Part shown: positions 1 through 64,000 of the stretch, piece after piece
Layout: each line of letters starts with the position of its first letter
How positions within the stretch are numbered: position 1 is the stretch's first letter
Source: Lysinibacillus sp. JNUCC-52
GTDB lineage: Bacteria; Bacillota; Bacilli; Bacillales_A; Planococcaceae
Reading direction: 5' to 3'
DNA length: 64,000 nt
NCBI RefSeq assembly: GCF_015999545.1
Contig: NZ_CP065546.1
Location: 2,099,501-2,163,500 of the forward strand
Program-made: the position numbers and the translations under genes
The notes under the pieces: generated by a model
Databases searched by the model: none
Seen by the model: only the letters and a program-made list of their open reading frames with translations
What the model was told of the DNA's origin: nothing

Positions 1-882
1 TGCTGTTTGAACAGTATATGTTTCTTTAAAATCCGTTTGCTTCAGCGATACTGGCGGCATAGGCGTTTCACCTAATGATTTATCGCATAGCTCAGGATTA
101 TATGCAATTTGTCTAGTTAACTCTGCTGCAATATAGTTAGGATCAAGTCCTTCAAAGCTTGAGCCCACGTGACTTTCAGCTCCAGTTATATAAAATGAAG
201 GAAGCAGCTTCCCAACACTGCCTTTATAAATATATCTATTTTCATCGCCTTCATATCTAGGCGCTACAAAATCCGAATTTATTAACGCTTCATACTCAAA
301 TCCATATTCGTCTCTAAGTTGTTTTAAATCATTTAAGCCTGATAATACCCCGTGTGAGCTATCTTCCTCATCACATTCAGCAAAAAATACAATATTTCCT
401 TTTAATTCTTCTGGGTGCTCTGAGTAATACTTTAAAAGATAAAAATTGCTGGCTACACCGCTTTTCATATCTAGTGTTCCTCTGCCAAATAACCATTCAT
501 TTGATTCCAAATGCTCTTTAACTAACGGAGGAAGCTTTTCATTTTTTAATGCTTCTTGAAGATTATTAGGAAAACAGGCTTTTTCTTTTAAGCTATTATA
601 ATCATCTATACCTACCGTATCGGTGTGACCCATTAAGACAACCGTTTTAGCGCTACTTTCTTTTGTCCCCCTTACAAAAGCAAATACGTTATATCTCTCA
701 ATCTCATCATCTACAGTTTGTGATGTAAACACATAGTCCGAATGTTTTTGAAAGTATGGTAGGTTAGCAATTGTTTTAGCAAGTGTTGTTGATATATCGA
801 TTTCGCCTTCAGTATTGACGATACTTTCAATATTGACAAGATCATTCGTCACTTTTAATACTTCATCATACGTTTTTAACAT
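1..882 (-). CDS. M20-family amidohydrolase, RocB-like (partial, C-terminus outside window)
   Basis: A zinc-dependent hydrolase of the M20 family, most like RocB of arginine utilisation, a family whose exact substrate is poorly known. The reading frame is open from an ATG with an AGGAG site upstream to the left edge, so only the first 294 residues are visible. M20 signatures can be read: GHTDTV at residues 85-90 (metal-binding His and Asp), GRGTLDMKSG at 133-142 (bridging Asp) and ECDEED at 169-174 (catalytic and metal-binding acids). It is the last visible gene of the sigma-54 operon, 29 bp behind an amino-acid ABC ATPase. It could therefore cleave an amide or acyl-amino acid after uptake. 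The family call is firm; the substrate is unknown. Confidence 0.85.
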   Translation of the reverse strand, partial: MLKTYDEVLKVTNDLVNIESIVNTEGEIDISTTLAKTIANLPYFQKHSDYVFTSQTVDDEIERYNVFAFVRGTKESSAKTVVLMGHTDTVGIDDYNSLKEKACFPNNLQEALKNEKLPPLVKEHLESNEWLFGRGTLDMKSGVASNFYLLKYYSEHPEELKGNIVFFAECDEEDSSHGVLSGLNDLKQLRDEYGFEYEALINSDFVAPRYEGDENRYIYKGSVGKLLPSFYITGAESHVGSSFEGLDPNYIAAELTRQIAYNPELCDKSLGETPMPPVSLKQTDFKETYTVQTA

Positions 883-911
883 TAAACACAACTCCTAACT
901 TGAAATAATGA

Positions 912-1634
912 TTATAAAACCTGTTGTAGAAACTTCGCTGTTCTCTCTTCCTTTGGCGTTTTAAAAAATTCGGTGGGAGGCCCTTCCTCAATTATTTTTC
1001 CATCAGCTAACATAATGACTCTATCCGCAACCTCTCTTGCAAAGCCCATTTCATGCGTTACAATGACCATTGTCATCCCATCCCTAGCTAAACTTTTCAT
1101 TGTTTCTAATACTTCACCAACTAATTCAGGATCTAACGCCGATGTAGGTTCATCAAACAGCATAACGTTTGGGTTCATCGCAAGTGCTCTTGCAATGGCT
1201 ACTCGTTGCTTTTGCCCTCCAGATAATTGTTCAGGATAATAGTTAGCCTTATCAGCAAGCCCAACCCTCGTTAATAGCTCCATTGCTTTTTTGTTTGCTT
1301 CCTCCTTACTTTGCTTTTTCACCTGGATAGGTGCTTCAGTTATATTTTGTAAAACACTTAAATGAGGAAATAAATTAAAGTGTTGAAATACCATACCCAT
1401 ATTTTCTCTAACTTTATTTAAATTCGTTTTTTCTATATCAATCATTTCATCGTTAATGCTGATAGTTCCTTCATCTAAAATCTCTAAAAAATTTATACAA
1501 CGTAACAACGTACTTTTTCCCGAGCCACTTGCTCCAATTAAAACAACTACTTCTGATTTATCGATTTCAAGACTTATATCCTTTAAAACTTTCAATTTAC
1601 CAAATGATTTAGAAAGCGACTTCAACTTTATCAT
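912..1634 (-). CDS. Polar amino-acid ABC transporter ATP-binding protein (GlnQ type)
   Basis: ATPase subunit that powers uptake of an amino acid together with the permease and lipoprotein encoded just upstream. The 240-residue product has Walker A GASGSGKS at 34-41, the Q-loop in VFQHFN near 82, LSGGQ at 137-141, Walker B with DEPTSALD near 161 and the switch His in VTHEMG. An open frame continues 12 codons further upstream, but the ATG used here has an AAAGGGG site 8 bases ahead and is where family alignments begin. It overlaps the end of the permease gene by 26 bases, which suggests translational coupling. The transported amino acid cannot be read from sequence. Confidence 0.95.
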
Positions 1635-2304
1635 GCTTTTTCCCCTTTCCAACATCCATTCGGCTTTCAAGTTTATTGAACAACAGTGTGAATATTAAAA
1701 CTAAAATTAAGTAATATACACCTACTACAAAGTAGGTTTCTAAAGGCATATAATTGTACGCTTGAGCGGATAAGGCATGGTTAAATAATTCTGAAACAGC
1801 AATATAGGCTACTAAAGAAGAGTCTTTTAATCCAATAATGAATTGATTGGCTAATGCTGGTATAGCTCGTTTAAAGCTTTGTGGCAAAATAATTCGTCTC
1901 ATTGTTTTAAAATACGTCATTCCTAAAGAGCGGCCTGCTTCCATTTGTCCCTTATCGATTGATTGAATGGATCCTCGAAAGATTTCAGCAATATAAGCTC
2001 CAGAATGAATACCAAGTGCAATAGCTCCTGCTGCAAAATCCGAAAGAACAAATATACTAGAAATGCCGTAGTATAAAAACATAAGTTGTACTATAAGTGG
2101 CATACCACGAATAATAAAAATATAAGCGTTTGCTATTTTTTCTAATATCTTTATATTTGAAACCTTGAAGAAGGCAAAAACAAGTCCAATAACACAGGCA
2201 ATTAATAAAGAAACAACCGTTAACTCCACTGTTAAAATAGTAGCTTTTAAAAACTCGATTCCATGTTTTTGGAATATCGAGGCTATATTCGTTAAAAACT
2301 CCAT
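1609..2304 (-). CDS. Polar amino-acid ABC transporter permease (HisM/GlnP type)
   Basis: Inner-membrane channel subunit of the amino-acid importer, 231 residues, normal for the family. It has an N-terminal hydrophobic helix, several further membrane segments and the cytoplasmic EAA loop ([20 protein letters not shown] region, about residues 120-140) that contacts the ATPase. The chosen ATG follows an AGGTG ribosome site at 6 bases; a GTG nine bases upstream is the alternative. It lies downstream of the binding-protein gene beyond a large hairpin and overlaps the ATPase gene. Confidence 0.93.
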
Positions 2305-2362
2305 AAAAATCACCTAACCTCTTTAAGTGTTTTTGGTATAAAAGACTATTTTTAGAATATTC

Positions 2363-2409
2363 AAATTATTTTACCTAGTATTTTTCTATTAAACTAGGTA
2401 AAATAATTT
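2363..2409 (-). promoter_or_regulatory. Intercistronic 17-bp stem-loop between binding protein and permease
   Basis: Two 17-base arms (2363-2379 and 2393-2409) are perfectly complementary with a 13-base AT-rich loop. No long U tract follows on the minus strand, so it looks more like an mRNA stabiliser or attenuating hairpin than a full terminator. Such elements commonly let the binding protein be made in excess over its membrane partners; that role is inferred here. Confidence 0.6.
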
Positions 2410-2420
2410 ATACAGTCTGT

Positions 2421-3239
2421 TTATTCTAATAAATCTTTGCCAAACCATTTTGTACTTATTTCTTTATAAGTGCCGTCTGCCACCATATCTGCTATTGCTT
2501 TGTTTATTGCATCTAATAACACTTGATTGTCCTTATTAATAGCTACTGCAATTTCTTCTCTTTTAATTTCTTCTCCTACTGTTTCAATTTCTAACCCAGA
2601 TTCTTTCATCGCTGAAATGCCTACAATTTTATCTGTAATAACGGCATCTAGACGTCCTGGAGGAAGGTCTTGTAATGCATATATCTCACTAGGGAATTCT
2701 TTAATTTTATCTGTATATTTTTTTGCGTCTTCCACATACGTACTCGCTTGCATAACACCGATTGTTTTTCCTTTTAAATCTTCAAAAGATTTAATGTCTG
2801 TATTTTTACTTGAGATAAAGACTGTAGCTCCTGAAATATAATATGGGTCTGAGAAGTCCACCTGTTTTGCTCTCTCCTCAGTAGCTGTCATACTTCCAAT
2901 AATGGCATCATATTTCTCTCCTCGTAGTCCTTGGAGAATCGTTTCCCATGGATTTGTCACAGGGTTCGGTTCAAGACCTATTCTTTTTGAAATTTCATTT
3001 CCAATTTCTACATCGAAGCCAACTAATTTTTCATTTTCCTTATAGTTTAATGGTTTTAGTAAACCGCTCATGGCAAATGTTAGCTTCCCATCATTCACTA
3101 ATTTCATTTCCGATGTAGCGCTATTTTCTTGTTCTTTATTATTTGCAGCTGTTTCAATTTTTTTATTTGAATCTTTTTCTGAACACGCAACCATCAATGC
3201 AGCAATCACCAATAACAAATAGAATAGACTTTTCTTCAT
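2421..3239 (-). CDS. Amino-acid ABC transporter substrate-binding lipoprotein (SBP_bac_3)
   Basis: Extracellular receptor of the importer, anchored by lipid. The 272-residue product starts with a lysine-rich hydrophobic signal and a lipobox VAC with the modified Cys at residue 19. A charged linker rich in K, E and N follows. The mature part has the family-3 signature (KPLNYKENEKLVGFDVEIG region, about 60-80), and GDLKG-like and PPGRLDAVITDK segments typical of polar amino-acid receptors. The ATG has a GAGGGGG site; a TTG nine bases upstream is possible. It follows the second SDR gene in the sigma-54 operon. Confidence 0.93.
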   Translation of the reverse strand: MKKSLFYLLLVIAALMVACSEKDSNKKIETAANNKEQENSATSEMKLVNDGKLTFAMSGLLKPLNYKENEKLVGFDVEIGNEISKRIGLEPNPVTNPWETILQGLRGEKYDAIIGSMTATEERAKQVDFSDPYYISGATVFISSKNTDIKSFEDLKGKTIGVMQASTYVEDAKKYTDKIKEFPSEIYALQDLPPGRLDAVITDKIVGISAMKESGLEIETVGEEIKREEIAVAINKDNQVLLDAINKAIADMVADGTYKEISTKWFGKDLLE

Positions 3240-3265
3240 AAATACCAATCCCCCTCGTTTTATGA

Positions 3266-4012
3266 TTAAGCTAATTCTCCACCATCAATGGCAATTGTTT
3301 GCCCCGTAATGTAAGCTGATTCATCTGAAGCTAAGAAGGCATACAACGCCCCTACCTCTTTTGGATCTGCATGCCGCTTTAAAGGAATGCCTTCATTTAC
3401 AGCCGCTAACATTTCAGGTGTATACTCTGCCATTTGCATCGGTGTTAATACATATCCAGGACATATTGTGTTCACTCGAATGTGTGGTGCCAATTCTAAT
3501 GCCATGGTTTTTGCTAATAAATTGACGCCTGCTTTTGAAGCGTTATAGTCCGCATAGAACGGATGTCCCGTAACTCCATTTGTAGAGGCTGTCATGAGTA
3601 TAACGCCTTTTCCCTGTTCAACCATGATTTTTGCAGCCGCTTGTGACGTATAAAAGACACCATTTAAATTAATATTTAATACTTTATTCCATTGTTCTGG
3701 CGTAATATCAAGAAATTGAGAGCGAACGCTAATACCTGCATTTGCTATAAAAACGTCCACTCCACCTAAATCCTCTTTAATGGTTTTAAAGACAGCGTTT
3801 ACACTTTCAGGGTTACTAACATCCACTACATAGCCTTTAGCAATTCCTTTGTTTTCTTTTACAGACTTTTCAATACTGTCTTCATTAATATCTAAAATGG
3901 CTACGATAGATCCTTCTTCGACAAAACGTTGTGCTGTGGCTAATCCTATACCACTTGCCCCTCCTGTAATGACTACTCTCTTCTTTTCTAAGCTACTATG
4001 CCTTGTCGTCAT
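3266..4012 (-). CDS. Short-chain dehydrogenase/reductase (SDR), second of the operon
   Basis: NAD(P)-dependent oxidoreductase of the classical SDR family, 248 residues. Visible are the cofactor motif TGGASGIG at 16-23, an Asp at the end of beta-strand 2 (LDIN, residue 41) that favours NAD over NADP, NAG at 91-93, a catalytic Ser near 143 and Tyr156-x3-Lys160. The C-terminus has the GQTIAIDGG signature. The ATG has AGGGGG six bases upstream. It lies 10 bp behind the GcvPB-like gene. With the other SDR it presumably oxidises a hydroxyl group on the substrate or an intermediate; the substrate is unknown. Confidence 0.92.
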   Translation of the reverse strand: MTTRHSSLEKKRVVITGGASGIGLATAQRFVEEGSIVAILDINEDSIEKSVKENKGIAKGYVVDVSNPESVNAVFKTIKEDLGGVDVFIANAGISVRSQFLDITPEQWNKVLNINLNGVFYTSQAAAKIMVEQGKGVILMTASTNGVTGHPFYADYNASKAGVNLLAKTMALELAPHIRVNTICPGYVLTPMQMAEYTPEMLAAVNEGIPLKRHADPKEVGALYAFLASDESAYITGQTIAIDGGELA

Positions 4013-4022
4013 CAAATTCCCC

Positions 4023-5609
4023 CTAACGGTTATAACTTGTTATTTCCGCTTCATTTTTCACCTTTTCTTGATATACCCTCCATGAAATACACCATTTTGT
4101 AGGGTTATCTAAATAATCAGCTTCGATTAATTGATGAATGGTACTATTTTGTGGTGCACTTTTCACTACTTCTGGATTTTCATATGCTTCCTTTGAAATT
4201 TGTTCAAGTGCCTGGATATACTCATCTAAATCTGCTTTAGAGTAGGATTCTGTTGGTTCTAATGTGAATGGTTGAGGCACAATGTACGGATGATGACTTG
4301 TCCAGTAATGTAAACCAAAGTCTGTCATGCGACGCTGTACATCCTCTGTTGTAACACCTGTTTCTTTCTCCAGTTGCTCCCAACTATAACGAACTTGTTC
4401 CAACCGTTGCCCTTGTACATAAGGCACACTTGCGCCACGAATTTTGGAAACTCTACTATATAAATAGTTATTATTTAGCACAGCTGTTTCTGCCACTGCT
4501 TTAAGCCCTTCTTGCCCTAATGCTCGAATCCATGCATACGAACGTAAAATAGTTTGGGCTACCCCATGGAAAGCGCGCACTTTTCCAATTGAATGCTCTA
4601 ATTGATCATTTAGCACATATTGATCCCCATTTTTTTCGACAATAGGTCCTGGTAAAAACGGCTTTAATTCCTTAGTTACGCCTAATGCACCTGTTGCTGG
4701 ACCACCACACATATGTGGCGCTGCGAATGTTTTGTGTAAATTGAAGAAACACATATCGAAGCCCGCCTCTTTTGCACGTGTAATGCCTAATAACCCGTTT
4801 GCATTCGCTTGATCGTAGTAACAAATACCACCTGCATCATGTACAATCTTCGTAAATTCTTTAATTTTCGAATTGTAAATACCTGTGTCTTCTGGGTTGG
4901 CTACAACAAAGCCTGCAGTTCTTTCGGATACAACTGCCTTTAACTTTTCAATATCAGGGAATCCATTTTCATCTGGGTGTAAGGTAATAATTTTATATCC
5001 CTTTACAACTGCCGTTGCAGCTTGAGATGGATGAGAGAAAATAGTTGTAATAATTTCATTACGTTGCTCTGCCTCGCCCTTTACTTCAAAATACTTACGG
5101 ACAATCGATGCCATGGCAAATAAAGCTTGTGTACCTCCACTCGGTTGGAAAGAGAATGCATCCATTCCTGAAATCTCACGCATCGCTAAATCCATGTTAT
5201 GAATAATTTCTAACATTCCTTGTACAGTACGAATATCTTGTAGTGGGTGTAATTCCATTAGTTTAGGATTCCGAATTAATAGCTCATTAATTTTCGGGAT
5301 GTACTTCATCGTACAAGTCCCTTGACCAATTTCTACATTAAAATCTGAACCTAATGTTTCTTGTGAAAGTCGAACATAATGGCGTAAGACACGGGCTTGC
5401 CCGATTTCTGGTAAGCTCGGCTTACTTGCTCGCTTTATATTTTGCGGTAAAACTGAAATACCATCACCTACTACATCTATCACTTCTTGTGAAACTTGCG
5501 GTACTTCAACTCCAACTTCACCTGGTTGATGAAGCTCGAAAATTATAGGTTCATTCCACTTGGCTTGATGAAAATCTATATTTACAGATTGTCTTTGAAT
5601 TTTTAACAT
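4023..5609 (-). CDS. Glycine dehydrogenase subunit 2-like PLP enzyme (divergent GcvPB)
   Basis: Relative of the PLP-carrying half of split glycine decarboxylase. At 528 residues it is longer than ordinary GcvPB (about 490). The presumed PLP lysine is K293 in FNLHKTF. The segment after it reads AAPHMCGGPATGALGV, where true GcvPB has a glycine-rich STPHGGGGPG-type loop, and the DGAN motif is replaced by DQANANG. These changes are near the active site, so the substrate is probably not glycine. It sits 22 bp behind the GcvPA-like gene; no lipoyl H-protein or T-protein gene is in the cluster. Automated annotation would call it gcvPB; I regard family membership as firm and the reaction as open. Confidence 0.85.
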   Translation of the reverse strand: MLKIQRQSVNIDFHQAKWNEPIIFELHQPGEVGVEVPQVSQEVIDVVGDGISVLPQNIKRASKPSLPEIGQARVLRHYVRLSQETLGSDFNVEIGQGTCTMKYIPKINELLIRNPKLMELHPLQDIRTVQGMLEIIHNMDLAMREISGMDAFSFQPSGGTQALFAMASIVRKYFEVKGEAEQRNEIITTIFSHPSQAATAVVKGYKIITLHPDENGFPDIEKLKAVVSERTAGFVVANPEDTGIYNSKIKEFTKIVHDAGGICYYDQANANGLLGITRAKEAGFDMCFFNLHKTFAAPHMCGGPATGALGVTKELKPFLPGPIVEKNGDQYVLNDQLEHSIGKVRAFHGVAQTILRSYAWIRALGQEGLKAVAETAVLNNNYLYSRVSKIRGASVPYVQGQRLEQVRYSWEQLEKETGVTTEDVQRRMTDFGLHYWTSHHPYIVPQPFTLEPTESYSKADLDEYIQALEQISKEAYENPEVVKSAPQNSTIHQLIEADYLDNPTKWCISWRVYQEKVKNEAEITSYNR

Positions 5610-5631
5610 GCTAATGCTCCTTTCTGTCTCG

Positions 5632-7020
5632 TTATTTCGTCACAATTTTTGCTAAAGCACTTACTAGTTTGTCTATATCTTCTTTCGTATGCACTTCCGT
5701 TACACAATAAAGAGCCGACTGCCCATATTGTGGAAACTCTTCCGAGAGATTCTTTCCTCCGAAGATCTTATGCTCTAATAATTGCGTATTGATTTCTTCT
5801 ACAGTTAATCCCGTATCATTAAAGTCGATCATAAATTCCTTGAAAAAAGGTGATGTCATTCTCGAACCTCTAATGTTCTGAATTTTATTAAGCTGCATCA
5901 CAGCGTACTGACTATTTTGCATGATTGCTTGCCCTAAATCGTACATACCATTTGGTCCCATTAACGATAAATAAACACCTGCTGTAATACCCCATAGAGC
6001 TGTTTGCGTACCAACAGATTCTTTACCATTTTCTCTATCTGCAAAAGATGTACGGTCATATGCAATGTCACCAAAACCATACTCTCCTTCTTTTACCGTA
6101 GGAATAATACCAAACAATCGTGATGGGTATTCATTAACGAATTTCGGATCATTATGTGTCGCAATAAACCCTGCTTGCCCTCCACTATAATTCATATGCA
6201 TCCCAAGTGGTTGAAGGTCTCCACATACAATATCAGCACCATACTGACTCGGTGGTGCTAGTATTCCAAGTGAAATGGGATCAACTCCAACTACGATTAT
6301 GGCACCGAATTTTTTTGCAAGATTTGAAATCTCTTGCCCTTGTGATTCAATAAATCCTAAATAGGATGGATTTTCAAAATAAATCGCCGCAACATCATTA
6401 GATAGTTTTGATTCTAAATCGGCTAAATCCATTAACCCTGTATTAAGATTAAAATTCACATCTTCAAATGCTAATTGCGGTGTACCATAGTTTGTTATAA
6501 TCTTTTTTCGCTCAGGCGAAACTGTACTAGCGAGTAAAATCTTAGTACGTTTCGTAATACGACTAGCCATACGAATCGATGTAGCTGCAGCCTGAGCCCA
6601 ATCAAACGTTGGCACATTCACTACTTCCATATCAACAAGTTCAGCCATAAGACTTTGGTATTCAAATAAAGCTTGGAAACGACCATGATCTTCATATGGT
6701 TCTCCCGCATAAGCAGTTAAAAATTCAGCTCGTTGATTGACCTCATCACATACTGCTGGTATAAAATGTTGCCAGCAGCCAGCCCCTAAAAAGTTAAGAT
6801 ATTCATTCGTACTTATATTTTTATTTAATAAACCTTCAATATGTCGTCGTAACTCCAATTCATTTAAAGCTTTCGGGATATTCATTGTTCCTTTATATTG
6901 CAAATCCTCTGGAATACAAGAATAGAGTTCTTTAATGGAAGGCACTCCTATTTCGTCTAACATTTCTTGTTTTACTTCGGGTACCATATTTGGAATGTAT
7001 GGATGAACTTTTTTACTCAT
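5632..7020 (-). CDS. Glycine dehydrogenase subunit 1-like protein (divergent GcvPA)
   Basis: Partner subunit of the GcvP-like enzyme, 462 residues against about 450 usual. It keeps the general plan (FLGAG near the start of the conserved core, IPAV, AEFLTAY, ALFEYQSL, GQAGF, GTQTAL). Signatures of ordinary GcvPA are altered: the TPYQPEISQG region reads AGEPYEDHG, and MYDGATA reads TFDWAQA. A perfect AGGAGG precedes the ATG by 8 bases. It lies between an SDR and the GcvPB-like gene in the sigma-54 operon. Co-variation of both subunits away from the glycine enzyme supports a different amino-acid substrate; this is inference. Confidence 0.85.
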   Translation of the reverse strand: MSKKVHPYIPNMVPEVKQEMLDEIGVPSIKELYSCIPEDLQYKGTMNIPKALNELELRRHIEGLLNKNISTNEYLNFLGAGCWQHFIPAVCDEVNQRAEFLTAYAGEPYEDHGRFQALFEYQSLMAELVDMEVVNVPTFDWAQAAATSIRMASRITKRTKILLASTVSPERKKIITNYGTPQLAFEDVNFNLNTGLMDLADLESKLSNDVAAIYFENPSYLGFIESQGQEISNLAKKFGAIIVVGVDPISLGILAPPSQYGADIVCGDLQPLGMHMNYSGGQAGFIATHNDPKFVNEYPSRLFGIIPTVKEGEYGFGDIAYDRTSFADRENGKESVGTQTALWGITAGVYLSLMGPNGMYDLGQAIMQNSQYAVMQLNKIQNIRGSRMTSPFFKEFMIDFNDTGLTVEEINTQLLEHKIFGGKNLSEEFPQYGQSALYCVTEVHTKEDIDKLVSALAKIVTK

Positions 7021-7042
7021 GTAAATTACCTCCTAAAATTTT

Positions 7043-7816
7043 TTATGCTAAGCCGCCACCATCAACGGTTAATGTCGTTCCAGTAACCCAAGCAGATAAA
7101 CCACTTGCAAGGAATAATACCCCCTTCGCAATATCTTCAGGTGTGCCCAACCTTGCCAATGGTCTATCTACAGCCGAACTACGAAGAAAACTAGACTCCT
7201 CTATATCTAATTGTTTTGCCTCCCCACGCAGTAACGGCGTATCTGTATCTCCAGGGCAAATACAATTTACGCGAATGTTCTCTGATCCATGGTCAATAGC
7301 CATAGCTTTCGTTAAATTGACAACTCCTGCTTTCGCAGCACAGTAAGATGCCGCTTTGTCTCCACCTTTTAGTCCCCAGCCAGAACCAGTATTGATAATA
7401 CTGCCGCCTCCGTTGTTCCGCATAAGTGGAATCAAATATTTAGAAAGTAGGTAAACGCCTTTTAATGAAACATTAATGACAGCATCCCAATCAGATTCAT
7501 CTAAATCTACAACTGTTTTTCTACGTATTATGCCTGCATTATTAAAGAGCACATCGACGTTTCCATGCTTTTCTTCAAGTAACCTCGCCACACGTTGGCA
7601 ATCTTGTGAGTTTGTGACATCACACTTTACAAACTCAATATCTAAGCCCGCAGCTCGCAATGTTTCTTCTGTTTCCATTCCCTTTTGCTGATCGATATCA
7701 AGAATAATTGTTTTCGTCCCCACCTCACTTAGCAATTTAGCGGTTGCAAGACCTATTCCTGAAGCTCCCCCTGTTACTACTGCAATCTTCCCACCTAATT
7801 CGAAGTAATCTAGCAA
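7043..7816 (-). CDS. Short-chain dehydrogenase/reductase (SDR), first gene of the sigma-54 operon
   Basis: Classical SDR of 257 residues, with cofactor motif TGGASGIG at 15-22, Asp40 after beta-2 (NAD preference), NNAG at 92-95 and Tyr158-x3-Lys162. The C-terminus carries the GTTLTVDGG signature. The frame is open 47 codons further upstream, but a TTG preceded by an AAAGGGGG site at 8 bases is the best start; the longer frame would run through the sigma-54 promoter. It is the promoter-proximal gene of the operon. It is only distantly similar to the second SDR, so the two probably act on different steps. Confidence 0.9.
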   Translation of the reverse strand: MLDYFELGGKIAVVTGGASGIGLATAKLLSEVGTKTIILDIDQQKGMETEETLRAAGLDIEFVKCDVTNSQDCQRVARLLEEKHGNVDVLFNNAGIIRRKTVVDLDESDWDAVINVSLKGVYLLSKYLIPLMRNNGGGSIINTGSGWGLKGGDKAASYCAAKAGVVNLTKAMAIDHGSENIRVNCICPGDTDTPLLRGEAKQLDIEESSFLRSSAVDRPLARLGTPEDIAKGVLFLASGLSAWVTGTTLTVDGGGLA

Positions 7817-7854
7817 ATAAATGTACCCCCTTTTTTGTTTCTCAATGTATATAA

Positions 7855-7870
7855 TGCAAAAACCATGCCA
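7855..7870 (-). promoter_or_regulatory. Sigma-54 (-24/-12) promoter of the SDR-GcvP-like-ABC operon
   Basis: On the minus strand the 16 bases read TGGCATGGTTTTTGCA. This fits the sigma-54 consensus TGGCAC-N5-TTGCW with correct spacing between the GG and GC doublets. It lies about 40 bases before the TTG start of the first SDR gene, and a sigma-54 activator gene is nearby. Confidence 0.88.
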
Positions 7871-7987
7871 AATTAAAAAAGCTGATTTTACGAGATTCAT
7901 AAATAATTCATCAGTATTTTTTGACACATCTGTCATTTCAAATGTTATTTTTGTCATAATATTTAGTTTTTTAATGAGATTAATTAA

Positions 7988-8004
7988 GAACTATCTAATA
8001 GTTC
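7988..8004. promoter_or_regulatory. Candidate enhancer (UAS) palindrome for the sigma-54 activator
   Basis: A perfect 7+3+7 inverted repeat, GAACTAT-CTA-ATAGTTC, lies about 120 bases upstream of the -24 element, the usual distance for a bacterial enhancer-binding protein. A half-matching AACTATCTA occurs at 8214-8222. Binding by the activator encoded at 9605-10990 is inferred from position only. Confidence 0.5.
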
Positions 8005-8102
8005 CTATAGAAGAAGCCTTAATGATTTAGCTTTCTGATAAAATAAGCATAAAAATATAAAAATTGAAGATAAACAAATTTTAATAAAAATAGAAAAAGT
8101 AG

Positions 8103-8243
8103 GAGGAATGATTAAAAGAAAAGAAAAATGAAATTGATATTGCAGCAATCAATATGCCTATCTTAAATACAAGAGTGTATTCAAACTTAGAGAGTTACAG
8201 GGGTTTCAAAGACAACTATCTACAAAATAAAACAAGAAATTGA
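8103..8243 (+). pseudogene. Remnant of a serine recombinase (resolvase)
   Basis: An AGGAGG-ATG start opens a frame that ends after seven codons. The next frame then reads EIDIAAINMPILNTRVY, which resembles the conserved DIVVLDMPLLDTR segment of the serine-resolvase catalytic domain. Only about 35 recognisable residues remain, with a frameshift before them and no downstream DNA-binding domain. It lies directly upstream of the Abi gene and may mark how that gene arrived. The assignment is from motif recognition and needs a search. Confidence 0.4.
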
Positions 8244-8334
8244 AAAATAAAATAGAAATTCAAATAAAAATGTAGAATAAAAGTCTAAGAAAATGACTAG
8301 TATAATACTATAGAGAGAATATAGGGGCGATGAA

Positions 8335-9360
8335 ATGAGCAACCGATTACACGTAACTAAAACATTTAAATCTTTAGATGAACAAATTGCTTTATTAAAA
8401 GGAAGAAAATTAATCATTAGAGATGAACAAAAAGCTAAACGTCATTTATTAGAAATAAACTATTTTGATTTAATTAATGGTTTTGAAACACTTTTATTAA
8501 AGGACGATAAAGCGATAGATAAAGAATTCGAAGGATATTACTTTGAGGATTTTTTATTGTTGTATGATTTAGATAAAAAATTGAACATTGAGCTATTAAA
8601 GCTTTTAGATAAATTTGAAACTCGCTTAAAAACATCAATGGCATACAGATTTTGCGAAAAATATTTTCGAACTGCTGCCGATGCAGATTGTTACATTAAT
8701 TTGAGCAATTACACAAATCCGGCTAATAATCATTTAAGTTTACCTAGCGATATTGCTAAATCTATTAGGAATCATAAAATATTTAGAACTAACATTCGAT
8801 ATAACGGGGTTACGTATAGAACCTTTATTGAGTTTAGCAAGGCAAAATATACTTTTTTGTCTACTTATGATTCTCCGCCTTTTTGGATGTTAATTAAAGT
8901 ACTTGAATTTGGTGCTGTATTCAAACTTTTATTAGGTTATGAAAAGGACGTATTTGAAAAAGTCATTAAAGATATGGGAATGAAGTACATAGATAAACAA
9001 AAATTTATTAATTCAATACGAATCTTTATTGACTTACGTAATACTTGTGCACATTTCCAACTGGTTAATAGATACCGTACAGCAAACAATATAAGAATAG
9101 ATGCAGGAATGATTAATGATTTAGGATTGAGACCAAAATCAAATATCCGGGGATTACCTACTTATTATGAAATAAAACTTTATGATACTTTGTTAGTTAT
9201 TTCTCAATTCGAAGATTTAAAAAACATAAGGAAGTTGATGAATGATTTTTATTATAAAAGATGTAATTCAAAAAGAGAAAGACAGTTAATGATGAAAATA
9301 TTCGAAAGAATGGGAGAAAACAAACTTTCTAAATGGCTTAGTATAGGGAAATGCAACTAG
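8335..9360 (+). CDS. Abi family abortive-infection protein (AbiD/AbiF type, HEPN)
   Basis: Probable anti-phage protein of the Abi_2 family, 341 residues. The N-terminus has the family's opening pattern (TFKSLDEQIALLKGR, then INYFDLINGF near 41-50). The C-terminal half carries R235-NTCA-H240, the Rx4H motif of HEPN ribonucleases. By analogy it would cleave or bind RNA in infected cells and halt growth. The ATG has an AGGGG site and is the only start because an upstream ATG frame stops at once. It stands alone on the plus strand between the sigma-54 operon and its activator, is AT-richer than its neighbours, and follows a resolvase remnant, so acquisition by transfer is likely. Confidence 0.82.
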   Translation: MSNRLHVTKTFKSLDEQIALLKGRKLIIRDEQKAKRHLLEINYFDLINGFETLLLKDDKAIDKEFEGYYFEDFLLLYDLDKKLNIELLKLLDKFETRLKTSMAYRFCEKYFRTAADADCYINLSNYTNPANNHLSLPSDIAKSIRNHKIFRTNIRYNGVTYRTFIEFSKAKYTFLSTYDSPPFWMLIKVLEFGAVFKLLLGYEKDVFEKVIKDMGMKYIDKQKFINSIRIFIDLRNTCAHFQLVNRYRTANNIRIDAGMINDLGLRPKSNIRGLPTYYEIKLYDTLLVISQFEDLKNIRKLMNDFYYKRCNSKRERQLMMKIFERMGENKLSKWLSIGKCN

Positions 9361-9483
9361 CCTTCTATCCATAGAGTTGTGATTTTTTCTTTAATAATTA
9401 AAGCATATATGTTATTATTTAAACATATAATATATCGTGCGTGACGGCGAGTTATCCGATTAAAAGGTTAACTGTATAGTCAG

Positions 9484-9515
9484 AAAGAGATGCTCAAATG
9501 AGCATCTCTTTTTTT
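9484..9515 (+). terminator. Intrinsic terminator downstream of the Abi gene
   Basis: A 12-base arm AAAGAGATGCTC pairs perfectly with GAGCATCTCTTT across a four-base loop and runs into a T tract. Confidence 0.85.
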
Positions 9516-9540
9516 CTGTGCATATAGCATAGTAGGTTTA

Positions 9541-9563
9541 AGTGTCAGGCACTCAAACAATTT
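9541..9563. repeat. Dispersed repeat, copy 1 (AGTGTCAGGCACT...)
   Basis: A 23-base sequence containing the imperfect palindrome AGTGTCAGGCACT followed by CAAACAATTT. A second copy with one substitution in the compared stretch is at 19733-19755. Both lie just beyond a terminator. Confidence 0.6.
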
Positions 9564-9604
9564 AGAGTGCGATGATGCCGCCCATAGGGGGAGTCGACTG
9601 CCTG

Positions 9605-10990
9605 TTAATTACTTTTTAATTTTCGATAAAGCGTCCTTGTACTGATGCCTAACTCTTCTGCAAGACGCTCCTTGCCCGCAGCATCATTTCCGTACTCAGA
9701 TAACTTTTGATTGATTAATTCCATTTCCATATTTCTTAATAATTTTGGAGGCGTAACGTGAGAATGTTGCATCCTATTATGCTCAATTATATAGCCAGGT
9801 AAACTGTCTTTTGTTAATTGCAATGAATCTTCCATGACCATACTATATTCTAAAACATTTTCTAATTCTCTTATGTTACCTGGCCAATCATAAGCATTCA
9901 ATTCTTCTAAAAATTCGTCTGTAAAATCGTTAATATATTTACCTGTTTTATGTTGGATTTTTTCTAGTAATGTAAAAATTAAGTACTCCATTTCACCTTT
10001 TCTTTCTTTTAATGGTGGTAGAGTTAAAGGAATCACATTTAATCGATAATATAAATCTGCTCGAAACTCTCCTTTTTTCACCATTTCCTCTAAAGGTCTA
10101 TTTGTTGCAGCAATAATTCTTACATTTACCTTTCTAGGCTCTATTGCCCCCACTCTATAAATAAGTCCATTCTGTAAAACTGATAATAGTTTAGCTTGAA
10201 GATGCAACGGTAATTCGGTAATTTCATCAAGGAATAAGGTACCTTTATCTGCAATTTCAAAATAACCTTGTTTTCCTTTTCTCCTAGCGCCAGTAAATGC
10301 GCCCTCCTCATAGCCAAATAATTCACTCTCAAATAAAGTTTCTGGAATACTAGCACAGTTTAACTCTACAAATTTCCCTTTATGCGTAATACTGTTTGAA
10401 TGAATATGATTAGCTAGTAAACTTTTACCAGTACCTGTTTCTCCAGTGATAACAATGGACGAGGAACTATTTGCAATACTATTTAGTTTGGTTTTAATAA
10501 ATTGCAAATAAGGTGCATCTCCAAGTACATATTTTGTATCAAATCCTTTTTTTGTTTCAAATAATAAATAAGACCCCTCGTTATTTAGAACATTAATCAC
10601 TATTTCCCCTAAACGAGCTAACCAGTATTGATATTTCTTTTGTTCAGTAGATAATTTTCTTTCCCCTTCATCTGTAAAACTTACAAACGTTAAATACCCA
10701 AAATGCCGATCATCTTTAACTAAATTCATCAATATTTCTACTTTTGAAGGACAATTGTTTTGAAACCTACACCCAGAGCATGTTTTCATTTTTCCAGGTC
10801 TTTGCACGTATTGAAATGGCTCGGAATAGTACTTTTGGAAAAAGGGTAAATGCACTTGCTCCCCTTTTCTTTTTCTATACTCATCTGTTGCTAAAATTTT
10901 ACCTTTAGCAGTAAAATAAGCGACTTCTACTTGTAGCAAGTCTCCATATAAAATAATTATAGATTGTACTAACTTTTCACCATTTAACAT
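9605..10990 (-). CDS. Sigma-54-dependent transcriptional activator (bacterial enhancer-binding protein)
   Basis: AAA+ activator that remodels sigma-54 RNA polymerase, 461 residues. The N-terminal sensor domain (about 1-140) is not a response-regulator receiver; it carries three cysteines at 71, 74 and 80 (C-x2-C-x5-C), which could bind metal or sense redox state. The AAA+ domain (about 155-385) has Walker A GETGTGKS at 183-190, the sigma-54-contacting GAFTGA at 230-235 and LFLDEI as Walker B. A Fis-type helix-turn-helix ends the protein (GKERLAEELGISTRTLYRKL). The ATG follows a GAGAGGG site. Its obvious target is the sigma-54 promoter at 7855-7870. The inducer is unknown, probably the operon's substrate. 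Confidence 0.92.
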   Translation of the reverse strand: MLNGEKLVQSIIILYGDLLQVEVAYFTAKGKILATDEYRKRKGEQVHLPFFQKYYSEPFQYVQRPGKMKTCSGCRFQNNCPSKVEILMNLVKDDRHFGYLTFVSFTDEGERKLSTEQKKYQYWLARLGEIVINVLNNEGSYLLFETKKGFDTKYVLGDAPYLQFIKTKLNSIANSSSSIVITGETGTGKSLLANHIHSNSITHKGKFVELNCASIPETLFESELFGYEEGAFTGARRKGKQGYFEIADKGTLFLDEITELPLHLQAKLLSVLQNGLIYRVGAIEPRKVNVRIIAATNRPLEEMVKKGEFRADLYYRLNVIPLTLPPLKERKGEMEYLIFTLLEKIQHKTGKYINDFTDEFLEELNAYDWPGNIRELENVLEYSMVMEDSLQLTKDSLPGYIIEHNRMQHSHVTPPKLLRNMEMELINQKLSEYGNDAAGKERLAEELGISTRTLYRKLKSN

Positions 10991-11346
10991 AACATCACCC
11001 TCTCAGAAGTAAATTGAGTCATTGGCATTTTACACGAAAATATCCTTAACTTTATAATTCTACATTCGCTGGTGGGAACGCTTTATACGGCTATAGTAGA
11101 CATGACATCCATCTCTTCTATATACATAAATTCCGCAAAAAAAGGTCCATTCCTTTAAAAATCGTTCAACAAATACAGACAGGCTAAGTCGAATACTATC
11201 AGAAAAAGGGATGTTAAATTTAAAGTGAGAAAATCCAAAATTAATTTTACTGTCTAAGGAGCTTTAATTTTATCCAAGTAAAAGGACATAACATTCTTAT
11301 TAATGCTATGTCCTGCTTGTTGAGCTAAGCCCCTCATCGTTTTAAG
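10991..11346. other. Intergenic region, 356 bp
   Basis: No coding frame or RNA gene is recognisable. It holds the upstream region of the activator gene and, near its right end, the terminator of the next minus-strand gene. Confidence 0.5.
11282..11313 (-). terminator. Terminator of the 136-residue protein gene
   Basis: Thirteen-base arms with one mismatch (AGGACATAGCATT / AATGTTATGTCCT on the minus strand) are followed by a short T run. Confidence 0.65.
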
Positions 11347-11757
11347 TTAGATATTATAAAACCAGTCTTTATTGCTCATCAATATAGCAGTTATATATCG
11401 ATAAATTCTCTCTTCATTTTCCGAAATCCATTTATCAATATGCTCCATAATCGTTTCGTCATTATATTTATTTAGCCCCATCTTATATATAGGAAGAATT
11501 TCAATTTCTTCTTTTCCTTTTAGTTTACTTATAAGTGTAGTGGCTGAAGAATTATTGACTATTTCATAATATGTCCAAACGCCCGACCTATTTGACTGAG
11601 ATTGCCAATTCATCATCTCTCTTAATTCAACAAACCAATCAGGCAAATTGTTTTGTTCTTTTAATTCACCATATGCAATAAGAAACAACTCAGCCATAGA
11701 ACTATATTCGTGAATGTTATGAAAGTAGTTATCAATATAGTTTTTAGTATATTTCAC
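11347..11757 (-). CDS. Hypothetical protein, 136 residues
   Basis: I do not recognise this protein. It has no signal peptide or membrane segment and should be cytosolic. It is rich in aromatic and acidic residues (PDWFVELREMMNW, GVWTYYEIVNN, DKWISENEERIYRYI), somewhat like small immunity or SMI1-type proteins, but I see no diagnostic motif. The GTG start is supported by a GAGGAGG site 8 bases upstream. The gene stands between two terminators and is probably monocistronic. Confidence 0.6.
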   Translation of the reverse strand: MKYTKNYIDNYFHNIHEYSSMAELFLIAYGELKEQNNLPDWFVELREMMNWQSQSNRSGVWTYYEIVNNSSATTLISKLKGKEEIEILPIYKMGLNKYNDETIMEHIDKWISENEERIYRYITAILMSNKDWFYNI

Positions 11758-11788
11758 CGTCTATTCCTCCTCTCTATCGTACAATAAA

Positions 11789-11814
11789 AAGCTCCACCAT
11801 TATTGGTAGAGCTT
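11789..11814 (-). terminator. Terminator of the SLH-CAP protein gene
   Basis: Eleven-base arms (AAGCTCTACCA / TGGTGGAGCTT, one mismatch) followed by TTTTATT on the minus strand. Confidence 0.75.
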
Positions 11815-11877
11815 CCTTCAGTAGCTATATGCTATGAACTTTCGTAGCCCTCAGGCAATTACTGCTTTCTAGTCTAG

Positions 11878-12960
11878 TTATTGACTGGAAAATAGCTGGA
11901 CCCAATAGTAAATCCCTTTGCTATCGACTGCAATAGCTACTCCCGTATTTGTATAATTTTCTCTCAAAATATTTTCACGGTGGGATGGTGATGCCATCCA
12001 TGCTTTAACAGCCGCCTCAGGGGTTGGAATATTTCTACCTATATTTTCTCCTAAACTCGTATATGGATAATCAAATAAAGTAGCTAAATCCCATGGCATG
12101 CCGTAGTAAGGTGATTCGTGTTCAAAATAACGTCGATTCACCATATCCTGTGCCTTAATAACGGCAACTTGTGTTAAAGCTCCATCATAGGTAAGTATCG
12201 GCAGCTTCCTTTTTTGTCTTTCGTTATTGACTAAATTTAACACTTCATTAGACAACGTTGCTGAGTAGTTTTTTGTCGGAATATAAGACTTTGATAAATA
12301 GTCATAGGCTATTTCATAATTTGTTAGCGTCGTTGTAAAGTCCAAGCTTCGTTCCACTAGAGATGCAAATTGCGCACGTGTTACTAAAAGATTAGGTGCA
12401 AATTGCTTTGCGTTGACCCCTTTAATAATACCGACATCTGCAAGTGATTCAATGTAATCTTTTGCCCAATGGCTATCCGTAACATCACTAAACTTACTAT
12501 TATTTTGAGAATCCACCTCAATTTTATATGCAAGCGTTAACATTTTAGCGATTTGCATGCGCTTCAATGGTGCATCTGGATTAAAGCAATCACCATTCTG
12601 CAATATCCCTAATTCTACTAGTGCACAAATCTCCTTATAAAATGGATGATCTGCTTGTAAATCTACAAAATTAGGCTTAGCAGACACACTCGTCTTCAGT
12701 TGCATCGAACGGGCAATGGCCGCTGCTGCCTCTGCTCTTGTTATTGCTTGCTCTGGCTTAAACGTACCATCCTCATATGTTGTCATATATTGCTTATCTA
12801 ACATGTGCTGAATCGAGCTTCTCGCCCAATGTGAAGGCGAAATATCCTTTGCCTCCTCTGCCGCTAACGCAACGTTCGAGCTATTTGGTAGAGGTAATGC
12901 AAATGGAGTAGCCAGCAAAATAAGCGACATTCCGACAATACTAGATACTTTTTTTAACAT
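11878..12960 (-). CDS. SLH-anchored CAP-domain (SCP/PR1, YkwD-like) protein
   Basis: Secreted wall protein of 360 residues. A signal peptide with an ALAAEE cleavage region covers about residues 1-34. Three SLH domains follow (about 40-85, 100-145, 160-205, each with a form of DGTFKP/AxITRAE), which bind pyruvylated secondary wall polymer. The C-terminal CAP domain (about 235-358) has the family signatures NNERQKRKLPIL, the His in FEHESPY, GENIG and SPSHRENIL. A consensus AGGAGG precedes the ATG. CAP proteins of this kind are common in Bacillales; their activity is not settled. Confidence 0.92.
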   Translation of the reverse strand: MLKKVSSIVGMSLILLATPFALPLPNSSNVALAAEEAKDISPSHWARSSIQHMLDKQYMTTYEDGTFKPEQAITRAEAAAAIARSMQLKTSVSAKPNFVDLQADHPFYKEICALVELGILQNGDCFNPDAPLKRMQIAKMLTLAYKIEVDSQNNSKFSDVTDSHWAKDYIESLADVGIIKGVNAKQFAPNLLVTRAQFASLVERSLDFTTTLTNYEIAYDYLSKSYIPTKNYSATLSNEVLNLVNNERQKRKLPILTYDGALTQVAVIKAQDMVNRRYFEHESPYYGMPWDLATLFDYPYTSLGENIGRNIPTPEAAVKAWMASPSHRENILRENYTNTGVAIAVDSKGIYYWVQLFSSQ

Positions 12961-13161
12961 AGCTACCTCCTATATATGTATGGAGTTGTTAATTAATTTC
13001 CGATTTCTCAACAGTTTATGACAGCTAGTTCTTTCGGATAATTGATTTTCTTTACCCATATTCCTTATATATAAACATACCATTATTACCTGTTTTTTCC
13101 TACTTCGATTTTTAAAAAATCACTCAAAGGTACTTCTTTCCTAAGAGTGATGTATGTCTTA

Positions 13162-13818
13162 CTATTCAACTCCAATAATGTATAAGTCATCGTCATTTTT
13201 TTGTAACATGCGATAAAGGAATAAAGCCATTTGACCACGTCGAACATCCGTATATGGTGAAAATGTCGTAGAGCTAGTCCCTTGTGTAATCCCATAATCT
13301 AATAACGTTTGAATATAACGATCGGTTTCAGCATCCTTTGTAAAATCTGTAAAAGGAGCAGTTAATGATGTTGCTTGTTTTAAATGAAAGCCCAATGTCA
13401 ACATTTTGGCCATTTGACTACGTTTAATCGAAGCATTTGGATTAAAATGCGTACCTTTTTGGATAATACCATTCGCTGCAAGTGCTGCAATTGGTCCATA
13501 GTATGGATGTGTAGTTGGCACATCGCTAAAGCCAGGATTCTCAACATTGGACGTTTGTAATTGAAGTGCTTGTGCTAAAAAATAAGCTGCTTCCCCTCGT
13601 GTTAATTGTTGATAAGGGCTAAATGTTGTAGACGTTGTACCAAATACGATTCCTTTGCTGTACAGTTCGCTTACTGCATTGTACAGCTCCATGTCACGAT
13701 CGCTTTTTTTAATATCTACAAATGGCATTACAGCCGCTTGAGTCGGAATGACCGCCACACAAGGTGCCACAACTAAAGCCGTAGCAAATACCCATGCGTA
13801 TTTGTGCTTTATTTTCAT
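13162..13818 (-). CDS. Small S-layer-homology (SLH) protein
   Basis: A 218-residue exported protein made of a signal peptide (MKIKHKYAWVFATALVV..., cleavage near IPTQAA) and three SLH repeats with no other domain. Repeat landmarks are SKGIVFGTTSTTFSPYQQL, NGIIQKGTHFNPNASI and DYGITQGTSSTTFSPYTDV. It should sit on the wall polymer; lacking an effector domain it may cap or space the S-layer. The ATG has an AAGGGGCGAAGG site. It lies in a block of minus-strand surface-protein genes. Confidence 0.9.
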   Translation of the reverse strand: MKIKHKYAWVFATALVVAPCVAVIPTQAAVMPFVDIKKSDRDMELYNAVSELYSKGIVFGTTSTTFSPYQQLTRGEAAYFLAQALQLQTSNVENPGFSDVPTTHPYYGPIAALAANGIIQKGTHFNPNASIKRSQMAKMLTLGFHLKQATSLTAPFTDFTKDAETDRYIQTLLDYGITQGTSSTTFSPYTDVRRGQMALFLYRMLQKNDDDLYIIGVE

Positions 13819-13861
13819 TGTCCTTCGCCCCTTTTAAATTGATTGATCTCTATCGAAAAAT

Positions 13862-13891
13862 AATGAAAAGAGGGCATGCCCTCTTTTCATT
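13862..13891. terminator. 30-base perfect palindrome, terminator of the helical-repeat protein gene
   Basis: The 30 bases from AATGAAAAGAGGG to CCCTCTTTTCATT are a perfect palindrome, six bases beyond the stop codon at 13897. It has T-rich arms but little U tract beyond them, and it can act in either direction. Confidence 0.7.
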
Positions 13892-13896
13892 CTCTA

Positions 13897-16800
13897 TTAC
13901 AGCCCTAATTCTTTTATATGTTCTTGTAAAATACGGTAGTTATAAACTAAATCTTGTTGTTCAAGTGATAGTGAACTATAAAGTTTTTGTGCAGCAATGA
14001 CTTTCTTTTCAAATGTTTTTGCATCAGGATCTAATTCAGCAATAGCATCCACGACTTTTAGAACAGCAGCTATATCTTTTTCAGCAATTTTCAACTTATC
14101 GTAGTTGATAACTTGTCCTCTTACTTTTGAGTCTAGTGCTTTATACGCGGCTACTGCGTTCGCTACATCTTGAATATACGTACTTGATGTTGGAGAAAGG
14201 CTTGCGATAAGCTCCACAACCTTTTTCACTTCACTCATGTTTTTCTCTGCTTCTAGTAAAATTGAATAATTTGATACTCTTTGTTTATCTGTTGTATTTA
14301 AACTATCGTAATCTTTACGTACGGACTCAATCATACCAAAGTACATTTTATCGCTTGGTTTTAAAGCCGCAATACTTTTGTACACTTTAATGACATTATC
14401 TAATGACAGAAGCAACTGCTCATTATAAACGTATTTGCGTTGTGTGGCGTTTAAATTATCATACGCTTTTAAAATCTTTTGATATTGACTATCCATATTT
14501 TTCGATGTCATCAGCTTATCAATTTCATTGATTACACTAATAACAGGCTTAATAATTTTTTCTTGGTCTTGTAATGTTTTATAATTTTCGACTGCCATTT
14601 GCTGATCTTTAGGTAATGCATTATAGGCTGCACGAATTTCCTCAATACGTTTTACATATTGATGTGGCTCAATATATGGCAATTCCTCAATCATTCGTTG
14701 CACATTTCCTGCACCTAAAATACTTGTTTCAGCAGCTTGTAACTGCTTATAGTTTGTTACATACTGCTGCATGTCCTTACTTAGCGCATCATATAAAGTA
14801 CGTGCTTGTACAGTATCCGTATGGAATGTTTTACTCGATGATTTTAGCTTACCAATTAATTCAATAACCTTTGCTAACGGTTCATAGCTTTGTAGCGTCG
14901 CCATGTTGCTCACATACGCCTTTTGGTCTTTAGTCAATTTTTCATACGCTTTTTGCGCAGCATTCACTTTACTTACAAAGTTATTTGAGCTTGGGTCTAA
15001 GTTATCGATTTGCACCATGACATTTAAAATTGGTTTTACTTGTTTTTCACGATCCGTTAATAACTTTACATTAGAGACAAGCTTTTTTTGCCCTGTTGAT
15101 AGTTTGTCATAAGCAACACGTGCATTCATTAATTTTGTTAAATAATTTTCCTCTCCAGGAACTGCCGCATCTATTAAAGCGATAACTGTACTTGCAGATG
15201 TTAGCTCTGCTTCTGCTGTTACAAGCTTTTCATAGTTAATGATTGCTTGCTGTTTGTCTTGAGGTAATGCATCGTAGTTTGCACGAGCAGTTTTTAAATC
15301 GTTTAAAAATGTCTTGCTCGTTGGCTTCAACGTTTCAATTAAGCCAATTAAAGATGCCACATCTTCTACAGATGTTAACTGTTCATAGTTTGTTACACGC
15401 TTTTGAGATGCTGTATCTAAGGCATTAAAGGCTTTACGAGCTGCGATTACCTTTTTCGTATAATCTTTGTTCGTTGGATTTAGAGCAGCGATTAAATTAA
15501 TCACTTTCACAACATTAGCGTTATTTTTCTCGTACGTCGTTAATGTTTTATATTGCGTCACTAATTTTTTCGCATTTTTGTCCATTGCTTTATATTCTGC
15601 AGACAACTCCACTACTTTTGCAACGAATGTTGCATCTGATTCATTTGCCAATGCAATCACTTTATCGTCAAACTGCTGAGCTGTAGTGATATAGCTTTCC
15701 GCAGTTAAAAGAGCTCGATAGTTCGTCACTAATTTTTGCGCTTCAGGCGATAGTTTATTATATTCTGCTTTCAAAGAAGAAACAGTTTCTTTGTAATCTT
15801 TGCGCGAAGTATTTAAAGCCAAAATAGGATCGATGAGACTCATTGCATCTACTTGGTCTTTTAATTTACTATCTTTATAGCTTTTTACGAACTCACGCTT
15901 TGCTGTATCTAATTTTAAGTAAGCTGTGTGAGCTACCTTTGCTTTTTTTGTATAATCCTTTGCTGCTGGATCTAGTTTTTCAACAAGGGTGATGACATTT
16001 AACACTGTCTTATTTGAACTTTCCCAGCTTGTTAGCTCTGCCAAATTGTTAACGATTTTTTTCACACTTGCTGCGTCGATTTTTTGACCATCTGGTGCTA
16101 CAGGTGTGTTGTAGGCAGCTCGCGCTTCTTCGATTTTAGTAATGACATCTGGAGCTGTCGCAATGCCAGAAATAAGTTTTTCAATTTCTTTTGCTGCTGC
16201 AATATTCGCTTCAGCTAATTGTAAATCACTCGCATTTTTCACGAAATCTTTTTTAGTTAACTGATCGTATTCCGCCTTTGCCGCCGTTACTGCAGTACGA
16301 TACGCATCAGTATTGGAAATACGTAATGCAGTAATTTGTTTGGAAACAGTAACTGCAGCTTGATATGGCAGTAAGTCATTGTAATTCGAAACTAAACGTT
16401 TTGTATCTGCATCCTTTAAATTGTTATAAGCTGTTTCAATGGCCGTTACAGCACTAATAAAGCTTGCAGCCGTTGGGAAGTCTTCTGGTTTTTTTGCGAT
16501 TAGTTGTGTAATACTTGCAACTATTTTATCTGCGGAAGATAAGTTAGCTAATACATCTGTATATTTTTTATATGGCGTCACTGACGTAGTATTCGGATTA
16601 TAGGCTGTAATAATTTTCTTTTGGTCTGTTGTCAGTGTACTGTAGCTTGTCGTTACTTCATTGGCTGCTTCAGCGATTTGAGTAGAAGTTGATGACGTAT
16701 TTTCTAGTACGCGAACAAAAGCATCTAATTGGTCAGTTGTTATTTTCGCTGCAGTTGCATCAGCGTTTAATTTTGCTAGCTTTGCGATATCTGCTCCGCT

Positions 16801-17379
16801 CTTTTTAAAATAATTGTTACGTTCAGCTTCGTCGTAGCCGTATTGCAAAGATGTCCCTCGAACAGCTGATACAATGCCCTTAGCATCCTCGGCTGCTAAT
16901 GCTGTATTAACAGCGTCATTGAAAGTTTCTTGAACAGTAAGATAGGGTATTAAAAATTTGTCATAGACTTCTTGAACTTTTGCAACATCCGCTACAAATG
17001 TTTTACTTGTATACGACAATGCATTGATGCTTTTACCAATATCAGTTAATTCCTTAACGAACTTTCGTTGTGCAACTACATAATCATACTTTGCTTCAAT
17101 AAATGCTCGTTCATTTTCATTGAAATCAGTCGTGCTTAAAACTTTTACGTCTCCGTCTGCAATGACCATGTCATTGGCTGATGATGTTTCTGAAAGCTTA
17201 CCGAATTGTTCAATCGTTTTACTTCTTGTATCCGTTGCTGCTACGGTATTTACATAAGCTACTTGCTCAGGTTGTGATACTGTTTGCGGTTGTGCTTCTT
17301 GCGCATTGGCAAGTGCAGTTGGTGTTAATAACAGACTTGTTAGGACACCCACTTTTAATGGTTTATTCAACTTGCTCAT
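13897..17379 (-). CDS. Large secreted helical-repeat protein
   Basis: An exported protein of 1160 residues with a signal peptide (cleavage near ALANAQ, about residue 26). The rest is a string of about 16 repeats of roughly 60-70 residues. Each follows the pattern V-x2-LI-x2-L-x(3)-K-x2-Y-x3-V-x2-A-x2-AY-x2-L-x5-K-x2-V-x-NY-x2-L-x3-E, predicted three-helix units. Similar modules occur in Firmicutes surface proteins as stalks. No SLH, LPXTG or other anchor is visible, so attachment is unclear. The annotated ATG has its AAAGG directly adjacent; the TTG three codons later is better spaced. Function is unknown; adhesin stalk or S-layer-associated filament are possibilities. Confidence 0.85.
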   Translation of the reverse strand: MSKLNKPLKVGVLTSLLLTPTALANAQEAQPQTVSQPEQVAYVNTVAATDTRSKTIEQFGKLSETSSANDMVIADGDVKVLSTTDFNENERAFIEAKYDYVVAQRKFVKELTDIGKSINALSYTSKTFVADVAKVQEVYDKFLIPYLTVQETFNDAVNTALAAEDAKGIVSAVRGTSLQYGYDEAERNNYFKKSGADIAKLAKLNADATAAKITTDQLDAFVRVLENTSSTSTQIAEAANEVTTSYSTLTTDQKKIITAYNPNTTSVTPYKKYTDVLANLSSADKIVASITQLIAKKPEDFPTAASFISAVTAIETAYNNLKDADTKRLVSNYNDLLPYQAAVTVSKQITALRISNTDAYRTAVTAAKAEYDQLTKKDFVKNASDLQLAEANIAAAKEIEKLISGIATAPDVITKIEEARAAYNTPVAPDGQKIDAASVKKIVNNLAELTSWESSNKTVLNVITLVEKLDPAAKDYTKKAKVAHTAYLKLDTAKREFVKSYKDSKLKDQVDAMSLIDPILALNTSRKDYKETVSSLKAEYNKLSPEAQKLVTNYRALLTAESYITTAQQFDDKVIALANESDATFVAKVVELSAEYKAMDKNAKKLVTQYKTLTTYEKNNANVVKVINLIAALNPTNKDYTKKVIAARKAFNALDTASQKRVTNYEQLTSVEDVASLIGLIETLKPTSKTFLNDLKTARANYDALPQDKQQAIINYEKLVTAEAELTSASTVIALIDAAVPGEENYLTKLMNARVAYDKLSTGQKKLVSNVKLLTDREKQVKPILNVMVQIDNLDPSSNNFVSKVNAAQKAYEKLTKDQKAYVSNMATLQSYEPLAKVIELIGKLKSSSKTFHTDTVQARTLYDALSKDMQQYVTNYKQLQAAETSILGAGNVQRMIEELPYIEPHQYVKRIEEIRAAYNALPKDQQMAVENYKTLQDQEKIIKPVISVINEIDKLMTSKNMDSQYQKILKAYDNLNATQRKYVYNEQLLLSLDNVIKVYKSIAALKPSDKMYFGMIESVRKDYDSLNTTDKQRVSNYSILLEAEKNMSEVKKVVELIASLSPTSSTYIQDVANAVAAYKALDSKVRGQVINYDKLKIAEKDIAAVLKVVDAIAELDPDAKTFEKKVIAAQKLYSSLSLEQQDLVYNYRILQEHIKELGL

Positions 17380-17749
17380 CCTTTCTTATTACGTTATATA
17401 GGAACATAGATATGTATGATTTATTTATTGCGAATCTACTATATTAAGTATCGGTATGCATCACTTGATTTCAAGCTAATCTAGTAAACTCACGTACTTC
17501 CTTTACTAACTTACAGATAATTGCTATTTTTAGATAGAATAGACTTTTTAAAGGAAGTTATTGTTAGGATACTATATAATTGGATTAGACGCATTTATCC
17601 CGCATCGGGTATAAGGAATTGAGCCGAATTAAAGTCCCACCATATCGAGAAAATTCCTGAAAAAAACTAGCATTTATACTATGTCATTTACCAGTAACTA
17701 GGTGTATACTACATCTTTAATATTTAATTTACTAGAAAGGGAGCTAGAT
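17380..17749. other. Divergent intergenic region, 370 bp
   Basis: No gene is seen. It separates the minus-strand repeat protein from the plus-strand membrane protein pair, so it should hold both promoters. Near 17598-17617 a short CCCG-CAT-CGGG hairpin occurs; no known riboswitch pattern is recognised. Confidence 0.4.
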
Positions 17750-18427
17750 ATGTTTTATCACTACAAGTTTTGGCATAGCTTAACGCACCCCACGAACTTT
17801 ACACAGGCTATTGAGTCAGGAGAAATAAGGGGCTATAAAAAACGATCATTTACGGTTTTCATCCTCTTTTTGCTCCTTTTTGTGATACGCGAGTTTTGGG
17901 GAATGGGCACTGAAAGCTTAACATCATTATTTGCAATAAATCACCAGGATGAATACTATACTGCCCGTTTGCTATCAATGGTCGGAGCAATTGTTTGGGG
18001 AATCATTTATTTTTGCTTCCACTATTATGGCGTTACATATATATTACATCTATTAACGGACATTCCTTACAAATGGATCCAAAAAGTACAGTTATATGTG
18101 GTGGCATTTTTGCTTATCGAAAAGGCCATTTTATTTGCAGTGTTCTATGCAGTTGGTTACTCTACAACGTTCTCCTTCTTTTCACTTGCCCCTGTTGTAC
18201 AGCAAGTATTAGATAAAGATGTTGTGTTATTCATTATTAATCAGTTAACGGTGACAACTGTGCTGACGATTATTATACACTTTACGTTTCTTTCAAAATG
18301 GGAGGAAGCAACAGACCGTAAAGCATTATTAGCAAAAGTTATCGTACTCCAAGTAATAATGGCTGTTTTTGTTGGAATGATTAGCGTGTTACCACTACAA
18401 GAATGGATTACAAGGGGGTTAGGATGA
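17750..18427 (+). CDS. Multi-pass membrane protein, Yip1-like
   Basis: A 225-residue integral membrane protein with about five hydrophobic segments beginning near residue 35. Layout and charge pattern resemble the Yip1/YIF1 family, but no diagnostic motif settles this. The ATG has an AAAGGGAG site; a longer frame upstream lacks one. Its stop codon overlaps the start of the next gene (ATGA), so the two are translationally coupled and the product probably works with the HlyD-like protein. No ATPase or exporter gene is adjacent. Confidence 0.7.
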   Translation: MFYHYKFWHSLTHPTNFTQAIESGEIRGYKKRSFTVFILFLLLFVIREFWGMGTESLTSLFAINHQDEYYTARLLSMVGAIVWGIIYFCFHYYGVTYILHLLTDIPYKWIQKVQLYVVAFLLIEKAILFAVFYAVGYSTTFSFFSLAPVVQQVLDKDVVLFIINQLTVTTVLTIIIHFTFLSKWEEATDRKALLAKVIVLQVIMAVFVGMISVLPLQEWITRGLG

Positions 18428-19680
18428 TGCGTTTTATAAAATCCAGACCTTGGACAAGCCTTAGTATCATTGTTATAGCGCTATTAGTCGGCGTGAATGC
18501 CTTCTTCGTTTTCAAGGATAATAGTAAAGTTGCCCGTTCGTATTTTGTAGATGAATTTCAACGAGCTACTACTGGTGACCGAGTTGAAACGGTGAAAAAG
18601 GATACGATTGTTGCGCCCGCTGAAACGTATACAATTTCTGCAGATGCCAAAACTTTATCAGCAGTAAACGTAAAGCGTGGGCAGGACATCAAAGCAACGG
18701 ATCTTCTAGCTACTTATAAAACAGAAGAAGTTGACGATGAATTAACGAAGCTAGAGGCTGAACGGGATGCATATGAAACAGAATTAAGCGATTTAGAGTC
18801 TGCTTTATCACAAGTAGAATCTGAATTCGGAGACAAATCAAATCCGAAAAGTTCAATCAATACAGACCAAATTAGTGATAAATTAAATGTCACAGTTAAA
18901 TTAGAGTTAGGCCAACAAAATTCACCATCAACAGCTGTTGCGATTTTAAATCGTCACATCGCAGAAGCGACGCGTCAAATTGCCGTAATGGATGCACAAA
19001 TTGCACAAATTCAAGCACGTCAAGGCGTGATAAGCCCAGTAGATGGCGTTATTGCCAACATTATAGAAGAAGCTGGTACGGTGACCTTTGAAGTATATTC
19101 AACAGAAAAATCAATGCTCGCTTACTTATCTGAAGATGAATGGCAAAAAGTATTAGCGGGACAAACGGTTAATTTTGATTTACAACATTTTAAAGGTGAA
19201 TTATCTGGTGTTGTACTTGAAAAGCAAATGATTGCAACAAATCATGACTCTACATGGGCAAAAGAATTAGCGAAATCGGCAAAATTGCCGAAACCAACTA
19301 ATTATGAAGTAACATTACAGCAGGACGATGTGTTAGAAAATATTCCATTTTCTACAGTCGGCCAAGCTTCAATTGTTGTTAACGAAGCGCTCGATGCTTA
19401 TAAAGTGAAGTCTTCTTGGGTCAAAAAAGCAAAAGGTGCTAAGCGCGTATATATTATCGATGAAAACGGAAAAATCCGTCTTGAAGATATTGATGTTGAT
19501 TTTTCAACTGCCAATTCAACGATTTTCACAAGCTATTTCGATGAAGGCACACCGATTCTAGCTAATGAACACCGCAATATTTTAGCACGCTCCTTCTGTT
19601 CAATGCCTATTAAAAAAATAGAATGGCAACACTTTAAAGAAATTGGCTGGAAAGACTACGTCAAATATATTATTTTCTAA
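18424..19680 (+). CDS. HlyD-family efflux adaptor-like protein
   Basis: Membrane-anchored adaptor of about 418 residues, related to HlyD/YknX. It has one N-terminal membrane helix, a lipoyl-like half motif, a coiled coil (TKLEAERDAYETELSDLESAL region), a second coil ending VMDAQIAQIQARQG, the matching lipoyl half SPVDGVIANI, and beta-barrel domains. Such proteins usually join an ABC or MFS exporter, but no exporter lies in this two-gene unit. The last 25 residues (FCSMPIKKIEWQHFKEIGW...) form an unusual basic, aromatic tail. Two adjacent ATG codons follow an AAGGGGG site and overlap the upstream stop. Confidence 0.8.
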   Translation: MMRFIKSRPWTSLSIIVIALLVGVNAFFVFKDNSKVARSYFVDEFQRATTGDRVETVKKDTIVAPAETYTISADAKTLSAVNVKRGQDIKATDLLATYKTEEVDDELTKLEAERDAYETELSDLESALSQVESEFGDKSNPKSSINTDQISDKLNVTVKLELGQQNSPSTAVAILNRHIAEATRQIAVMDAQIAQIQARQGVISPVDGVIANIIEEAGTVTFEVYSTEKSMLAYLSEDEWQKVLAGQTVNFDLQHFKGELSGVVLEKQMIATNHDSTWAKELAKSAKLPKPTNYEVTLQQDDVLENIPFSTVGQASIVVNEALDAYKVKSSWVKKAKGAKRVYIIDENGKIRLEDIDVDFSTANSTIFTSYFDEGTPILANEHRNILARSFCSMPIKKIEWQHFKEIGWKDYVKYIIF

Positions 19681-19695
19681 AACTTAATTAAGAAC

Positions 19696-19732
19696 AAAAA
19701 AGGTATCAAGAATCATTCTTGATACCTTTTTT
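19696..19732. terminator. Bidirectional terminator between adaptor and glycosyltransferase genes
   Basis: A perfect stem (GGTATCAAGAA / TTCTTGATACC) with A6 before and T6 after serves the converging genes on both sides. Confidence 0.9.
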
Positions 19733-19755
19733 AGTGCCAGGCACTCAAACAATTT
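19733..19755. repeat. Dispersed repeat, copy 2 (AGTGCCAGGCACT...)
   Basis: Second copy of the sequence at 9541-9563, differing by one base in the palindrome, again directly after a terminator T run. Confidence 0.6.
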
Positions 19756-19763
19756 TCAAACGA

Positions 19764-21608
19764 TTATGTGCCTCGGTAATTTGTTGCTAGTTCGTGATAT
19801 TCTTTAGCTTTTTGATTGTTTCCTAATCGCTCATAACAAAGTGCTAATTGAACATACGGTAACCAAGTCCAAGCAGCATGGTTGATTAAATTTCCTTGTT
19901 TAGGTTGGTTTTTCACGTTTATTGCTTGCTCATACCAATAGATGGCTTGTTCATATTGTTCATCTACTAAAAATCTTGCACCTAAGCGACAACAACCTTC
20001 TGGACGAGGCATACAATATGCCAATGTTTTAAATAAAAATTGCAATTGTTTATCAGGATCATACAGGATTTCATAACAGTCCGCTATGTGCAAGCAAGCT
20101 GCTATCTCATCTTCTATCCATCCTTGTTTTGTTAATAAAAATTGTTTATATTTTTCGATCGCTTCTTCATACATGGCATGGTCCTTTAATTCATTCCCAT
20201 AGTAAAATAAATCACGAGCCGAAAATTCCTTTCCTAACACTTCTCTTTGTTTATATATTTTTATATTTCGATCTGTATATGGCTTCTCTTTACGATGCGT
20301 AATCGCAATATTGGGTTGTATTATATTGCCGTGAACAGCTAAGTATTCATGGACTGCACCAACCCAAGTAAAATTGCATGAACGTTTTACTAGTCTGTTT
20401 CTTTTTAGGCTATATGTTGGCTCTCCATTCTGATCGAATGCTAAGTGATAGTCCATCATGACACTGTCTACTTCTTTAGAGCTGAGCTCTTTTGTTAAGC
20501 TCAAAAAACGTTGTCTTTCGCTTTCCTGTAAAATATCATCTGCATCTAACCATAAAATATAGTCTTTTGTTGCTTTACTAAATGAATAATTACGCGCTTT
20601 TGAAAAGTCATCTTCCCAGGCAAATTCATAAACATGATTAGTGAATTGCCCCGCAATATCTTTTGTTCTATCTGAGGAACCTGTGTCTACAATAATAATT
20701 TCATCAACAAGTTGTTGAACGGAAGATAAACAGCGTGCTAAAACTTGTTCTTCATTTTTGACTATCATACATAAGCTAACTGTTGCTTTGTCCTTTTTTT
20801 TCGTGAGGACTTCATTTTTAAATTTTTGTGCACCAAGTAATTCGGATTCTCTATAAATATGGAATGCAGGAAGACGAGTATCCACAAAAAGCTGTAAATC
20901 TAATGCAGCAGCTCTTATGCAAAAATGTCGATCTTCACCCCAAAATGATAAATTGTTCATCTGTTTAAAACGAACACCTTTTAAAAGTGCTTTTCTACTT
21001 ATTAATGTGCACGCACCCAATCCACCTACTTCATATACGCCTGGTACTTTTAATTTCGTTATGAACGCTGCAGTTCGATTTGCTATTTCTATCGGTTCCA
21101 ATTTTTCTCCATTTTTTATTTCATATAATGTGTATTCATCCATCATCCACACTTGCGGTAATGCTTCAACATCCTTTTGCCATTTGGTCCAAAAAATATT
21201 TGAAATGATATCCTTTTGTTCATGCCATAAATTTTGTAGTGTATTCGGATACAACATTAAATCTGAATCTATAAGGAATAACCCATCATACTGGAATTGA
21301 ATTGCATGCTCTATAATAGCGTCTTTCATTTTTGCTACTTTTTCAATTAGTGAATCTGTCCAATAATGTGTTTTTTCATCTTTCATATAAATGTCATTTT
21401 GCTGATCATATTTAATAATTTTCACACGTTCATTTTCCGATTGAAATGACGCTAAAAGTTCTGTTGATTGTTTATCGTCATTATCATCTATAAATAAAAA
21501 ATCCACTACAAGTTCATCTTGATTTAACGATTGCAGGGAAGTTAAGAAATATGCCAAAATATAAGGGTTTTGTCGCACAGGGCTGGCAATTAAAATATGA
21601 GGTTTCAT
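19764..21608 (-). CDS. Two-domain glycosyltransferase with TPR tail
   Basis: A 614-residue cytosolic protein. The N-terminal domain (about 1-250) is GT-A-like with LFIDSDLM as a DxD-type motif. A second, GT2 domain (about 265-400) reads SLCMIVKNEE, IIIVDTGSSD and LWLDADD, the signature of the SunS/WcaA-like family that often glycosylates proteins or wall glycans. The C-terminal third consists of TPR-like helices (YGNELKDHAMYEEAIEKYKQF). The start is the ATG behind a GGAGGATTAC context; 19 extra upstream codons lack support. Among S-layer genes, a role in S-layer or wall glycosylation is plausible but inferred. Confidence 0.85.
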   Translation of the reverse strand: MKPHILIASPVRQNPYILAYFLTSLQSLNQDELVVDFLFIDDNDDKQSTELLASFQSENERVKIIKYDQQNDIYMKDEKTHYWTDSLIEKVAKMKDAIIEHAIQFQYDGLFLIDSDLMLYPNTLQNLWHEQKDIISNIFWTKWQKDVEALPQVWMMDEYTLYEIKNGEKLEPIEIANRTAAFITKLKVPGVYEVGGLGACTLISRKALLKGVRFKQMNNLSFWGEDRHFCIRAAALDLQLFVDTRLPAFHIYRESELLGAQKFKNEVLTKKKDKATVSLCMIVKNEEQVLARCLSSVQQLVDEIIIVDTGSSDRTKDIAGQFTNHVYEFAWEDDFSKARNYSFSKATKDYILWLDADDILQESERQRFLSLTKELSSKEVDSVMMDYHLAFDQNGEPTYSLKRNRLVKRSCNFTWVGAVHEYLAVHGNIIQPNIAITHRKEKPYTDRNIKIYKQREVLGKEFSARDLFYYGNELKDHAMYEEAIEKYKQFLLTKQGWIEDEIAACLHIADCYEILYDPDKQLQFLFKTLAYCMPRPEGCCRLGARFLVDEQYEQAIYWYEQAINVKNQPKQGNLINHAAWTWLPYVQLALCYERLGNNQKAKEYHELATNYRGT

Positions 21609-21732
21609 GTAATCCTCCTTCATTAAATGCTTTGGAAAAATGTATTTTGATAGAGGTGAATTCACAACAATTGGTCATAGTTATATCAATATTCATATTT
21701 CACTTGTTTTGTTACAGAGCTTGTAATCAAAA

Positions 21733-21791
21733 AGCCCTCTTGCATGATGCAAAAGTCAACGACAATTGACTTTTCATCATACAAGAGAGCT
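21733..21791 (-). terminator. Long hairpin terminator of the SLH protein gene
   Basis: Imperfect arms of about 26 bases (AGCTCTCTTG...AAAAGTCAA / TTGACTTTTG...CAAGAGGGCT on the minus strand) end in TTTTTG. It lies 130 bases past the stop codon, with a 21-bp repeat array in between. Confidence 0.75.
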
Positions 21792-21806
21792 TCATTTAAC
21801 TAGGGG

Positions 21807-21926
21807 TATCGGCGATTTTTGAGGTTCTATCGGCTATTCTTAAGGTTCTATCGGCTATTCACCTCAGTTTATCGGCGGTTCCAGTTGTTCTATCGGCGAT
21901 TTCCAGCAGTTTATCGGCGGTTCACC
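21807..21926. repeat. 21-bp-period tandem array A (six TATCGGC units)
   Basis: Six cores of the form TATCGGC(G/T)(A/G)TT begin exactly every 21 bases from 21807 to 21912, separated by variable 10-base spacers. The array begins at the stop codon of the SLH protein and ends before its terminator, so it is in the 3' untranslated region of that mRNA. Confidence 0.85.
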
Positions 21927-23415
21927 ATGAATTTTCCATATCTTGTTGCGTTGCTAGCTCGTAATACATAGATGTTACACCGCTTATTTCATACATCATG
22001 CCATGTACATAAATTTTTTCACCGTTTGTACCGTTTAGGCGAATGGCAAATAGAGCATCTCCTTTGCCTACACGTTTAATTGTTACACCATCTGCTGAAT
22101 GTTCAACATCAACAATTTTGTGATCAATCGTGGCTCCTGTATATTGCTCAATGCTAACATCCTTAACGGTAAAGCCTATTTCACTTGTTGGAATGAATTC
22201 GCTACTTATTTCAACAGCTGCTGAAGTATACATATCAAAACCATCCGTTTCAGCGCGAATGCCAACACGCACAGATTGACCTTTGCCATCAGACAAAGTT
22301 GCTATATAATCCCCAGCCTGCAATAGCTTCAACTCGTAATTGCCGCCTTTTGGAATGCTATCTTCCTCCCAACCTTCAAAATTGTAAGGTTGATAGACAA
22401 AGACTTTATCGCTTACCTCATAACCATTTGCAGTTGTCAGCTTGATATGAGCAGGATCAAATCCTAACTCCTCCTCAAAAAGCAGTGCTACGCCAGGTGT
22501 TATTTCATCCGTTTGCTGGCAATTGAGCTGGAGCTTGCCGTCTACTTCCGTAACAACAACCTTATATTTTTGCGTTTCGACGACTTCATAGTTTTCTTCC
22601 TTATCTATATTGTAGCCTATTAACATGAAGTAGCCCGAGCCCTCTCGAAGTGCCTCCACTGTTATGCCATTTGTTGTTTGATGAATGTTGAAAAATTCAT
22701 GCTCACCATCCGTCGCAACATTATCATAAGAGTAAGCATCAAGTTGACTTGCACCAAGTTCGCTTGCAGAAAATTTCTGTAAAACACGGTTCGCTTGCAT
22801 CGCCTCTATGCGTTGAATAAATAAGGCAAATTGAGAACGCTTCACTGTTTCTTTTAAACCAAATGTAGTTGCTGTAATCCCCTTTGTAATGTTGTGTTCA
22901 AACAAAGGTCCAACTGCATAATAGGCATCAGAGTATTTCACAATATCTGTAAACGGAAGTGTCCAATCTTCTGCAATATTGGCTAATTGGTAGGCCGCCG
23001 TTAACATACTCGCCAACTGTTCACGTGTAATCGCTTGATTAACACCATAGCTACCGTTCGCAAAGCCAGTCGTAATTCCTTCATTAGCTAAAGCAGCAAT
23101 TGCGCCATAGTATTCATCACTTTCCTGAACATCCGTAAATTGCGGATTTATCACGTTTTGCGTATCTAGCGCCAATAAATTAGCTAAAATTTTCGCAGCT
23201 TGTCCACGTGTTACATCAGCATATGGCTTGAATGTACCATCTGCATACCCATTAATAATTCCTCTTGCTGCTAATTCTTTTACCGCAGCCCCATATTCTT
23301 TCGACATATCAACATCGCTAAAACCTTCTGCTGCTTGTGCTGTTGGCACTACTACAATGGCGCTTGTTGCTAATGCTGCAACGATTGCACCTTGAAATAA
23401 ACTGTTCCGCTTCAT
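21922..23415 (-). CDS. SLH-domain surface protein with unknown C-terminal region
   Basis: An exported protein of 497 residues: signal peptide (cleavage near VPTAQAAEG, about 29), three SLH domains (about 30-75 with GIINGYADGTFKPYADVTRG, 90-135, 150-200), and a 290-residue C-terminal region. The latter looks like beta-rich Ig-like folds and has no recognised catalytic motif. SLH domains would bind it to the wall polymer. Its stop codon abuts the 21-bp array. The binding role is firm by family; the outer domain's job is unknown. Confidence 0.88.
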   Translation of the reverse strand: MKRNSLFQGAIVAALATSAIVVVPTAQAAEGFSDVDMSKEYGAAVKELAARGIINGYADGTFKPYADVTRGQAAKILANLLALDTQNVINPQFTDVQESDEYYGAIAALANEGITTGFANGSYGVNQAITREQLASMLTAAYQLANIAEDWTLPFTDIVKYSDAYYAVGPLFEHNITKGITATTFGLKETVKRSQFALFIQRIEAMQANRVLQKFSASELGASQLDAYSYDNVATDGEHEFFNIHQTTNGITVEALREGSGYFMLIGYNIDKEENYEVVETQKYKVVVTEVDGKLQLNCQQTDEITPGVALLFEEELGFDPAHIKLTTANGYEVSDKVFVYQPYNFEGWEEDSIPKGGNYELKLLQAGDYIATLSDGKGQSVRVGIRAETDGFDMYTSAAVEISSEFIPTSEIGFTVKDVSIEQYTGATIDHKIVDVEHSADGVTIKRVGKGDALFAIRLNGTNGEKIYVHGMMYEISGVTSMYYELATQQDMENSW

Positions 23416-23582
23416 CCGCTCATCCCCCTACACATTTTATCTATCATACTTGATAATACGTGGAGGTAATAGTAAAAGTTTCATATTCTTCTATAGTTAT
23501 GTAATCTGGAGCCTTTCTAAATATAACGAGCAATCCCTAATGAGCGAGAAATCGCTATAATTACATGGTTTTTCCACCAAAA

Positions 23583-23630
23583 AAGCCTTGTGACTATAAT
23601 GAAACAAAAGTTTCATTTAATCACAAGGCT
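23583..23630 (-). terminator. Terminator of the S-layer protein gene
   Basis: Nested inverted repeat: outer arms AGCCTTGTGA / TCACAAGGCT and an inner ATGAAAC / GTTTCAT pair, followed by T residues on the minus strand. Confidence 0.85.
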
Positions 23631-23668
23631 AGTTACTAGTAAACTAGTTTATAGCGGTATGCTATTTA

Positions 23669-26600
23669 TTAAGGTGCAGCAACGATAGTTACTTTTAATT
23701 CTTTTGTTGCGTTACCAACTTTAATTTTTAAAGTTACTTTAGCTTCTTTAACATCAGCATTTAAAGTAGCTGTTGCAGCTGCAGTACCGTTAGCAGCAAT
23801 TTTAACATCTGTTACTTTTTCAGGTACGATTGTAACTGTATCTGCTGCAAGTGCAGTGATTGCTTTGTTACCGTATTGGTCAACAGTTGCAACGTTTACT
23901 ACTGCAGGAGTATCATCAGTAGATTTTAAGTTAGCTACAGTTGAACCAGATACTAATGTAGCTTCTGTAATAGCTTTAGCTAAGTTGTAATCAGCTGTTG
24001 TTTCTGATGCTGTAAAGAAGAAATCTTGTGTTTTTTCTGTGTCAGCTGAAACAACAAATTTTTGTTCTAACACTTGACCAGTTGCATTAATTGTTACTTT
24101 TAATGTGAATTCTGTGTCAATTTTGTTAGCTGGTGTTGCTGAGTCAGTGTTTAAATCTGTATCAGCGATAGTTACTTTACCACCAGTTACTGCTGTTGGT
24201 GAAGTAATTTTACCACCTTGTACTGTTGCAGTATATTCGCTGTCAGCAAGTGCTACTTTACCACCGTTTAGTAAACCGTTAACTGTAATATCTTTAGCTG
24301 TTGCTACTTTAGTTTTGCCAATTTCAGCAATTTCATAACCATTGTATTCAGTACCGTCAGTTACTTGTACTTTAACTTCAACAGCAGAATCAATTGTGCC
24401 ATTTGGAGTTGTAAGAGCCACATTTAATGTTGCAGTTCCGTTTTTAAGTGCAGTTACTTGATTTCCAGCTACTGATACTACGTCTGAAGTTCCAACTAAT
24501 GTTACTGTTACAGGTTCAGCAGAGTTTTTCATTTCACGACCGTATTGGTCTTCAATGATTAAGTGATCTTTTGCTGTAATTGTAACTGGAGATTTAGAAG
24601 TTGAAATTACTAAAGGAGTTTTAAGTCCACGAACTACAGTTGGAACTGCTTTAGCTTTTACATCTACAGTAATAGTAGCAACTTTGTAAGTTGAAGTTTG
24701 GAATACTAATGCTTGTGTTCCAGCAGTGTTGAATGTAGTTTTGTAGTAAACTTGACCATCTTTCACTTCAAGAGCTGATTCAGCAACTGTAGTACCGCCA
24801 ACTTTAATACCTTTGTTAGCATCAGCTAATACTTTTTTGTTAGTGATTACGTTGCCTTCTTTATCAGTAACTGTTAATGGGATTAATGTAGATTCTTCAG
24901 CAACAGCGATTTCTGGTTGAGAAACAGAGATTGCATTAGTTGTAGAAGTTTCTGCAACTTTAACAGTGTATTTAGCTGTTTGACCGTTAGTTGTTGAAAT
25001 TAATAACACATCAGTGTCGCCAGCTTTTAAGATTGAAGATAATGCAACTACTAATTTATCTTTATCGCCAATTTTCACTTTAGTAACAGTGTTAGCGATT
25101 GTTAAGTTTGTAGTGTTTGTGTTTGTGATAACTAAACCTGTTGCTTTAGAAGCGTCAGTAATTTCTTTACCATATTGATCTTTAAGGTTTAATACGATAT
25201 AAGCGTCAGAAGCTTTAGAAGAATCATTTAAAGCTAGTTCTTCACCTTTAGCGTTATAAACACCAGCTACTTCAATAGAAGAAACTGTAGATTCAGCAGA
25301 TAATTTTACAGTTTTAGAAACTGATGTACCTGTAGCAGCATCAAATAATACTACTGGTACGATATCACCGATTTTTTTACCTTCTACAACAGCACCTGAT
25401 AATTTAATTACACCTTTAGCTGAATCAGCTACAACAGTTGTATTAGCATTATCATTAGTTTTTAAAGAAGTTGTTTTTGTAATATCTGTACCATATTGGT
25501 CTTTAACTACATAACCAACAGTTGCAGTTGTACCAGCATCGAAAGTACCGTCAGCTTTAACAGCTTTGTCAACTACAGCTACTTCATCTAAAACTTCGAT
25601 TGAAGTTACTTTTTGAGCTTCGATTTTAACTGTGCTTGTTAATACATTTTCAGTTAAACCAGCAACGTTTACAGTGTAATCAGCTGCTTGGAAGTTTGTA
25701 GCACCTACTAATTGAACTGATTTTTTGTCTTCAGACCAAACTAGAGTTACGTTTTGTTTGAAAGTACCACGTAGTAATTCAACTTTAGCTTTAGTAGTAT
25801 CTTCTACTGCTTTGTTGAATTGAACTTCGATTGTTTTAGCGTTAACTGCTTTTACTGCTTCTAATTTAACTTCAGTTACTTCATATGTAACTACAGCTGA
25901 ATAAGTTTTACCTTCGATTTCGAACTCTACTTTAGTTTCTTTGTTTTCTTCAAGTGGAGTTTCTAATTTTACAGTGTGTTTAGTGTCATCAGAAAGAGTT
26001 ACTTCTAATGTAGTTGCGTCAACAACTTTAGCTTCTTTAACAGTTAAAGCAGCTTCGCCCACTTTTGTAATTGTACGGTGTAAGAATGATGCGAATTGAC
26101 CACGAGTTAAAGAGTTTTTAGGGTTGAACGCTTTAACGTTTGTAAGTCCAGCATATTCTAAAGCGATAATTGCTTCACGGTTTTCAGTTGCTGTAGCTTT
26201 GTCTAAATCTGTGATAGCAGATTTGAAGTCAGATTCTTTGTAATCTGCTACTAAGTCTACATTGTAAACAGTGTTGATAGCACGTACTAATACTACTGCC
26301 ATTTGTTCACGGTTCATGTTGTTTGTGTACATTAATTTGTTGTTAGAACCTTTGAATACGCCTGCATCTTTAACAAGTGCTGCATATTGTAGTAATTCTT
26401 GGTCTGGAGCTGAAGTTGGAAGGTCAGTGAAACGAGCTTCTGTTTTGTAATCAGCTGGAATTTCATATCCTTCAGAAATTAACCATTTACCTAAGAATTT
26501 TGCTACGTTACCGCGTGTTACCACTGCGTTCGGTTTGAATGTACCGTCAGTGTAACCTCCTACGATTTTAGCTTCCGCTAATGCTAAGATAGCGTCCTTG

Positions 26601-26716
26601 TGATCACTTGTTTCAATATCAGAAAAGCTTGCTGCGCTTGCTACTGGTACGATTGCTGATGCTACTAGAGCTGCTGATGCTGCGCCGACAACCCATTTGC
26701 TATATTTTTGTTTCAT
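23669..26716 (-). CDS. S-layer protein with N-terminal SLH domains
   Basis: Surface-lattice protein of 1015 residues. It has a signal peptide (cleavage near VASAASF, about 28), three SLH domains to about residue 205 (KIVGGYTDGTFKPNAVVTRG, KDAGVFKGSNNKLMYTNN, ALEYAGLTNVKAFNPKNSLTRG), then beta-rich Ig-like repeats to the end, with several BIG2-like DQYG segments. The start used is the ATG with AGGAGG nine bases ahead; 23 upstream codons are unsupported. Its SLH part is clearly homologous to, but much diverged from, the invertible S-layer pair at 39.6-49.4 kb. It is probably expressed from its own promoter and carries its own strong terminator. Confidence 0.92.
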   Translation of the reverse strand: MKQKYSKWVVGAASAALVASAIVPVASAASFSDIETSDHKDAILALAEAKIVGGYTDGTFKPNAVVTRGNVAKFLGKWLISEGYEIPADYKTEARFTDLPTSAPDQELLQYAALVKDAGVFKGSNNKLMYTNNMNREQMAVVLVRAINTVYNVDLVADYKESDFKSAITDLDKATATENREAIIALEYAGLTNVKAFNPKNSLTRGQFASFLHRTITKVGEAALTVKEAKVVDATTLEVTLSDDTKHTVKLETPLEENKETKVEFEIEGKTYSAVVTYEVTEVKLEAVKAVNAKTIEVQFNKAVEDTTKAKVELLRGTFKQNVTLVWSEDKKSVQLVGATNFQAADYTVNVAGLTENVLTSTVKIEAQKVTSIEVLDEVAVVDKAVKADGTFDAGTTATVGYVVKDQYGTDITKTTSLKTNDNANTTVVADSAKGVIKLSGAVVEGKKIGDIVPVVLFDAATGTSVSKTVKLSAESTVSSIEVAGVYNAKGEELALNDSSKASDAYIVLNLKDQYGKEITDASKATGLVITNTNTTNLTIANTVTKVKIGDKDKLVVALSSILKAGDTDVLLISTTNGQTAKYTVKVAETSTTNAISVSQPEIAVAEESTLIPLTVTDKEGNVITNKKVLADANKGIKVGGTTVAESALEVKDGQVYYKTTFNTAGTQALVFQTSTYKVATITVDVKAKAVPTVVRGLKTPLVISTSKSPVTITAKDHLIIEDQYGREMKNSAEPVTVTLVGTSDVVSVAGNQVTALKNGTATLNVALTTPNGTIDSAVEVKVQVTDGTEYNGYEIAEIGKTKVATAKDITVNGLLNGGKVALADSEYTATVQGGKITSPTAVTGGKVTIADTDLNTDSATPANKIDTEFTLKVTINATGQVLEQKFVVSADTEKTQDFFFTASETTADYNLAKAITEATLVSGSTVANLKSTDDTPAVVNVATVDQYGNKAITALAADTVTIVPEKVTDVKIAANGTAAATATLNADVKEAKVTLKIKVGNATKELKVTIVAAP

Positions 26717-27327
26717 GTCTAAAAACCTCCTAGATAAATTAGCCACTTTTATGACTACGATTCTATTATAAGAGAAGTAGAACATACATATCCATGTGAA
26801 ATATCTGGAATGAAAGATGTGGTAACAGTAATACTTTATTGGTTACACATACAAAATTTAGTTTTTTATATAGTGTTTTACCATCCAGTAATTAGTAGAG
26901 AAGTGTTGCTTTTATGCGGAAAATATACCATTTTACCCATAGGTATTGAGACTTTTTCCCTTCCATATATTTTTAGCTAAGACAATTTTCTCACTTAAAG
27001 GAATAGTGAACAAATCATGAATTTACGTTACAATAATATAGGTAATTTATTCATTAATTCCCTTGGAAAACTGGATTAATATTTTATGGAAACCAGAATC
27101 TAGCGATAGTGACTTTATTCTATTAAGGATTAATGGACTTCAATCAGCGGTATGACTGGGTTTTGTCGCGATTTGCTCAGTGGTCTGACGATTCGCTTCA
27201 GGGGTATGGCGTTTCACTCGAGTGTTGTGGCGTTTCACTTTAAGTTAATGGCGATTGTTGCTGCGCTACTAACGACCTCGACTATTCGCTAAGTTCTATC
27301 ATTTACAGAGATGAGGATTTGACAGAA
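26717..27327. other. Divergent upstream region, 611 bp
   Basis: Separates the S-layer gene (minus) from the MBOAT acyltransferase gene (plus). It should hold the S-layer promoter and untranslated leader; a TATAAT lies on the minus strand at 26765-26770 without a convincing -35. The part near the MBOAT gene contains a degenerate 21-bp-period array. No other gene is seen. Confidence 0.45.
27148..27270. repeat. Degenerate tandem array E (about 21-bp period, GGCGTTTCAC type)
   Basis: CG(A/T)TT-type cores recur at steps of 21, 20, 21, 21 and 21 bases, the clearest reading TGGCGTTTCAC twice. The family resembles array F more than the TATCGGCGATT arrays. Confidence 0.6.
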
Positions 27328-28752
27328 ATGGTATTTAGTAGTCTTATTTTTTTATATGTTTTTTTGCCATTAGTAATTGTTTTGTACTTCATCTCTCCGA
27401 AGATGCTACGCAATACAATTTTATTGTTGGCAAGCTTGTTCTTCTACGCTTGGGGTGAACCGAAATATGTGCTTTTAATGATGCTGTCTATTGTGCTCAA
27501 TTATGTACTCGGCATTATCATTGAAAATACAGTTTCACAGTCAAAGAGAAAAACACTTCTATGGTTAGTCATTGTTAGTAATTTAGCCATTTTAGGCTAT
27601 TACAAATACGCTGGCTTTTTCGTGGACATTCTTAACAATTATTTGGCACAGCCTATTGAATGGCAGGCAGTTCCACTGCCAATCGGCATATCGTTTTACA
27701 CGTTCCAAGCACTTAGCTATGTTATCGATGTTTATCGCAGGGACGTAAAGGCTCAGCGCAACTTTTTGGATTTATCACTTTTCATTACCTTATTTCCACA
27801 GCTCGTTGCAGGCCCTATCGTTCGCTATCAAACGGTAGCTGAGCAAATAAAAAAACGTATTGCTACAGCAGACGATTGGATGATTGGGACGCGTCGCTTT
27901 GTACAAGGTTTAGCGAAAAAAGTGCTTATCGCAAACCCAATGGGCGAAGTAGCCGATCATGTATTTAGTTTATCTGGTGGGGACTTAACAACTGGTACTG
28001 CCTGGATTGGGATTTTAGCGTACTCCCTACAAATTTACTTCGACTTCTCAGGTTATAGTGATATGGCAATTGGATTAGCACGTATTTTCGGCTTTAAATT
28101 TGAAGAGAACTTTAACTATCCGTATATCGCACAATCCGTTACAGACTTCTGGCGTCGCTGGCATATCTCACTCAGCAGTTGGTTTAGAGATTATGTCTAC
28201 TTCCCACTTGGTGGAAGTCGTGTAAGCCATGAATGGAAGTTATATCGTAATTTACTTGTTGTCTGGACACTAACAGGTTTTTGGCATGGTGCAAGCTGGA
28301 CCTTTATGGCATGGGGCTTTTACTATGGGATATTAATCTGCCTTGAAAAATGGGTACTGCTAAAATGGTTAGCGCGTATTCCACGTGTATTACGACATAT
28401 GTATATTCTTATTATTGTCATGATTGGCTGGGTTTTCTTTAGAGCGAATGACTTTACATATGCCTTTGCATTTATCAAAGCGTTATTTGGGTTATCTGAC
28501 GCCGCGCTGTACAATTATGAAACAATTTTATTGACTAAAGATTATGCTATTTACTTTGTTATCGCCATTATATTTGCGATGCCTGTTTATAAACTTTATC
28601 AAAATTGGAGCGAGCAAAAAGCTACCGTTTCCCTATCATTTGACTGGGGACTACGCATTACGCAAACAATTTACTATGGCGCTCTGTTGTTATTTATTAC
28701 GATGTTTTTAGTGAACGCAACACATAATCCATTCATTTACTTTAGATTTTAG
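27328..28752 (+). CDS. MBOAT-family membrane O-acyltransferase (AlgI/PatA-like)
   Basis: Polytopic enzyme of 474 residues that passes acyl groups across the membrane onto an extracellular glycan. It opens with VFSSLIFLYVFLPLV, typical of the AlgI group, has about ten membrane helices, FDFSGYSDMAIG, FWRRWHISLSSWFRDYVYFPLGG and the catalytic-His segment TGFWHGASWTF near residue 320. The ATG fits family alignments; a TTG nine bases upstream is the alternative. It is followed 10 bp later by a DHHW protein, the usual partner. The target could be the secondary wall polymer or a capsule-like glycan. Confidence 0.93.
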   Translation: MVFSSLIFLYVFLPLVIVLYFISPKMLRNTILLLASLFFYAWGEPKYVLLMMLSIVLNYVLGIIIENTVSQSKRKTLLWLVIVSNLAILGYYKYAGFFVDILNNYLAQPIEWQAVPLPIGISFYTFQALSYVIDVYRRDVKAQRNFLDLSLFITLFPQLVAGPIVRYQTVAEQIKKRIATADDWMIGTRRFVQGLAKKVLIANPMGEVADHVFSLSGGDLTTGTAWIGILAYSLQIYFDFSGYSDMAIGLARIFGFKFEENFNYPYIAQSVTDFWRRWHISLSSWFRDYVYFPLGGSRVSHEWKLYRNLLVVWTLTGFWHGASWTFMAWGFYYGILICLEKWVLLKWLARIPRVLRHMYILIIVMIGWVFFRANDFTYAFAFIKALFGLSDAALYNYETILLTKDYAIYFVIAIIFAMPVYKLYQNWSEQKATVSLSFDWGLRITQTIYYGALLLFITMFLVNATHNPFIYFRF

Positions 28753-28762
28753 GTGGGACATC

Positions 28763-29944
28763 ATGCGAAAAATACAAACGTTTCTTTTACCAATTACATT
28801 TTTTTGCATCATTTTCGGTGGCTTCGTCGTACATGTATTAACAGTGGATCGTCCACAATCAGAAATGGAAAACCGTCCATTAGCATCTGCCAATATTACG
28901 CCAAGTCCACAGGAAATCTTCTCAGGAGCATGGTCCAAACAGGTAGAATCTTATATTTCTGATCAATTTCCTGCACGAGATACATGGATGCGCAATTATG
29001 TTAACTTCCAGCGTGTTGTAGGCAAAACTTATTTAAATGATAAGTACGCAGTAGATGATAAAAGCGGCTGGATCATTTCAAAACCAGCCGTAGCAAAAAC
29101 AGAAGAAGAGCTAGCTTCCTTTGCCTCCGATTTAAAACATTTAAGCGAGGGGCTAGCCGAAAAAAATATTCCGTTTACATTTTACTCACTACCAGCGAAG
29201 GCAACCTACTCACGTGAGCCAAGTCCAAGTTATATGCCTGAAGATGCGGGTATTGCCAACAACACCAAACTGCACGAATTTGTCACAGCTGCTGGTGTAA
29301 ACAATATTCGTCTATATGATGAAATGCAGGATGACTTTTCTGCAGAGCGGAACTTCTATAAAACAGACCATCACTGGACAATACGTGGTGCATACTCTGG
29401 CTACGAGGCACTAATCAATACACTAAGCGAACGACTTGGCGAAACGATTGCTCCAATTCCATACGATGAAGCCAAGACATTTTGTTTACCAAATAAATTT
29501 GCTGGCTCATGGAATAAAATACTGTATATGACCGTCGATAATGACGAACAAATTTGCTATAACGAGCCAGACTCTTTCGCAACACAGTTTACTATTTACG
29601 ACGGTACGATTGACGATGGGGTCACTGCACCATACGAAGCAGTGTACGGTCGCGCCAAACAAATGAGTCCCGATGCAGTCGTAAACTACGCTGAAGCCTA
29701 TAGCCGTGACTTTGCTGAACTCACGATTGTTAATCAAAATTATGATAGTGACAAACATCTCGTCGTTATTAAAGATTCATACTTTAACACCATCCAATTT
29801 CACGTAGCCAGTCACTTTAAAACTTTAACCATTTTAGACTTACGTTATTTGGATAAAGAAATCATTCCTTACTTACAAAGCATGCATCCAGACTATGTCG
29901 TCCTTGCCTATAACGATCGCAATCTAAAACTAATGCCTGAGTAA
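28763..29944 (+). CDS. DHHW (AlgX/AlgJ-like SGNH) acyltransferase partner protein
   Basis: A 393-residue membrane-anchored extracellular protein with an N-terminal helix (about 5-27) and the hallmark KTDHHWTIRGAY segment near residue 205. DHHW proteins belong to the SGNH-like fold found with MBOAT enzymes; they complete O-acetylation of exported polysaccharide. An AGGTGGG site precedes the ATG. Co-transcription with the MBOAT gene is near certain from the 10-bp gap. A 21-bp repeat array starts soon after the stop codon. Confidence 0.9.
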   Translation: MRKIQTFLLPITFFCIIFGGFVVHVLTVDRPQSEMENRPLASANITPSPQEIFSGAWSKQVESYISDQFPARDTWMRNYVNFQRVVGKTYLNDKYAVDDKSGWIISKPAVAKTEEELASFASDLKHLSEGLAEKNIPFTFYSLPAKATYSREPSPSYMPEDAGIANNTKLHEFVTAAGVNNIRLYDEMQDDFSAERNFYKTDHHWTIRGAYSGYEALINTLSERLGETIAPIPYDEAKTFCLPNKFAGSWNKILYMTVDNDEQICYNEPDSFATQFTIYDGTIDDGVTAPYEAVYGRAKQMSPDAVVNYAEAYSRDFAELTIVNQNYDSDKHLVVIKDSYFNTIQFHVASHFKTLTILDLRYLDKEIIPYLQSMHPDYVVLAYNDRNLKLMPE

Positions 29945-29976
29945 AAATTAGTTTGATTATTAGTTTGCGCCAGGGG

Positions 29977-30169
29977 TATCGGCGGTTTCTGCCAGGGTAT
30001 CGGCGATTTTCTGGGTTCTATCGGCGATTTCTGCCAGGATACCGGCGATTCTACGGGTTCTATCGGCGATTTCTGCCAGGATACCGGCGATTCTACGGGT
30101 TCTATCGGCGATTTCTGCCAGGGTATCGGCGGTTCTCCATATTCTATCGGCGATTCTACGGGTTCTATC
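29977..30169. repeat. 21-bp-period tandem array B (nine to ten TATCGGCGATT units)
   Basis: Cores start every 21 bases from 29977 to 30166, with no slippage between the first and last registers checked. Most read TATCGGCGATT or TACCGGCGATT; the last is broken (TATCAAATA). The array fills the space between the DHHW stop codon and the terminator. Confidence 0.9.
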
Positions 30170-30185
30170 AAATATAATAGATAAG

Positions 30186-30215
30186 AAAAAGCCGAATAAA
30201 ATATTCGGCTTTTTT
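30186..30215. terminator. Bidirectional terminator between DHHW and LysR genes
   Basis: AAAAAGCCGAATA pairs with TATTCGGCTTTTT across a short loop; it serves both converging genes. Confidence 0.9.
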
Positions 30216-31112
30216 TTATCTATTATTTTTATTATGAATGTCTATAAAAGCTTCAATCATATGTTGACGGAATTGCTTTGATACATACGAATACTTTTTG
30301 TTTTTTAACCATGCGAAACCTACCATTTGATAACAGTGACTATTTTTCAAGCGAATGATTTTAGTATTTTCTAGTTGTTCACCTAAAAAGGAGTATTGCG
30401 GATAAAGTGTAATACCTTGTCCTTCATTTACAAGTTGTAAAACAATCGACATTTCCGTCCCTTCAAAGACAATGTTTGGTGTAAACCCCGCTTCTAAACA
30501 GCATTTCTCAAACATGCTAATCGATTCTAAACCAGATTTGTATCCTATAAAACGTTCATTTTTCGCTTCAAGTAAATCAATTTCATCGAATTGAGCAAGC
30601 CTATGATTTTTAGGAACAATCAAATCTAATCGTTCCTTTAAAACAGGTAGCCATTCAATATCCGTTCCTGTAATCGGTGTATTGGAAACACACAGCTCAA
30701 TTTCCCCACTAATAAGACGTTCCTTTGCAACTGAATCGGGTAGGATGGATTGTTGAATACGAATATTCGGTCTACGATCATAGAAACTCCTAAATATCGG
30801 CGGTAGGATGGTGGAGCTCATTACACTAACGGATACGCGATCTTCCTCTATATCAGCCATTTCTAGCACTTCTTCATGTGCTTCTTGTAAAATATTTAAT
30901 GCTCGCTCTACTTCCTGCGCATAATACTTTCCATAACTATTCAAACGAATTTTCTTCCCATCTCGATCGAATAAAGGGACACCTAATTCATTTTCTAATT
31001 TGGCAATCGTTTTACTTAATGATGACTGAGTAATATTTAAAGAAAGTGCAGATTGAGACATATGCTCCGTCCTTGCCACAGCTAAAAAGTATTGTAACTG
31101 TAAAAACTGCAT
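30216..31112 (-). CDS. LysR-family transcriptional regulator
   Basis: DNA-binding regulator of 298 residues. The N-terminal winged helix-turn-helix reads QYFLAVARTEHMSQSALSLNITQSSLSKTIAKLENELGVPLFDR across about residues 7-50, and the effector-binding domain spans about 90-290. The ATG has an AAGGGGAG site. It is divergent from the alcohol dehydrogenase gene 121 bp away, the usual LysR arrangement, so it most likely controls that gene in response to a small molecule. The inducer is unknown. Confidence 0.93.
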   Translation of the reverse strand: MQFLQLQYFLAVARTEHMSQSALSLNITQSSLSKTIAKLENELGVPLFDRDGKKIRLNSYGKYYAQEVERALNILQEAHEEVLEMADIEEDRVSVSVMSSTILPPIFRSFYDRRPNIRIQQSILPDSVAKERLISGEIELCVSNTPITGTDIEWLPVLKERLDLIVPKNHRLAQFDEIDLLEAKNERFIGYKSGLESISMFEKCCLEAGFTPNIVFEGTEMSIVLQLVNEGQGITLYPQYSFLGEQLENTKIIRLKNSHCYQMVGFAWLKNKKYSYVSKQFRQHMIEAFIDIHNKNNR

Positions 31113-31161
31113 AGTATCTCCCCTTATGAATCATAATGAATATAGATATAGATTTGAATAT

Positions 31162-31191
31162 ATTGTAGCGATTTCTGTAAACGATTACAAT
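31162..31191. promoter_or_regulatory. Candidate operator in the lysR-adh intergenic region
   Basis: Six-base arms ATTGTA and TACAAT bracket 18 bases, with CG-containing inner parts, between the divergent genes. LysR proteins bind such interrupted dyads, but this exact site is only a candidate. Confidence 0.35.
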
Positions 31192-31233
31192 GATAGCGAA
31201 TTTCAATAATCTGTACTAAACGGAGGAGTATTT

Positions 31234-32322
31234 ATGAAAATTAAAGCAGCAGTTACACCTGGACAAGGTCAGGATTTTATTATTGAAGAAGTAGAACTAG
31301 CAGCTCCGAAAGCGAATGAAGTGCTAGTGAAAATTGTAAGTACAGGTGTTTGTCATACAGATGCTGTGGCACGTGATGCAGCCATCGCCCCACTACCAGC
31401 TGTTCTTGGACATGAAGGAGCGGGAATTATCGAAGAAGTCGGTGAAGGTGTCACGCGTTTTGAAAAAGGTGATCACGTTGTCCTTTCATTTGCACATTGT
31501 GGACATTGTGATAACTGTTTAACAGGTCACCCAACAGTTTGTGAAACATTCAATGATTTAAACTTTGGCGGTACACATGATGATTACACACATCGTTTAT
31601 CTAAAGATGGCCAGCCACTTTCAACATTTTTCGGTCAATCTTCATTCGGTACTTTTGCCATCTCGCATGAGCGTAATGTTGTCAAAGTAGATAAAGATGT
31701 AGATTTAGCATTACTCGGACCTTTAGGCTGCGGTATTCAAACAGGTGCAGGTACTGTTTTAAATAAAATCAAACCAGAGTTCGGCTCAACTATTGCAATT
31801 TATGGTGCAGGCGCTGTAGGTTTAAGTGCGATTATGGCTGCAAAAATTGTAGGCTGTAAAACAATTATTGCTGTCGATGTACACGATTCACGCTTAGAAT
31901 TAGCAAAAGAGCTAGGTGCAACACATACATTTAACGGTTCAAAAGTAGAGGTTGTAAAAGAAATTAAACAATTAACAAATGGTGGAACAAAATACGCAGT
32001 TGATACAACAGGCGTCCCTCCAGTAGTTCGCCAATGTTTACAAGCGCTACGTCCACTAGGCGTTGCAGCAGTCGTTGGTGTAACACCAGAAATGACTATC
32101 GATGTGCACAATGATATCATGGCTGAAGGTAAAACAATGATGGGTGTCATTGAAGGTGATTCCATACCAAACGTATTTATTCCTCAATTAGTGGACTACT
32201 ATAAAGCGGGCCAATTCCCATTCGATAAATTGGTGAAGTTCTATGACTTTGACCAAATCAATGAAGCATTTTTAGCATCAAAAAGTGGCGAGGCAATTAA
32301 ACCGATTTTACGAATTCAATAA
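31234..32322 (+). CDS. Zinc-dependent alcohol dehydrogenase (aryl/allyl alcohol type)
   Basis: Medium-chain NAD-dependent alcohol dehydrogenase, 362 residues. Catalytic zinc ligands lie in GVCHTD (Cys38 region), GHEGAG (His-Glu) and the Cys of LGCGIQTGAG. The structural-zinc loop CGHCDNCLTGHPTVC carries four cysteines. The Rossmann motif GAGAVG is near 190, and Asp in AVDVHD suggests NAD. Spacing and the LGCGIQTGAG signature fit the XylB/benzyl and geraniol alcohol dehydrogenase group. A GGAGGAG site precedes the ATG. Regulation by the divergent LysR is likely. Confidence 0.92.
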   Translation: MKIKAAVTPGQGQDFIIEEVELAAPKANEVLVKIVSTGVCHTDAVARDAAIAPLPAVLGHEGAGIIEEVGEGVTRFEKGDHVVLSFAHCGHCDNCLTGHPTVCETFNDLNFGGTHDDYTHRLSKDGQPLSTFFGQSSFGTFAISHERNVVKVDKDVDLALLGPLGCGIQTGAGTVLNKIKPEFGSTIAIYGAGAVGLSAIMAAKIVGCKTIIAVDVHDSRLELAKELGATHTFNGSKVEVVKEIKQLTNGGTKYAVDTTGVPPVVRQCLQALRPLGVAAVVGVTPEMTIDVHNDIMAEGKTMMGVIEGDSIPNVFIPQLVDYYKAGQFPFDKLVKFYDFDQINEAFLASKSGEAIKPILRIQ

Positions 32323-32347
32323 TGTTTCAGTGCTTGTTCGGGGTTTA

Positions 32348-32425
32348 GTGGCGTTTCACGCAGGGTTCTTTGCGATTCACTCGGAACTACAGGCGATTTA
32401 CTCGGGGCTTCCGACGTTTCACTTC
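32348..32425. repeat. 21-bp-period tandem array F (four GCGATT/GCGTTT units)
   Basis: Cores at 32351, 32372, 32393 and 32414 (GCGTTTCAC, GCGATTCAC, GCGATTTAC, ACGTTTCAC) are spaced exactly 21 bases. The array lies between the alcohol dehydrogenase stop codon and the terminator. Confidence 0.75.
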
Positions 32426-32435
32426 CCTACAAAAC

Positions 32436-32475
32436 AAAAAAGCAGTGATTTCTACTACAAGAAATCACTGCTTTT
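32436..32475. terminator. Bidirectional terminator between alcohol dehydrogenase and acyltransferase genes
   Basis: A perfect stem (AAGCAGTGATTTCT / AGAAATCACTGCTT) with A and T runs on either side; its end touches the stop codon of the minus-strand gene. Confidence 0.9.
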
Positions 32476-33472
32476 ACCGTTTCTTTAGTTTGCCGACGAT
32501 CCATTGACTGAATGGCAAGTATGACAGTAGTTTTGTCAGTCCAATACAAACAACCAGCGTCCATAGCATGAGCAGTGGAACACGCGTCAGTGTGCTATCA
32601 AAATGCGCCACGAACCAGCTTGTTGATAGGCGCAAAACCTCCCAATGGATAAGGTATATCATAAACGCATATCGACTTATCATATGGACCACTTTTGTAG
32701 ACGGTATTGACTGCCCCCAAGCAATTACACAAAGGACAACACTAATGACAAGTGGCACTAAATCGAGCCGTCTTGAATGTACCTCTGTGTAACCAAGTTG
32801 CACACGAATATATAAGAACAGCGCAGCTAGTACGACGAACACAACGGTCGCACCGCGATACTTTTTCGCTAGCGCGGCTAATTGTTCATAATAAGCACCA
32901 ATAGCATAGGCTACAGCAAAATAACCGAGCCAGCCAGTAAACAGCAAGCGTATAACCATTACATTGTCCTCGAATATCGGATATGGCAATAAAATAATTG
33001 CATGATGCACAAGTGTAATCAATGCACTAATAGGTAAAAACCAAGCAATCGACCACTTAAAACGCTTCATTAGCGCAACTACCACATACAGCTGCATAAT
33101 GACTACGACAAACCAGCCAACAAATTCGCCAGACATAACATTGTGATAAAACTTATCCAATAGCATGCCCTTCTGGTAAATTGACTCAACTAATAACGCA
33201 TCTAAAAAAGCCCACACTAAAAAAGGTACAAAAATATATTGAATGCGACTCGACCAAAAATTAATCGGTAGTCGCTCACGATAACGATTCGACAATATTA
33301 AAATGGATAGCACAATAAACGTCGGTGTTGCATAGCAAAGTGCAATTCGCAAAAACAAATACAACGGTTGCTCAGGCTCTGCTCCAACCTCCATAATAAC
33401 CCACGATGATGTATGCAATAGTAAAATAGATAGGCATGCCACCACACGTAGTAAATCCCATTCCTTTATCAC
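32474..33472 (-). CDS. Acyltransferase-3 family membrane protein (OafA-like)
   Basis: An integral membrane acyltransferase of 332 residues with about ten helices. The family's N-terminal motif appears as KEWDLLRVVACLSILLLHT, with the catalytic His at about residue 20; IYLIHWEVL near 275 is also typical. Such enzymes O-acetylate wall glycans, peptidoglycan or antibiotics. The start is GTG with AGGAG nine bases ahead. No SGNH domain is fused. Its target is unknown, but the setting among wall-glycan genes suggests a surface polymer. Confidence 0.88.
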   Translation of the reverse strand: MIKEWDLLRVVACLSILLLHTSSWVIMEVGAEPEQPLYLFLRIALCYATPTFIVLSILILSNRYRERLPINFWSSRIQYIFVPFLVWAFLDALLVESIYQKGMLLDKFYHNVMSGEFVGWFVVVIMQLYVVVALMKRFKWSIAWFLPISALITLVHHAIILLPYPIFEDNVMVIRLLFTGWLGYFAVAYAIGAYYEQLAALAKKYRGATVVFVVLAALFLYIRVQLGYTEVHSRRLDLVPLVISVVLCVIAWGQSIPSTKVVHMISRYAFMIYLIHWEVLRLSTSWFVAHFDSTLTRVPLLMLWTLVVCIGLTKLLSYLPFSQWIVGKLKKR

Positions 33473-33683
33473 TACAACATTCTCCTAGTACTTTCTCTCT
33501 CTATTAAGCATGTCATAGATTGTCGATTAATGCAATGGTGGTACTTGGCATCAGATTGACCGCAATCGGCATCAGTATATTTTTTTGTTTACAGGAAGCT
33601 TCTTCTTTATCCGTCGAAGTTATTTAAAGAAATTAGTAGAAGTGCATTAAGCGTGCCAGTCATTTTTCCATTAAAAGAGAACG

Positions 33684-33724
33684 AAAAAGCGTTAGAATGA
33701 CGACAGTCAATCTAACACTTTTTT
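33684..33724. terminator. Terminator downstream of the 79-residue ORF
   Basis: Stem GTTAGAaTGAC / GTCAaTCTAAC with A5 on one side and T6 on the other. Confidence 0.75.
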
Positions 33725-33740
33725 ATACCCTTGTTTATTT

Positions 33741-33980
33741 CTAACCTGCTATCGATTGTTGAAATCGCCTTATAATATGGCTCACCCAATAGTCTTCGTC
33801 AAAGTGATGAACATAGATCGGGACCTCCTGTAAACGATGGAGGAAACCAGATGTCATGAGCGCTTCATCCGCTTGCTCACCTAAAACTTTTTTTAACTCA
33901 TCTCGAATCAAAAAGACAAGCTCCAAATCTAATTCATTAAATGTATAATCGATCCATTTCAATTTCCTCCACCCCCACAA
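33741..33980 (-). CDS. Small hypothetical protein, 79 residues or fewer
   Basis: An acidic, soluble small protein (ELDLELVFLIRDELKKVLGEQADEALMTSG) that I do not recognise. The first TTG has no ribosome site; a second TTG six codons later (giving MKWIDYTF...) has GGAGG only three bases ahead. It overlaps the end of a broken reading frame on the same strand, with which it may once have formed a two-gene unit, and a terminator follows. Conserved-looking composition makes it plausible as a gene, but confidence is low. Confidence 0.4.
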   Translation of the reverse strand: MWGWRKLKWIDYTFNELDLELVFLIRDELKKVLGEQADEALMTSGFLHRLQEVPIYVHHFDEDYWVSHIIRRFQQSIAG

Positions 33981-34156
33981 CTTTTAAACATTCAATTGCT
34001 GCTTCTGTATGTAGCGCTAACTGTGAATTCGTCATATACAATGGCTTGATACTATCAAAAAATTCATCGAGCTCTCGACAAACCTATTCTCTGCTCAATA
34101 TTTTCTCCATCGCGTTTAGTTGTACCGTGATAGCAAAATAAATAAGATTTCATCAT
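33937..34156 (-). pseudogene. Broken small gene (frameshift plus nonsense)
   Basis: Two adjacent ATGs open MMKSYLFCYHGTTK..., which ends after about 30 codons. The neighbouring frame continues with QLNAMEKILSRE, a TAG, then VCRELDEFFDSIKPLY...VGVEEIEMDRLYI. The amino-acid composition stays protein-like across frame change and stop, as expected for a decayed gene of about 70 residues. A CAG-to-TAG change would explain the stop. No family is recognised. Confidence 0.35.
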
Positions 34157-34476
34157 TTCTACCCTAGAATAATCGTTTATTTACGAACGCTAACCACTCG
34201 TATTTTGCCCATATTATATCATATTCTGAATTACTTCTAAAATATCATACAAAAGGAACAGTATAGAAAATTTCCTACACTGTTCATTAAGAATTATTAT
34301 TGTACTTCTACCTACCGTTCATATTCCTGTTAAATCGCTTAATTTGAAGCCCACCATAGCTTCTGGAAGAACTGAATTTCAAATTTTTTATCATTATAAC
34401 TATTAGGTATTTGTCTTAAAAAACTAAAAACCCACTTCACAACCAATTGAAGTGGGCTACCAATATATTTTTCTAG
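34157..34476. other. Intergenic region, 320 bp
   Basis: AT-rich sequence with no recognisable gene. It includes the terminator of the large nuclease gene at its right end. Confidence 0.4.
34424..34457 (-). terminator. Terminator of the two-nuclease surface protein gene
   Basis: Arms CCCACTTCA / TGAAGTGGG followed on the minus strand by TTTTTAGTTTT, 20 bases past the stop codon. Confidence 0.85.
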
Positions 34477-37400
34477 TTAATTCACCATTTGAAGAGCTGT
34501 TTTTTTACCATAAATCGTTTCTACCCATTCCGGGTGGTCGATAAATGGATTGCGATTACCTTGCACCTCGTAGATTCTGTCGTTTCTTCGCTTTTCATAG
34601 TCATCTACAGGATCTTGTTGATGCCATTGTAAAAGGATTGAAAGTTTACCGTGATAAGGTGCTGTCCCATTGTTAACTTTTTCATTTAATTCAAGGTCAA
34701 CTCTATCGCCTGACTCATAACGCGTTGCCATATAAAATAAGATGCGTGCTACATCCCCTTTTACATTATTAGGCGGCTCGAATGAATCTGAGTCTTTCAA
34801 GCAACCATTACAGCCTGAGACTGGACTACCACCATTGTCAAAGTCTAAATTTCCTCTGGCACTATTCACTTGTACATCAGTTGGTCGTAAATGATGGATA
34901 TCTGTTCCTGGTCCATTGCTTGTACCGAAATTGCCATGTGATTTTGCCCACGTATGTTCTCGATTCCAGTTCCCTACATTGCCACCGTTATTTGTTTTCG
35001 GGCTTGATTTGCCAGAGTAAAATAACAGTACATTATTGACATTATTCGGGTCTTCATCCGTATATCTTAATGCATCCCAAGCATCGTCATATGACAGTAC
35101 TTTTTGATTGGAGATAATATCGTGAAGCGCCTTTTTTAATGCTAGCCCTTCTTTGTCGTATGCAGATGCATAGTAGTCATTACCCGTTACTGTAACACTA
35201 ACACTAAAGTTAGTAGTAACACTTTTCTTACCGTCGGATGCCGTAACACCCACAATATGACTACCCGCTTCTAAATTTAGCGTTAATATGTTGCCATTTA
35301 TCGACCCTTTTGTAGCAGTAAATGTTAGTTTGTCATTATCAGGATCTGCGAAATGTTCCGTTAAATCAATTGTAATTGCTGTGCCTACAGCTACTGTCTT
35401 ATTTGCAATAGGGCTTTTAACGATTGGTTGCTTGTTTTCAAAAGGTACAATGATGTCCCCTTTTGAGTTCGTGAATTTTATGCTCTCTAACGTTGCACCT
35501 TTCGTTAGTTCAATCAATTTAAAGTCGATATTGTCCGCGCCTCGAATTTCGCTAACATTTTTACCTTCAATTGTAATCTTTTTAAACGTATTGCCTTTTA
35601 AATCTACAATAGAACCTGGATGATTTGGCGTAATGATTACATCCGTCGTTTTAAAGCCTTCACCATGAAGCTCTACATACTTCCCTTTAAGATGTACGCC
35701 TTTTGTAATATGTGACGCAGCATCTAAATGCAATGCCACACTAGGCTTTGTAATGTTTAAAATGTTTTTCTTAAAGTTCTCATAGTAATAAGTGATTTCA
35801 GGCACAATCGGCTCCACAGTTGAACCTTTTTTCAAGTCCACTTGCACCATAACAGGATCATGGTCACTTGCACGGCCTGCCATATCTGTAAAGTCGGCAT
35901 TAATATGAAGAATATCAATCAACGTTTTGTCTTTCAGATTATTAGAAACTAAAATATGGTCTAATACTTGCGAATTCCCTTGATATAAATATGTGTAACG
36001 ATCCGCGTCTTCTGCTTTATTAATCATATTTGTCATCAATTCACCCTCATGAATTTTAAGAGGTGCAGCAAATTGATAGTCGTTAAAATCACCTAATGAT
36101 ACAACGTTTGCATCTGGATTTTTTGTTTTAATATCATTCACAAAGCCATAGACAATATTGGCGATTTTTTGACGTTGCACTTCACTTTTATATTGCGGCG
36201 GTTGAATTGATCCGAATAACGGCGTGTCACCTGATTTAGAATTCCAGTGGTTGGCAATCACGATGACATCTGCACCTTGGAATTCAAATTGTGCAGCTAA
36301 CGGTTTTCTACTATTATTAAATGCTTCATTTGTCGGGTCAATTCGACCTGGGTTTAGCGTTAATTGACCGTCTTGATAACCAACGGCAGTTGTTGCATCC
36401 CCTGCTGGGCTACCTTCCTTCAAGTTCACTCTTGCTGGATTGTAAAGGAAACCAACACGAATATTAGCGTTAGGTGCTCCACCATCTGCATTATTCACCG
36501 GGTCAATATTGACAAACTTATATTCAACACCACTTGCCGCTTTAATGGCATCAATTAAACGTTGATAGCTTTGATCTGCCTTTGAATCACCAGCAGATTC
36601 ACCATTATTATCTTGTACTTCCGTTACCCCAACGATGTCTGGTGTTTGCATATCAATAGCTATTGCTCGCGCTAATTTACGCGCTTTCTCATCGGTTGTA
36701 GACGTTTTGTTATTAGAGAAGTTTTCTAAGTTATACGATGCAATTGTTACCTTATCTTCTGCTTTAACAATTTTTGTTGTCTCAGGTGTTGCCGAACCTT
36801 TTACATGTGCTTGCTTCATCTGATCTAATGGCACATAAATCTTAAAGTTTTGATAGGAGTAGCCAACGATACCTGTAATCGGTCCATTAAACTTATCGCC
36901 TGTTGCCACTTCAAAATCACGAGCCGTTCCGTTCGGTTCTAATCTAAATTGGATACGATTCGGGTTTGTTTTCCCTTCTTCATATAAAACGCCACCATGA
37001 AGGGTGTTCGTTGGTTCACTTTCAAGAACCGTTACTAAATCTCCATGTTCTTGTGGACCGACAGCTTTAACATTGCCCACTTCCACGCGCATGCCTTCAA
37101 TACTTTCCCAGAAATCAATGGCATCAATGGTTGGGTTGAAAACTTGCAGATTATCACTGTCAATTTGGCTAAATGACATTTTTAATTTATCAATTTGAAT
37201 GGCTTTTGGTAGGGCTACACTACTTTTTAGCACTTCTACTTTGCCACCTTGGTCATTTCGTACATTGATTTGCGTTGTTTTTAAATCGGTTTGGTTGGCA
37301 TCACTATAGCCATCGTACGCATATTCATCAACTTTACCTTTGACCGATACTAAATTCCCTACTTGAATTGGCCAAGCATTTTTCCCACTATAAAGTAAAA

Positions 37401-39237
37401 TACCTTCCGATGTATTCGGATTATTATCTGCCAATTCATCAGGCGTTTGAATCGTATAATAATAACTACCATTTAAAGAAAATGAATACGTTACGATCCC
37501 TTCAATGCCCTCAATAGTTTTACCAGCATATGGTGAAGCATGCCCTTCTCCTTGAATATCATGGATTTGCAATGCATCGGTAATGTTATAGTCATAGGTC
37601 ATCACTTCACTAAACGTGCCATCACTAGCTTTCACAACTGTTTTTAATGTTGTATTTGCCGTAATGTCGATTGGCGTTGTGTATTTCGTACCTCCTACAG
37701 TCGGATCACTACCATCTACTGTGAAATAGATTTCACCATTTGCTGTAGATGTCGATAAAGTAACAGTCGTTTTACCAACGAATGTTCCACTACCAGGAGA
37801 TGCGATTGCTGGTTTTAATGCTGTACTATCCACGACAATATCATTAACAGAACGCGGAATCACTTGGTAATCATTATCGAACTGTTGGACAATGCCTGTT
37901 ATCGATTCATAGGTTGTGCCTGCTGTTAAACCAAGCGTAGCTGTTTCATCTCGTACTAAGAAATTGCTGCCATCACTCGCAGTGAAGTTTGCCCAGCCGC
38001 TTCCTGTTTGAGCGTTCGTCAGCGTCACATTTTTTACCGTAACGAGTTGCGATTCATTTGCTTCTCCGACCTCTGCACCTGTTACGACTTTTGCAGTTGG
38101 CGCACCAACACCTGCCACTTTATCGATGATTTGGGCTGCGTCTAATTGCAGTAATCCTCGATAATCCGCTAATTTACCTTTAAGCGTTACTTCGTCGCCA
38201 ATTTCCACATTGAGGCTAGATGGACGTACGGCAATACCCCCTGTTCCATCCTGCACCGAAATCGTATTTTTCAGCTTCCCTGCTACGATACCTTTGATTG
38301 TTACTGTTGTACCGTTCGCTTCTGTTCTTGCATTAGCGATAGATAGCACATCTGCTTGTCCACTAACTGTGTAACTATATGTTTGGACATCGCTATTTTC
38401 TAGTCCATCCGCTACTGCAATTGCTTTTAGCGTCGTTGTTTTATCAATGATAATTGGTTGCGAATAAACCGCGCTTTCCACAGTGGGCTCCGTACCATCC
38501 GTTGTGTAATAAATCGTTGCGCCTTCCGTTGCTGAAGCTAATGCAATTGCAGTACCAGTCGCAACCGTTCCAGAAGGTGTAGAAGCTGTTACTGCTTCTG
38601 CCTTTGTAATAGGTCCTACTTCTCCGCCATCCATTGAATGACTACCTAAATGATCAAATGTATCGATTGGATATTGCTGCCATTCTAATGAAGGATCAAA
38701 TACATCACTTGGATTGATGTCACCAGAAGTAACTGCACTCTTTCTGACCAATGTTTTATCAACAGTTGACACACCGTTTACATCCCATGCTTTCCCTGGA
38801 TCGAAGCCCATTTGACCAAAGGAATCAATAACCTCTTCGCCCTTTTTCAGCACAATCGCATCATTGCCGTTGAACGAAGTAACCGCTGATGGCAGTCCAC
38901 CTTTATCTTTTATTGCTGCCACGGCACTAGAATTATAGATAATGATCGTGTCATTATGTGCTAAAGTTCCGCTTAACGTCTGTTTGTTCGTAGGAGTAGT
39001 CCCACCGTTTGTATAAAGTTCAAGTTTATATTGGCTTAAATCAATCGTTGAACCCGTTCCATTATAAAGTTCAATCGCCTTATTATTACTCGACCCTTCA
39101 ATATATTCAGAGATAATCAAATCAGCTGCTGGTCCGGCAGCGACAGCTTGAGCAGGCATTACTGGAATCGATACACTAGCAACTAAAGTTGACGCTAGTA
39201 AAGCATTTAAAGACTTGTTCCATTTCTTTTTAGACAT
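34477..39237 (-). CDS. Secreted multidomain protein with EEP nuclease and endonuclease I domains
   Basis: A 1586-residue exported protein. After a signal peptide (cleavage near PAQAVAAG) comes a lamin-tail domain (LIISEYIEGSSNNKAIELYN, about 38-190), a chitobiase-like beta repeat (GATIYYTTDGTEPT), OB-fold segments, a second such repeat, and more OB-like sequence. An endonuclease/exonuclease/phosphatase domain follows (about 860-1170: VTIASYNLENFSN, GVTEVQDNNG, VIANHWNSK, SLGDFNDYQ, ASDHDPV). A cadherin-like stretch leads to a C-terminal endonuclease I domain (about 1385-1570: NREHTWAKSHG, DIHHLRPTD). It resembles YhcR/ExeM-type extracellular nucleases but carries two unrelated nuclease folds. 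No SLH or sortase anchor is seen. Nutrient scavenging from DNA or biofilm DNA remodelling is likely. Confidence 0.9.
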   Translation of the reverse strand: MSKKKWNKSLNALLASTLVASVSIPVMPAQAVAAGPAADLIISEYIEGSSNNKAIELYNGTGSTIDLSQYKLELYTNGGTTPTNKQTLSGTLAHNDTIIIYNSSAVAAIKDKGGLPSAVTSFNGNDAIVLKKGEEVIDSFGQMGFDPGKAWDVNGVSTVDKTLVRKSAVTSGDINPSDVFDPSLEWQQYPIDTFDHLGSHSMDGGEVGPITKAEAVTASTPSGTVATGTAIALASATEGATIYYTTDGTEPTVESAVYSQPIIIDKTTTLKAIAVADGLENSDVQTYSYTVSGQADVLSIANARTEANGTTVTIKGIVAGKLKNTISVQDGTGGIAVRPSSLNVEIGDEVTLKGKLADYRGLLQLDAAQIIDKVAGVGAPTAKVVTGAEVGEANESQLVTVKNVTLTNAQTGSGWANFTASDGSNFLVRDETATLGLTAGTTYESITGIVQQFDNDYQVIPRSVNDIVVDSTALKPAIASPGSGTFVGKTTVTLSTSTANGEIYFTVDGSDPTVGGTKYTTPIDITANTTLKTVVKASDGTFSEVMTYDYNITDALQIHDIQGEGHASPYAGKTIEGIEGIVTYSFSLNGSYYYTIQTPDELADNNPNTSEGILLYSGKNAWPIQVGNLVSVKGKVDEYAYDGYSDANQTDLKTTQINVRNDQGGKVEVLKSSVALPKAIQIDKLKMSFSQIDSDNLQVFNPTIDAIDFWESIEGMRVEVGNVKAVGPQEHGDLVTVLESEPTNTLHGGVLYEEGKTNPNRIQFRLEPNGTARDFEVATGDKFNGPITGIVGYSYQNFKIYVPLDQMKQAHVKGSATPETTKIVKAEDKVTIASYNLENFSNNKTSTTDEKARKLARAIAIDMQTPDIVGVTEVQDNNGESAGDSKADQSYQRLIDAIKAASGVEYKFVNIDPVNNADGGAPNANIRVGFLYNPARVNLKEGSPAGDATTAVGYQDGQLTLNPGRIDPTNEAFNNSRKPLAAQFEFQGADVIVIANHWNSKSGDTPLFGSIQPPQYKSEVQRQKIANIVYGFVNDIKTKNPDANVVSLGDFNDYQFAAPLKIHEGELMTNMINKAEDADRYTYLYQGNSQVLDHILVSNNLKDKTLIDILHINADFTDMAGRASDHDPVMVQVDLKKGSTVEPIVPEITYYYENFKKNILNITKPSVALHLDAASHITKGVHLKGKYVELHGEGFKTTDVIITPNHPGSIVDLKGNTFKKITIEGKNVSEIRGADNIDFKLIELTKGATLESIKFTNSKGDIIVPFENKQPIVKSPIANKTVAVGTAITIDLTEHFADPDNDKLTFTATKGSINGNILTLNLEAGSHIVGVTASDGKKSVTTNFSVSVTVTGNDYYASAYDKEGLALKKALHDIISNQKVLSYDDAWDALRYTDEDPNNVNNVLLFYSGKSSPKTNNGGNVGNWNREHTWAKSHGNFGTSNGPGTDIHHLRPTDVQVNSARGNLDFDNGGSPVSGCNGCLKDSDSFEPPNNVKGDVARILFYMATRYESGDRVDLELNEKVNNGTAPYHGKLSILLQWHQQDPVDDYEKRRNDRIYEVQGNRNPFIDHPEWVETIYGKKTALQMVN

Positions 39238-39420
39238 TGTCGTTTAGCTCCTCTTTAAGTATTTGCTTAAATCAAGACCAACTTCTTATCGAAGTAAGTC
39301 TACTATCTCCCTATCTCGACTTTCGGTTTGAACCTACACCGCAAGCGGCTTTCATCACATACTGCGTTCCATCAATAATAGTAAAACTATTTTTTCCACA
39401 GTACATGTATATGAAACCAT

Positions 39421-39458
39421 AATAGTGTTAATACACTATTTACGTAATGTAAATTATA
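39421..39458 (-). promoter_or_regulatory. Candidate promoter -10 and operator dyad of the nuclease gene
   Basis: A TATAAT lies on the minus strand at 39453-39458. Just downstream, AATAGTGT-TAAT-ACACTATT (39421-39440) forms an 8-base inverted repeat where a repressor could block transcription. No good -35 is seen. Confidence 0.35.
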
Positions 39459-39570
39459 CTATTTATAGAAATCTATTACTAAATTAATATAGTTGCCGGA
39501 AGGCTATGGAAAGCAATTTGAGAGAAAAGGACGAAATTATTGTCCGCTGCGGCGGGCCTTTCCGCTCAGC

Positions 39571-39621
39571 ATAGTAAGCCATAAGCCTCGCTGTCGCGAG
39601 GCTTGTGGCTTACTATTTTTG
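39571..39621 (+). terminator. Strong terminator insulating the silent S-layer cassette
   Basis: Twenty-base arms (39571-39590 and 39597-39616) pair with a single G-T type mismatch, extended by an inner C-G pair, and run into TTTTT. It points toward the silent cassette, which begins 30 bases later, and lies just outside the invertible segment, so it stays in place after inversion. Confidence 0.85.
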
Positions 39622-39649
39622 CATTGTGAGCAGGAGTCACCCCACCCTC

Positions 39650-40549
39650 ATTCGTAGCGACGGCAGCAACGGCTACATTAGTAGCATCTGCTATCGTACC
39701 AGTGGCTTCTGCAGCAGGATTTACAGATGTAGCAGGAAACGACCACGAAGTAGCAATCAATGCACTATCTGATGCAGGTATCATCAATGGATACGCTGAC
39801 GGCTCATTCAAACCAAACCAAACAATTAACCGCGGTCAAGTGGTTAAATTATTAGGTCGTTATTTAGAAGCACAAGGCCAAGAAATTCCAGCTGACTGGA
39901 ATACAAAACAACGCTTCAACGATCTACCAACATCAGCTGAAGCTGAATTAGTAAAATATGCTGCACTTGCGAAAGATGCAGGCGTATTCGCTGGTTCAAA
40001 TGGTAACTTAAACCATACACAAACTATGCAACGTCAACAAATGGCAGTAGTTTTAGTACGTGCTATTAAAGAAATCGCTGGCGTAGACTTAGTTGCTGAC
40101 TACAAAAAAGCTGGTTTCGTAACTGAAATCTCTGACCTAGAAAAAGCTTACTCTGCTGAACAACGCAATGCGATCGTTGCTTTAGAATACGCTGGTATCA
40201 CTAACGTATCTAACTTCAACCCAGGTAACAGCGTAACTCGCGGACAATTCGCTTCATTCTTATACCGCACAATCGAGAACGTTATCAACGCTCCAGTTGC
40301 AGGTGTAAAAGACATTAAAGCTGTTAACAACACAACTGTTGAAGTAACATTTGACGAAGAAGTTGATAACGTACAAGCTTTACACTTCTTAATCTCTGAT
40401 CTAGAAGTGAAATCTGCTGCTGTTAAACAAACGAACAAAAAAGTAGTTGTATTAACTACTGCAGCTCAAACAGCTGACAAAGAGTACACTGTATCTCTTG
40501 GCGAAGATAAAATCGGTTCATTCAAAGGGATTGCTGCGGTTGTGCCTAC
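39650..40549 (+). repeat. Left 900-bp inverted repeat (SLH coding part of the silent cassette)
   Basis: Position i here matches the complement of position 88995-i at the right copy. No insertion or deletion separates them, and every stretch compared was the same; translations are identical over 300 codons. Identity ends sharply at both sides (39649 and 40550 differ). Confidence 0.93.
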
Positions 40550-42974
40550 GAAAGTGGAATTTGTAGAACAATCAATTCAAGGTAAACTTGGTCAACAACT
40601 AACACTTAAAGCGCAAGTGACAGTTCCAGAAGGTCAAACTAAAGCGGGTATTCCTGTGACTTTCTTCATCCCTGGTTCTACGAACGGTGTGAAAACTCCA
40701 GTAACAGCTGAGGCTGTTACAGATGAAAACGGAGTTGCTTCTTACACTTATACTCGTTACGCAGCAACAAACGACACTGTAACTGTTTATACAAGCGGTG
40801 ATCGTTCTAAATTCTCAACTGGTTATGTATTCTGGGGTGTTGAAACAATTCTAACAATTGAAGAAGTAACGACTGGTTCTTCCATCAACAACGGCGCGAA
40901 TAAAACTTACAAAGTAACTTACAAACACCCGGAAACTGGTAGACCAGTATCAGGTAAAGTATTAAACGTATCAGTTAAAGAAAATATTGACGTTACGGTT
41001 GATAAATTACAAAACGTTACAGTTAATGGTGTAGCTGTAGTTCAAACTAGTGATAACAACACAAGAGCTGCACAAGTTACAACTGATTCTAAAGGTGAAG
41101 CTACATTCACTGTTTCAGGTTCTAATGCTGAAGTAACGCCAGTCGTATTTGAAGCGACTCCTGTAACAGTGACTAACCCAAATGGTACAGTTACAACAAC
41201 TGGTTACGATCAAAAATACACTGCAGATACATTACAAGCATCTGCTGCGAAATTAACATTCGGTGCTATTCAAGCTGCTTACTCAATTGAAGTAACTCGT
41301 GATGGTGGCGAAGTGGCAGCTACTGGTGTAATGAACGGTCGTAAATATAACATAGTAGTGAAAGATAAAGATGGTAAAGTGGCAGCTAACGAAATTGTTA
41401 ACGTTGCATTTAACGAAGATATTGACGGGGTAATCTCTACCGTTACTTCTGCACAATTCGTAAAAATCGAAAACGGCAAACAAGTTTACGATGGGAAAAA
41501 AATCACTGTTAGAACAAACGCAAAAGGTGAAGCAAGCTTTGTCATCGCAAGTGATACTGTAAACTCTTATGCTACGCCAATCGTTTGGATTGACATTAAT
41601 AACCAAAGTGGTAAAGATGCAAACTTAGATAAAGGTGAACCTTCAGCAGTTGCACCAATTTCATACTTCCAAGCACCATTTTTAGATGGTTCAAAGTTAG
41701 TTTCTTACAAAGGTGCTACTCAAACTGACAAATTTGTTAGTGGGGAAACTGCAACATTTAAAGTACAACTTACAAACCAAAGTGGTAAAGTAGTACCGAA
41801 TTCTGGTTACACAACGAAAGATGTTACGTACACTGTTTACAACACTGGTGCAAATAATGTAAAGGTTGGCGATGTTGAAATCGCTCCAAATCGCGTGCAT
41901 ACATTAGTTGCTCCAAGCGGTGAAATCAACGTTACTACTGTAGATGGTAAATCTTCTTCTGTAAAAGTTCTTGCTACTGGTGTAGCTAAAGAAACGAACG
42001 GTAACAAAGAATTTGCATTCACTTCAAAAGAAGCAACTGCAACATTCACTTCTTCAAAAGAAGTAACGAACCTATTTACTGGTGATATTCATTCATTCGA
42101 TACAGAAAAAGAAACTGTCGTATTTACAGATGGTTCCGTTCTAAAAGATGCTGTGAAATATGCTGGTGAAACGGATAAAAAATATGAATACAGAAATATA
42201 AATCGTGCACCACTTTCTAAAGATGAGTTTGTAAACATTCTTAAAGGGGCAATTACAGGGGTAAAAGTAACTTATGAAGTGAAAGATAATACGGTAATAT
42301 TCAATGTTATTTCTGTAAATGCTGGTGGGTCTAAGCCTATAGATACTGCTGGAGGAAAAGCAAATGACACTACTTCTGTTACAACGGCAAAAGGAAAAAT
42401 TTCTGTAGCTCCTGCTTTAGCCACAGTTGGTGCTACTGATGCTGCTGAAACAAAACTTGAAGCTGTAAAAGCACATGTAACAAAAGAAGTGAATGATACT
42501 TCAGTAAATGTAACTGTAGTAGAATCTTCTACAACAGGAACTTATACGGTTACGTTATCTAAAGGAGCAAGTACAGATACAGTAATTGTGACACCACAAT
42601 TTGGTCAAAAATTAACTGCTGCTCATATCACTTCATCAATTGCAGTGAACAGCAACAGTAAAGATTTAGATCTTACAATAATGTCTACACTTGCTGGTTT
42701 CACAATTGCTAATATAAATCCAGATGCTCAAGATGCTCTTGATATTACTACAGGTTATAACAATAATGTAATTACTATTTCTAAAACATCTGGTGGTACT
42801 ACTAAAGGTTCTGATAGCACAGCTTCTACTGAAGACCCTGCTAATATGAAGAATAGAACTTTAAAGATTCACTTTGAAGCTCAAGCTACTGATTATATTA
42901 AAGAGAAGTTCACAGCAACTATTATAATTGATGATAAGGGTAACCGTACTACAAAAGTTGAGGTAGCTACTTGA
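39651..42974 (+). CDS. Silent S-layer gene cassette (no promoter, RBS or start codon)
   Basis: An open frame of 1107 codons that begins in mid-gene with FVATAATATLV, codon 11 of the expressed homologue. The in-frame sequence upstream reaches a TGA at 39627 without a start codon. The earliest start-like codon (GTG at 39702) is internal to the signal peptide and has no ribosome site. Residues to about 300 (signal remainder and three SLH domains) are identical to the expressed gene. The following roughly 800 residues are a diverged variable region (opening KVEFVEQSIQGKLGQQL; the two still share TVPEGQ, GIPVTF and EVTTG). It would encode an 1117-residue S-layer protein once fused to the ten missing codons. 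It has its own terminator. Confidence 0.88.
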   Translation, partial: FVATAATATLVASAIVPVASAAGFTDVAGNDHEVAINALSDAGIINGYADGSFKPNQTINRGQVVKLLGRYLEAQGQEIPADWNTKQRFNDLPTSAEAELVKYAALAKDAGVFAGSNGNLNHTQTMQRQQMAVVLVRAIKEIAGVDLVADYKKAGFVTEISDLEKAYSAEQRNAIVALEYAGITNVSNFNPGNSVTRGQFASFLYRTIENVINAPVAGVKDIKAVNNTTVEVTFDEEVDNVQALHFLISDLEVKSAAVKQTNKKVVVLTTAAQTADKEYTVSLGEDKIGSFKGIAAVVPTKVEFVEQSIQGKLGQQLTLKAQVTVPEGQTKAGIPVTFFIPGSTNGVKTPVTAEAVTDENGVASYTYTRYAATNDTVTVYTSGDRSKFSTGYVFWGVETILTIEEVTTGSSINNGANKTYKVTYKHPETGRPVSGKVLNVSVKENIDVTVDKLQNVTVNGVAVVQTSDNNTRAAQVTTDSKGEATFTVSGSNAEVTPVVFEATPVTVTNPNGTVTTTGYDQKYTADTLQASAAKLTFGAIQAAYSIEVTRDGGEVAATGVMNGRKYNIVVKDKDGKVAANEIVNVAFNEDIDGVISTVTSAQFVKIENGKQVYDGKKITVRTNAKGEASFVIASDTVNSYATPIVWIDINNQSGKDANLDKGEPSAVAPISYFQAPFLDGSKLVSYKGATQTDKFVSGETATFKVQLTNQSGKVVPNSGYTTKDVTYTVYNTGANNVKVGDVEIAPNRVHTLVAPSGEINVTTVDGKSSSVKVLATGVAKETNGNKEFAFTSKEATATFTSSKEVTNLFTGDIHSFDTEKETVVFTDGSVLKDAVKYAGETDKKYEYRNINRAPLSKDEFVNILKGAITGVKVTYEVKDNTVIFNVISVNAGGSKPIDTAGGKANDTTSVTTAKGKISVAPALATVGATDAAETKLEAVKAHVTKEVNDTSVNVTVVESSTTGTYTVTLSKGASTDTVIVTPQFGQKLTAAHITSSIAVNSNSKDLDLTIMSTLAGFTIANINPDAQDALDITTGYNNNVITISKTSGGTTKGSDSTASTEDPANMKNRTLKIHFEAQATDYIKEKFTATIIIDDKGNRTTKVEVAT

Positions 42975-43035
42975 TAAAATAAAAAAAGAATAGTCACTTC
43001 ATTGGCTGACTAGTTCAATGTAATAAGTGAGAATG

Positions 43036-43078
43036 AAAACCCATGTCTTGTGTTTAGCAATACATTGGGTTTTCTTTC
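43036..43078 (+). terminator. Terminator of the silent S-layer cassette
   Basis: AAAACCCATGT pairs with ACATTGGGTTTT (one bulge) and is followed by CTTTCT. It moves with the cassette on inversion. Confidence 0.7.
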
Positions 43079-43247
43079 TAAATACAAATCTTAAATAAAG
43101 TAAATTTTTCAATACAGTGAAATTCTAATAACATATCAATTTATCTTCTGTTCCCTCGCAATATGTTGCATAGTTCCAACATTCATTTTTTATAGAAGTT
43201 GTAACAAAGGGAAGATAATTTTAATTCGAAGGGAAAGAAGTGAAATA

Positions 43248-44087
43248 ATGGGGACAAAACAAGGACAAGCCATTGCGCTAGGTAATCGCTTAAAAAGGCT
43301 ACGCCATAAGCATCACTTAACGATTGCTGGGTTAGCTGATTTATTAGGCATTTCGCATAGTTATGTAGGTTTTATTGAAAATGGTTCAAGAAATGCATCT
43401 GAAAAAGTATTGAAAAAGTATGCGGATTTTTTTCAAGTGTCATATGCAGAATTAGCTGAATTACAATTACAACTAGAATACCCTACGCAAATAGAAAATC
43501 CTCTTACATTAACAGATGAGATGATGGAATTAAATAGTTTATTAATGAAATTAAATGAGGATTTTCGATCTTCAATTATAGAGGACTTTAAGGAGCAAAT
43601 ACAACAGACACTATATAATCTTCTAACGCCATACACTATTGCGGATATAAAAAAATACATTACGAAAATAAAAAATGATTGGTTTTCTGAATGTGAGGAA
43701 CCGCTGACAGAAATAAAAAACTACAAGGGCTATATTGCCTTATCGAGTGAGCAATTATATTTTGAATTATATGTAGAGCACAGTGTATTACATGTTCTGC
43801 TACTATATTGCGATAGAAAACAACGAACACTTTTTGAAAATTGGTTAGGTGATTGTTCCATCTCTTATCAGACTGAGGAAAATTTACAGCACATTAGCGA
43901 ACCTCAGAAAATATTAAATATACTATGGTTAAGTCCCAATATGTCCTATCGACAACAATATCAATATTTAGTAACAAAAGAGCTACTTTCTTTGGAGTTA
44001 AACTATTTTGATGCAAAACTAAATTGGTTTGTTCATAATTACGATAAGCATAATGCAATGCAAGACATACAAGAAAACATTAGCTAA
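43248..44087 (+). CDS. XRE-family helix-turn-helix regulator inside the invertible segment
   Basis: A 279-residue protein with an N-terminal XRE DNA-binding domain (about 10-68: LGNRLKRLRHKHHLTIAGLA, LLGISHSYVGFIENGSRN). The 200-residue C-terminal region has no match I recognise; it is acidic and helical at first, then mixed. The stop codon overlaps the ribosome site of the recombinase gene, so the two form an operon. A role in controlling the recombinase or the direction of switching, as with recombination directionality factors, is inferred from position. The ATG has an AAGGGAAAGAAG site. Confidence 0.85.
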   Translation: MGTKQGQAIALGNRLKRLRHKHHLTIAGLADLLGISHSYVGFIENGSRNASEKVLKKYADFFQVSYAELAELQLQLEYPTQIENPLTLTDEMMELNSLLMKLNEDFRSSIIEDFKEQIQQTLYNLLTPYTIADIKKYITKIKNDWFSECEEPLTEIKNYKGYIALSSEQLYFELYVEHSVLHVLLLYCDRKQRTLFENWLGDCSISYQTEENLQHISEPQKILNILWLSPNMSYRQQYQYLVTKELLSLELNYFDAKLNWFVHNYDKHNAMQDIQENIS

Positions 44088-44102
44088 GGAGCTGAAATCT
44101 CT

Positions 44103-44993
44103 TTGATTTTCCATTCAGACTTTGATTTACCTAAATACTTAAAAAAGTTTCTTCAACATCTAAAAAGAAAGTACTATTCAGAAGAAACCATTATTGGCTA
44201 TGAAAATGATATAAAAAAATTCTCATCATTTATTTACCAATTATATGATGGTCAAATCTTAACAGATGAAATATCGAAAGATGACATCTTAGAATATCTA
44301 GATTTTTTAGGTAACCAAGATTATAAACCTAACTCTATTAATCGGTATTTTTACGGTTTAAAGGCATTTTTCAAGTATCTTGTTATCGAGTTGGACTTTA
44401 AAGTCGACCCAACAATCGGTATCTCTACTCGAAATGTTTACGTCCCTTTACCCGAAATATTAGATATAGATGAAATGGCATTAGTATTGTCTACAGCCAA
44501 AGAATACTCTGAGTTTTACCATGTATTAATCAGCTTGCTATATTATACCGGTTCAAGAATAACAGCTGCTCGAACGTTGTTAAAGGAAAATGTAGATATA
44601 AAAAATAATAAAATATACTTCCCACGGATTAAAGGCGGAAGAGATTTGCATTTACCATTACATCCTAAATTGCATCAAATATTGATAGATTATTTACACA
44701 ATACCAAAGACAATGGATCAGACTATTTATTTCCATCTCCCGTAAGCCGGAACATGCCAATAAGCGGCGTAGAAATTCGTATCAAATTGAAAAGGATCGG
44801 GTCACAATGCAATATTACAAAACGTTTAACTCCACATGTTATCCGTCACTGTACCGCAACTCATTTAACACTACTCGGTGTAGACCAACATTATATTGCT
44901 ACTTTGCTTGGACATACTGACTCTCGCTCCACTGCACGTTATCAACATTTGAAAGTAGATGATTTGAGATCAGCTATGAAAAAGTTGAAATGA
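44103..44993 (+). CDS. Tyrosine recombinase (XerC/D-like), candidate S-layer invertase
   Basis: Site-specific recombinase of 296 residues. A SAM-like core-binding domain (about 10-100) precedes the catalytic domain. All six catalytic residues are visible: R152 (TGSRIT), K178 (IKGGRD), H245 and R248 (HVIRH), H271 (LLGHTD) and the nucleophile Y280 (TARYQHL). The start is TTG with AAGGAG eleven bases upstream, overlapping the preceding stop codon. Length and motifs fit XerC/XerD and phase-variation recombinases such as those of Clostridioides difficile. Its position midway between two inverted S-layer gene copies makes it the prime candidate for switching them. Chromosomal XerC/XerD genes normally sit elsewhere, so this is probably a dedicated enzyme. 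Confidence 0.92.
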   Translation: MIFHSDFDLPKYLKKFLQHLKRKYYSEETIIGYENDIKKFSSFIYQLYDGQILTDEISKDDILEYLDFLGNQDYKPNSINRYFYGLKAFFKYLVIELDFKVDPTIGISTRNVYVPLPEILDIDEMALVLSTAKEYSEFYHVLISLLYYTGSRITAARTLLKENVDIKNNKIYFPRIKGGRDLHLPLHPKLHQILIDYLHNTKDNGSDYLFPSPVSRNMPISGVEIRIKLKRIGSQCNITKRLTPHVIRHCTATHLTLLGVDQHYIATLLGHTDSRSTARYQHLKVDDLRSAMKKLK

Positions 44994-45053
44994 GAATAAA
45001 ACAGCGAATATTTATTCAAATATAACAATAAATATAACAGAATCAAAGCTTAG

Positions 45054-45760
45054 AAACCCACCAGTAAAACTGGTGGGTTTGACAACGCGTAAAACGCTAG
45101 CTTACTACCTCATGTCTCACGACATTCTGAAAGGTCCGCCAACCGAATGCTTTTTTCTGCTTCCAGTTATTTTATTCACAATTAAAAGGGTCAACGATAT
45201 CATTCATTGACATTTGATCATAGTGTATATCTTCTTGTAATTGTCTTTTGATATACCGATGAATCATATTTCGATTTCGAGCGACTGTATCCACTAAGTA
45301 TCCTCGACACCAAAATTGACGATTGCCCAATTGGTTCTTTACACTAACATATCGGTCGAAAATCATGACGCTACTTTTTCCTTTTAAATAGCCCATGAAT
45401 GCTGAAACACTTAGTTTCGGAGGAATTTTCACAAACATATAAATATGATCCGGGCACGCTGCTGCTTCAACAATTTCTACACCTTTTCTTTCACATAACT
45501 GCCGTAGTATTCTTCCTATTTCCGCTTTGATTTGACGATAAAATTCTTGTCTTCTATATTTCGGTACGAAGACGATATGATACTTACAATTCCATGTTGT
45601 ATGTGCTAAATTTTTACTATCCATTAAGACTCCTTTCGTACAAAGTCGGTTGACTAGACCTGATTTTATTGTACGATTGGAGTTTTTTTTTTGTCTATAG
45701 GTAAAAGTTTTTGGGAACTCCCTGCATAGCAAGGCTTTTAAAGCAGAAAAACTCTACCGA
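45054..45760 (-). mobile_element. IS200/IS605-family element, probably inactive
   Basis: A single Y1 transposase gene flanked by hairpins. At the left is a perfect 12-base-arm stem (AAACCCACCAGT / ACTGGTGGGTTT) at 45054-45080; at the right, the palindrome GGGAGTTCCC and GC-rich motifs near 45715-45735. These elements have no terminal inverted repeats, so the ends given are approximate. No TnpB or omega-RNA gene is present. The transposase has lost one HUH histidine, so the element is likely dead. Confidence 0.6.
45172..45624 (-). CDS. tnpA: IS200/IS605 transposase (TnpA) with altered HUH motif
   Basis: Y1 HUH-type transposase of 150 residues that would act on single-stranded DNA. Family motifs include NCKYHIVFVPKYRR at the N-terminus, PPKLSVSAFMGYLKGKSS in the middle, RQFWCRGYLVDTV and the tyrosine-bearing helix near IHRYIKRQL. 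Where active relatives have H-U-H (usually HVHM or HIHL), this protein reads HIYM, so the second metal-binding His is Tyr. The rest appears intact. The start is the ATG with an AAAGGAG site; 36 upstream codons in frame belong to the left end. It interrupts the space between the recombinase and the expressed S-layer gene. Confidence 0.88.
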   Translation of the reverse strand: MDSKNLAHTTWNCKYHIVFVPKYRRQEFYRQIKAEIGRILRQLCERKGVEIVEAAACPDHIYMFVKIPPKLSVSAFMGYLKGKSSVMIFDRYVSVKNQLGNRQFWCRGYLVDTVARNRNMIHRYIKRQLQEDIHYDQMSMNDIVDPFNCE

Positions 45761-45786
45761 GATTAAATCTCGATAGAGTTTTTTTA
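45749..45786. terminator. Terminator of the expressed S-layer gene
   Basis: Arms AACTCTAYCGAGATT with A and T runs on both sides, about 100 bases past the S-layer stop codon. It can work in both directions. Confidence 0.85.
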
Positions 45787-45882
45787 ATACTTAACTTGAA
45801 TATGAAAGAAATTAAGTGGCAACAAAAGCATCACCATTTCCATATACTGTACCAAACAAATTAGTTAAACTTATATACCTTA

Positions 45883-48800
45883 TTAATTAACTAATTTAAC
45901 AACCCATGCAGAAGTATTTGTATCCCAAGATACATTTACTTTTACATCTTTTCCGATGTACTCACCTGCATCTGCACCTGTTACTGTTAAAGTAGCTGCA
46001 AAAGTATAAACTCCTGTTTTTACAGACGTAAGATCAACAGCATCACCATTGTCATCAACAACAGTTAATTTAATAGTGTTTGTAGAAATTGCTCCTGTAA
46101 CTGCATCAGTTGCAATTGTAGATGCAATATTAGTTAAAGCACTTAAATTAACAGAATTTCCTCCTACAGTATTTGTAGTTTCTGTAAATGTTACAGTTAA
46201 TTCATTATTATCAGTACCAGCTTGAGCTACCGCTACAGAAACAGTTGGAGCAGCTTTTGCTACTAATTTAGCAATTGCAGCATTAATTGCATCTGCCTTA
46301 ACATTCTTTTGGTTAACAGTTCCTTCTGCTAAACCAAGTGCTGTATTTAACGCTGTCCAAGTAGATGCTTTATAATCAGCTTCTTTTTTACCTTTAGCTG
46401 TATCTACTGCATCTGCTAATTTTTTCGTTGCTGCTGCTTCAGCTGCTTGTTCAGAAGAAATAGTTACCAGTTGATTGATTGCTGCAGCGATAGCTGCTGT
46501 TTTTGCTTGAACTTCAGTTACATTAGTTTCAGGTAATGCATCAGCAGTTGTTTTAGCTGATGTATAAGCTGCCCATGAAGCTGCTGTATAAAGAGCTTGG
46601 TTTAATGCAGCTGCTTCATTCTTTTTAGCTGCTAATGCTGCTTTAGCTTCATCTAATAACTCAGCTGCAGTTTTATCAACAGATAAGCTGATAATATTAA
46701 ATTTGTAAGTGCCATCAGTTTGCTTTGTAACTGTTACTTGAGCTTTTTTACCTGCTACAACAGATTTTAAAGCTGCTACAAATTGTGTTTTGTTAATCGG
46801 TTGATTTAATTCATTATAATATGAACCATTATCATAGCTAATTGCATTGTAGCTATCAATTGTAATTTTTTCAGAAGCTTCATTAATAGCTGTTACATAA
46901 CCTGTATGAATAGATGGAATTTCTAGGCTTGATGCAAAGCTTAAAGAAGCAGTTTGGTTTGGTAAGCTTACTTGAGAAGCAGAAGCTTGAACAGATACGC
47001 TAGATGTAACGTGCATTGAAGTAACGTTAAGTACTGCTTTACCTGCTACTGAGTTAACTTTTACAGTTTCAGTTGTACCAGCTTTAACTGTTTTTCCTAC
47101 AAGTCCATTACCAGAAACTACAACGTCTGCAAATTGAGCAGTTACTTGGTAAGCTACTTCGTATAAACCAGTACCTGCATAGTAATCAAATCCGTTTTGA
47201 TCAACTGATTGATATTCGAAGTATGCAGTTTCTGAACTTGGTAAAGTAGTTACTTCTTTACCGCTAGCATTAACAACAGATAATTTAGCGTTTGCAATTA
47301 CTGCATCTACGAAGTAAGTAGTTTCACCTACAGTTTGTAAGTCCGCTTTATCTAATCCAACTTCTTTACCGTTTTCTAAGTAAACTGTTGGAGCAGCAAA
47401 TGCATCACGTACGCCCTCTAATTTAAATTTCGCTTCGCCTTTAGAACCTGTAACTTCAATTTCAAAGCGAGTGTTTTTGTTTACAGCAGCATTACGTTTG
47501 CCATCTGCACTGAAGATTGTAACAGCTTTATCTGTGCTGTAGCTTCCATCAGCAAATGTTACATAAGCTTTAGTTCCAGCTGGAGCAACTTTACCATCTT
47601 TGTCAGTAACAGTTACAGTGTACTCACGTCCACCATCACCAGTACCTTTGTTGTTTAGGTTAGCAACGTTTTTAGCAGCAGCATTTTGAACACCTTCAGC
47701 TTTAACAGTTAAACCTAATGTATGGTTTAGTGCGAATTTAACAGTTGGAGCAGATGCTTGTAAAGCAGTGTTTGTGTATTTACCAACTTTATTAGTAGAT
47801 TCGTCTACGAATACGATTGGAGTAACAGAAGCATTAGAACCAGTTAAAGTGAATGTTGCTTCACCATTGCTGTTAACTTTTACTTTTACTACATTTACGC
47901 CACCAGTTGTTACTTGAGATGGGTAATCAGCATTTCCTACAACACCAGTATCAATAACTTTAACGTCACGAACTAGTTTATCAGGAGATACGTCAACGTT
48001 TTCTGCAAATGCTACGTTTACATAGTTGTAATCAACTGTGTTTGATGTGCCAACATATTGCGTGTTGTATGCATCAGTTTTGATTTTGTAAACTTTTTTA
48101 GAGCCATTTGCTAATTCGTTACCAGTTGTAACTTCAGTAATAGATAGACCTTCAGCCCAATATACTTTACCAGAAGCATATACAGATGATCTGTCAGTAG
48201 CATAAGCAGTTACACTGTCGTTATGTTTGTAGTAACGAGTGTATGAATAAGTAGCAACACCATCAGCGTTTGTGTAAGCAACTTTTTCAATTTTTTCATT
48301 TAATTGGTTGTTTGTGCTGTTAGCGATGTTGAAAGTTACTGGAATACCTTCTTTAGATTGACCTTCTGGTACAGTAACTTCAGCTTTTAACGTTACTTCT
48401 TTACCAACTGTACCTTGTACAGATGGAGTTGTAAGTTTGATAGCTGTAGGCACAACCGCAGCAATCCCTTTGAATGAACCGATTTTATCTTCGCCAAGAG
48501 ATACAGTGTACTCTTTGTCAGCTGTTTGAGCTGCAGTAGTTAATACAACTACTTTTTTGTTCGTTTGTTTAACAGCAGCAGATTTCACTTCTAGATCAGA
48601 GATTAAGAAGTGTAAAGCTTGTACGTTATCAACTTCTTCGTCAAATGTTACTTCAACAGTTGTGTTGTTAACAGCTTTAATGTCTTTTACACCTGCAACT
48701 GGAGCGTTGATAACGTTCTCGATTGTGCGGTATAAGAATGAAGCGAATTGTCCGCGAGTTACGCTGTTACCTGGGTTGAAGTTAGATACGTTAGTGATAC

Positions 48801-49374
48801 CAGCGTATTCTAAAGCAACGATCGCATTGCGTTGTTCAGCAGAGTAAGCTTTTTCTAGGTCAGAGATTTCAGTTACGAAACCAGCTTTTTTGTAGTCAGC
48901 AACTAAGTCTACGCCAGCGATTTCTTTAATAGCACGTACTAAAACTACTGCCATTTGTTGACGTTGCATAGTTTGTGTATGGTTTAAGTTACCATTTGAA
49001 CCAGCGAATACGCCTGCATCTTTCGCAAGTGCAGCATATTTTACTAATTCAGCTTCAGCTGATGTTGGTAGATCGTTGAAGCGTTGTTTTGTATTCCAGT
49101 CAGCTGGAATTTCTTGGCCTTGTGCTTCTAAATAACGACCTAATAATTTAACCACTTGACCGCGGTTAATTGTTTGGTTTGGTTTGAATGAGCCGTCAGC
49201 GTATCCATTGATGATACCTGCATCAGATAGTGCATTGATTGCTACTTCGTGGTCGTTTCCTGCTACATCTGTAAATCCTGCTGCAGAAGCCACTGGTACG
49301 ATAGCAGATGCTACTAATGTAGCCGTTGCTGCCGTCGCTACGAATTTTTTGTATTTCTTTGGTTGGTTAGCCAT
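45883..49374 (-). CDS. Expressed S-layer protein of the invertible pair
   Basis: Surface-lattice protein of 1163 residues. A signal peptide (MANQPKKYKK then hydrophobic core, cleavage near VASAAGF, about 32) leads into three SLH domains (about 33-210: AGIINGYADGSFKPNQTINRG, KDAGVFAGSNGNLNHTQ, ALEYAGITNVSNFNPGNSVTRG). Ig-like beta repeats follow, then a helical FIVAR-like stretch (AELLDEAKAALAAKKNEAAAL, about 945-1065) and a final beta domain. Codons 11-310 are identical to the silent cassette; the rest is diverged. It has a sigma-A promoter, a 5' hairpin and an AGAGGAGG site ten bases before the ATG. Its SLH domains would bind the wall polymer made by the genes just upstream. Confidence 0.93.
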   Translation of the reverse strand: MANQPKKYKKFVATAATATLVASAIVPVASAAGFTDVAGNDHEVAINALSDAGIINGYADGSFKPNQTINRGQVVKLLGRYLEAQGQEIPADWNTKQRFNDLPTSAEAELVKYAALAKDAGVFAGSNGNLNHTQTMQRQQMAVVLVRAIKEIAGVDLVADYKKAGFVTEISDLEKAYSAEQRNAIVALEYAGITNVSNFNPGNSVTRGQFASFLYRTIENVINAPVAGVKDIKAVNNTTVEVTFDEEVDNVQALHFLISDLEVKSAAVKQTNKKVVVLTTAAQTADKEYTVSLGEDKIGSFKGIAAVVPTAIKLTTPSVQGTVGKEVTLKAEVTVPEGQSKEGIPVTFNIANSTNNQLNEKIEKVAYTNADGVATYSYTRYYKHNDSVTAYATDRSSVYASGKVYWAEGLSITEVTTGNELANGSKKVYKIKTDAYNTQYVGTSNTVDYNYVNVAFAENVDVSPDKLVRDVKVIDTGVVGNADYPSQVTTGGVNVVKVKVNSNGEATFTLTGSNASVTPIVFVDESTNKVGKYTNTALQASAPTVKFALNHTLGLTVKAEGVQNAAAKNVANLNNKGTGDGGREYTVTVTDKDGKVAPAGTKAYVTFADGSYSTDKAVTIFSADGKRNAAVNKNTRFEIEVTGSKGEAKFKLEGVRDAFAAPTVYLENGKEVGLDKADLQTVGETTYFVDAVIANAKLSVVNASGKEVTTLPSSETAYFEYQSVDQNGFDYYAGTGLYEVAYQVTAQFADVVVSGNGLVGKTVKAGTTETVKVNSVAGKAVLNVTSMHVTSSVSVQASASQVSLPNQTASLSFASSLEIPSIHTGYVTAINEASEKITIDSYNAISYDNGSYYNELNQPINKTQFVAALKSVVAGKKAQVTVTKQTDGTYKFNIISLSVDKTAAELLDEAKAALAAKKNEAAALNQALYTAASWAAYTSAKTTADALPETNVTEVQAKTAAIAAAINQLVTISSEQAAEAAATKKLADAVDTAKGKKEADYKASTWTALNTALGLAEGTVNQKNVKADAINAAIAKLVAKAAPTVSVAVAQAGTDNNELTVTFTETTNTVGGNSVNLSALTNIASTIATDAVTGAISTNTIKLTVVDDNGDAVDLTSVKTGVYTFAATLTVTGADAGEYIGKDVKVNVSWDTNTSAWVVKLVN
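48446..49345 (-). repeat. Right 900-bp inverted repeat (SLH coding part of the expressed gene)
   Basis: Inverted counterpart of 39650-40549, starting at codon 11 and ending at codon 310. The next base on each side differs between copies. Confidence 0.93.
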
Positions 49375-49412
49375 AGAAAAATTTCCTCCTCTAAGTTCAA
49401 AAATTATGTCTC

Positions 49413-49432
49413 TACTACATAGTTATGTAGTA
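49413..49432. promoter_or_regulatory. 5' leader hairpin of the expressed S-layer gene
   Basis: Nine-base arms TACTACATA / TATGTAGTA with a two-base centre lie between the transcription start and the ribosome site. It may protect the mRNA or bind a regulator. Confidence 0.5.
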
Positions 49433-49452
49433 AATAAACAACTACACATAAA

Positions 49453-49481
49453 AGTATAGTTGCATCCCTAAAAGTTGTCAA
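49453..49481 (-). promoter_or_regulatory. Sigma-A promoter of the expressed S-layer gene
   Basis: TTGACA and TATACT are separated by exactly 17 bases on the minus strand, giving a leader of about 70 bases. It lies outside the inverted repeat and therefore stays fixed when the segment inverts. Confidence 0.85.
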
Positions 49482-49484
49482 TCA

Positions 49485-49835
49485 TATTTTGGGAAAATTA
49501 CTAATTGGTTTCCGGAAAATAGTGGACATCGAACTCTCTTTTACCATTGTCGGCTATCTGACGCTTTTTTTCAAGTGAAAATATGCAACTTTTCCAACAA
49601 AATCTAATTTTCTACCATTCTATTGTTCATATTTTCTAGAATGATCTAAAATAATGGATAATTAAGTTAAATGATAATACGAAAAAAGCTCAAGCATATA
49701 AATGCTTGAGCTTTTTTCGCTTGGGCTACCAACCGTTGTTTCCTTGCAGGGAATTCTATTATTTCATAGAGGAAATTCCTATACACCTACAGTCTAACAC
49801 TTTCAATTTAAAACGACAATACCAATTTTTAAAAA
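49485..49835. other. Intergenic region upstream of the S-layer promoter
   Basis: No gene is recognised. It contains the terminator of the TagA-type gene; the remainder is AT-rich. Confidence 0.4.
49681..49718. terminator. Terminator of the UDP-ManNAc dehydrogenase/TagA operon
   Basis: A perfect stem AAGCTCAAGCAT / ATGCTTGAGCTT with A6 and T6 runs. Confidence 0.9.
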
Positions 49836-50552
49836 TTATTGACGTTTTTGCCTTGCCACTTCCAATAAGAAAAGTGGTAGTGCGATCTGACGCTTGATGC
49901 GCTTAGGTTCTTTCATTAATCGGTAAAACCATTCAAGGCCAAACTTTTGGAAAATTTCCGGAGCACGTTTGACTGTACCTGCCAACACATCAAACGATCC
50001 ACCAACACCTTGGTAAATCGTTGGGTGCAAACGGTCACGATTGGCGTTAATCCAATTTTCCTGTTTAGGACTTCCCATTGCAACAAATAGTAAATCCGGT
50101 TGGGCTTCATTAATACGATCGATGACCTTTTGTTCGTCCTTTTCATAGCCGTCCTGTACGCCAACTATTTTAATAGAAGGAAATAGTGATTCTAGCTTTG
50201 CTTTTGCTGCATCGGCAACACCAGGTTTACCTCCGTAAAGGAAAATTGGCTTGCTTCTTTTTGCAGCTTCCTCACAAAGCTTCATCATCATATCGACGCC
50301 TGTAACACGTTCACGAATTTGCCCTTTTTGAATTTTTGAGGCAAGAATAACACCAATACCATCTGGAATTTGAAATTCTGCTTCGTTTAATAGCTTTTTT
50401 AGTGCTGGGTCTTCTTTTGCTTTGATAATTTTTTCTGGATTGATGGCAACAACGAGCGCTTTTTGTTTGTGTTCAATGCGCTCAAATGCCATATCCATTA
50501 ATTCATCGTAGCCTTCCGTATTGACGTTAATGCCAAGTACTGTTTCTTTCAT
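49836..50552 (-). CDS. WecG/TagA/CpsF-family glycosyltransferase
   Basis: A 238-residue enzyme of the family that transfers N-acetylmannosamine (or ManNAcA) from its UDP donor to undecaprenyl-diphosphate-GlcNAc, an early step of wall-polymer synthesis. Recognisable segments are the INPEKIIKAKED stretch, IPDGIGVILAS with its conserved Asp, RVTGVDMM, LYGGKPGVA, LFVAMGSPKQENWI and GVGGSFDVLAG. The ATG overlaps the stop of the upstream dehydrogenase gene (ATGA), so the two are coupled. A frame 17 codons longer lies inside that gene and is not needed. The product should act on the inner membrane face. Confidence 0.92.
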   Translation of the reverse strand: MKETVLGINVNTEGYDELMDMAFERIEHKQKALVVAINPEKIIKAKEDPALKKLLNEAEFQIPDGIGVILASKIQKGQIRERVTGVDMMMKLCEEAAKRSKPIFLYGGKPGVADAAKAKLESLFPSIKIVGVQDGYEKDEQKVIDRINEAQPDLLFVAMGSPKQENWINANRDRLHPTIYQGVGGSFDVLAGTVKRAPEIFQKFGLEWFYRLMKEPKRIKRQIALPLFLLEVARQKRQ

Positions 50553-51820
50553 CGGTTTTTCGCATCCCCTAGTAAGTGGAACTGGAAGCCAGCCTCTTGC
50601 CATTTTTCACGGTTTAAGCAGTTTTTCGTATCAAAGACGATTTTTGTTTTTACAGTAATGTCCGCTGCATCATATGCTTTGAACTCATTGTGATCTGTTA
50701 ACACAACAATGATGTCTGCATCTTTTGTTGCTTCTACTAAGCTTTGTGTTTGTGTAGCATGTTTGTTTTCTTTAATGTGTGGATCATATGAAATCACATC
50801 TAAGCCTAAATTTTGTAGCTCATCAATAACGATTGTTGATGGACTTTCACGCATATCATCAACGTTTCCTTTGAAGGCTAGTCCAAGCACAGCTACTTTG
50901 CCACCTGCGATTTTGTTTTCATTTAAAATTGCTTGTGTTTTTTGTGCTGTAAATCTTGGCATGCTGTCATTTGTATTACGTGACATATGAATAATTTGTG
51001 CTTGCTCCCCACCTAGCTCAACTAGGAACCATGGGTCTACTGCGATACAGTGTCCACCTACACCAGGCCCTGGAAAGTGTACATTTACACGTGGGTGATA
51101 GTTGGCAAATTTAATTGCTTCCCAAATGTTTACGTCTAATTTTTCAGCCATTTTTGCAAGCTCATTGGCAAAAGCAATATTGACATCACGGTATGTGTTT
51201 TCCATTACTTTTACTAATTCAGCTGTTGTTGCATCAGTTAAGTGGATTGTGCCATTTACAAATGTTTGGTAAAGCTCTTTTGTCATTTGAGATGATTTTT
51301 CATCAATCCCACCAACAATACGATCGTTGTTCACTAATTCTTCAAAAATACGACCAGGAATTACGCGTTCCGGTGAATGTGCTACAAATAAATCAACGCC
51401 AAACTCTAAGTTTGCTTTGATTAGCTCAGGTAGCATAACGTGTTCTACTGTTTTCGGTGGTACTGTCGATTCAAGAATTACTAAATTTCCTTTTTTCACG
51501 TAAGGCACAATCGATGCCGTTGCTTGACGTACATATTCTAAATTCGCTGTATTGTCAGGGTTAATTGGCGATGGTACTGCCACAATGAAAACATCCGCTT
51601 CTTGTGGTGTCGTTGACGCTGTTAAGAATCCTTCATCTACTGCTTTATTTAGGCGTTCTTGTAAACCGTTTTCTTCAATATGAAGTTTTTTCTCTTGAAT
51701 ACTTTTTACTGCTGCTGGGTTTACGTCAACCCCATGTACTTTTATGCCGTGGTTGGCAAACATTACAGCCGTTGGTAATCCGATATAGCCAAGTCCAACG
51801 ACACAAATTGATTTCGTCAT
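50549..51820 (-). CDS. UDP-N-acetyl-D-mannosamine dehydrogenase (WecC-like)
   Basis: NAD-dependent UDP-sugar 6-dehydrogenase of 423 residues that makes UDP-ManNAcA. The Rossmann motif GLGYIGLP is at 9-16, the nucleotide-sugar signature HSPERVIPGR is near 165 and the catalytic Cys lies in GPGVGGHCIAVDP near 255. The C-terminal UDP-binding part contains GLAFKGNVDDMRESP. Pairing with a TagA-type transferase points to a ManNAcA-containing secondary wall polymer, the anchor class used by SLH proteins in this group. The promoter TTCACA-N17-TATACT lies upstream. Confidence 0.92.
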   Translation of the reverse strand: MTKSICVVGLGYIGLPTAVMFANHGIKVHGVDVNPAAVKSIQEKKLHIEENGLQERLNKAVDEGFLTASTTPQEADVFIVAVPSPINPDNTANLEYVRQATASIVPYVKKGNLVILESTVPPKTVEHVMLPELIKANLEFGVDLFVAHSPERVIPGRIFEELVNNDRIVGGIDEKSSQMTKELYQTFVNGTIHLTDATTAELVKVMENTYRDVNIAFANELAKMAEKLDVNIWEAIKFANYHPRVNVHFPGPGVGGHCIAVDPWFLVELGGEQAQIIHMSRNTNDSMPRFTAQKTQAILNENKIAGGKVAVLGLAFKGNVDDMRESPSTIVIDELQNLGLDVISYDPHIKENKHATQTQSLVEATKDADIIVVLTDHNEFKAYDAADITVKTKIVFDTKNCLNREKWQEAGFQFHLLGDAKNR

Positions 51821-51907
51821 TCTCTATTCTTCCTTCCGTTTCAAAAACGAGTAGTAAATTTTTATATGGTCATTAAAATGCATTTTCACATTTTTGTTCT
51901 GCATTAT

Positions 51908-51936
51908 AGTATACATCTTTCAAGGGAAAGTGTGAA
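51908..51936 (-). promoter_or_regulatory. Candidate sigma-A promoter of the UDP-ManNAc dehydrogenase gene
   Basis: TTCACA and TATACT are 17 bases apart on the minus strand, about 85 bases before the start codon. Confidence 0.55.
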
Positions 51937-52013
51937 TCAATTTGTTATTTTGCAGTATTTTCTGTGTGTGATTTACATATTGTTGGGTTTATCGTAGGTT
52001 TTTGGGAGTTGAT

Positions 52014-53090
52014 TTATTGGTTTATCGGCGATTCGTGGACTTCTATCGGCGATTTACTTGGGGGTATCGGCGATAAATCCGCTGCTATCGGCGATTTATT
52101 CTGTTTTACCGGCGATTTTGGGACTCCTATCGGCGATTCAAACAAACCAGACAAATTGTACTTCGTATATTTGCCTGCGTTACGCCATGTTTGTAAAGAT
52201 TTTTGTAACAAGCGTTTAGCAATATACTCACTATCAATTTTCAAAAACTCACGACAGTCCCTGTTCGTTATCGTCTCTCCAACAAGCATGTAATAATCTT
52301 TTAGTGCTTGTACATGTGCATCGGTAGATTGATGCTGACAACTCTGACAAAACCAAGTTCTTTTCAGCTTTCCCATTCCAAAGCGCCCACAATTTTCGCA
52401 AAAAACGCCTCTTTGTAAAGCATTAGGATCAATTTGATAATATCGGCAAAGCGGATAAGGCTTTTTGTGTTGTAATTGTGACAAAATTATATTTGTTATT
52501 TCAGTCGTAGCTATCCCCTTATTTTTCACTATTAGCCTATGCAAATACATTGGGAGTTCTCTTCCCATTACTATCGGTAGCCCTTCACCTTCACGAAGTA
52601 TTTCTACATTATTAAAGGGAAAAACAATTGCTCCATATATTGGTATCACAATATCATGCTCGTTAAGAAATTGGTGCATTGCCTGAATATACTGTTCGAG
52701 CTGAATTTCAGGATGCGTAAAAACTTGAATTTCTCCTGTATCTACAGTACGAATTAACTGGCGTGGGTCATTTTTGAAATGCACAGTACCACGTATATTT
52801 TTAATTTCTAATATAATAATACCGCTTGATGTAATGACTAAAATATCAATTTGCATGGGGAGTACCGTAGGGAGCATCACATTGTGGAAGATGTGACAGT
52901 TACTGAGCTGTGGCAACTTTTCTAGCTCTTTCAAAATATAATGTTCTGCAAAATCGCCTGCTTCCTTATTTTTCAGCTCCTGTTGTAGGGTTGTGAACTG
53001 CGGATGTGAAGGATGCAATCGTCGAACAAGCGCTTGCAATCCCAATGTCAGCGATGATGGCGCAAAAGGTTTAACAATCAATAACTTCAC
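52014..53090 (-). CDS. NERD-domain protein with repeat-encoded tail
   Basis: A 358-residue protein with a nuclease-related domain (about 35-150), containing HNVMLPTVLPMQIDILVI and the acidic/basic pair ILEIKNIRG typical of the restriction-like fold. A zinc-ribbon-like region follows (FCENCGRFG then FCQSCQHQS, about 225-250) and then a helical DNA-binding-like part. The last 40 residues (SPIGVPK, SPVKQNK, SPIAADL, SPIPPSK, SPIEVHE) are the translation of the 21-bp array and probably disordered. The start ATG has an AAAAGGGGTG site. The paralogue at 60910-61881 lacks this tail. NERD proteins are associated with DNA processing; the exact role is unknown. Confidence 0.85.
   Translation of the reverse strand: MKLLIVKPFAPSSLTLGLQALVRRLHPSHPQFTTLQQELKNKEAGDFAEHYILKELEKLPQLSNCHIFHNVMLPTVLPMQIDILVITSSGIIILEIKNIRGTVHFKNDPRQLIRTVDTGEIQVFTHPEIQLEQYIQAMHQFLNEHDIVIPIYGAIVFPFNNVEILREGEGLPIVMGRELPMYLHRLIVKNKGIATTEITNIILSQLQHKKPYPLCRYYQIDPNALQRGVFCENCGRFGMGKLKRTWFCQSCQHQSTDAHVQALKDYYMLVGETITNRDCREFLKIDSEYIAKRLLQKSLQTWRNAGKYTKYNLSGLFESPIGVPKSPVKQNKSPIAADLSPIPPSKSPIEVHESPINQ
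52023..52138. repeat. 21-bp-period tandem array C (six units), translated in the NERD protein
   Basis: Cores at 52023, 52044, 52065, 52086, 52107 and 52128 are exactly 21 bases apart and read TATCGGCGAT or TACCGGCGAT. The array lies inside the 3' end of the NERD gene and encodes its last 40 residues as SPI-x4 heptads. Confidence 0.9.
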
Positions 53091-53197
53091 CCCTTTTCTT
53101 TTTACTATAACAGCATAAACGTTGTATAAAAATAGGGTGTTTGAAATTAAAAATTTACTGTGGTTTACGGGTATTAAACTTGTTAAATCTTATGGTT

Positions 53198-53294
53198 TAC
53201 CGGCGATTCACCAACTTCTATCGGCGATTTCTACCGCGTCATCGGCGATTCGTGGGCTGCTATCGGCGATTTACCTAACGTTATCGGCGATTCC
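53198..53294. repeat. 21-bp-period tandem array D (five units)
   Basis: Cores at 53198, 53219, 53240, 53261 and 53282 are exactly 21 bases apart (TACCGGCGATT, TATCGGCGATT, CATCGGCGATT and so on). The array lies between the flagellin terminator and the NERD gene. Confidence 0.88.
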
Positions 53295-53306
53295 ATCAAA
53301 TTCAAA

Positions 53307-53352
53307 AAAACAATAAGGAATCGCCATTAGTATCTGGGATTCCTTATTGTTC
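53307..53352 (-). terminator. Terminator of the flagellin gene, overlapping its last codons
   Basis: AACAATAAGGAATC pairs with GATTCCTTATTGTT and is followed by T residues. The upstream arm encodes TIRN of the flagellin tail, so the stop codon falls in the loop. Confidence 0.8.
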
Positions 53353-54175
53353 CGCTTTCTAGCAATTTTAAAATGGATTGTGCCTGTTGCATGTGAAGTG
53401 CTAGTACATATTGGCTTGCTTGTAACAAAATTTGTGATTTCACCATATTCATCATTTCCTTCGCGATATCAGCATCGCGAATTCGGGATTCCGCAGCAGT
53501 TAAGTTTTCTGCTGTATTCATGTTGGCATTATAGGCATGTTCCAGTCGATTTTGGTATGCACCTAGTCGCGACCGCTCAGACGATACTCGCTTTAATGCC
53601 TCGTCCATTGTTGAAATCGCCTTGTTTGCATCATCTCGTGTTGCAATAGAAGTAGTGTCGTCTAAACCGAGTGCCCCAGACCCCATATCATTAATGAACA
53701 GCTCAATGTTTTGCCCCGCATTTGCACCTGCTTGAATTTTGATGCCATTCGTCGAATAATCACCATTTAGTAAAGTTTTCGTATTAAACTCAGTATCTTT
53801 AGAAAGACGTTGAATTTCCTTTTTTAGCTCTTGAAATTCCTTATCGAGTTGCTGACGATCATTATCTGTTAGCGTATCATTAGACGCTTGCACTGCTAGC
53901 TCTCTCATTCTTTGAATCATTGCATGTGTTTCATTAAGCGCACCTTCAGCAGTTTGTACAAGTGAAATGCCATCTTGTATATTTTTCGATGCCATATTTA
54001 ATCCGCGGATTTGGGCGCGCATTTTTTCAGATATGGCAAGACCCGCCGGATCATCGGCTGCACTATTAATACGATAGCCAGTAGAAATTCGCAGCATCGC
54101 CTTGCTCATTGCACTATAATGGTTATTCATATTATTTAATATCGACATTCCCGTAGCAGACCACTTTCCAAGCAT
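53327..54175 (-). CDS. Divergent flagellin
   Basis: A 282-residue flagellin-family protein. The N-terminal D0/D1 region is recognisable from ISTGYRINSAADDPAGLAISEKMRAQIRGL (about 31-60), NIQDGISLVQTAEGALNE and RELAVQASNDT; the C-terminal helix keeps ESRIRDADIAKEMMNMVKSQIL and QAQSILKLL. The start is unusual: instead of the common MRIxxNxxALN it reads MLGKWSATGMSILNNMNN. The end has an extra ESGTIRNPRY that lies in the terminator stem. The ATG has an AAGGGGGTGGG site and a sigma-D-like promoter lies upstream, so it is probably expressed. It may be a minor or alternative flagellin. Confidence 0.88.
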   Translation of the reverse strand: MLGKWSATGMSILNNMNNHYSAMSKAMLRISTGYRINSAADDPAGLAISEKMRAQIRGLNMASKNIQDGISLVQTAEGALNETHAMIQRMRELAVQASNDTLTDNDRQQLDKEFQELKKEIQRLSKDTEFNTKTLLNGDYSTNGIKIQAGANAGQNIELFINDMGSGALGLDDTTSIATRDDANKAISTMDEALKRVSSERSRLGAYQNRLEHAYNANMNTAENLTAAESRIRDADIAKEMMNMVKSQILLQASQYVLALHMQQAQSILKLLESGTIRNPRY

Positions 54176-54208
54176 CTTCCCACCCCCTTGCGAACAGTAT
54201 TTCTATTT

Positions 54209-54235
54209 ATATCGGTGTCAGCCAATTGCTTTCAA
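54209..54235 (-). promoter_or_regulatory. Candidate sigma-D (flagellar) promoter of the flagellin gene
   Basis: The -10 reads ACCGATAT (consensus GCCGATAT) and a TTGA stands 15 bases upstream where TAAA is expected. Position, about 35 bases before the start codon, fits a flagellin gene. Confidence 0.55.
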
Positions 54236-54298
54236 GTACTATTGGTAATAAATCCAAATAATTGAAAATCGCTGTAATTATCTTTATTAATTAAACTG

Positions 54299-54336
54299 TT
54301 AAAGCACCCGCTTCTTCTTCCTGAAAAGTGGGTGCT
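54299..54336 (-). terminator. Terminator of the IDEAL-domain protein gene
   Basis: Arms AGCACCCACTT / AAGCGGGTGCT with one bulge, followed by TTAA on the minus strand; the U tract is short. Confidence 0.5.
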
Positions 54337-54365
54337 CATTTGCTGTACCTTGTATTCAATTTTTA

Positions 54366-54830
54366 TTAACCTCCGAATTGTGTGCTCTTTTGATGTAATA
54401 GCTCATAAAAGAGAGCTTCATTGTAGTCTAATAATGCTTGATCTATTAAATAGTCAATATTTTTTTGCTCAATTTCTGTAATTAGCTGATCTATCTCACC
54501 AACAGTTGCGGAAGAGACAAGGGGTAACTGTGGCTTTGGTGTAGCGCTTTCAAGAATTGGCGTTAAATGTTCATGGACATTTGTAATGAGTAATAGTTGA
54601 TAAAGCGGTAATCGAATAAAACGATTTCCTTTTTGGAAAACAAATACCTCAGATAAATTTTCGATTTGTTGTGTATGCAAGTTAATAATCATTTCTTTCC
54701 CTTCGATTGGAATGAAATGAAAAATCTCATTCTCTTTTAATATTGAGAAATATTGATAAGCAAATACGAGACGCAATTTATCTCCAGAAATTTTCGTGTA
54801 GAACGGCTTCATATATTGAACCTGCATCAT
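54366..54830 (-). CDS. IDEAL-domain protein
   Basis: A 154-residue cytosolic protein. The N-terminal 100 residues are beta-rich and unrecognised. The C-terminal part YLIDQALLDYNEALFYELLHQ (about 123-145) matches the IDEAL domain, named for a similar motif in small Bacillales proteins such as YpiB, where it aids protein turnover or binding. The tandem ATGs follow a GAGGAGGGATGAAGG site. The gene is divergent from the SWIM/SNF2 operon. Function is unknown. Confidence 0.7.
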   Translation of the reverse strand: MMQVQYMKPFYTKISGDKLRLVFAYQYFSILKENEIFHFIPIEGKEMIINLHTQQIENLSEVFVFQKGNRFIRLPLYQLLLITNVHEHLTPILESATPKPQLPLVSSATVGEIDQLITEIEQKNIDYLIDQALLDYNEALFYELLHQKSTQFGG

Positions 54831-55057
54831 CCTTCATCCCTCCTCGTTATCTGATTATTCAGATTTTAACATAAATAAACGTGCTTGTTAACCATCTTAT
54901 GTTCAAATTTTTTCTTTCTGATCATTCAGCTTATCATGTCCGCATTTTAATCGTATAATGGAAAGACAGTCTTTTTTCCTTAAAACTACAGATGACATTT
55001 TAGATCATCCAAATAAAGCTAAAGTCATTGGCCAATGCAATTGAGAGGAGTGAGGTT

Positions 55058-56632
55058 ATGGCTTTGTCTATTTCGCAACTAGCTAAGGAACATCAACAAT
55101 TTATACTTGCTAAATTAAAAGAAGCTGAGCAGGATTTACATCCGTCCTCAAGCGAAGACGAGGAACTTGTGCGCCGTGCAGTTTTTTCTGTACGTAACAA
55201 ATCTATCGTATTTGATCGTTTTAATGGAGCAAGTTCTATATTATATGCAAGCGTACAGGATGTAAGACCTGCAACTGTAGAAATTGATTTTGCTCACGGG
55301 ACTTTAAGCTGTAACTGTCCCCAACAAAAATGGTGTCGACATCAGGTTGGCGCACTACTTGCCCTCTATCAGTACTTTGATTCGGTCCAAAACTGGTCAA
55401 GTGCTTGGCGTTCCCAAAAATCAGTACAGTTAAAATCATTGGCTGAGGAACGAAGCCCTGAAAGCTGGCAGATGATGGTTGATGAAGTAATGAAACGTCT
55501 ATTACCGTCTGGTCGCATTTTAGAAGGCTACGGACTTTCAGCAATTCGTTCTGATGCATTGGAGCGACTTCGCAAACATATGCCATTTGAACGCGAGTGG
55601 CAACCAATCTATAAGCTATTTATAGAGCTGTCCATCTTGAATGCGATTTGGCGTCATTTAAACAATACACAGGGTCATTCGTTAGATTCACCCTATATGA
55701 AATACTTTATCGATCAAAGTGTGCAATCATTCGAAAGTATACTGACTGAATTAACGAATCGCTCTCGACTTTTTGCAACGGATCCATTTTATGATGCACT
55801 TCAGCAAATCGTCCGAAACTTTTTACTTGAACGTGAAGGGCTATTTGCCAATCGACTACAAATCTACATGCTGCTTTGGGCAGTGCTTTTTTATGAGAAG
55901 CCTCGACGCGAACAAGAGCTAATGCTTATTAGCAAGCTTGAAAATTTGCCACCCGAGATTTCTTTACAATCGTTAAAGCTCATATTTTATGTGCTATTAC
56001 AAAAAGAACAATTATTACAGGAAAGTATTGCACAGGTTTCATTATCTCAGATGCAAGACTTGTTCGAATTAGCTACTTTTGCAAAGCGTGCTGGCGAGTC
56101 ACATTCACAAGCATTAATTTTGCGTGCGATGCTCCCATTTGCCGAAGCTTTTTTACAAGAAACTGTGCCAGTCGTACAGCGAGCGCAATATGTACGACAA
56201 TTCCAACTATTATATGAAGATATCCAATTGACCGAGGAGGAAGAAACGACATTGTATAGTGCGTTCGGTGTATACGGTTTACAGCCATATTCATTCTTCC
56301 TTATTCGAAAAGAACGCTACCGAGATTGGGCGGCATTACATCAATTAAATGTTTCATCGTTTTCTTATTTAGAAATGTGTGGTCTAAAAGATGTGTTACA
56401 CATAGCGCCTGCAGCAGTTTTACCGTTGTATCATGTTTATGCAATGGCAGAGATTACTCAAAAATCACGTATGAATTATAAACAAGCTGTACGTATATGG
56501 AAAAGTATGCGAAGTGCAGCAAAACGAGCAGGTAAAGTGGCTTATTTTGAAACATACATGCAAACAATCCGTGCAGAATATAAACGACTTCGTGCACTAC
56601 AGGAAGAGATTGAGAAAGGAAACTTAGTATGA
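55058..56632 (+). CDS. ywqB: SWIM zinc-finger protein (YwqB-like)
   Basis: A 524-residue protein with a SWIM zinc finger near residues 78-102 (LSCNCPQQKWCRHQVGALLA, C-x-C...C-x-H), a fold thought to bind DNA or proteins. The remaining 420 residues are helical without a known domain. The last codons overlap the start of the SNF2 gene (ATGA). This SWIM-SNF2 pair matches B. subtilis ywqB-ywqA. The start is the ATG with GAGGAG/GAGG upstream; ten earlier codons in frame lack support. The pair probably acts together in DNA repair or remodelling. Confidence 0.88.
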   Translation: MALSISQLAKEHQQFILAKLKEAEQDLHPSSSEDEELVRRAVFSVRNKSIVFDRFNGASSILYASVQDVRPATVEIDFAHGTLSCNCPQQKWCRHQVGALLALYQYFDSVQNWSSAWRSQKSVQLKSLAEERSPESWQMMVDEVMKRLLPSGRILEGYGLSAIRSDALERLRKHMPFEREWQPIYKLFIELSILNAIWRHLNNTQGHSLDSPYMKYFIDQSVQSFESILTELTNRSRLFATDPFYDALQQIVRNFLLEREGLFANRLQIYMLLWAVLFYEKPRREQELMLISKLENLPPEISLQSLKLIFYVLLQKEQLLQESIAQVSLSQMQDLFELATFAKRAGESHSQALILRAMLPFAEAFLQETVPVVQRAQYVRQFQLLYEDIQLTEEEETTLYSAFGVYGLQPYSFFLIRKERYRDWAALHQLNVSSFSYLEMCGLKDVLHIAPAAVLPLYHVYAMAEITQKSRMNYKQAVRIWKSMRSAAKRAGKVAYFETYMQTIRAEYKRLRALQEEIEKGNLV

Positions 56633-59400
56633 TGACATTAGATGCTCCCTCTCCGTTTACAAAAAGACTACAGTTACGCATTGAATCAGCTCAGAATGGC
56701 AATTATACGGTGCAGGGCTTTACTGCAAGTGGTACCGCAATAGAGGTAGAGACACTTATTTCTTCATTATTTTTCAACTATGAGGCAAATACTTATGGCT
56801 TAATGACCAATCGTACAGAACTTTCCATCGATATTTCTACTGCAGAACTACTCGATATCTTTTCTGCGCGCTACAGTCATCCATTTATCCATTGGCAAGG
56901 GATTAATGAGGAAAGTAGTGCGATGATAGAACAAGCACAAAATTTACAGCAATATTGGCAAGATCCTTTACTTTGGTCGCATGTAGTTATTGCAGATGAT
57001 TTTTCATCGCTATCATTTTCTATAGAAAGTGAAGATTCTGCGTTACTTGAAGTAGCTGTACAGCAAAAACTTGCTCATGCTGGACTTCTTGTGTCGGATG
57101 TACCGAAGCTACTCCCATTTTTCTTACGTGGTGGCTGGCCTTTAGAACAGGATCGACAAGCTGGCGCTGTTACTGTTTCGCTACGTTTAAGTGAGCCTGA
57201 GGAAGATTCCGATGTTTGGCTTTTGGAAACAGTTCTTAGTACCGCTTCAACAAAAAATTATTGGACACCTGCTGTTCGTAAAAAATTACTACCATTAGTC
57301 GATGCATTACCAACTAAATGGCAGCCATTTGCGCTGGATATTGAGCAACAACAAACACAAATTGTGGAGCTACTTTCAATTGAGGATATACAACCTAATA
57401 TTTTTATTCATGTTACACTCGACGATTTAGAGGTACGTAAATTTCTACGAGAAGACTTAGCACGTTTACAGGCCCTTGGTTTTGATGTTGTGCTACCAGC
57501 ATGGCTAAAAGATTTAAAACAGTCAAAAATTCGTGTGCGAGTTAGCACAGGTAATATCTCAACGAAAAAAGTTGCTGGACTTGATGACATATTGACGTTC
57601 AAATGGCAATTTTCAATGAATGGTGAAACGATATCAGCAGAGCAATTTAAAAAGCTAGTCGATGAAAAACGAGAGTTCATACGCATAGGGACAGAATGGT
57701 TCCGAGTGGATGCCAACTGGATGCAAGAAATGCGCGCTTTAATGCAACAGGCTGAAGATGAAAGTTGGACTGTTCGTGAGCTTTTATTCCGTGAGCTACC
57801 TGAAGACTTATCTCCGCTAGAGGAAGAAGAAGATGCTGATGATGCAATGCGAGACGATCCACTTTTTGCCTTTGAGTTACAGCAATCTTTAAAATCTTAT
57901 ATGGAGCAGCTGCACGAAAAGAAAGGTCTTCCACCAGTGCCTGTTCCCCTTTCATTAAATGCTAGCTTACGTCCCTATCAGCAAGAAGGTTATGAATGGC
58001 TTATTTTTATGCGCGAACAAGGTTTTGGTGCCTGTCTAGCTGATGACATGGGACTTGGAAAAACCGTTCAACTTATTTCTTATTTGCTACATGTCTATGA
58101 AACAACGGATGCCAAAGAACCAACCATCATTATTTGTCCGACTTCAGTACTTGGTAACTGGCAAAAAGAGCTTGCTCGTTTTGCTCCATCGTTGATTGTG
58201 CATACGCATTATCAGGCAAATCGGACGAAAGAAGAGGCATTTGTAAGACTTATCGAACAAGAAAAGCCACATGTTATTTTATCAACTTATGGAACAGTGT
58301 CACAGGATGCAGAATTTTTACAAGAAATCGATTGGGCAACTGTTGTTCTAGATGAAGCACAAAATATAAAAAATATGCAGACATTACAATCTCGTTCGAT
58401 ACGAAAATTACATGGTAGGCACCATATTGCTCTAACAGGTACACCTGTTGAAAACCGATTATCGGAGCTTTGGGCTATTTTTGATTTTATTCATAAAGGG
58501 TATTTAGGTAGCTTCGGACGCTTTAATGAAGAATTTATATTACCGATTGAACGTGATGAATCAGAATCACATAAGCAAAAGTTACGTGCAAAAATTCAAC
58601 CGTTTTTACTTCGCCGTACTAAGCGAGATCCAAATTTACAGCTTAATTTGCCTGATAAGCAAGAGTCCCATGCATATTGTGCATTAACTGCAGAACAAGC
58701 ATCACTGTATGAGGGCTACATTTTAGAAACACTTGATCAGCTAGAGCAATTAACAGGCTTTCAAAAGAAAGGCCGTGTCTTAAAGATGCTCAGTAAGTTG
58801 AAGCAATTATGTAATCATCCTGCACTGTATTTAAAGGAACCTTTCGAGGATGCTGCAACGATGCTTACACGGTCCGTCAAGCTAGAGCGAATCGTCAACA
58901 TGGCAGCGGAAATCGTGGATAATGGTGAACAATGTCTTATTTTTACACAGTACATTGGCATGGGACAATTACTACAGCATTGTTTCAGTGAAGTATATAA
59001 TGTTGATGCGCCATTTTTAACTGGTGCGATGCCTAAACAGCAACGTGACCGATTAGTGGAGGCTTTCCAGGCAGGTGAATTCCCTATATTTATCCTCTCA
59101 TTAAAAGCTGGAGGAACGGGATTAAACTTAACAGCTGCAAACCATGTTTTGCACGCCGATCGTTGGTGGAACCCTGCTGTTGAAAATCAAGCAACAGACC
59201 GAGCATACCGAATTGGGCAAACTCAATTTGTGCAAGTGCATAAGTTTGTGACTATTGGGACGATTGAGGAAAAAATTGATAAAATGCTTGCGCAGAAATC
59301 TGCATTATCAGAAGAACTTATTCAATCGAGCCAGTGGTTAACAGAGCTAGACGATGATGAACTACGCGATTTAATAACACTGGATTATAATATATCTTAA
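56629..59400 (+). CDS. ywqA: SNF2-family DNA-dependent ATPase (YwqA-like)
   Basis: A 923-residue double-stranded-DNA translocase-type protein. The N-terminal 430 residues include the bacterial SNF2-associated region. The helicase core starts near 440 (LRPYQQEGYEWL) with Walker A DDMGLGKT, motif Ia CPTSVLGNW, DEAQ box LDEAQNIKN, motif III LTGTPVENRLSELW, and the second lobe with SLKAGGTGLNLTAANHV and the arginine-finger motif QATDRAYRIGQ. It is coupled to the SWIM gene by overlapping start and stop codons. A terminator follows. The B. subtilis homologue's role is little known. Confidence 0.93.
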   Translation: MMTLDAPSPFTKRLQLRIESAQNGNYTVQGFTASGTAIEVETLISSLFFNYEANTYGLMTNRTELSIDISTAELLDIFSARYSHPFIHWQGINEESSAMIEQAQNLQQYWQDPLLWSHVVIADDFSSLSFSIESEDSALLEVAVQQKLAHAGLLVSDVPKLLPFFLRGGWPLEQDRQAGAVTVSLRLSEPEEDSDVWLLETVLSTASTKNYWTPAVRKKLLPLVDALPTKWQPFALDIEQQQTQIVELLSIEDIQPNIFIHVTLDDLEVRKFLREDLARLQALGFDVVLPAWLKDLKQSKIRVRVSTGNISTKKVAGLDDILTFKWQFSMNGETISAEQFKKLVDEKREFIRIGTEWFRVDANWMQEMRALMQQAEDESWTVRELLFRELPEDLSPLEEEEDADDAMRDDPLFAFELQQSLKSYMEQLHEKKGLPPVPVPLSLNASLRPYQQEGYEWLIFMREQGFGACLADDMGLGKTVQLISYLLHVYETTDAKEPTIIICPTSVLGNWQKELARFAPSLIVHTHYQANRTKEEAFVRLIEQEKPHVILSTYGTVSQDAEFLQEIDWATVVLDEAQNIKNMQTLQSRSIRKLHGRHHIALTGTPVENRLSELWAIFDFIHKGYLGSFGRFNEEFILPIERDESESHKQKLRAKIQPFLLRRTKRDPNLQLNLPDKQESHAYCALTAEQASLYEGYILETLDQLEQLTGFQKKGRVLKMLSKLKQLCNHPALYLKEPFEDAATMLTRSVKLERIVNMAAEIVDNGEQCLIFTQYIGMGQLLQHCFSEVYNVDAPFLTGAMPKQQRDRLVEAFQAGEFPIFILSLKAGGTGLNLTAANHVLHADRWWNPAVENQATDRAYRIGQTQFVQVHKFVTIGTIEEKIDKMLAQKSALSEELIQSSQWLTELDDDELRDLITLDYNIS

Positions 59401-59404
59401 AGAT

Positions 59405-59437
59405 GCGCCAAGAGCTAAACGTTCTTGGCGCTCTTTT
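59405..59437 (+). terminator. Terminator of the ywqBA-like operon
   Basis: GCGCCAAGA pairs with TCTTGGCGC and is followed by TCTTTT, directly after the stop codon. Confidence 0.85.
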
Positions 59438-59667
59438 AATTAGCAACATAACAGTGAACAATGTTTTTCTTCTTTCCTACTTACTTCTAATATTTAGTTG
59501 TGTGAAATGTTTATTGCTGTGCGGTCTTCAGCAATAACAGGTATTTTTGAAAGTCCACAGCTCCCCTTTCTCATAAATATTAATTACGGTGCATGCTTAG
59601 CATTTTTATAGGAGAATGGCGAATAAAAAATGTTTTAGCATTGCTCCGTATGTATTGCATTAGTCGG

Positions 59668-60090
59668 TTATACTACTGGTAATTGCAACTCTTTTTCTGG
59701 CAACACAAAATCGTTCAGAATCTCCTGATCGACGGATGACGATGGCGGTACTGCACACGCTTTACTATCTGGTGGCTTCAGCCTATAAAAGCGGACATCC
59801 TCAACAACTACCTCAGTTATATAAATTTTTGTGCTTTCTTCATTCATAAATGATCTGGACTGAATTCGCCCATTGATCCCAATTAGTGAGCCTTTTCCGC
59901 AAAATCTAACGATATGCTCTGCCAGCTTTCCCCATACTGTACAAAGTATAAAGTCAGTTTCCACTTCCCCACGGCTGTTTTTGTAATTGCGATTAATGGC
60001 GAGGGAAAAATGAGATTGCACGCGATTTCTTGATAGTTGTCGTAACACAGGATCCTTTGTTAATCTTCCAACCAGTCCGACTTGATTCAT
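59668..60090 (-). CDS. ssbB: Single-stranded DNA-binding protein (SsbB/YwpH-like)
   Basis: OB-fold protein of 140 residues that coats single-stranded DNA. It opens MNQVGLVGRLTKDPVLRQLS and contains FSLAINRNYKN, FILCTVWGKLAEH and GINGRIQSRSF, all typical of bacterial SSB. The short tail ends LPEKELQLPVV rather than the acidic DDDIPF of SsbA, as in the competence-associated SsbB group. A full AAAGGAGG precedes the ATG; 29 extra upstream codons are not supported. The ywqA-ssbB-ywpF order matches Bacillus. Confidence 0.9.
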   Translation of the reverse strand: MNQVGLVGRLTKDPVLRQLSRNRVQSHFSLAINRNYKNSRGEVETDFILCTVWGKLAEHIVRFCGKGSLIGINGRIQSRSFMNEESTKIYITEVVVEDVRFYRLKPPDSKACAVPPSSSVDQEILNDFVLPEKELQLPVV

Positions 60091-60390
60091 CCATTCACCT
60101 CCTTTGCTTTTAATTGCTCTCATCTTACAAGATGGCAATCCCCATTGGCAAAAGTCGATTATAAATTTTTGGAGCAATATTCAAACTGAAAATTTATTTT
60201 TCACCATTTTATTTTTTATTTGTTGGAATTTTTTCAGAGTAGAAACTTGGTGGCCGTAGGTGAAAGTGTGTATTCCTTAAAAATTAAATTTTGCATATTT
60301 AATGAAGTAGTAACGGAACAGTCTCAACAACAACAAGCTGTAATTGATTATGTTATACTAAAATGAATGACCGACTTAGGAGGATACATA
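60091..60390. other. Divergent intergenic region, 300 bp
   Basis: Separates ssbB (minus) from the ywpF-like gene (plus). No gene or known regulatory RNA is recognised. Confidence 0.4.
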
Positions 60391-60816
60391 ATGAAAACAT
60401 TTAAAATGCTTTCCTTTGACCTTGTCACTCAAGAGGGCATACAAACATTTCCTTTAGTCGATGGCATTATTATTAACCAGGAAAACAGCCATCAATCTTG
60501 GATTCTTGAACTGTTTATCGATCGGAAATATCGACCAATTTTTGATGAGTTATTAGCGAATGCAACAGTATTTAATGTGCGAGCAGTTATTTCATTCCCC
60601 GACAATGAACCAGCGCCATTTCGGGTTGTCGTTCATACTGTGCAGGAAATTGGTGAACATATCTCTGTGCTTTTAAAAGGTACTTTAAAAATTAAGCGTT
60701 CAAAATACGCGGAACAATTACTAGCCGATCTCCTAACAGAGGGTGTTTCACAAGTAGAGTTACTAGACCGCTTCTCAAAAGGTATGAAAGAACGACCAAA
60801 ACTAAAAAATGATTAA
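60391..60816 (+). CDS. YwpF-like family protein
   Basis: A cytosolic protein of 141 residues (MKTFKMLSFDLVTQEG..., then IPLVDGIIINQEN-like and NVRAVISFPDNEPAPF segments) matching the YwpF family, small Bacillales proteins of unknown function. Its place beside ssbB supports this. A consensus AGGAGG lies seven bases before the ATG, which decides the start over an earlier codon. A strong terminator follows. Confidence 0.8.
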   Translation: MKTFKMLSFDLVTQEGIQTFPLVDGIIINQENSHQSWILELFIDRKYRPIFDELLANATVFNVRAVISFPDNEPAPFRVVVHTVQEIGEHISVLLKGTLKIKRSKYAEQLLADLLTEGVSQVELLDRFSKGMKERPKLKND

Positions 60817-60826
60817 TTTTATGTAG

Positions 60827-60855
60827 CGATACGTTGTTTAACGTATCGTTTTTTT
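60827..60855 (+). terminator. Terminator of the ywpF-like gene
   Basis: CGATACGTT / AACGTATCG stem followed by seven T residues. Confidence 0.9.
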
Positions 60856-60909
60856 GCTGGACAAGTTTTCGTTTTTGGATAAAATATGGTGTAAAAAGGG
60901 GTGAATTAC

Positions 60910-61881
60910 ATGAATACTGTCATCCGAGAAAAGCCGTTAAAATTATTATGGCTCGAAGCTTTATTAAGACGACTTCGGGAGCAAGATCCTGAGGCAGGCT
61001 ACTTTATGGAACAATTTCGAAGGCTTGATGCTGGTTTTGCTGGTGAACAAAGAGTCGATAAAGAATGGGAGGAGATAGTATGTCCAAATACTTTTTTCGT
61101 ATTGCATAATGTATTGCTTGCAAATACAGCCAATCACTTTCATCAACTTGATACACTCTTTATTTGCAAGCATTTCATATTAGTTGTGGAAATTAAGAAT
61201 ATTAACGGAAAGCTAGACTTTGATGGTACTACATATCAATGTACACGAACAAAACCTGATGGAACAGTAGAAGGCTTTCCAAATGCTATTACTCAAATTC
61301 AACGTCATATTCGATTTATTAAAATTATATCTGAAAATTATTCTCTCCCTATTGAAGGTGCTGTTATTTTTTCTAATCCTTCCGCAATCATTGTAAACCA
61401 TCCGAATACTGTTCCTATTTTCCATGTATCCGGACTCCAGAGTCATATTCAAAGTCTATTAAAAAAATACACCAAACCCATATTAACGGATGAGCAACTA
61501 ACCCGTTTTGTGCAGCTCATTCGTGCTCAACATCAACCCCAAAAGTTATTAACCCGTATAGATTCTTCGCGCTTCCGTCACGGAGTACTTTGTCCAAAAT
61601 GCAACTATAAAAATCAAATGTTGTATTATCGAGGCATTTGGAAATGTTCAGTATGTCGACATAATAGCGTAGAGATTTTTGCAGAGGCGCTACAAGATTA
61701 TCAATTGCTTGTGAGTCGGACTATTACCAATAGTCAATTGCGTACATTCTTTAGGATTGAATCGAGTGATGCAGCAAATCGCTTGTTGCGAAAATTTCAT
61801 TTCCCTAGCATTGGTACAACTAAAAATCGCGTCTACCATCTCCCAGATAATTTAACAAAATATATGAAGCAATTCTTTTGA
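60910..61881 (+). CDS. NERD-domain protein, second paralogue
   Basis: A 323-residue protein with the nuclease-related domain (about 35-150; HNVLLANTANHFHQLDTLFI, VVEIKNINGKLDF), a zinc ribbon (LCPKCNYKNQ and KCSVCRHNS, about 230-255) and a C-terminal helical region. It shares domain order and many motifs with the NERD protein at 52014-53090. The ATG follows AAAGGGGTGAATTAC; a GTG nine bases upstream is possible. A terminator and then the largest 21-bp array follow the stop codon. Function is unknown beyond likely DNA association. Confidence 0.87.
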   Translation: MNTVIREKPLKLLWLEALLRRLREQDPEAGYFMEQFRRLDAGFAGEQRVDKEWEEIVCPNTFFVLHNVLLANTANHFHQLDTLFICKHFILVVEIKNINGKLDFDGTTYQCTRTKPDGTVEGFPNAITQIQRHIRFIKIISENYSLPIEGAVIFSNPSAIIVNHPNTVPIFHVSGLQSHIQSLLKKYTKPILTDEQLTRFVQLIRAQHQPQKLLTRIDSSRFRHGVLCPKCNYKNQMLYYRGIWKCSVCRHNSVEIFAEALQDYQLLVSRTITNSQLRTFFRIESSDAANRLLRKFHFPSIGTTKNRVYHLPDNLTKYMKQFF

Positions 61882-61883
61882 CC

Positions 61884-61917
61884 AAATCTTATGCGGAGGT
61901 CCGCATAAGATTTTTTT
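61884..61917 (+). terminator. Terminator of the second NERD gene
   Basis: ATCTTATGCGGA pairs perfectly with TCCGCATAAGAT around a three-base loop region and is followed by seven T residues. Confidence 0.92.
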
Positions 61918-61935
61918 GAGGTGTACTTCATACAT

Positions 61936-62648
61936 AGCGGAATTCTACCTCTGCTCCGCGGAATCCTACCTCTGCTTCGCGGAATCTCTCCCCTGCTCCG
62001 CGGAATCTCACCCTTGCTTCGCGGAATCTCACCCTTGCTTCGCGGGAATCCTACCCTCACATCTGCTCCGTGGAATCTCTCCCCTGCTTCGCGGAATTCT
62101 ACCTCTGCTCCGCGGAATTCTACCTCTGCTTCGCGGAATCACGGCCCTGCTCCGCGGAATCCTACCTCTGCTTCGCGGAATCTCACCTCTGCTCCGCGGA
62201 ATCCTACCTCTGCTCCGTGGAATCCTACCTCTGCTCCGTGGAATCCTACCTCTGCTCCGCGGAATCCTACCTCTGCTCCGCGGAATCTCACCCTTGCTTC
62301 GCGGGAATCCTACCCTCACATCTGCTCCGTGGAATCTCTCCCCTGCTTCGCGGAATCCTACCCTCACATCTGCTCCGCGGAATCCTACCTCTGCTCCGCG
62401 GAATCACGGCCCTGCTTCGCGGAATCCTACCCTTGCTTCGCGGAATCCTACCTCTGCTTCGCGGAATCTCACCTCTGCTCCGCGGAATCTCACCCTTGCT
62501 TCGCGGGAATCCTACCCTCACATCTGCTCCGCGGAATCCTACCCTCACATCTGCTCCGCGGAATCCTACCCCTGCTCCGCGGAATCCTACCTCTGCTCCG
62601 CGGAATCCTACCCTCGCCTTTGCTCCGCGGAATCTCACCCCTGCTTCG
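61936..62648. repeat. Large tandem array G (about 32 units, mostly 21 bp, GCGGAAT type)
   Basis: Units begin GCGGAAT and end TGCTCC or TGCTTC; most are 21 bases, with several 28-base variants carrying CCCTCACATC. The junction TCCGCGGA is palindromic, so neighbouring units can form many hairpins. Overlapping frames through it are open on both strands because 21 is a multiple of three; they are not believable genes. It lies between two terminators of converging genes. Confidence 0.92.
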
Positions 62649-62650
62649 AT

Positions 62651-62685
62651 AAAAAAAGTGATTCCGTTTGACGGAATCACTTTTT
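62651..62685. terminator. Terminator of the lipoprotein gene
   Basis: AAAGTGATTCCGT pairs with ACGGAATCACTTT with A and T runs outside. Confidence 0.9.
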
Positions 62686-62689
62686 GTAT

Positions 62690-63079
62690 TTATGGAGTAG
62701 TCATAGTATTACGTTCGTTGACAGTATTGTTGTTTCTATCAACACCGTTTGCATTTGGAACGTTATCATAGCCATTTGAGCCATTTACATCCGCATTTGA
62801 GCCAGGTGTTGTTGCTTCAGGCATTACAGTGCTTTCATTTACTGTGCCATCATTTACTGTACCGTCGTTCACTGTGCCACGAGTGTTGTTGTTTACATCA
62901 CGATCATAGACATCATGATTTCGATTTGGATCTACAACATCTTCCACATCGTTAACACCTTCTCGAACGTCGTTCTTCACGTCTTCCATTGGGGTTTCAT
63001 TCGCTGCATTGTTACCCCAGTTACAACCTCCAAGGAATACTGTAGCAAGAATAATGGTTAAAAAAGACATTTTCCACAT
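62690..63079 (-). CDS. Small low-complexity lipoprotein
   Basis: A 129-residue exported protein with a short hydrophobic signal and lipobox LGGC (Cys19), so it should be lipid-anchored outside the membrane. The mature part is rich in Asn, Asp, Val and Thr with short repeats (TVNDG, TVNDG, TVNES) and is probably unstructured. No domain is recognised. An AGAGGAGG site precedes the ATG. It is a single gene with its own terminator. Confidence 0.75.
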   Translation of the reverse strand: MWKMSFLTIILATVFLGGCNWGNNAANETPMEDVKNDVREGVNDVEDVVDPNRNHDVYDRDVNNNTRGTVNDGTVNDGTVNESTVMPEATTPGSNADVNGSNGYDNVPNANGVDRNNNTVNERNTMTTP

Positions 63080-63188
63080 ATTAAAAAACCTCCTCTCTTG
63101 AGTACTATGTCAGCAAATACAACTTGTGCATTTGTGATCCTACATAGATTGCCCGGGAAAGGAGGGAACTATCCGATTTTTGTACAAA

Positions 63189-63572
63189 CTATTTTTGTTT
63201 TTCTTTTAGCAACTGCTCAATATAAGCTGCTTCTGCTTTACAGTTATAGGTATAGTTTGTACCTAGCTCTTTTTGTAAAGCATCGATTGTTTCGATCTGC
63301 TTAGCAGTTGGTTCTTCATTTAAAATTTTTGCAATTACTTCATCGATTTTTTGTGCCATTTCTTCATGGAATTCAGTACTCATCAAAACATCGGCTGGGA
63401 TTTTTTCGATCCAAGCGGCATTTTCCTGAAAATAAGACTGCCAGCTAGCAATGAAGTCTTCCATAGAAAAGCGTTCTTCTTCCCAACCAATACTTGCTAA
63501 GTATGATTCAAAAGATGTTGAAATCGAACGCGTAATGCTAATTTTAACACCTGAAGACAATTCCTTATACAT
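63189..63572 (-). CDS. Hypothetical protein, 127 residues
   Basis: A soluble acidic, mostly helical protein (SMEDFIASWQSYFQENAAWIEKIP, then EEMAQKIDEVIAKILNEEPTAKQIETIDALQKELG). I do not recognise a family. An AGGAGG site lies before the ATG. It stands between the lipoprotein and fabZ genes on the same strand; in related genomes small unknown genes also occupy this interval, but I cannot confirm orthology. Confidence 0.65.
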   Translation of the reverse strand: MYKELSSGVKISITRSISTSFESYLASIGWEEERFSMEDFIASWQSYFQENAAWIEKIPADVLMSTEFHEEMAQKIDEVIAKILNEEPTAKQIETIDALQKELGTNYTYNCKAEAAYIEQLLKEKQK

Positions 63573-63731
63573 CTATATAATCCTCCTACTTTTTAAAAAA
63601 CCTAAAATCTCATGTATTTCAATACAATTCCATCGTATTATTAAAACTATACTAATTTCTGTCAAAAAAAATTAATAATAAGAACACTATTCGACAAGAT
63701 TATTTTATAACTTTTAGCCTATAATTGCAAA

Positions 63732-64000
63732 TTAAGGTTGTTTTGGTTGCTCTGGCCCTATTGCAAATAAAATATCTGCCTCACAAACAAGCTCGCCATC
63801 AACAGTCGCAATTCCGTGTCCTTTACCCATTGAACCGCGCAATTTAATGAATTCCACTTCTAATTTAAGCTGATCGCCTGGTACTACTTGACGCTTAAAA
63901 CGTGCATTATCAATGCCCGTTAAAAACACTAAACGTCCTTGATATTGTTCAGACTTTAATAAGGCTACCCCACCAACTTGTGCCAATGCCTCAACAATTA
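63732..64000 (-). CDS. fabZ: (3R)-hydroxyacyl-ACP dehydratase FabZ (partial, N-terminus outside window)
   Basis: C-terminal part (about 89 residues) of the fatty-acid-synthesis dehydratase. The segment [14 protein letters not shown] holds the active-site Glu of FabZ. It continues with [20 protein letters not shown] and [17 protein letters not shown], both standard for the family. The frame is open through the right edge. The enzyme removes water from 3-hydroxyacyl-ACP in the cytosol. The neighbourhood ywqBA-ssbB-ywpF-fabZ fits Bacillales gene order. Confidence 0.92.

Follow-up and report, generated by a model that had tools for sequence, protein, structure and literature searches.

Why should a genome keep two S-layer genes that face each other, carry the same stretch of coding sequence as a perfect inverted repeat and have a promoter at one copy only? 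This question is raised by the DNA of Lysinibacillus sp. JNUCC-52 analysed here (64,000 nucleotides, hereafter the window, to which plain coordinates refer). The earlier note had described an inward-facing S-layer gene pair with a codon-aligned 900-bp inverted repeat, and this is borne out: the arms are perfect and in frame. The features of the locus are as follows.

39572..39615, plus strand: terminator-like hairpin (stem of 20 bp), directed into the left copy
39650..40549, plus strand: left arm of the inverted repeat, corresponding to codons ~11-310 of the S-layer gene
39651..42974, plus strand: promoterless S-layer cassette (apparently sllB-like), codon 11 to stop, open frame with SLH domain
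43035..43081, plus strand: terminator-like hairpin typical of the left position
43248..44087, plus strand: HTH DNA-binding protein, encoded next to and upstream of the recombinase
44103..44993, plus strand: XerC/D-like tyrosine recombinase, by domain and structure matches
45172..45732, minus strand: IS200/IS605-family Y1 transposase, between the arms
45883..49374, minus strand: S-layer gene with promoter, complete, 1,163 aa
48446..49345, minus strand: right arm of the inverted repeat, 100% complementary to the left arm
49345..49374, minus strand: codons 1-10 of the right gene, the last base common with the arm
49453..49481, minus strand: near-consensus promoter TTGACA-17-TATACT (11/12 match), serving the right copy

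The arms (39650-40549, plus strand, and 48446-49345, minus strand) are 900 nt each and separated by 7,896 nt, with an outer span of 9,696 bp. Within the one-contig genome of 4.68 Mb the arm sequence occurs at full length in these two places, and one paralogue of 69% identity was found in addition. A third S-layer-like N-terminal region is located at 26070-26683 on the minus strand; its DNA is 69% identical to the arm. Beside the left arm (34477-39237) lies the gene for a protein of 1,586 aa that combines an endonuclease/exonuclease/phosphatase part with an Endonuclease I part.

Inspection of promoter, RBS and reading frame confirms that these signals, the start and codons 1-10 belong to the right copy only. 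An RBS (AGGAGG) is found upstream of its ATG, and only the first 29 nt of the gene are not part of the arm, whose first base is the third base of codon 10. The identical promoter sequence precedes the right copies of three related genomes (G026, G027 and G029 in our numbering). The outer region of the right copy has its closest relative in an S-layer gene of G011 (67%), the N-terminal part of which is only 40% like that of the window, while the window's own N-terminal part matches that of G026 at 94-96%. In the alignment the right copy diverges from those of G026 and G027 at about the arm end. Such a seemingly chimeric gene fits an expression site with a replaceable outer part.

The left frame contains no stop from codon 11 (39651) to 42974, and its earliest ATG, GTG or TTG at 39702 comes too late for a signal peptide. 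Promoter matches near its start (39200-39900) amount to two weak ones versus 1.8 expected by chance. Together with the hairpin pointing inward this agrees with the earlier description of a left copy that begins at codon 11 and lacks expression signals of its own. The locus hence combines one promoter with an inverted silent gene that has a common 5' coding region, the feature of an invertible S-layer switch. The promoter of the right copy is absent before all four left copies (window, G026, G027, G029), and their left edges differ: codon 11 in the window, about codon 133 in G027 and G029, and just after the -10 element in G026. There (locus L035, ~6309) the left-copy homology starts near the expected transcription start of the right copy; this edge would be consistent with a promoter deletion as well as with a copy derived from RNA. 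Of three published sllB sequencing primers two fit the left copy alone with one mismatch each (minus strand 5-6 at best) and the third fits both arms exactly. Judged by these three short primers, not by the full sllB sequence, the left copy of the window is probably sllB-like.

The module was detected in 5 of 32 genomes of the genus, and the arms are resolved in four of them (window, G026, G027, G029); in the fifth, G013, the contig ends inside both arms. G026, G027 and G029 share the layout nuclease gene, left copy, HTH gene, recombinase, right copy, WecG gene. A scan of genome contigs gave one locus, L. mangiferihumi NZ_PYWM01000061, which is uninformative on orientation because its contig ends inside both arms. 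The recombinase is present at 92-100% in 5 of the 32 genomes (own included), weak matches within the genus being those among the matches listed. At the level of the family it was found in 9 of 261 genomes at E ≤ 1e-40, those apart from the genus modules being G256 (73%) and three at 41-44%; the search at order level (261 genomes) returned the same nine. The HTH gene adjoins the recombinase in G026, G027, G029, G013 and G256. Between the arms of G026 (L035, 12969-14864) an orphan frame of 631 aa weakly matches a pectate-lyase-like adhesive domain.

Do the two copies exchange sequence? Within a species they are 98-100% identical in 50-bp alignment windows over ~0.9 kb (window genome), ~1.0 kb (G027), 1.1 kb (G026) and 1.2 kb (G029, one alignment window 92%). 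Past the arms identity drops, sharply in the window genome and more gently in G027, where later alignment windows show 80-96% for more than 1 kb. Between species the same stretch of the right copies is 66-100% identical per 50-bp window, the window genome versus G027 going down to 66%. In a tree of the arms (480 nt) the left copy pairs with the right copy of the same species in four out of four cases, G029 with moderate support (92/87). The tree of the bodies shows no species pairing: the left copies of the window, G026 and G027 group together with the right copies of G027 and G029, and the right copies of the window and of G026 stand elsewhere. No fork of this body tree is strongly supported, and the window's right copy sits on a very long branch. 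Both trees were calculated without G022, which offers no arm anchor, and without G013. An unexchanged pair as old as the module should show the divergence seen between species, and we therefore infer that the arms recombined in each lineage. By alignment and tree the arms evidently evolve in concert, being near-identical within species and different between species in all four cases.

The left bodies are open frames throughout and dN/dS is low. The six pairs of four left copies gave 0.225, 0.260, 0.255, 0.265, 0.247 and 0.274, in a set from which the left copy of G029 (another body type) was excluded and in which the HTH-adjacent copy of G013 was taken as left copy. Towards the C-terminus the ratio climbs to ~0.4-0.6. 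Neutral simulation of the window's 807 codons resulted in a mean of 4.1 to 14.9 stops at 0.05 to 0.2 changes per site. Selection needs expression, and the left copies of the window, G027 and G029 have no start with a signal peptide, which makes selection in place unlikely. In part, the signal in the left bodies may stem from earlier periods in which a copy was expressed. That the two genes recombined through their arms, as the earlier note had assumed, is supported by this purifying selection as well as by the near-identity within all four species.

A further trace is found at the 3' end. The exact pattern of the left-type terminator occurs in 5 of 32 genomes, all of them module bearers, with no exact match in the other 27; the pattern was derived from the same five genomes and searched without mismatches, such that looser forms are possible elsewhere. 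The left-type hairpin is located behind the HTH-adjacent copy in the window, G027, G029 and G013. In G026 it stands behind the right copy, the HTH-recombinase pair is still beside the left one, and the left hairpin has diverged. Taken together, the near-identity of the arms, the asymmetry of the promoter and the terminator of G026 lead us to conclude that silent cassette and expression site recombine.

We favour, at a probability of roughly 0.6, a system of silent cassette and expression site in which the arms serve both inversion and gene conversion. The right copy would be the expression site with promoter, signal peptide and anchor domains. The left copy would be a linked silent cassette that has the same anchor region, different outer ~800 residues and no promoter. 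Recombination between the two would proceed through homologous stretches of the anchor region. If reciprocal, a crossover of the inverted arms would flip the 9.7-kb segment, and the outer region silent until then would come to stand, in frame, downstream of the sole promoter; non-reciprocal exchange (gene conversion) would copy sequence between the copies, resulting in identical arms and in cassettes moved over time. With 900 bp of perfect inverted identity inversion would be expected, and general homologous recombination would suffice for such a length.

A single crossover of the inverted arms would flip the whole interior, whereby the HTH-recombinase pair keeps its cassette and changes side. 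The comparison of orientation in related genomes, proposed as a check in the earlier note, gave the same result four times: the pair is on the left and in the same orientation in all resolved genomes, one per species, which free flipping would produce in 1/8 of cases. The opposite orientation was not observed among these four, a weak test with one genome per species. The wording for strains JG-A12 and NCTC 9602 fits the same order (PMC3573754, in the text available). The terminator at the right and the recombinase on the left of G026 require copying or more than one exchange. The interpretation in the earlier note is supported as far as recombination through the arms is concerned, whereas inversion of the 9.7-kb segment stays a prediction: the single orientation speaks against it and G026 goes beyond a single inversion. 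We infer that the segment may nonetheless invert in living populations, that the coat would change as a result and that the HTH-recombinase pair may drive or help the process. S-type bodies in both positions across species were considered as proof of left-right exchange and dropped as weak evidence, since an S-like body (64% and 69%) is also present in G022 and G024, in the single or main gene; this includes G029, where the more S-like body (73%) is at the promoter and the less alike one (64%) beside the recombinase.

Alternatively, the locus could be a dedicated site-specific inverton, which we regard as unlikely: the tyrosine recombinase would cut a short site in both arms, flips would be frequent and populations would carry mixed coats. 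An XerC/D-like recombinase with an HTH partner does lie between the inverted genes and is conserved at 92-96% in the four other module genomes. It matches solved XerA and XerD, and the alignment to XerA keeps R, HxxR, GH and, near the end, Y, which we take to be the catalytic residues. By sequence the recombinase looks intact. Second copies of the S-layer N-terminus (at least 84%) occur in 4 of 32 genomes, each a recombinase bearer, the fifth bearer G013 being broken in the arms; more distant paralogues of the N-terminus are present in many of the 32. Moreover there is a parallel with the pneumococcal hsdS locus, where a tyrosine recombinase gene likewise accompanies linked copies with inverted repeats and one inversion needs PsrA, though hsdS concerns the specificity subunit of a restriction system and the PsrA-dependent repeat measures 15 bp (all according to the accessible part of PMC4948785). 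However, a short-site recombinase has no need of 900-bp identity, the orientation is the same in all four resolved genomes, and in G026 the left-type 3' end stands at the right position with the recombinase still on the left. A scan of nucleotide variation, comparing right copies of the four recombinase-bearing genomes with single or main genes of 11 others, brought up no clear candidate for a recombination site inside the arms. The 30-base blocks invariant in the four (alignment codons 61-80, 141-150 and 291-300, as well as 201-210, which is half gap) are undiagnostic, because four sequences of a probably highly expressed gene cannot separate codon bias from a site.

It is decidedly improbable that the arrangement is a relic, in which an S-layer copy arrived with, or was duplicated by, a mobile element, passive gene conversion keeps the arms alike and the left copy has no function. 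An IS200 transposase is indeed present, and the locus was originally described as carrying an insertion element (PMC3573754, as far as the text is available). The G027 locus contains no match to this transposase, which is therefore probably not core to the module. In G022 and G023 the S-layer gene adjoins the same nuclease gene without any module; the gap between the two holds no frame of at least 150 aa matching HTH, recombinase or S-layer seeds, and this arrangement is likely the empty state of the locus. Against a functionless copy stand the open left bodies and their purifying selection across species, which is unlikely to have acted in place in the window, G027 and G029 for want of a signal-peptide start. 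It is hardly credible, finally, that the left copy is expressed where it lies, using a start of its own: G026 retains RBS and ATG on its left copy and the scan for unrelated promoters covers the window's left copy only, but the window offers no start before a signal peptide, promoter matches at chance level and an inward terminator-like hairpin, and the G026 copy begins just after the -10 element.

How does the favoured system of silent cassette and expression site relate to known loci? Pollmann et al. (2005) reportedly described the slfA/sllA and slfB/sllB loci of Bacillus sphaericus NCTC 9602 and JG-A12. Their work is cited as a reference in the accessible part of PMC4902306. For both strains an S-layer gene is followed by an element with transposase, integrase and HTH and then by an S-layer-like copy (available text of PMC3573754). 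The same genes are all present in that order in the window, G026 and G029, and the window's left copy is apparently sllB-like by primer match. The passages on the sll copies in PMC3573754 make no mention of inverted orientation, perfect arms, concerted evolution or a switch. Hence the claim that the layout was undescribed largely fails, as the gene order is in print, and holds for the inverted orientation and the arms as far as those passages go. What is new here is the evidence of repeated exchange between the copies. A silent plasmid copy has been reported for the B. sphaericus system, in the part of that literature accessible here, but has no counterpart in the plasmid records searched: megablast of 39500-49500 against 72,556 of them gave no match, in a collection that may omit records near the window's own genome. 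Switching at this Lysinibacillus-type locus was not found described at the level of titles and abstracts, most subscription papers lying outside the search.

In Campylobacter fetus the sap locus works with one promoter, silent cassettes, a common 5' coding region and DNA inversion; it differs from the present locus by its many cassettes, the Gram-negative host and another protein family. The S-layer protein families also differ between Lactobacillus acidophilus and this locus. In L. acidophilus slpA/slpB, a dominant and a silent S-layer gene, a chromosomal inversion brings the silent one to expression, and the switch was observed (PMC7858073, as far as accessible). The pairing of a dominant with a silent gene is alike at the present locus, where a switch is predicted from genome sequence. 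If our reading is true, the locus would be a Gram-positive, SLH-anchored counterpart of these two switches, and the sll copies would gain a function. The S-layer proteins of these bacteria have applications in nanotechnology and metal binding, and strains are known to differ in them. A coat gene that is switched, or reassembled with the help of a linked silent copy, would be a simple cause for such strain differences and for instability in culture.

A wider role of the HTH-tyrosine recombinase pair, as a dedicated recombinase for S-layer cassettes with which headless outer regions could be carried, captured and exchanged at a promoter site by more than inversion alone, appears rather doubtful. 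It is hinted at by relatives of the recombinase near or beside frames resembling headless S-layer regions in two other genera, and by other tyrosine recombinases in the neighbourhood of headless and main S-layer genes in two genomes of the window's own genus (G024, G012). In G256 (L043, 10372-12106 and 14442-16685) the relative is 73% alike and in G180 (L046, 9959-10819 and 10866-13271) 42%, each near or beside such a long frame. The frames hit no Pfam family at cut-off and gave no blastp match to the S-layer proteins compared, for which reason their identity as headless S-layer regions depends on our own reading.

Two more pairs, in G012 and G024, were chosen for recombinases already seen near S-layer genes, hence no enrichment is claimed. 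In G012 (L090, 5199-6113, 6821-9979 and 15713-19711) a headless S-layer gene and a complete one are inverted relative to each other, and a tyrosine recombinase is encoded outside the pair. This pair was rejected as a second working case: its repeat is not perfect, with 238 bp at 89% and 372 bp at 74%, and close to the beginning of the left copy the reading frame is disrupted by an 8-bp difference. In G024 (L089, 2136-5813 and 15989-18823) a headless second S-layer copy is found in direct orientation, its 5' tract being 84% identical over 1.5 kb. The pair has a 3' flank repeat of 95.6% over 728 bp, and two tyrosine recombinases, 25-27% like that of the window, are located between the copies.
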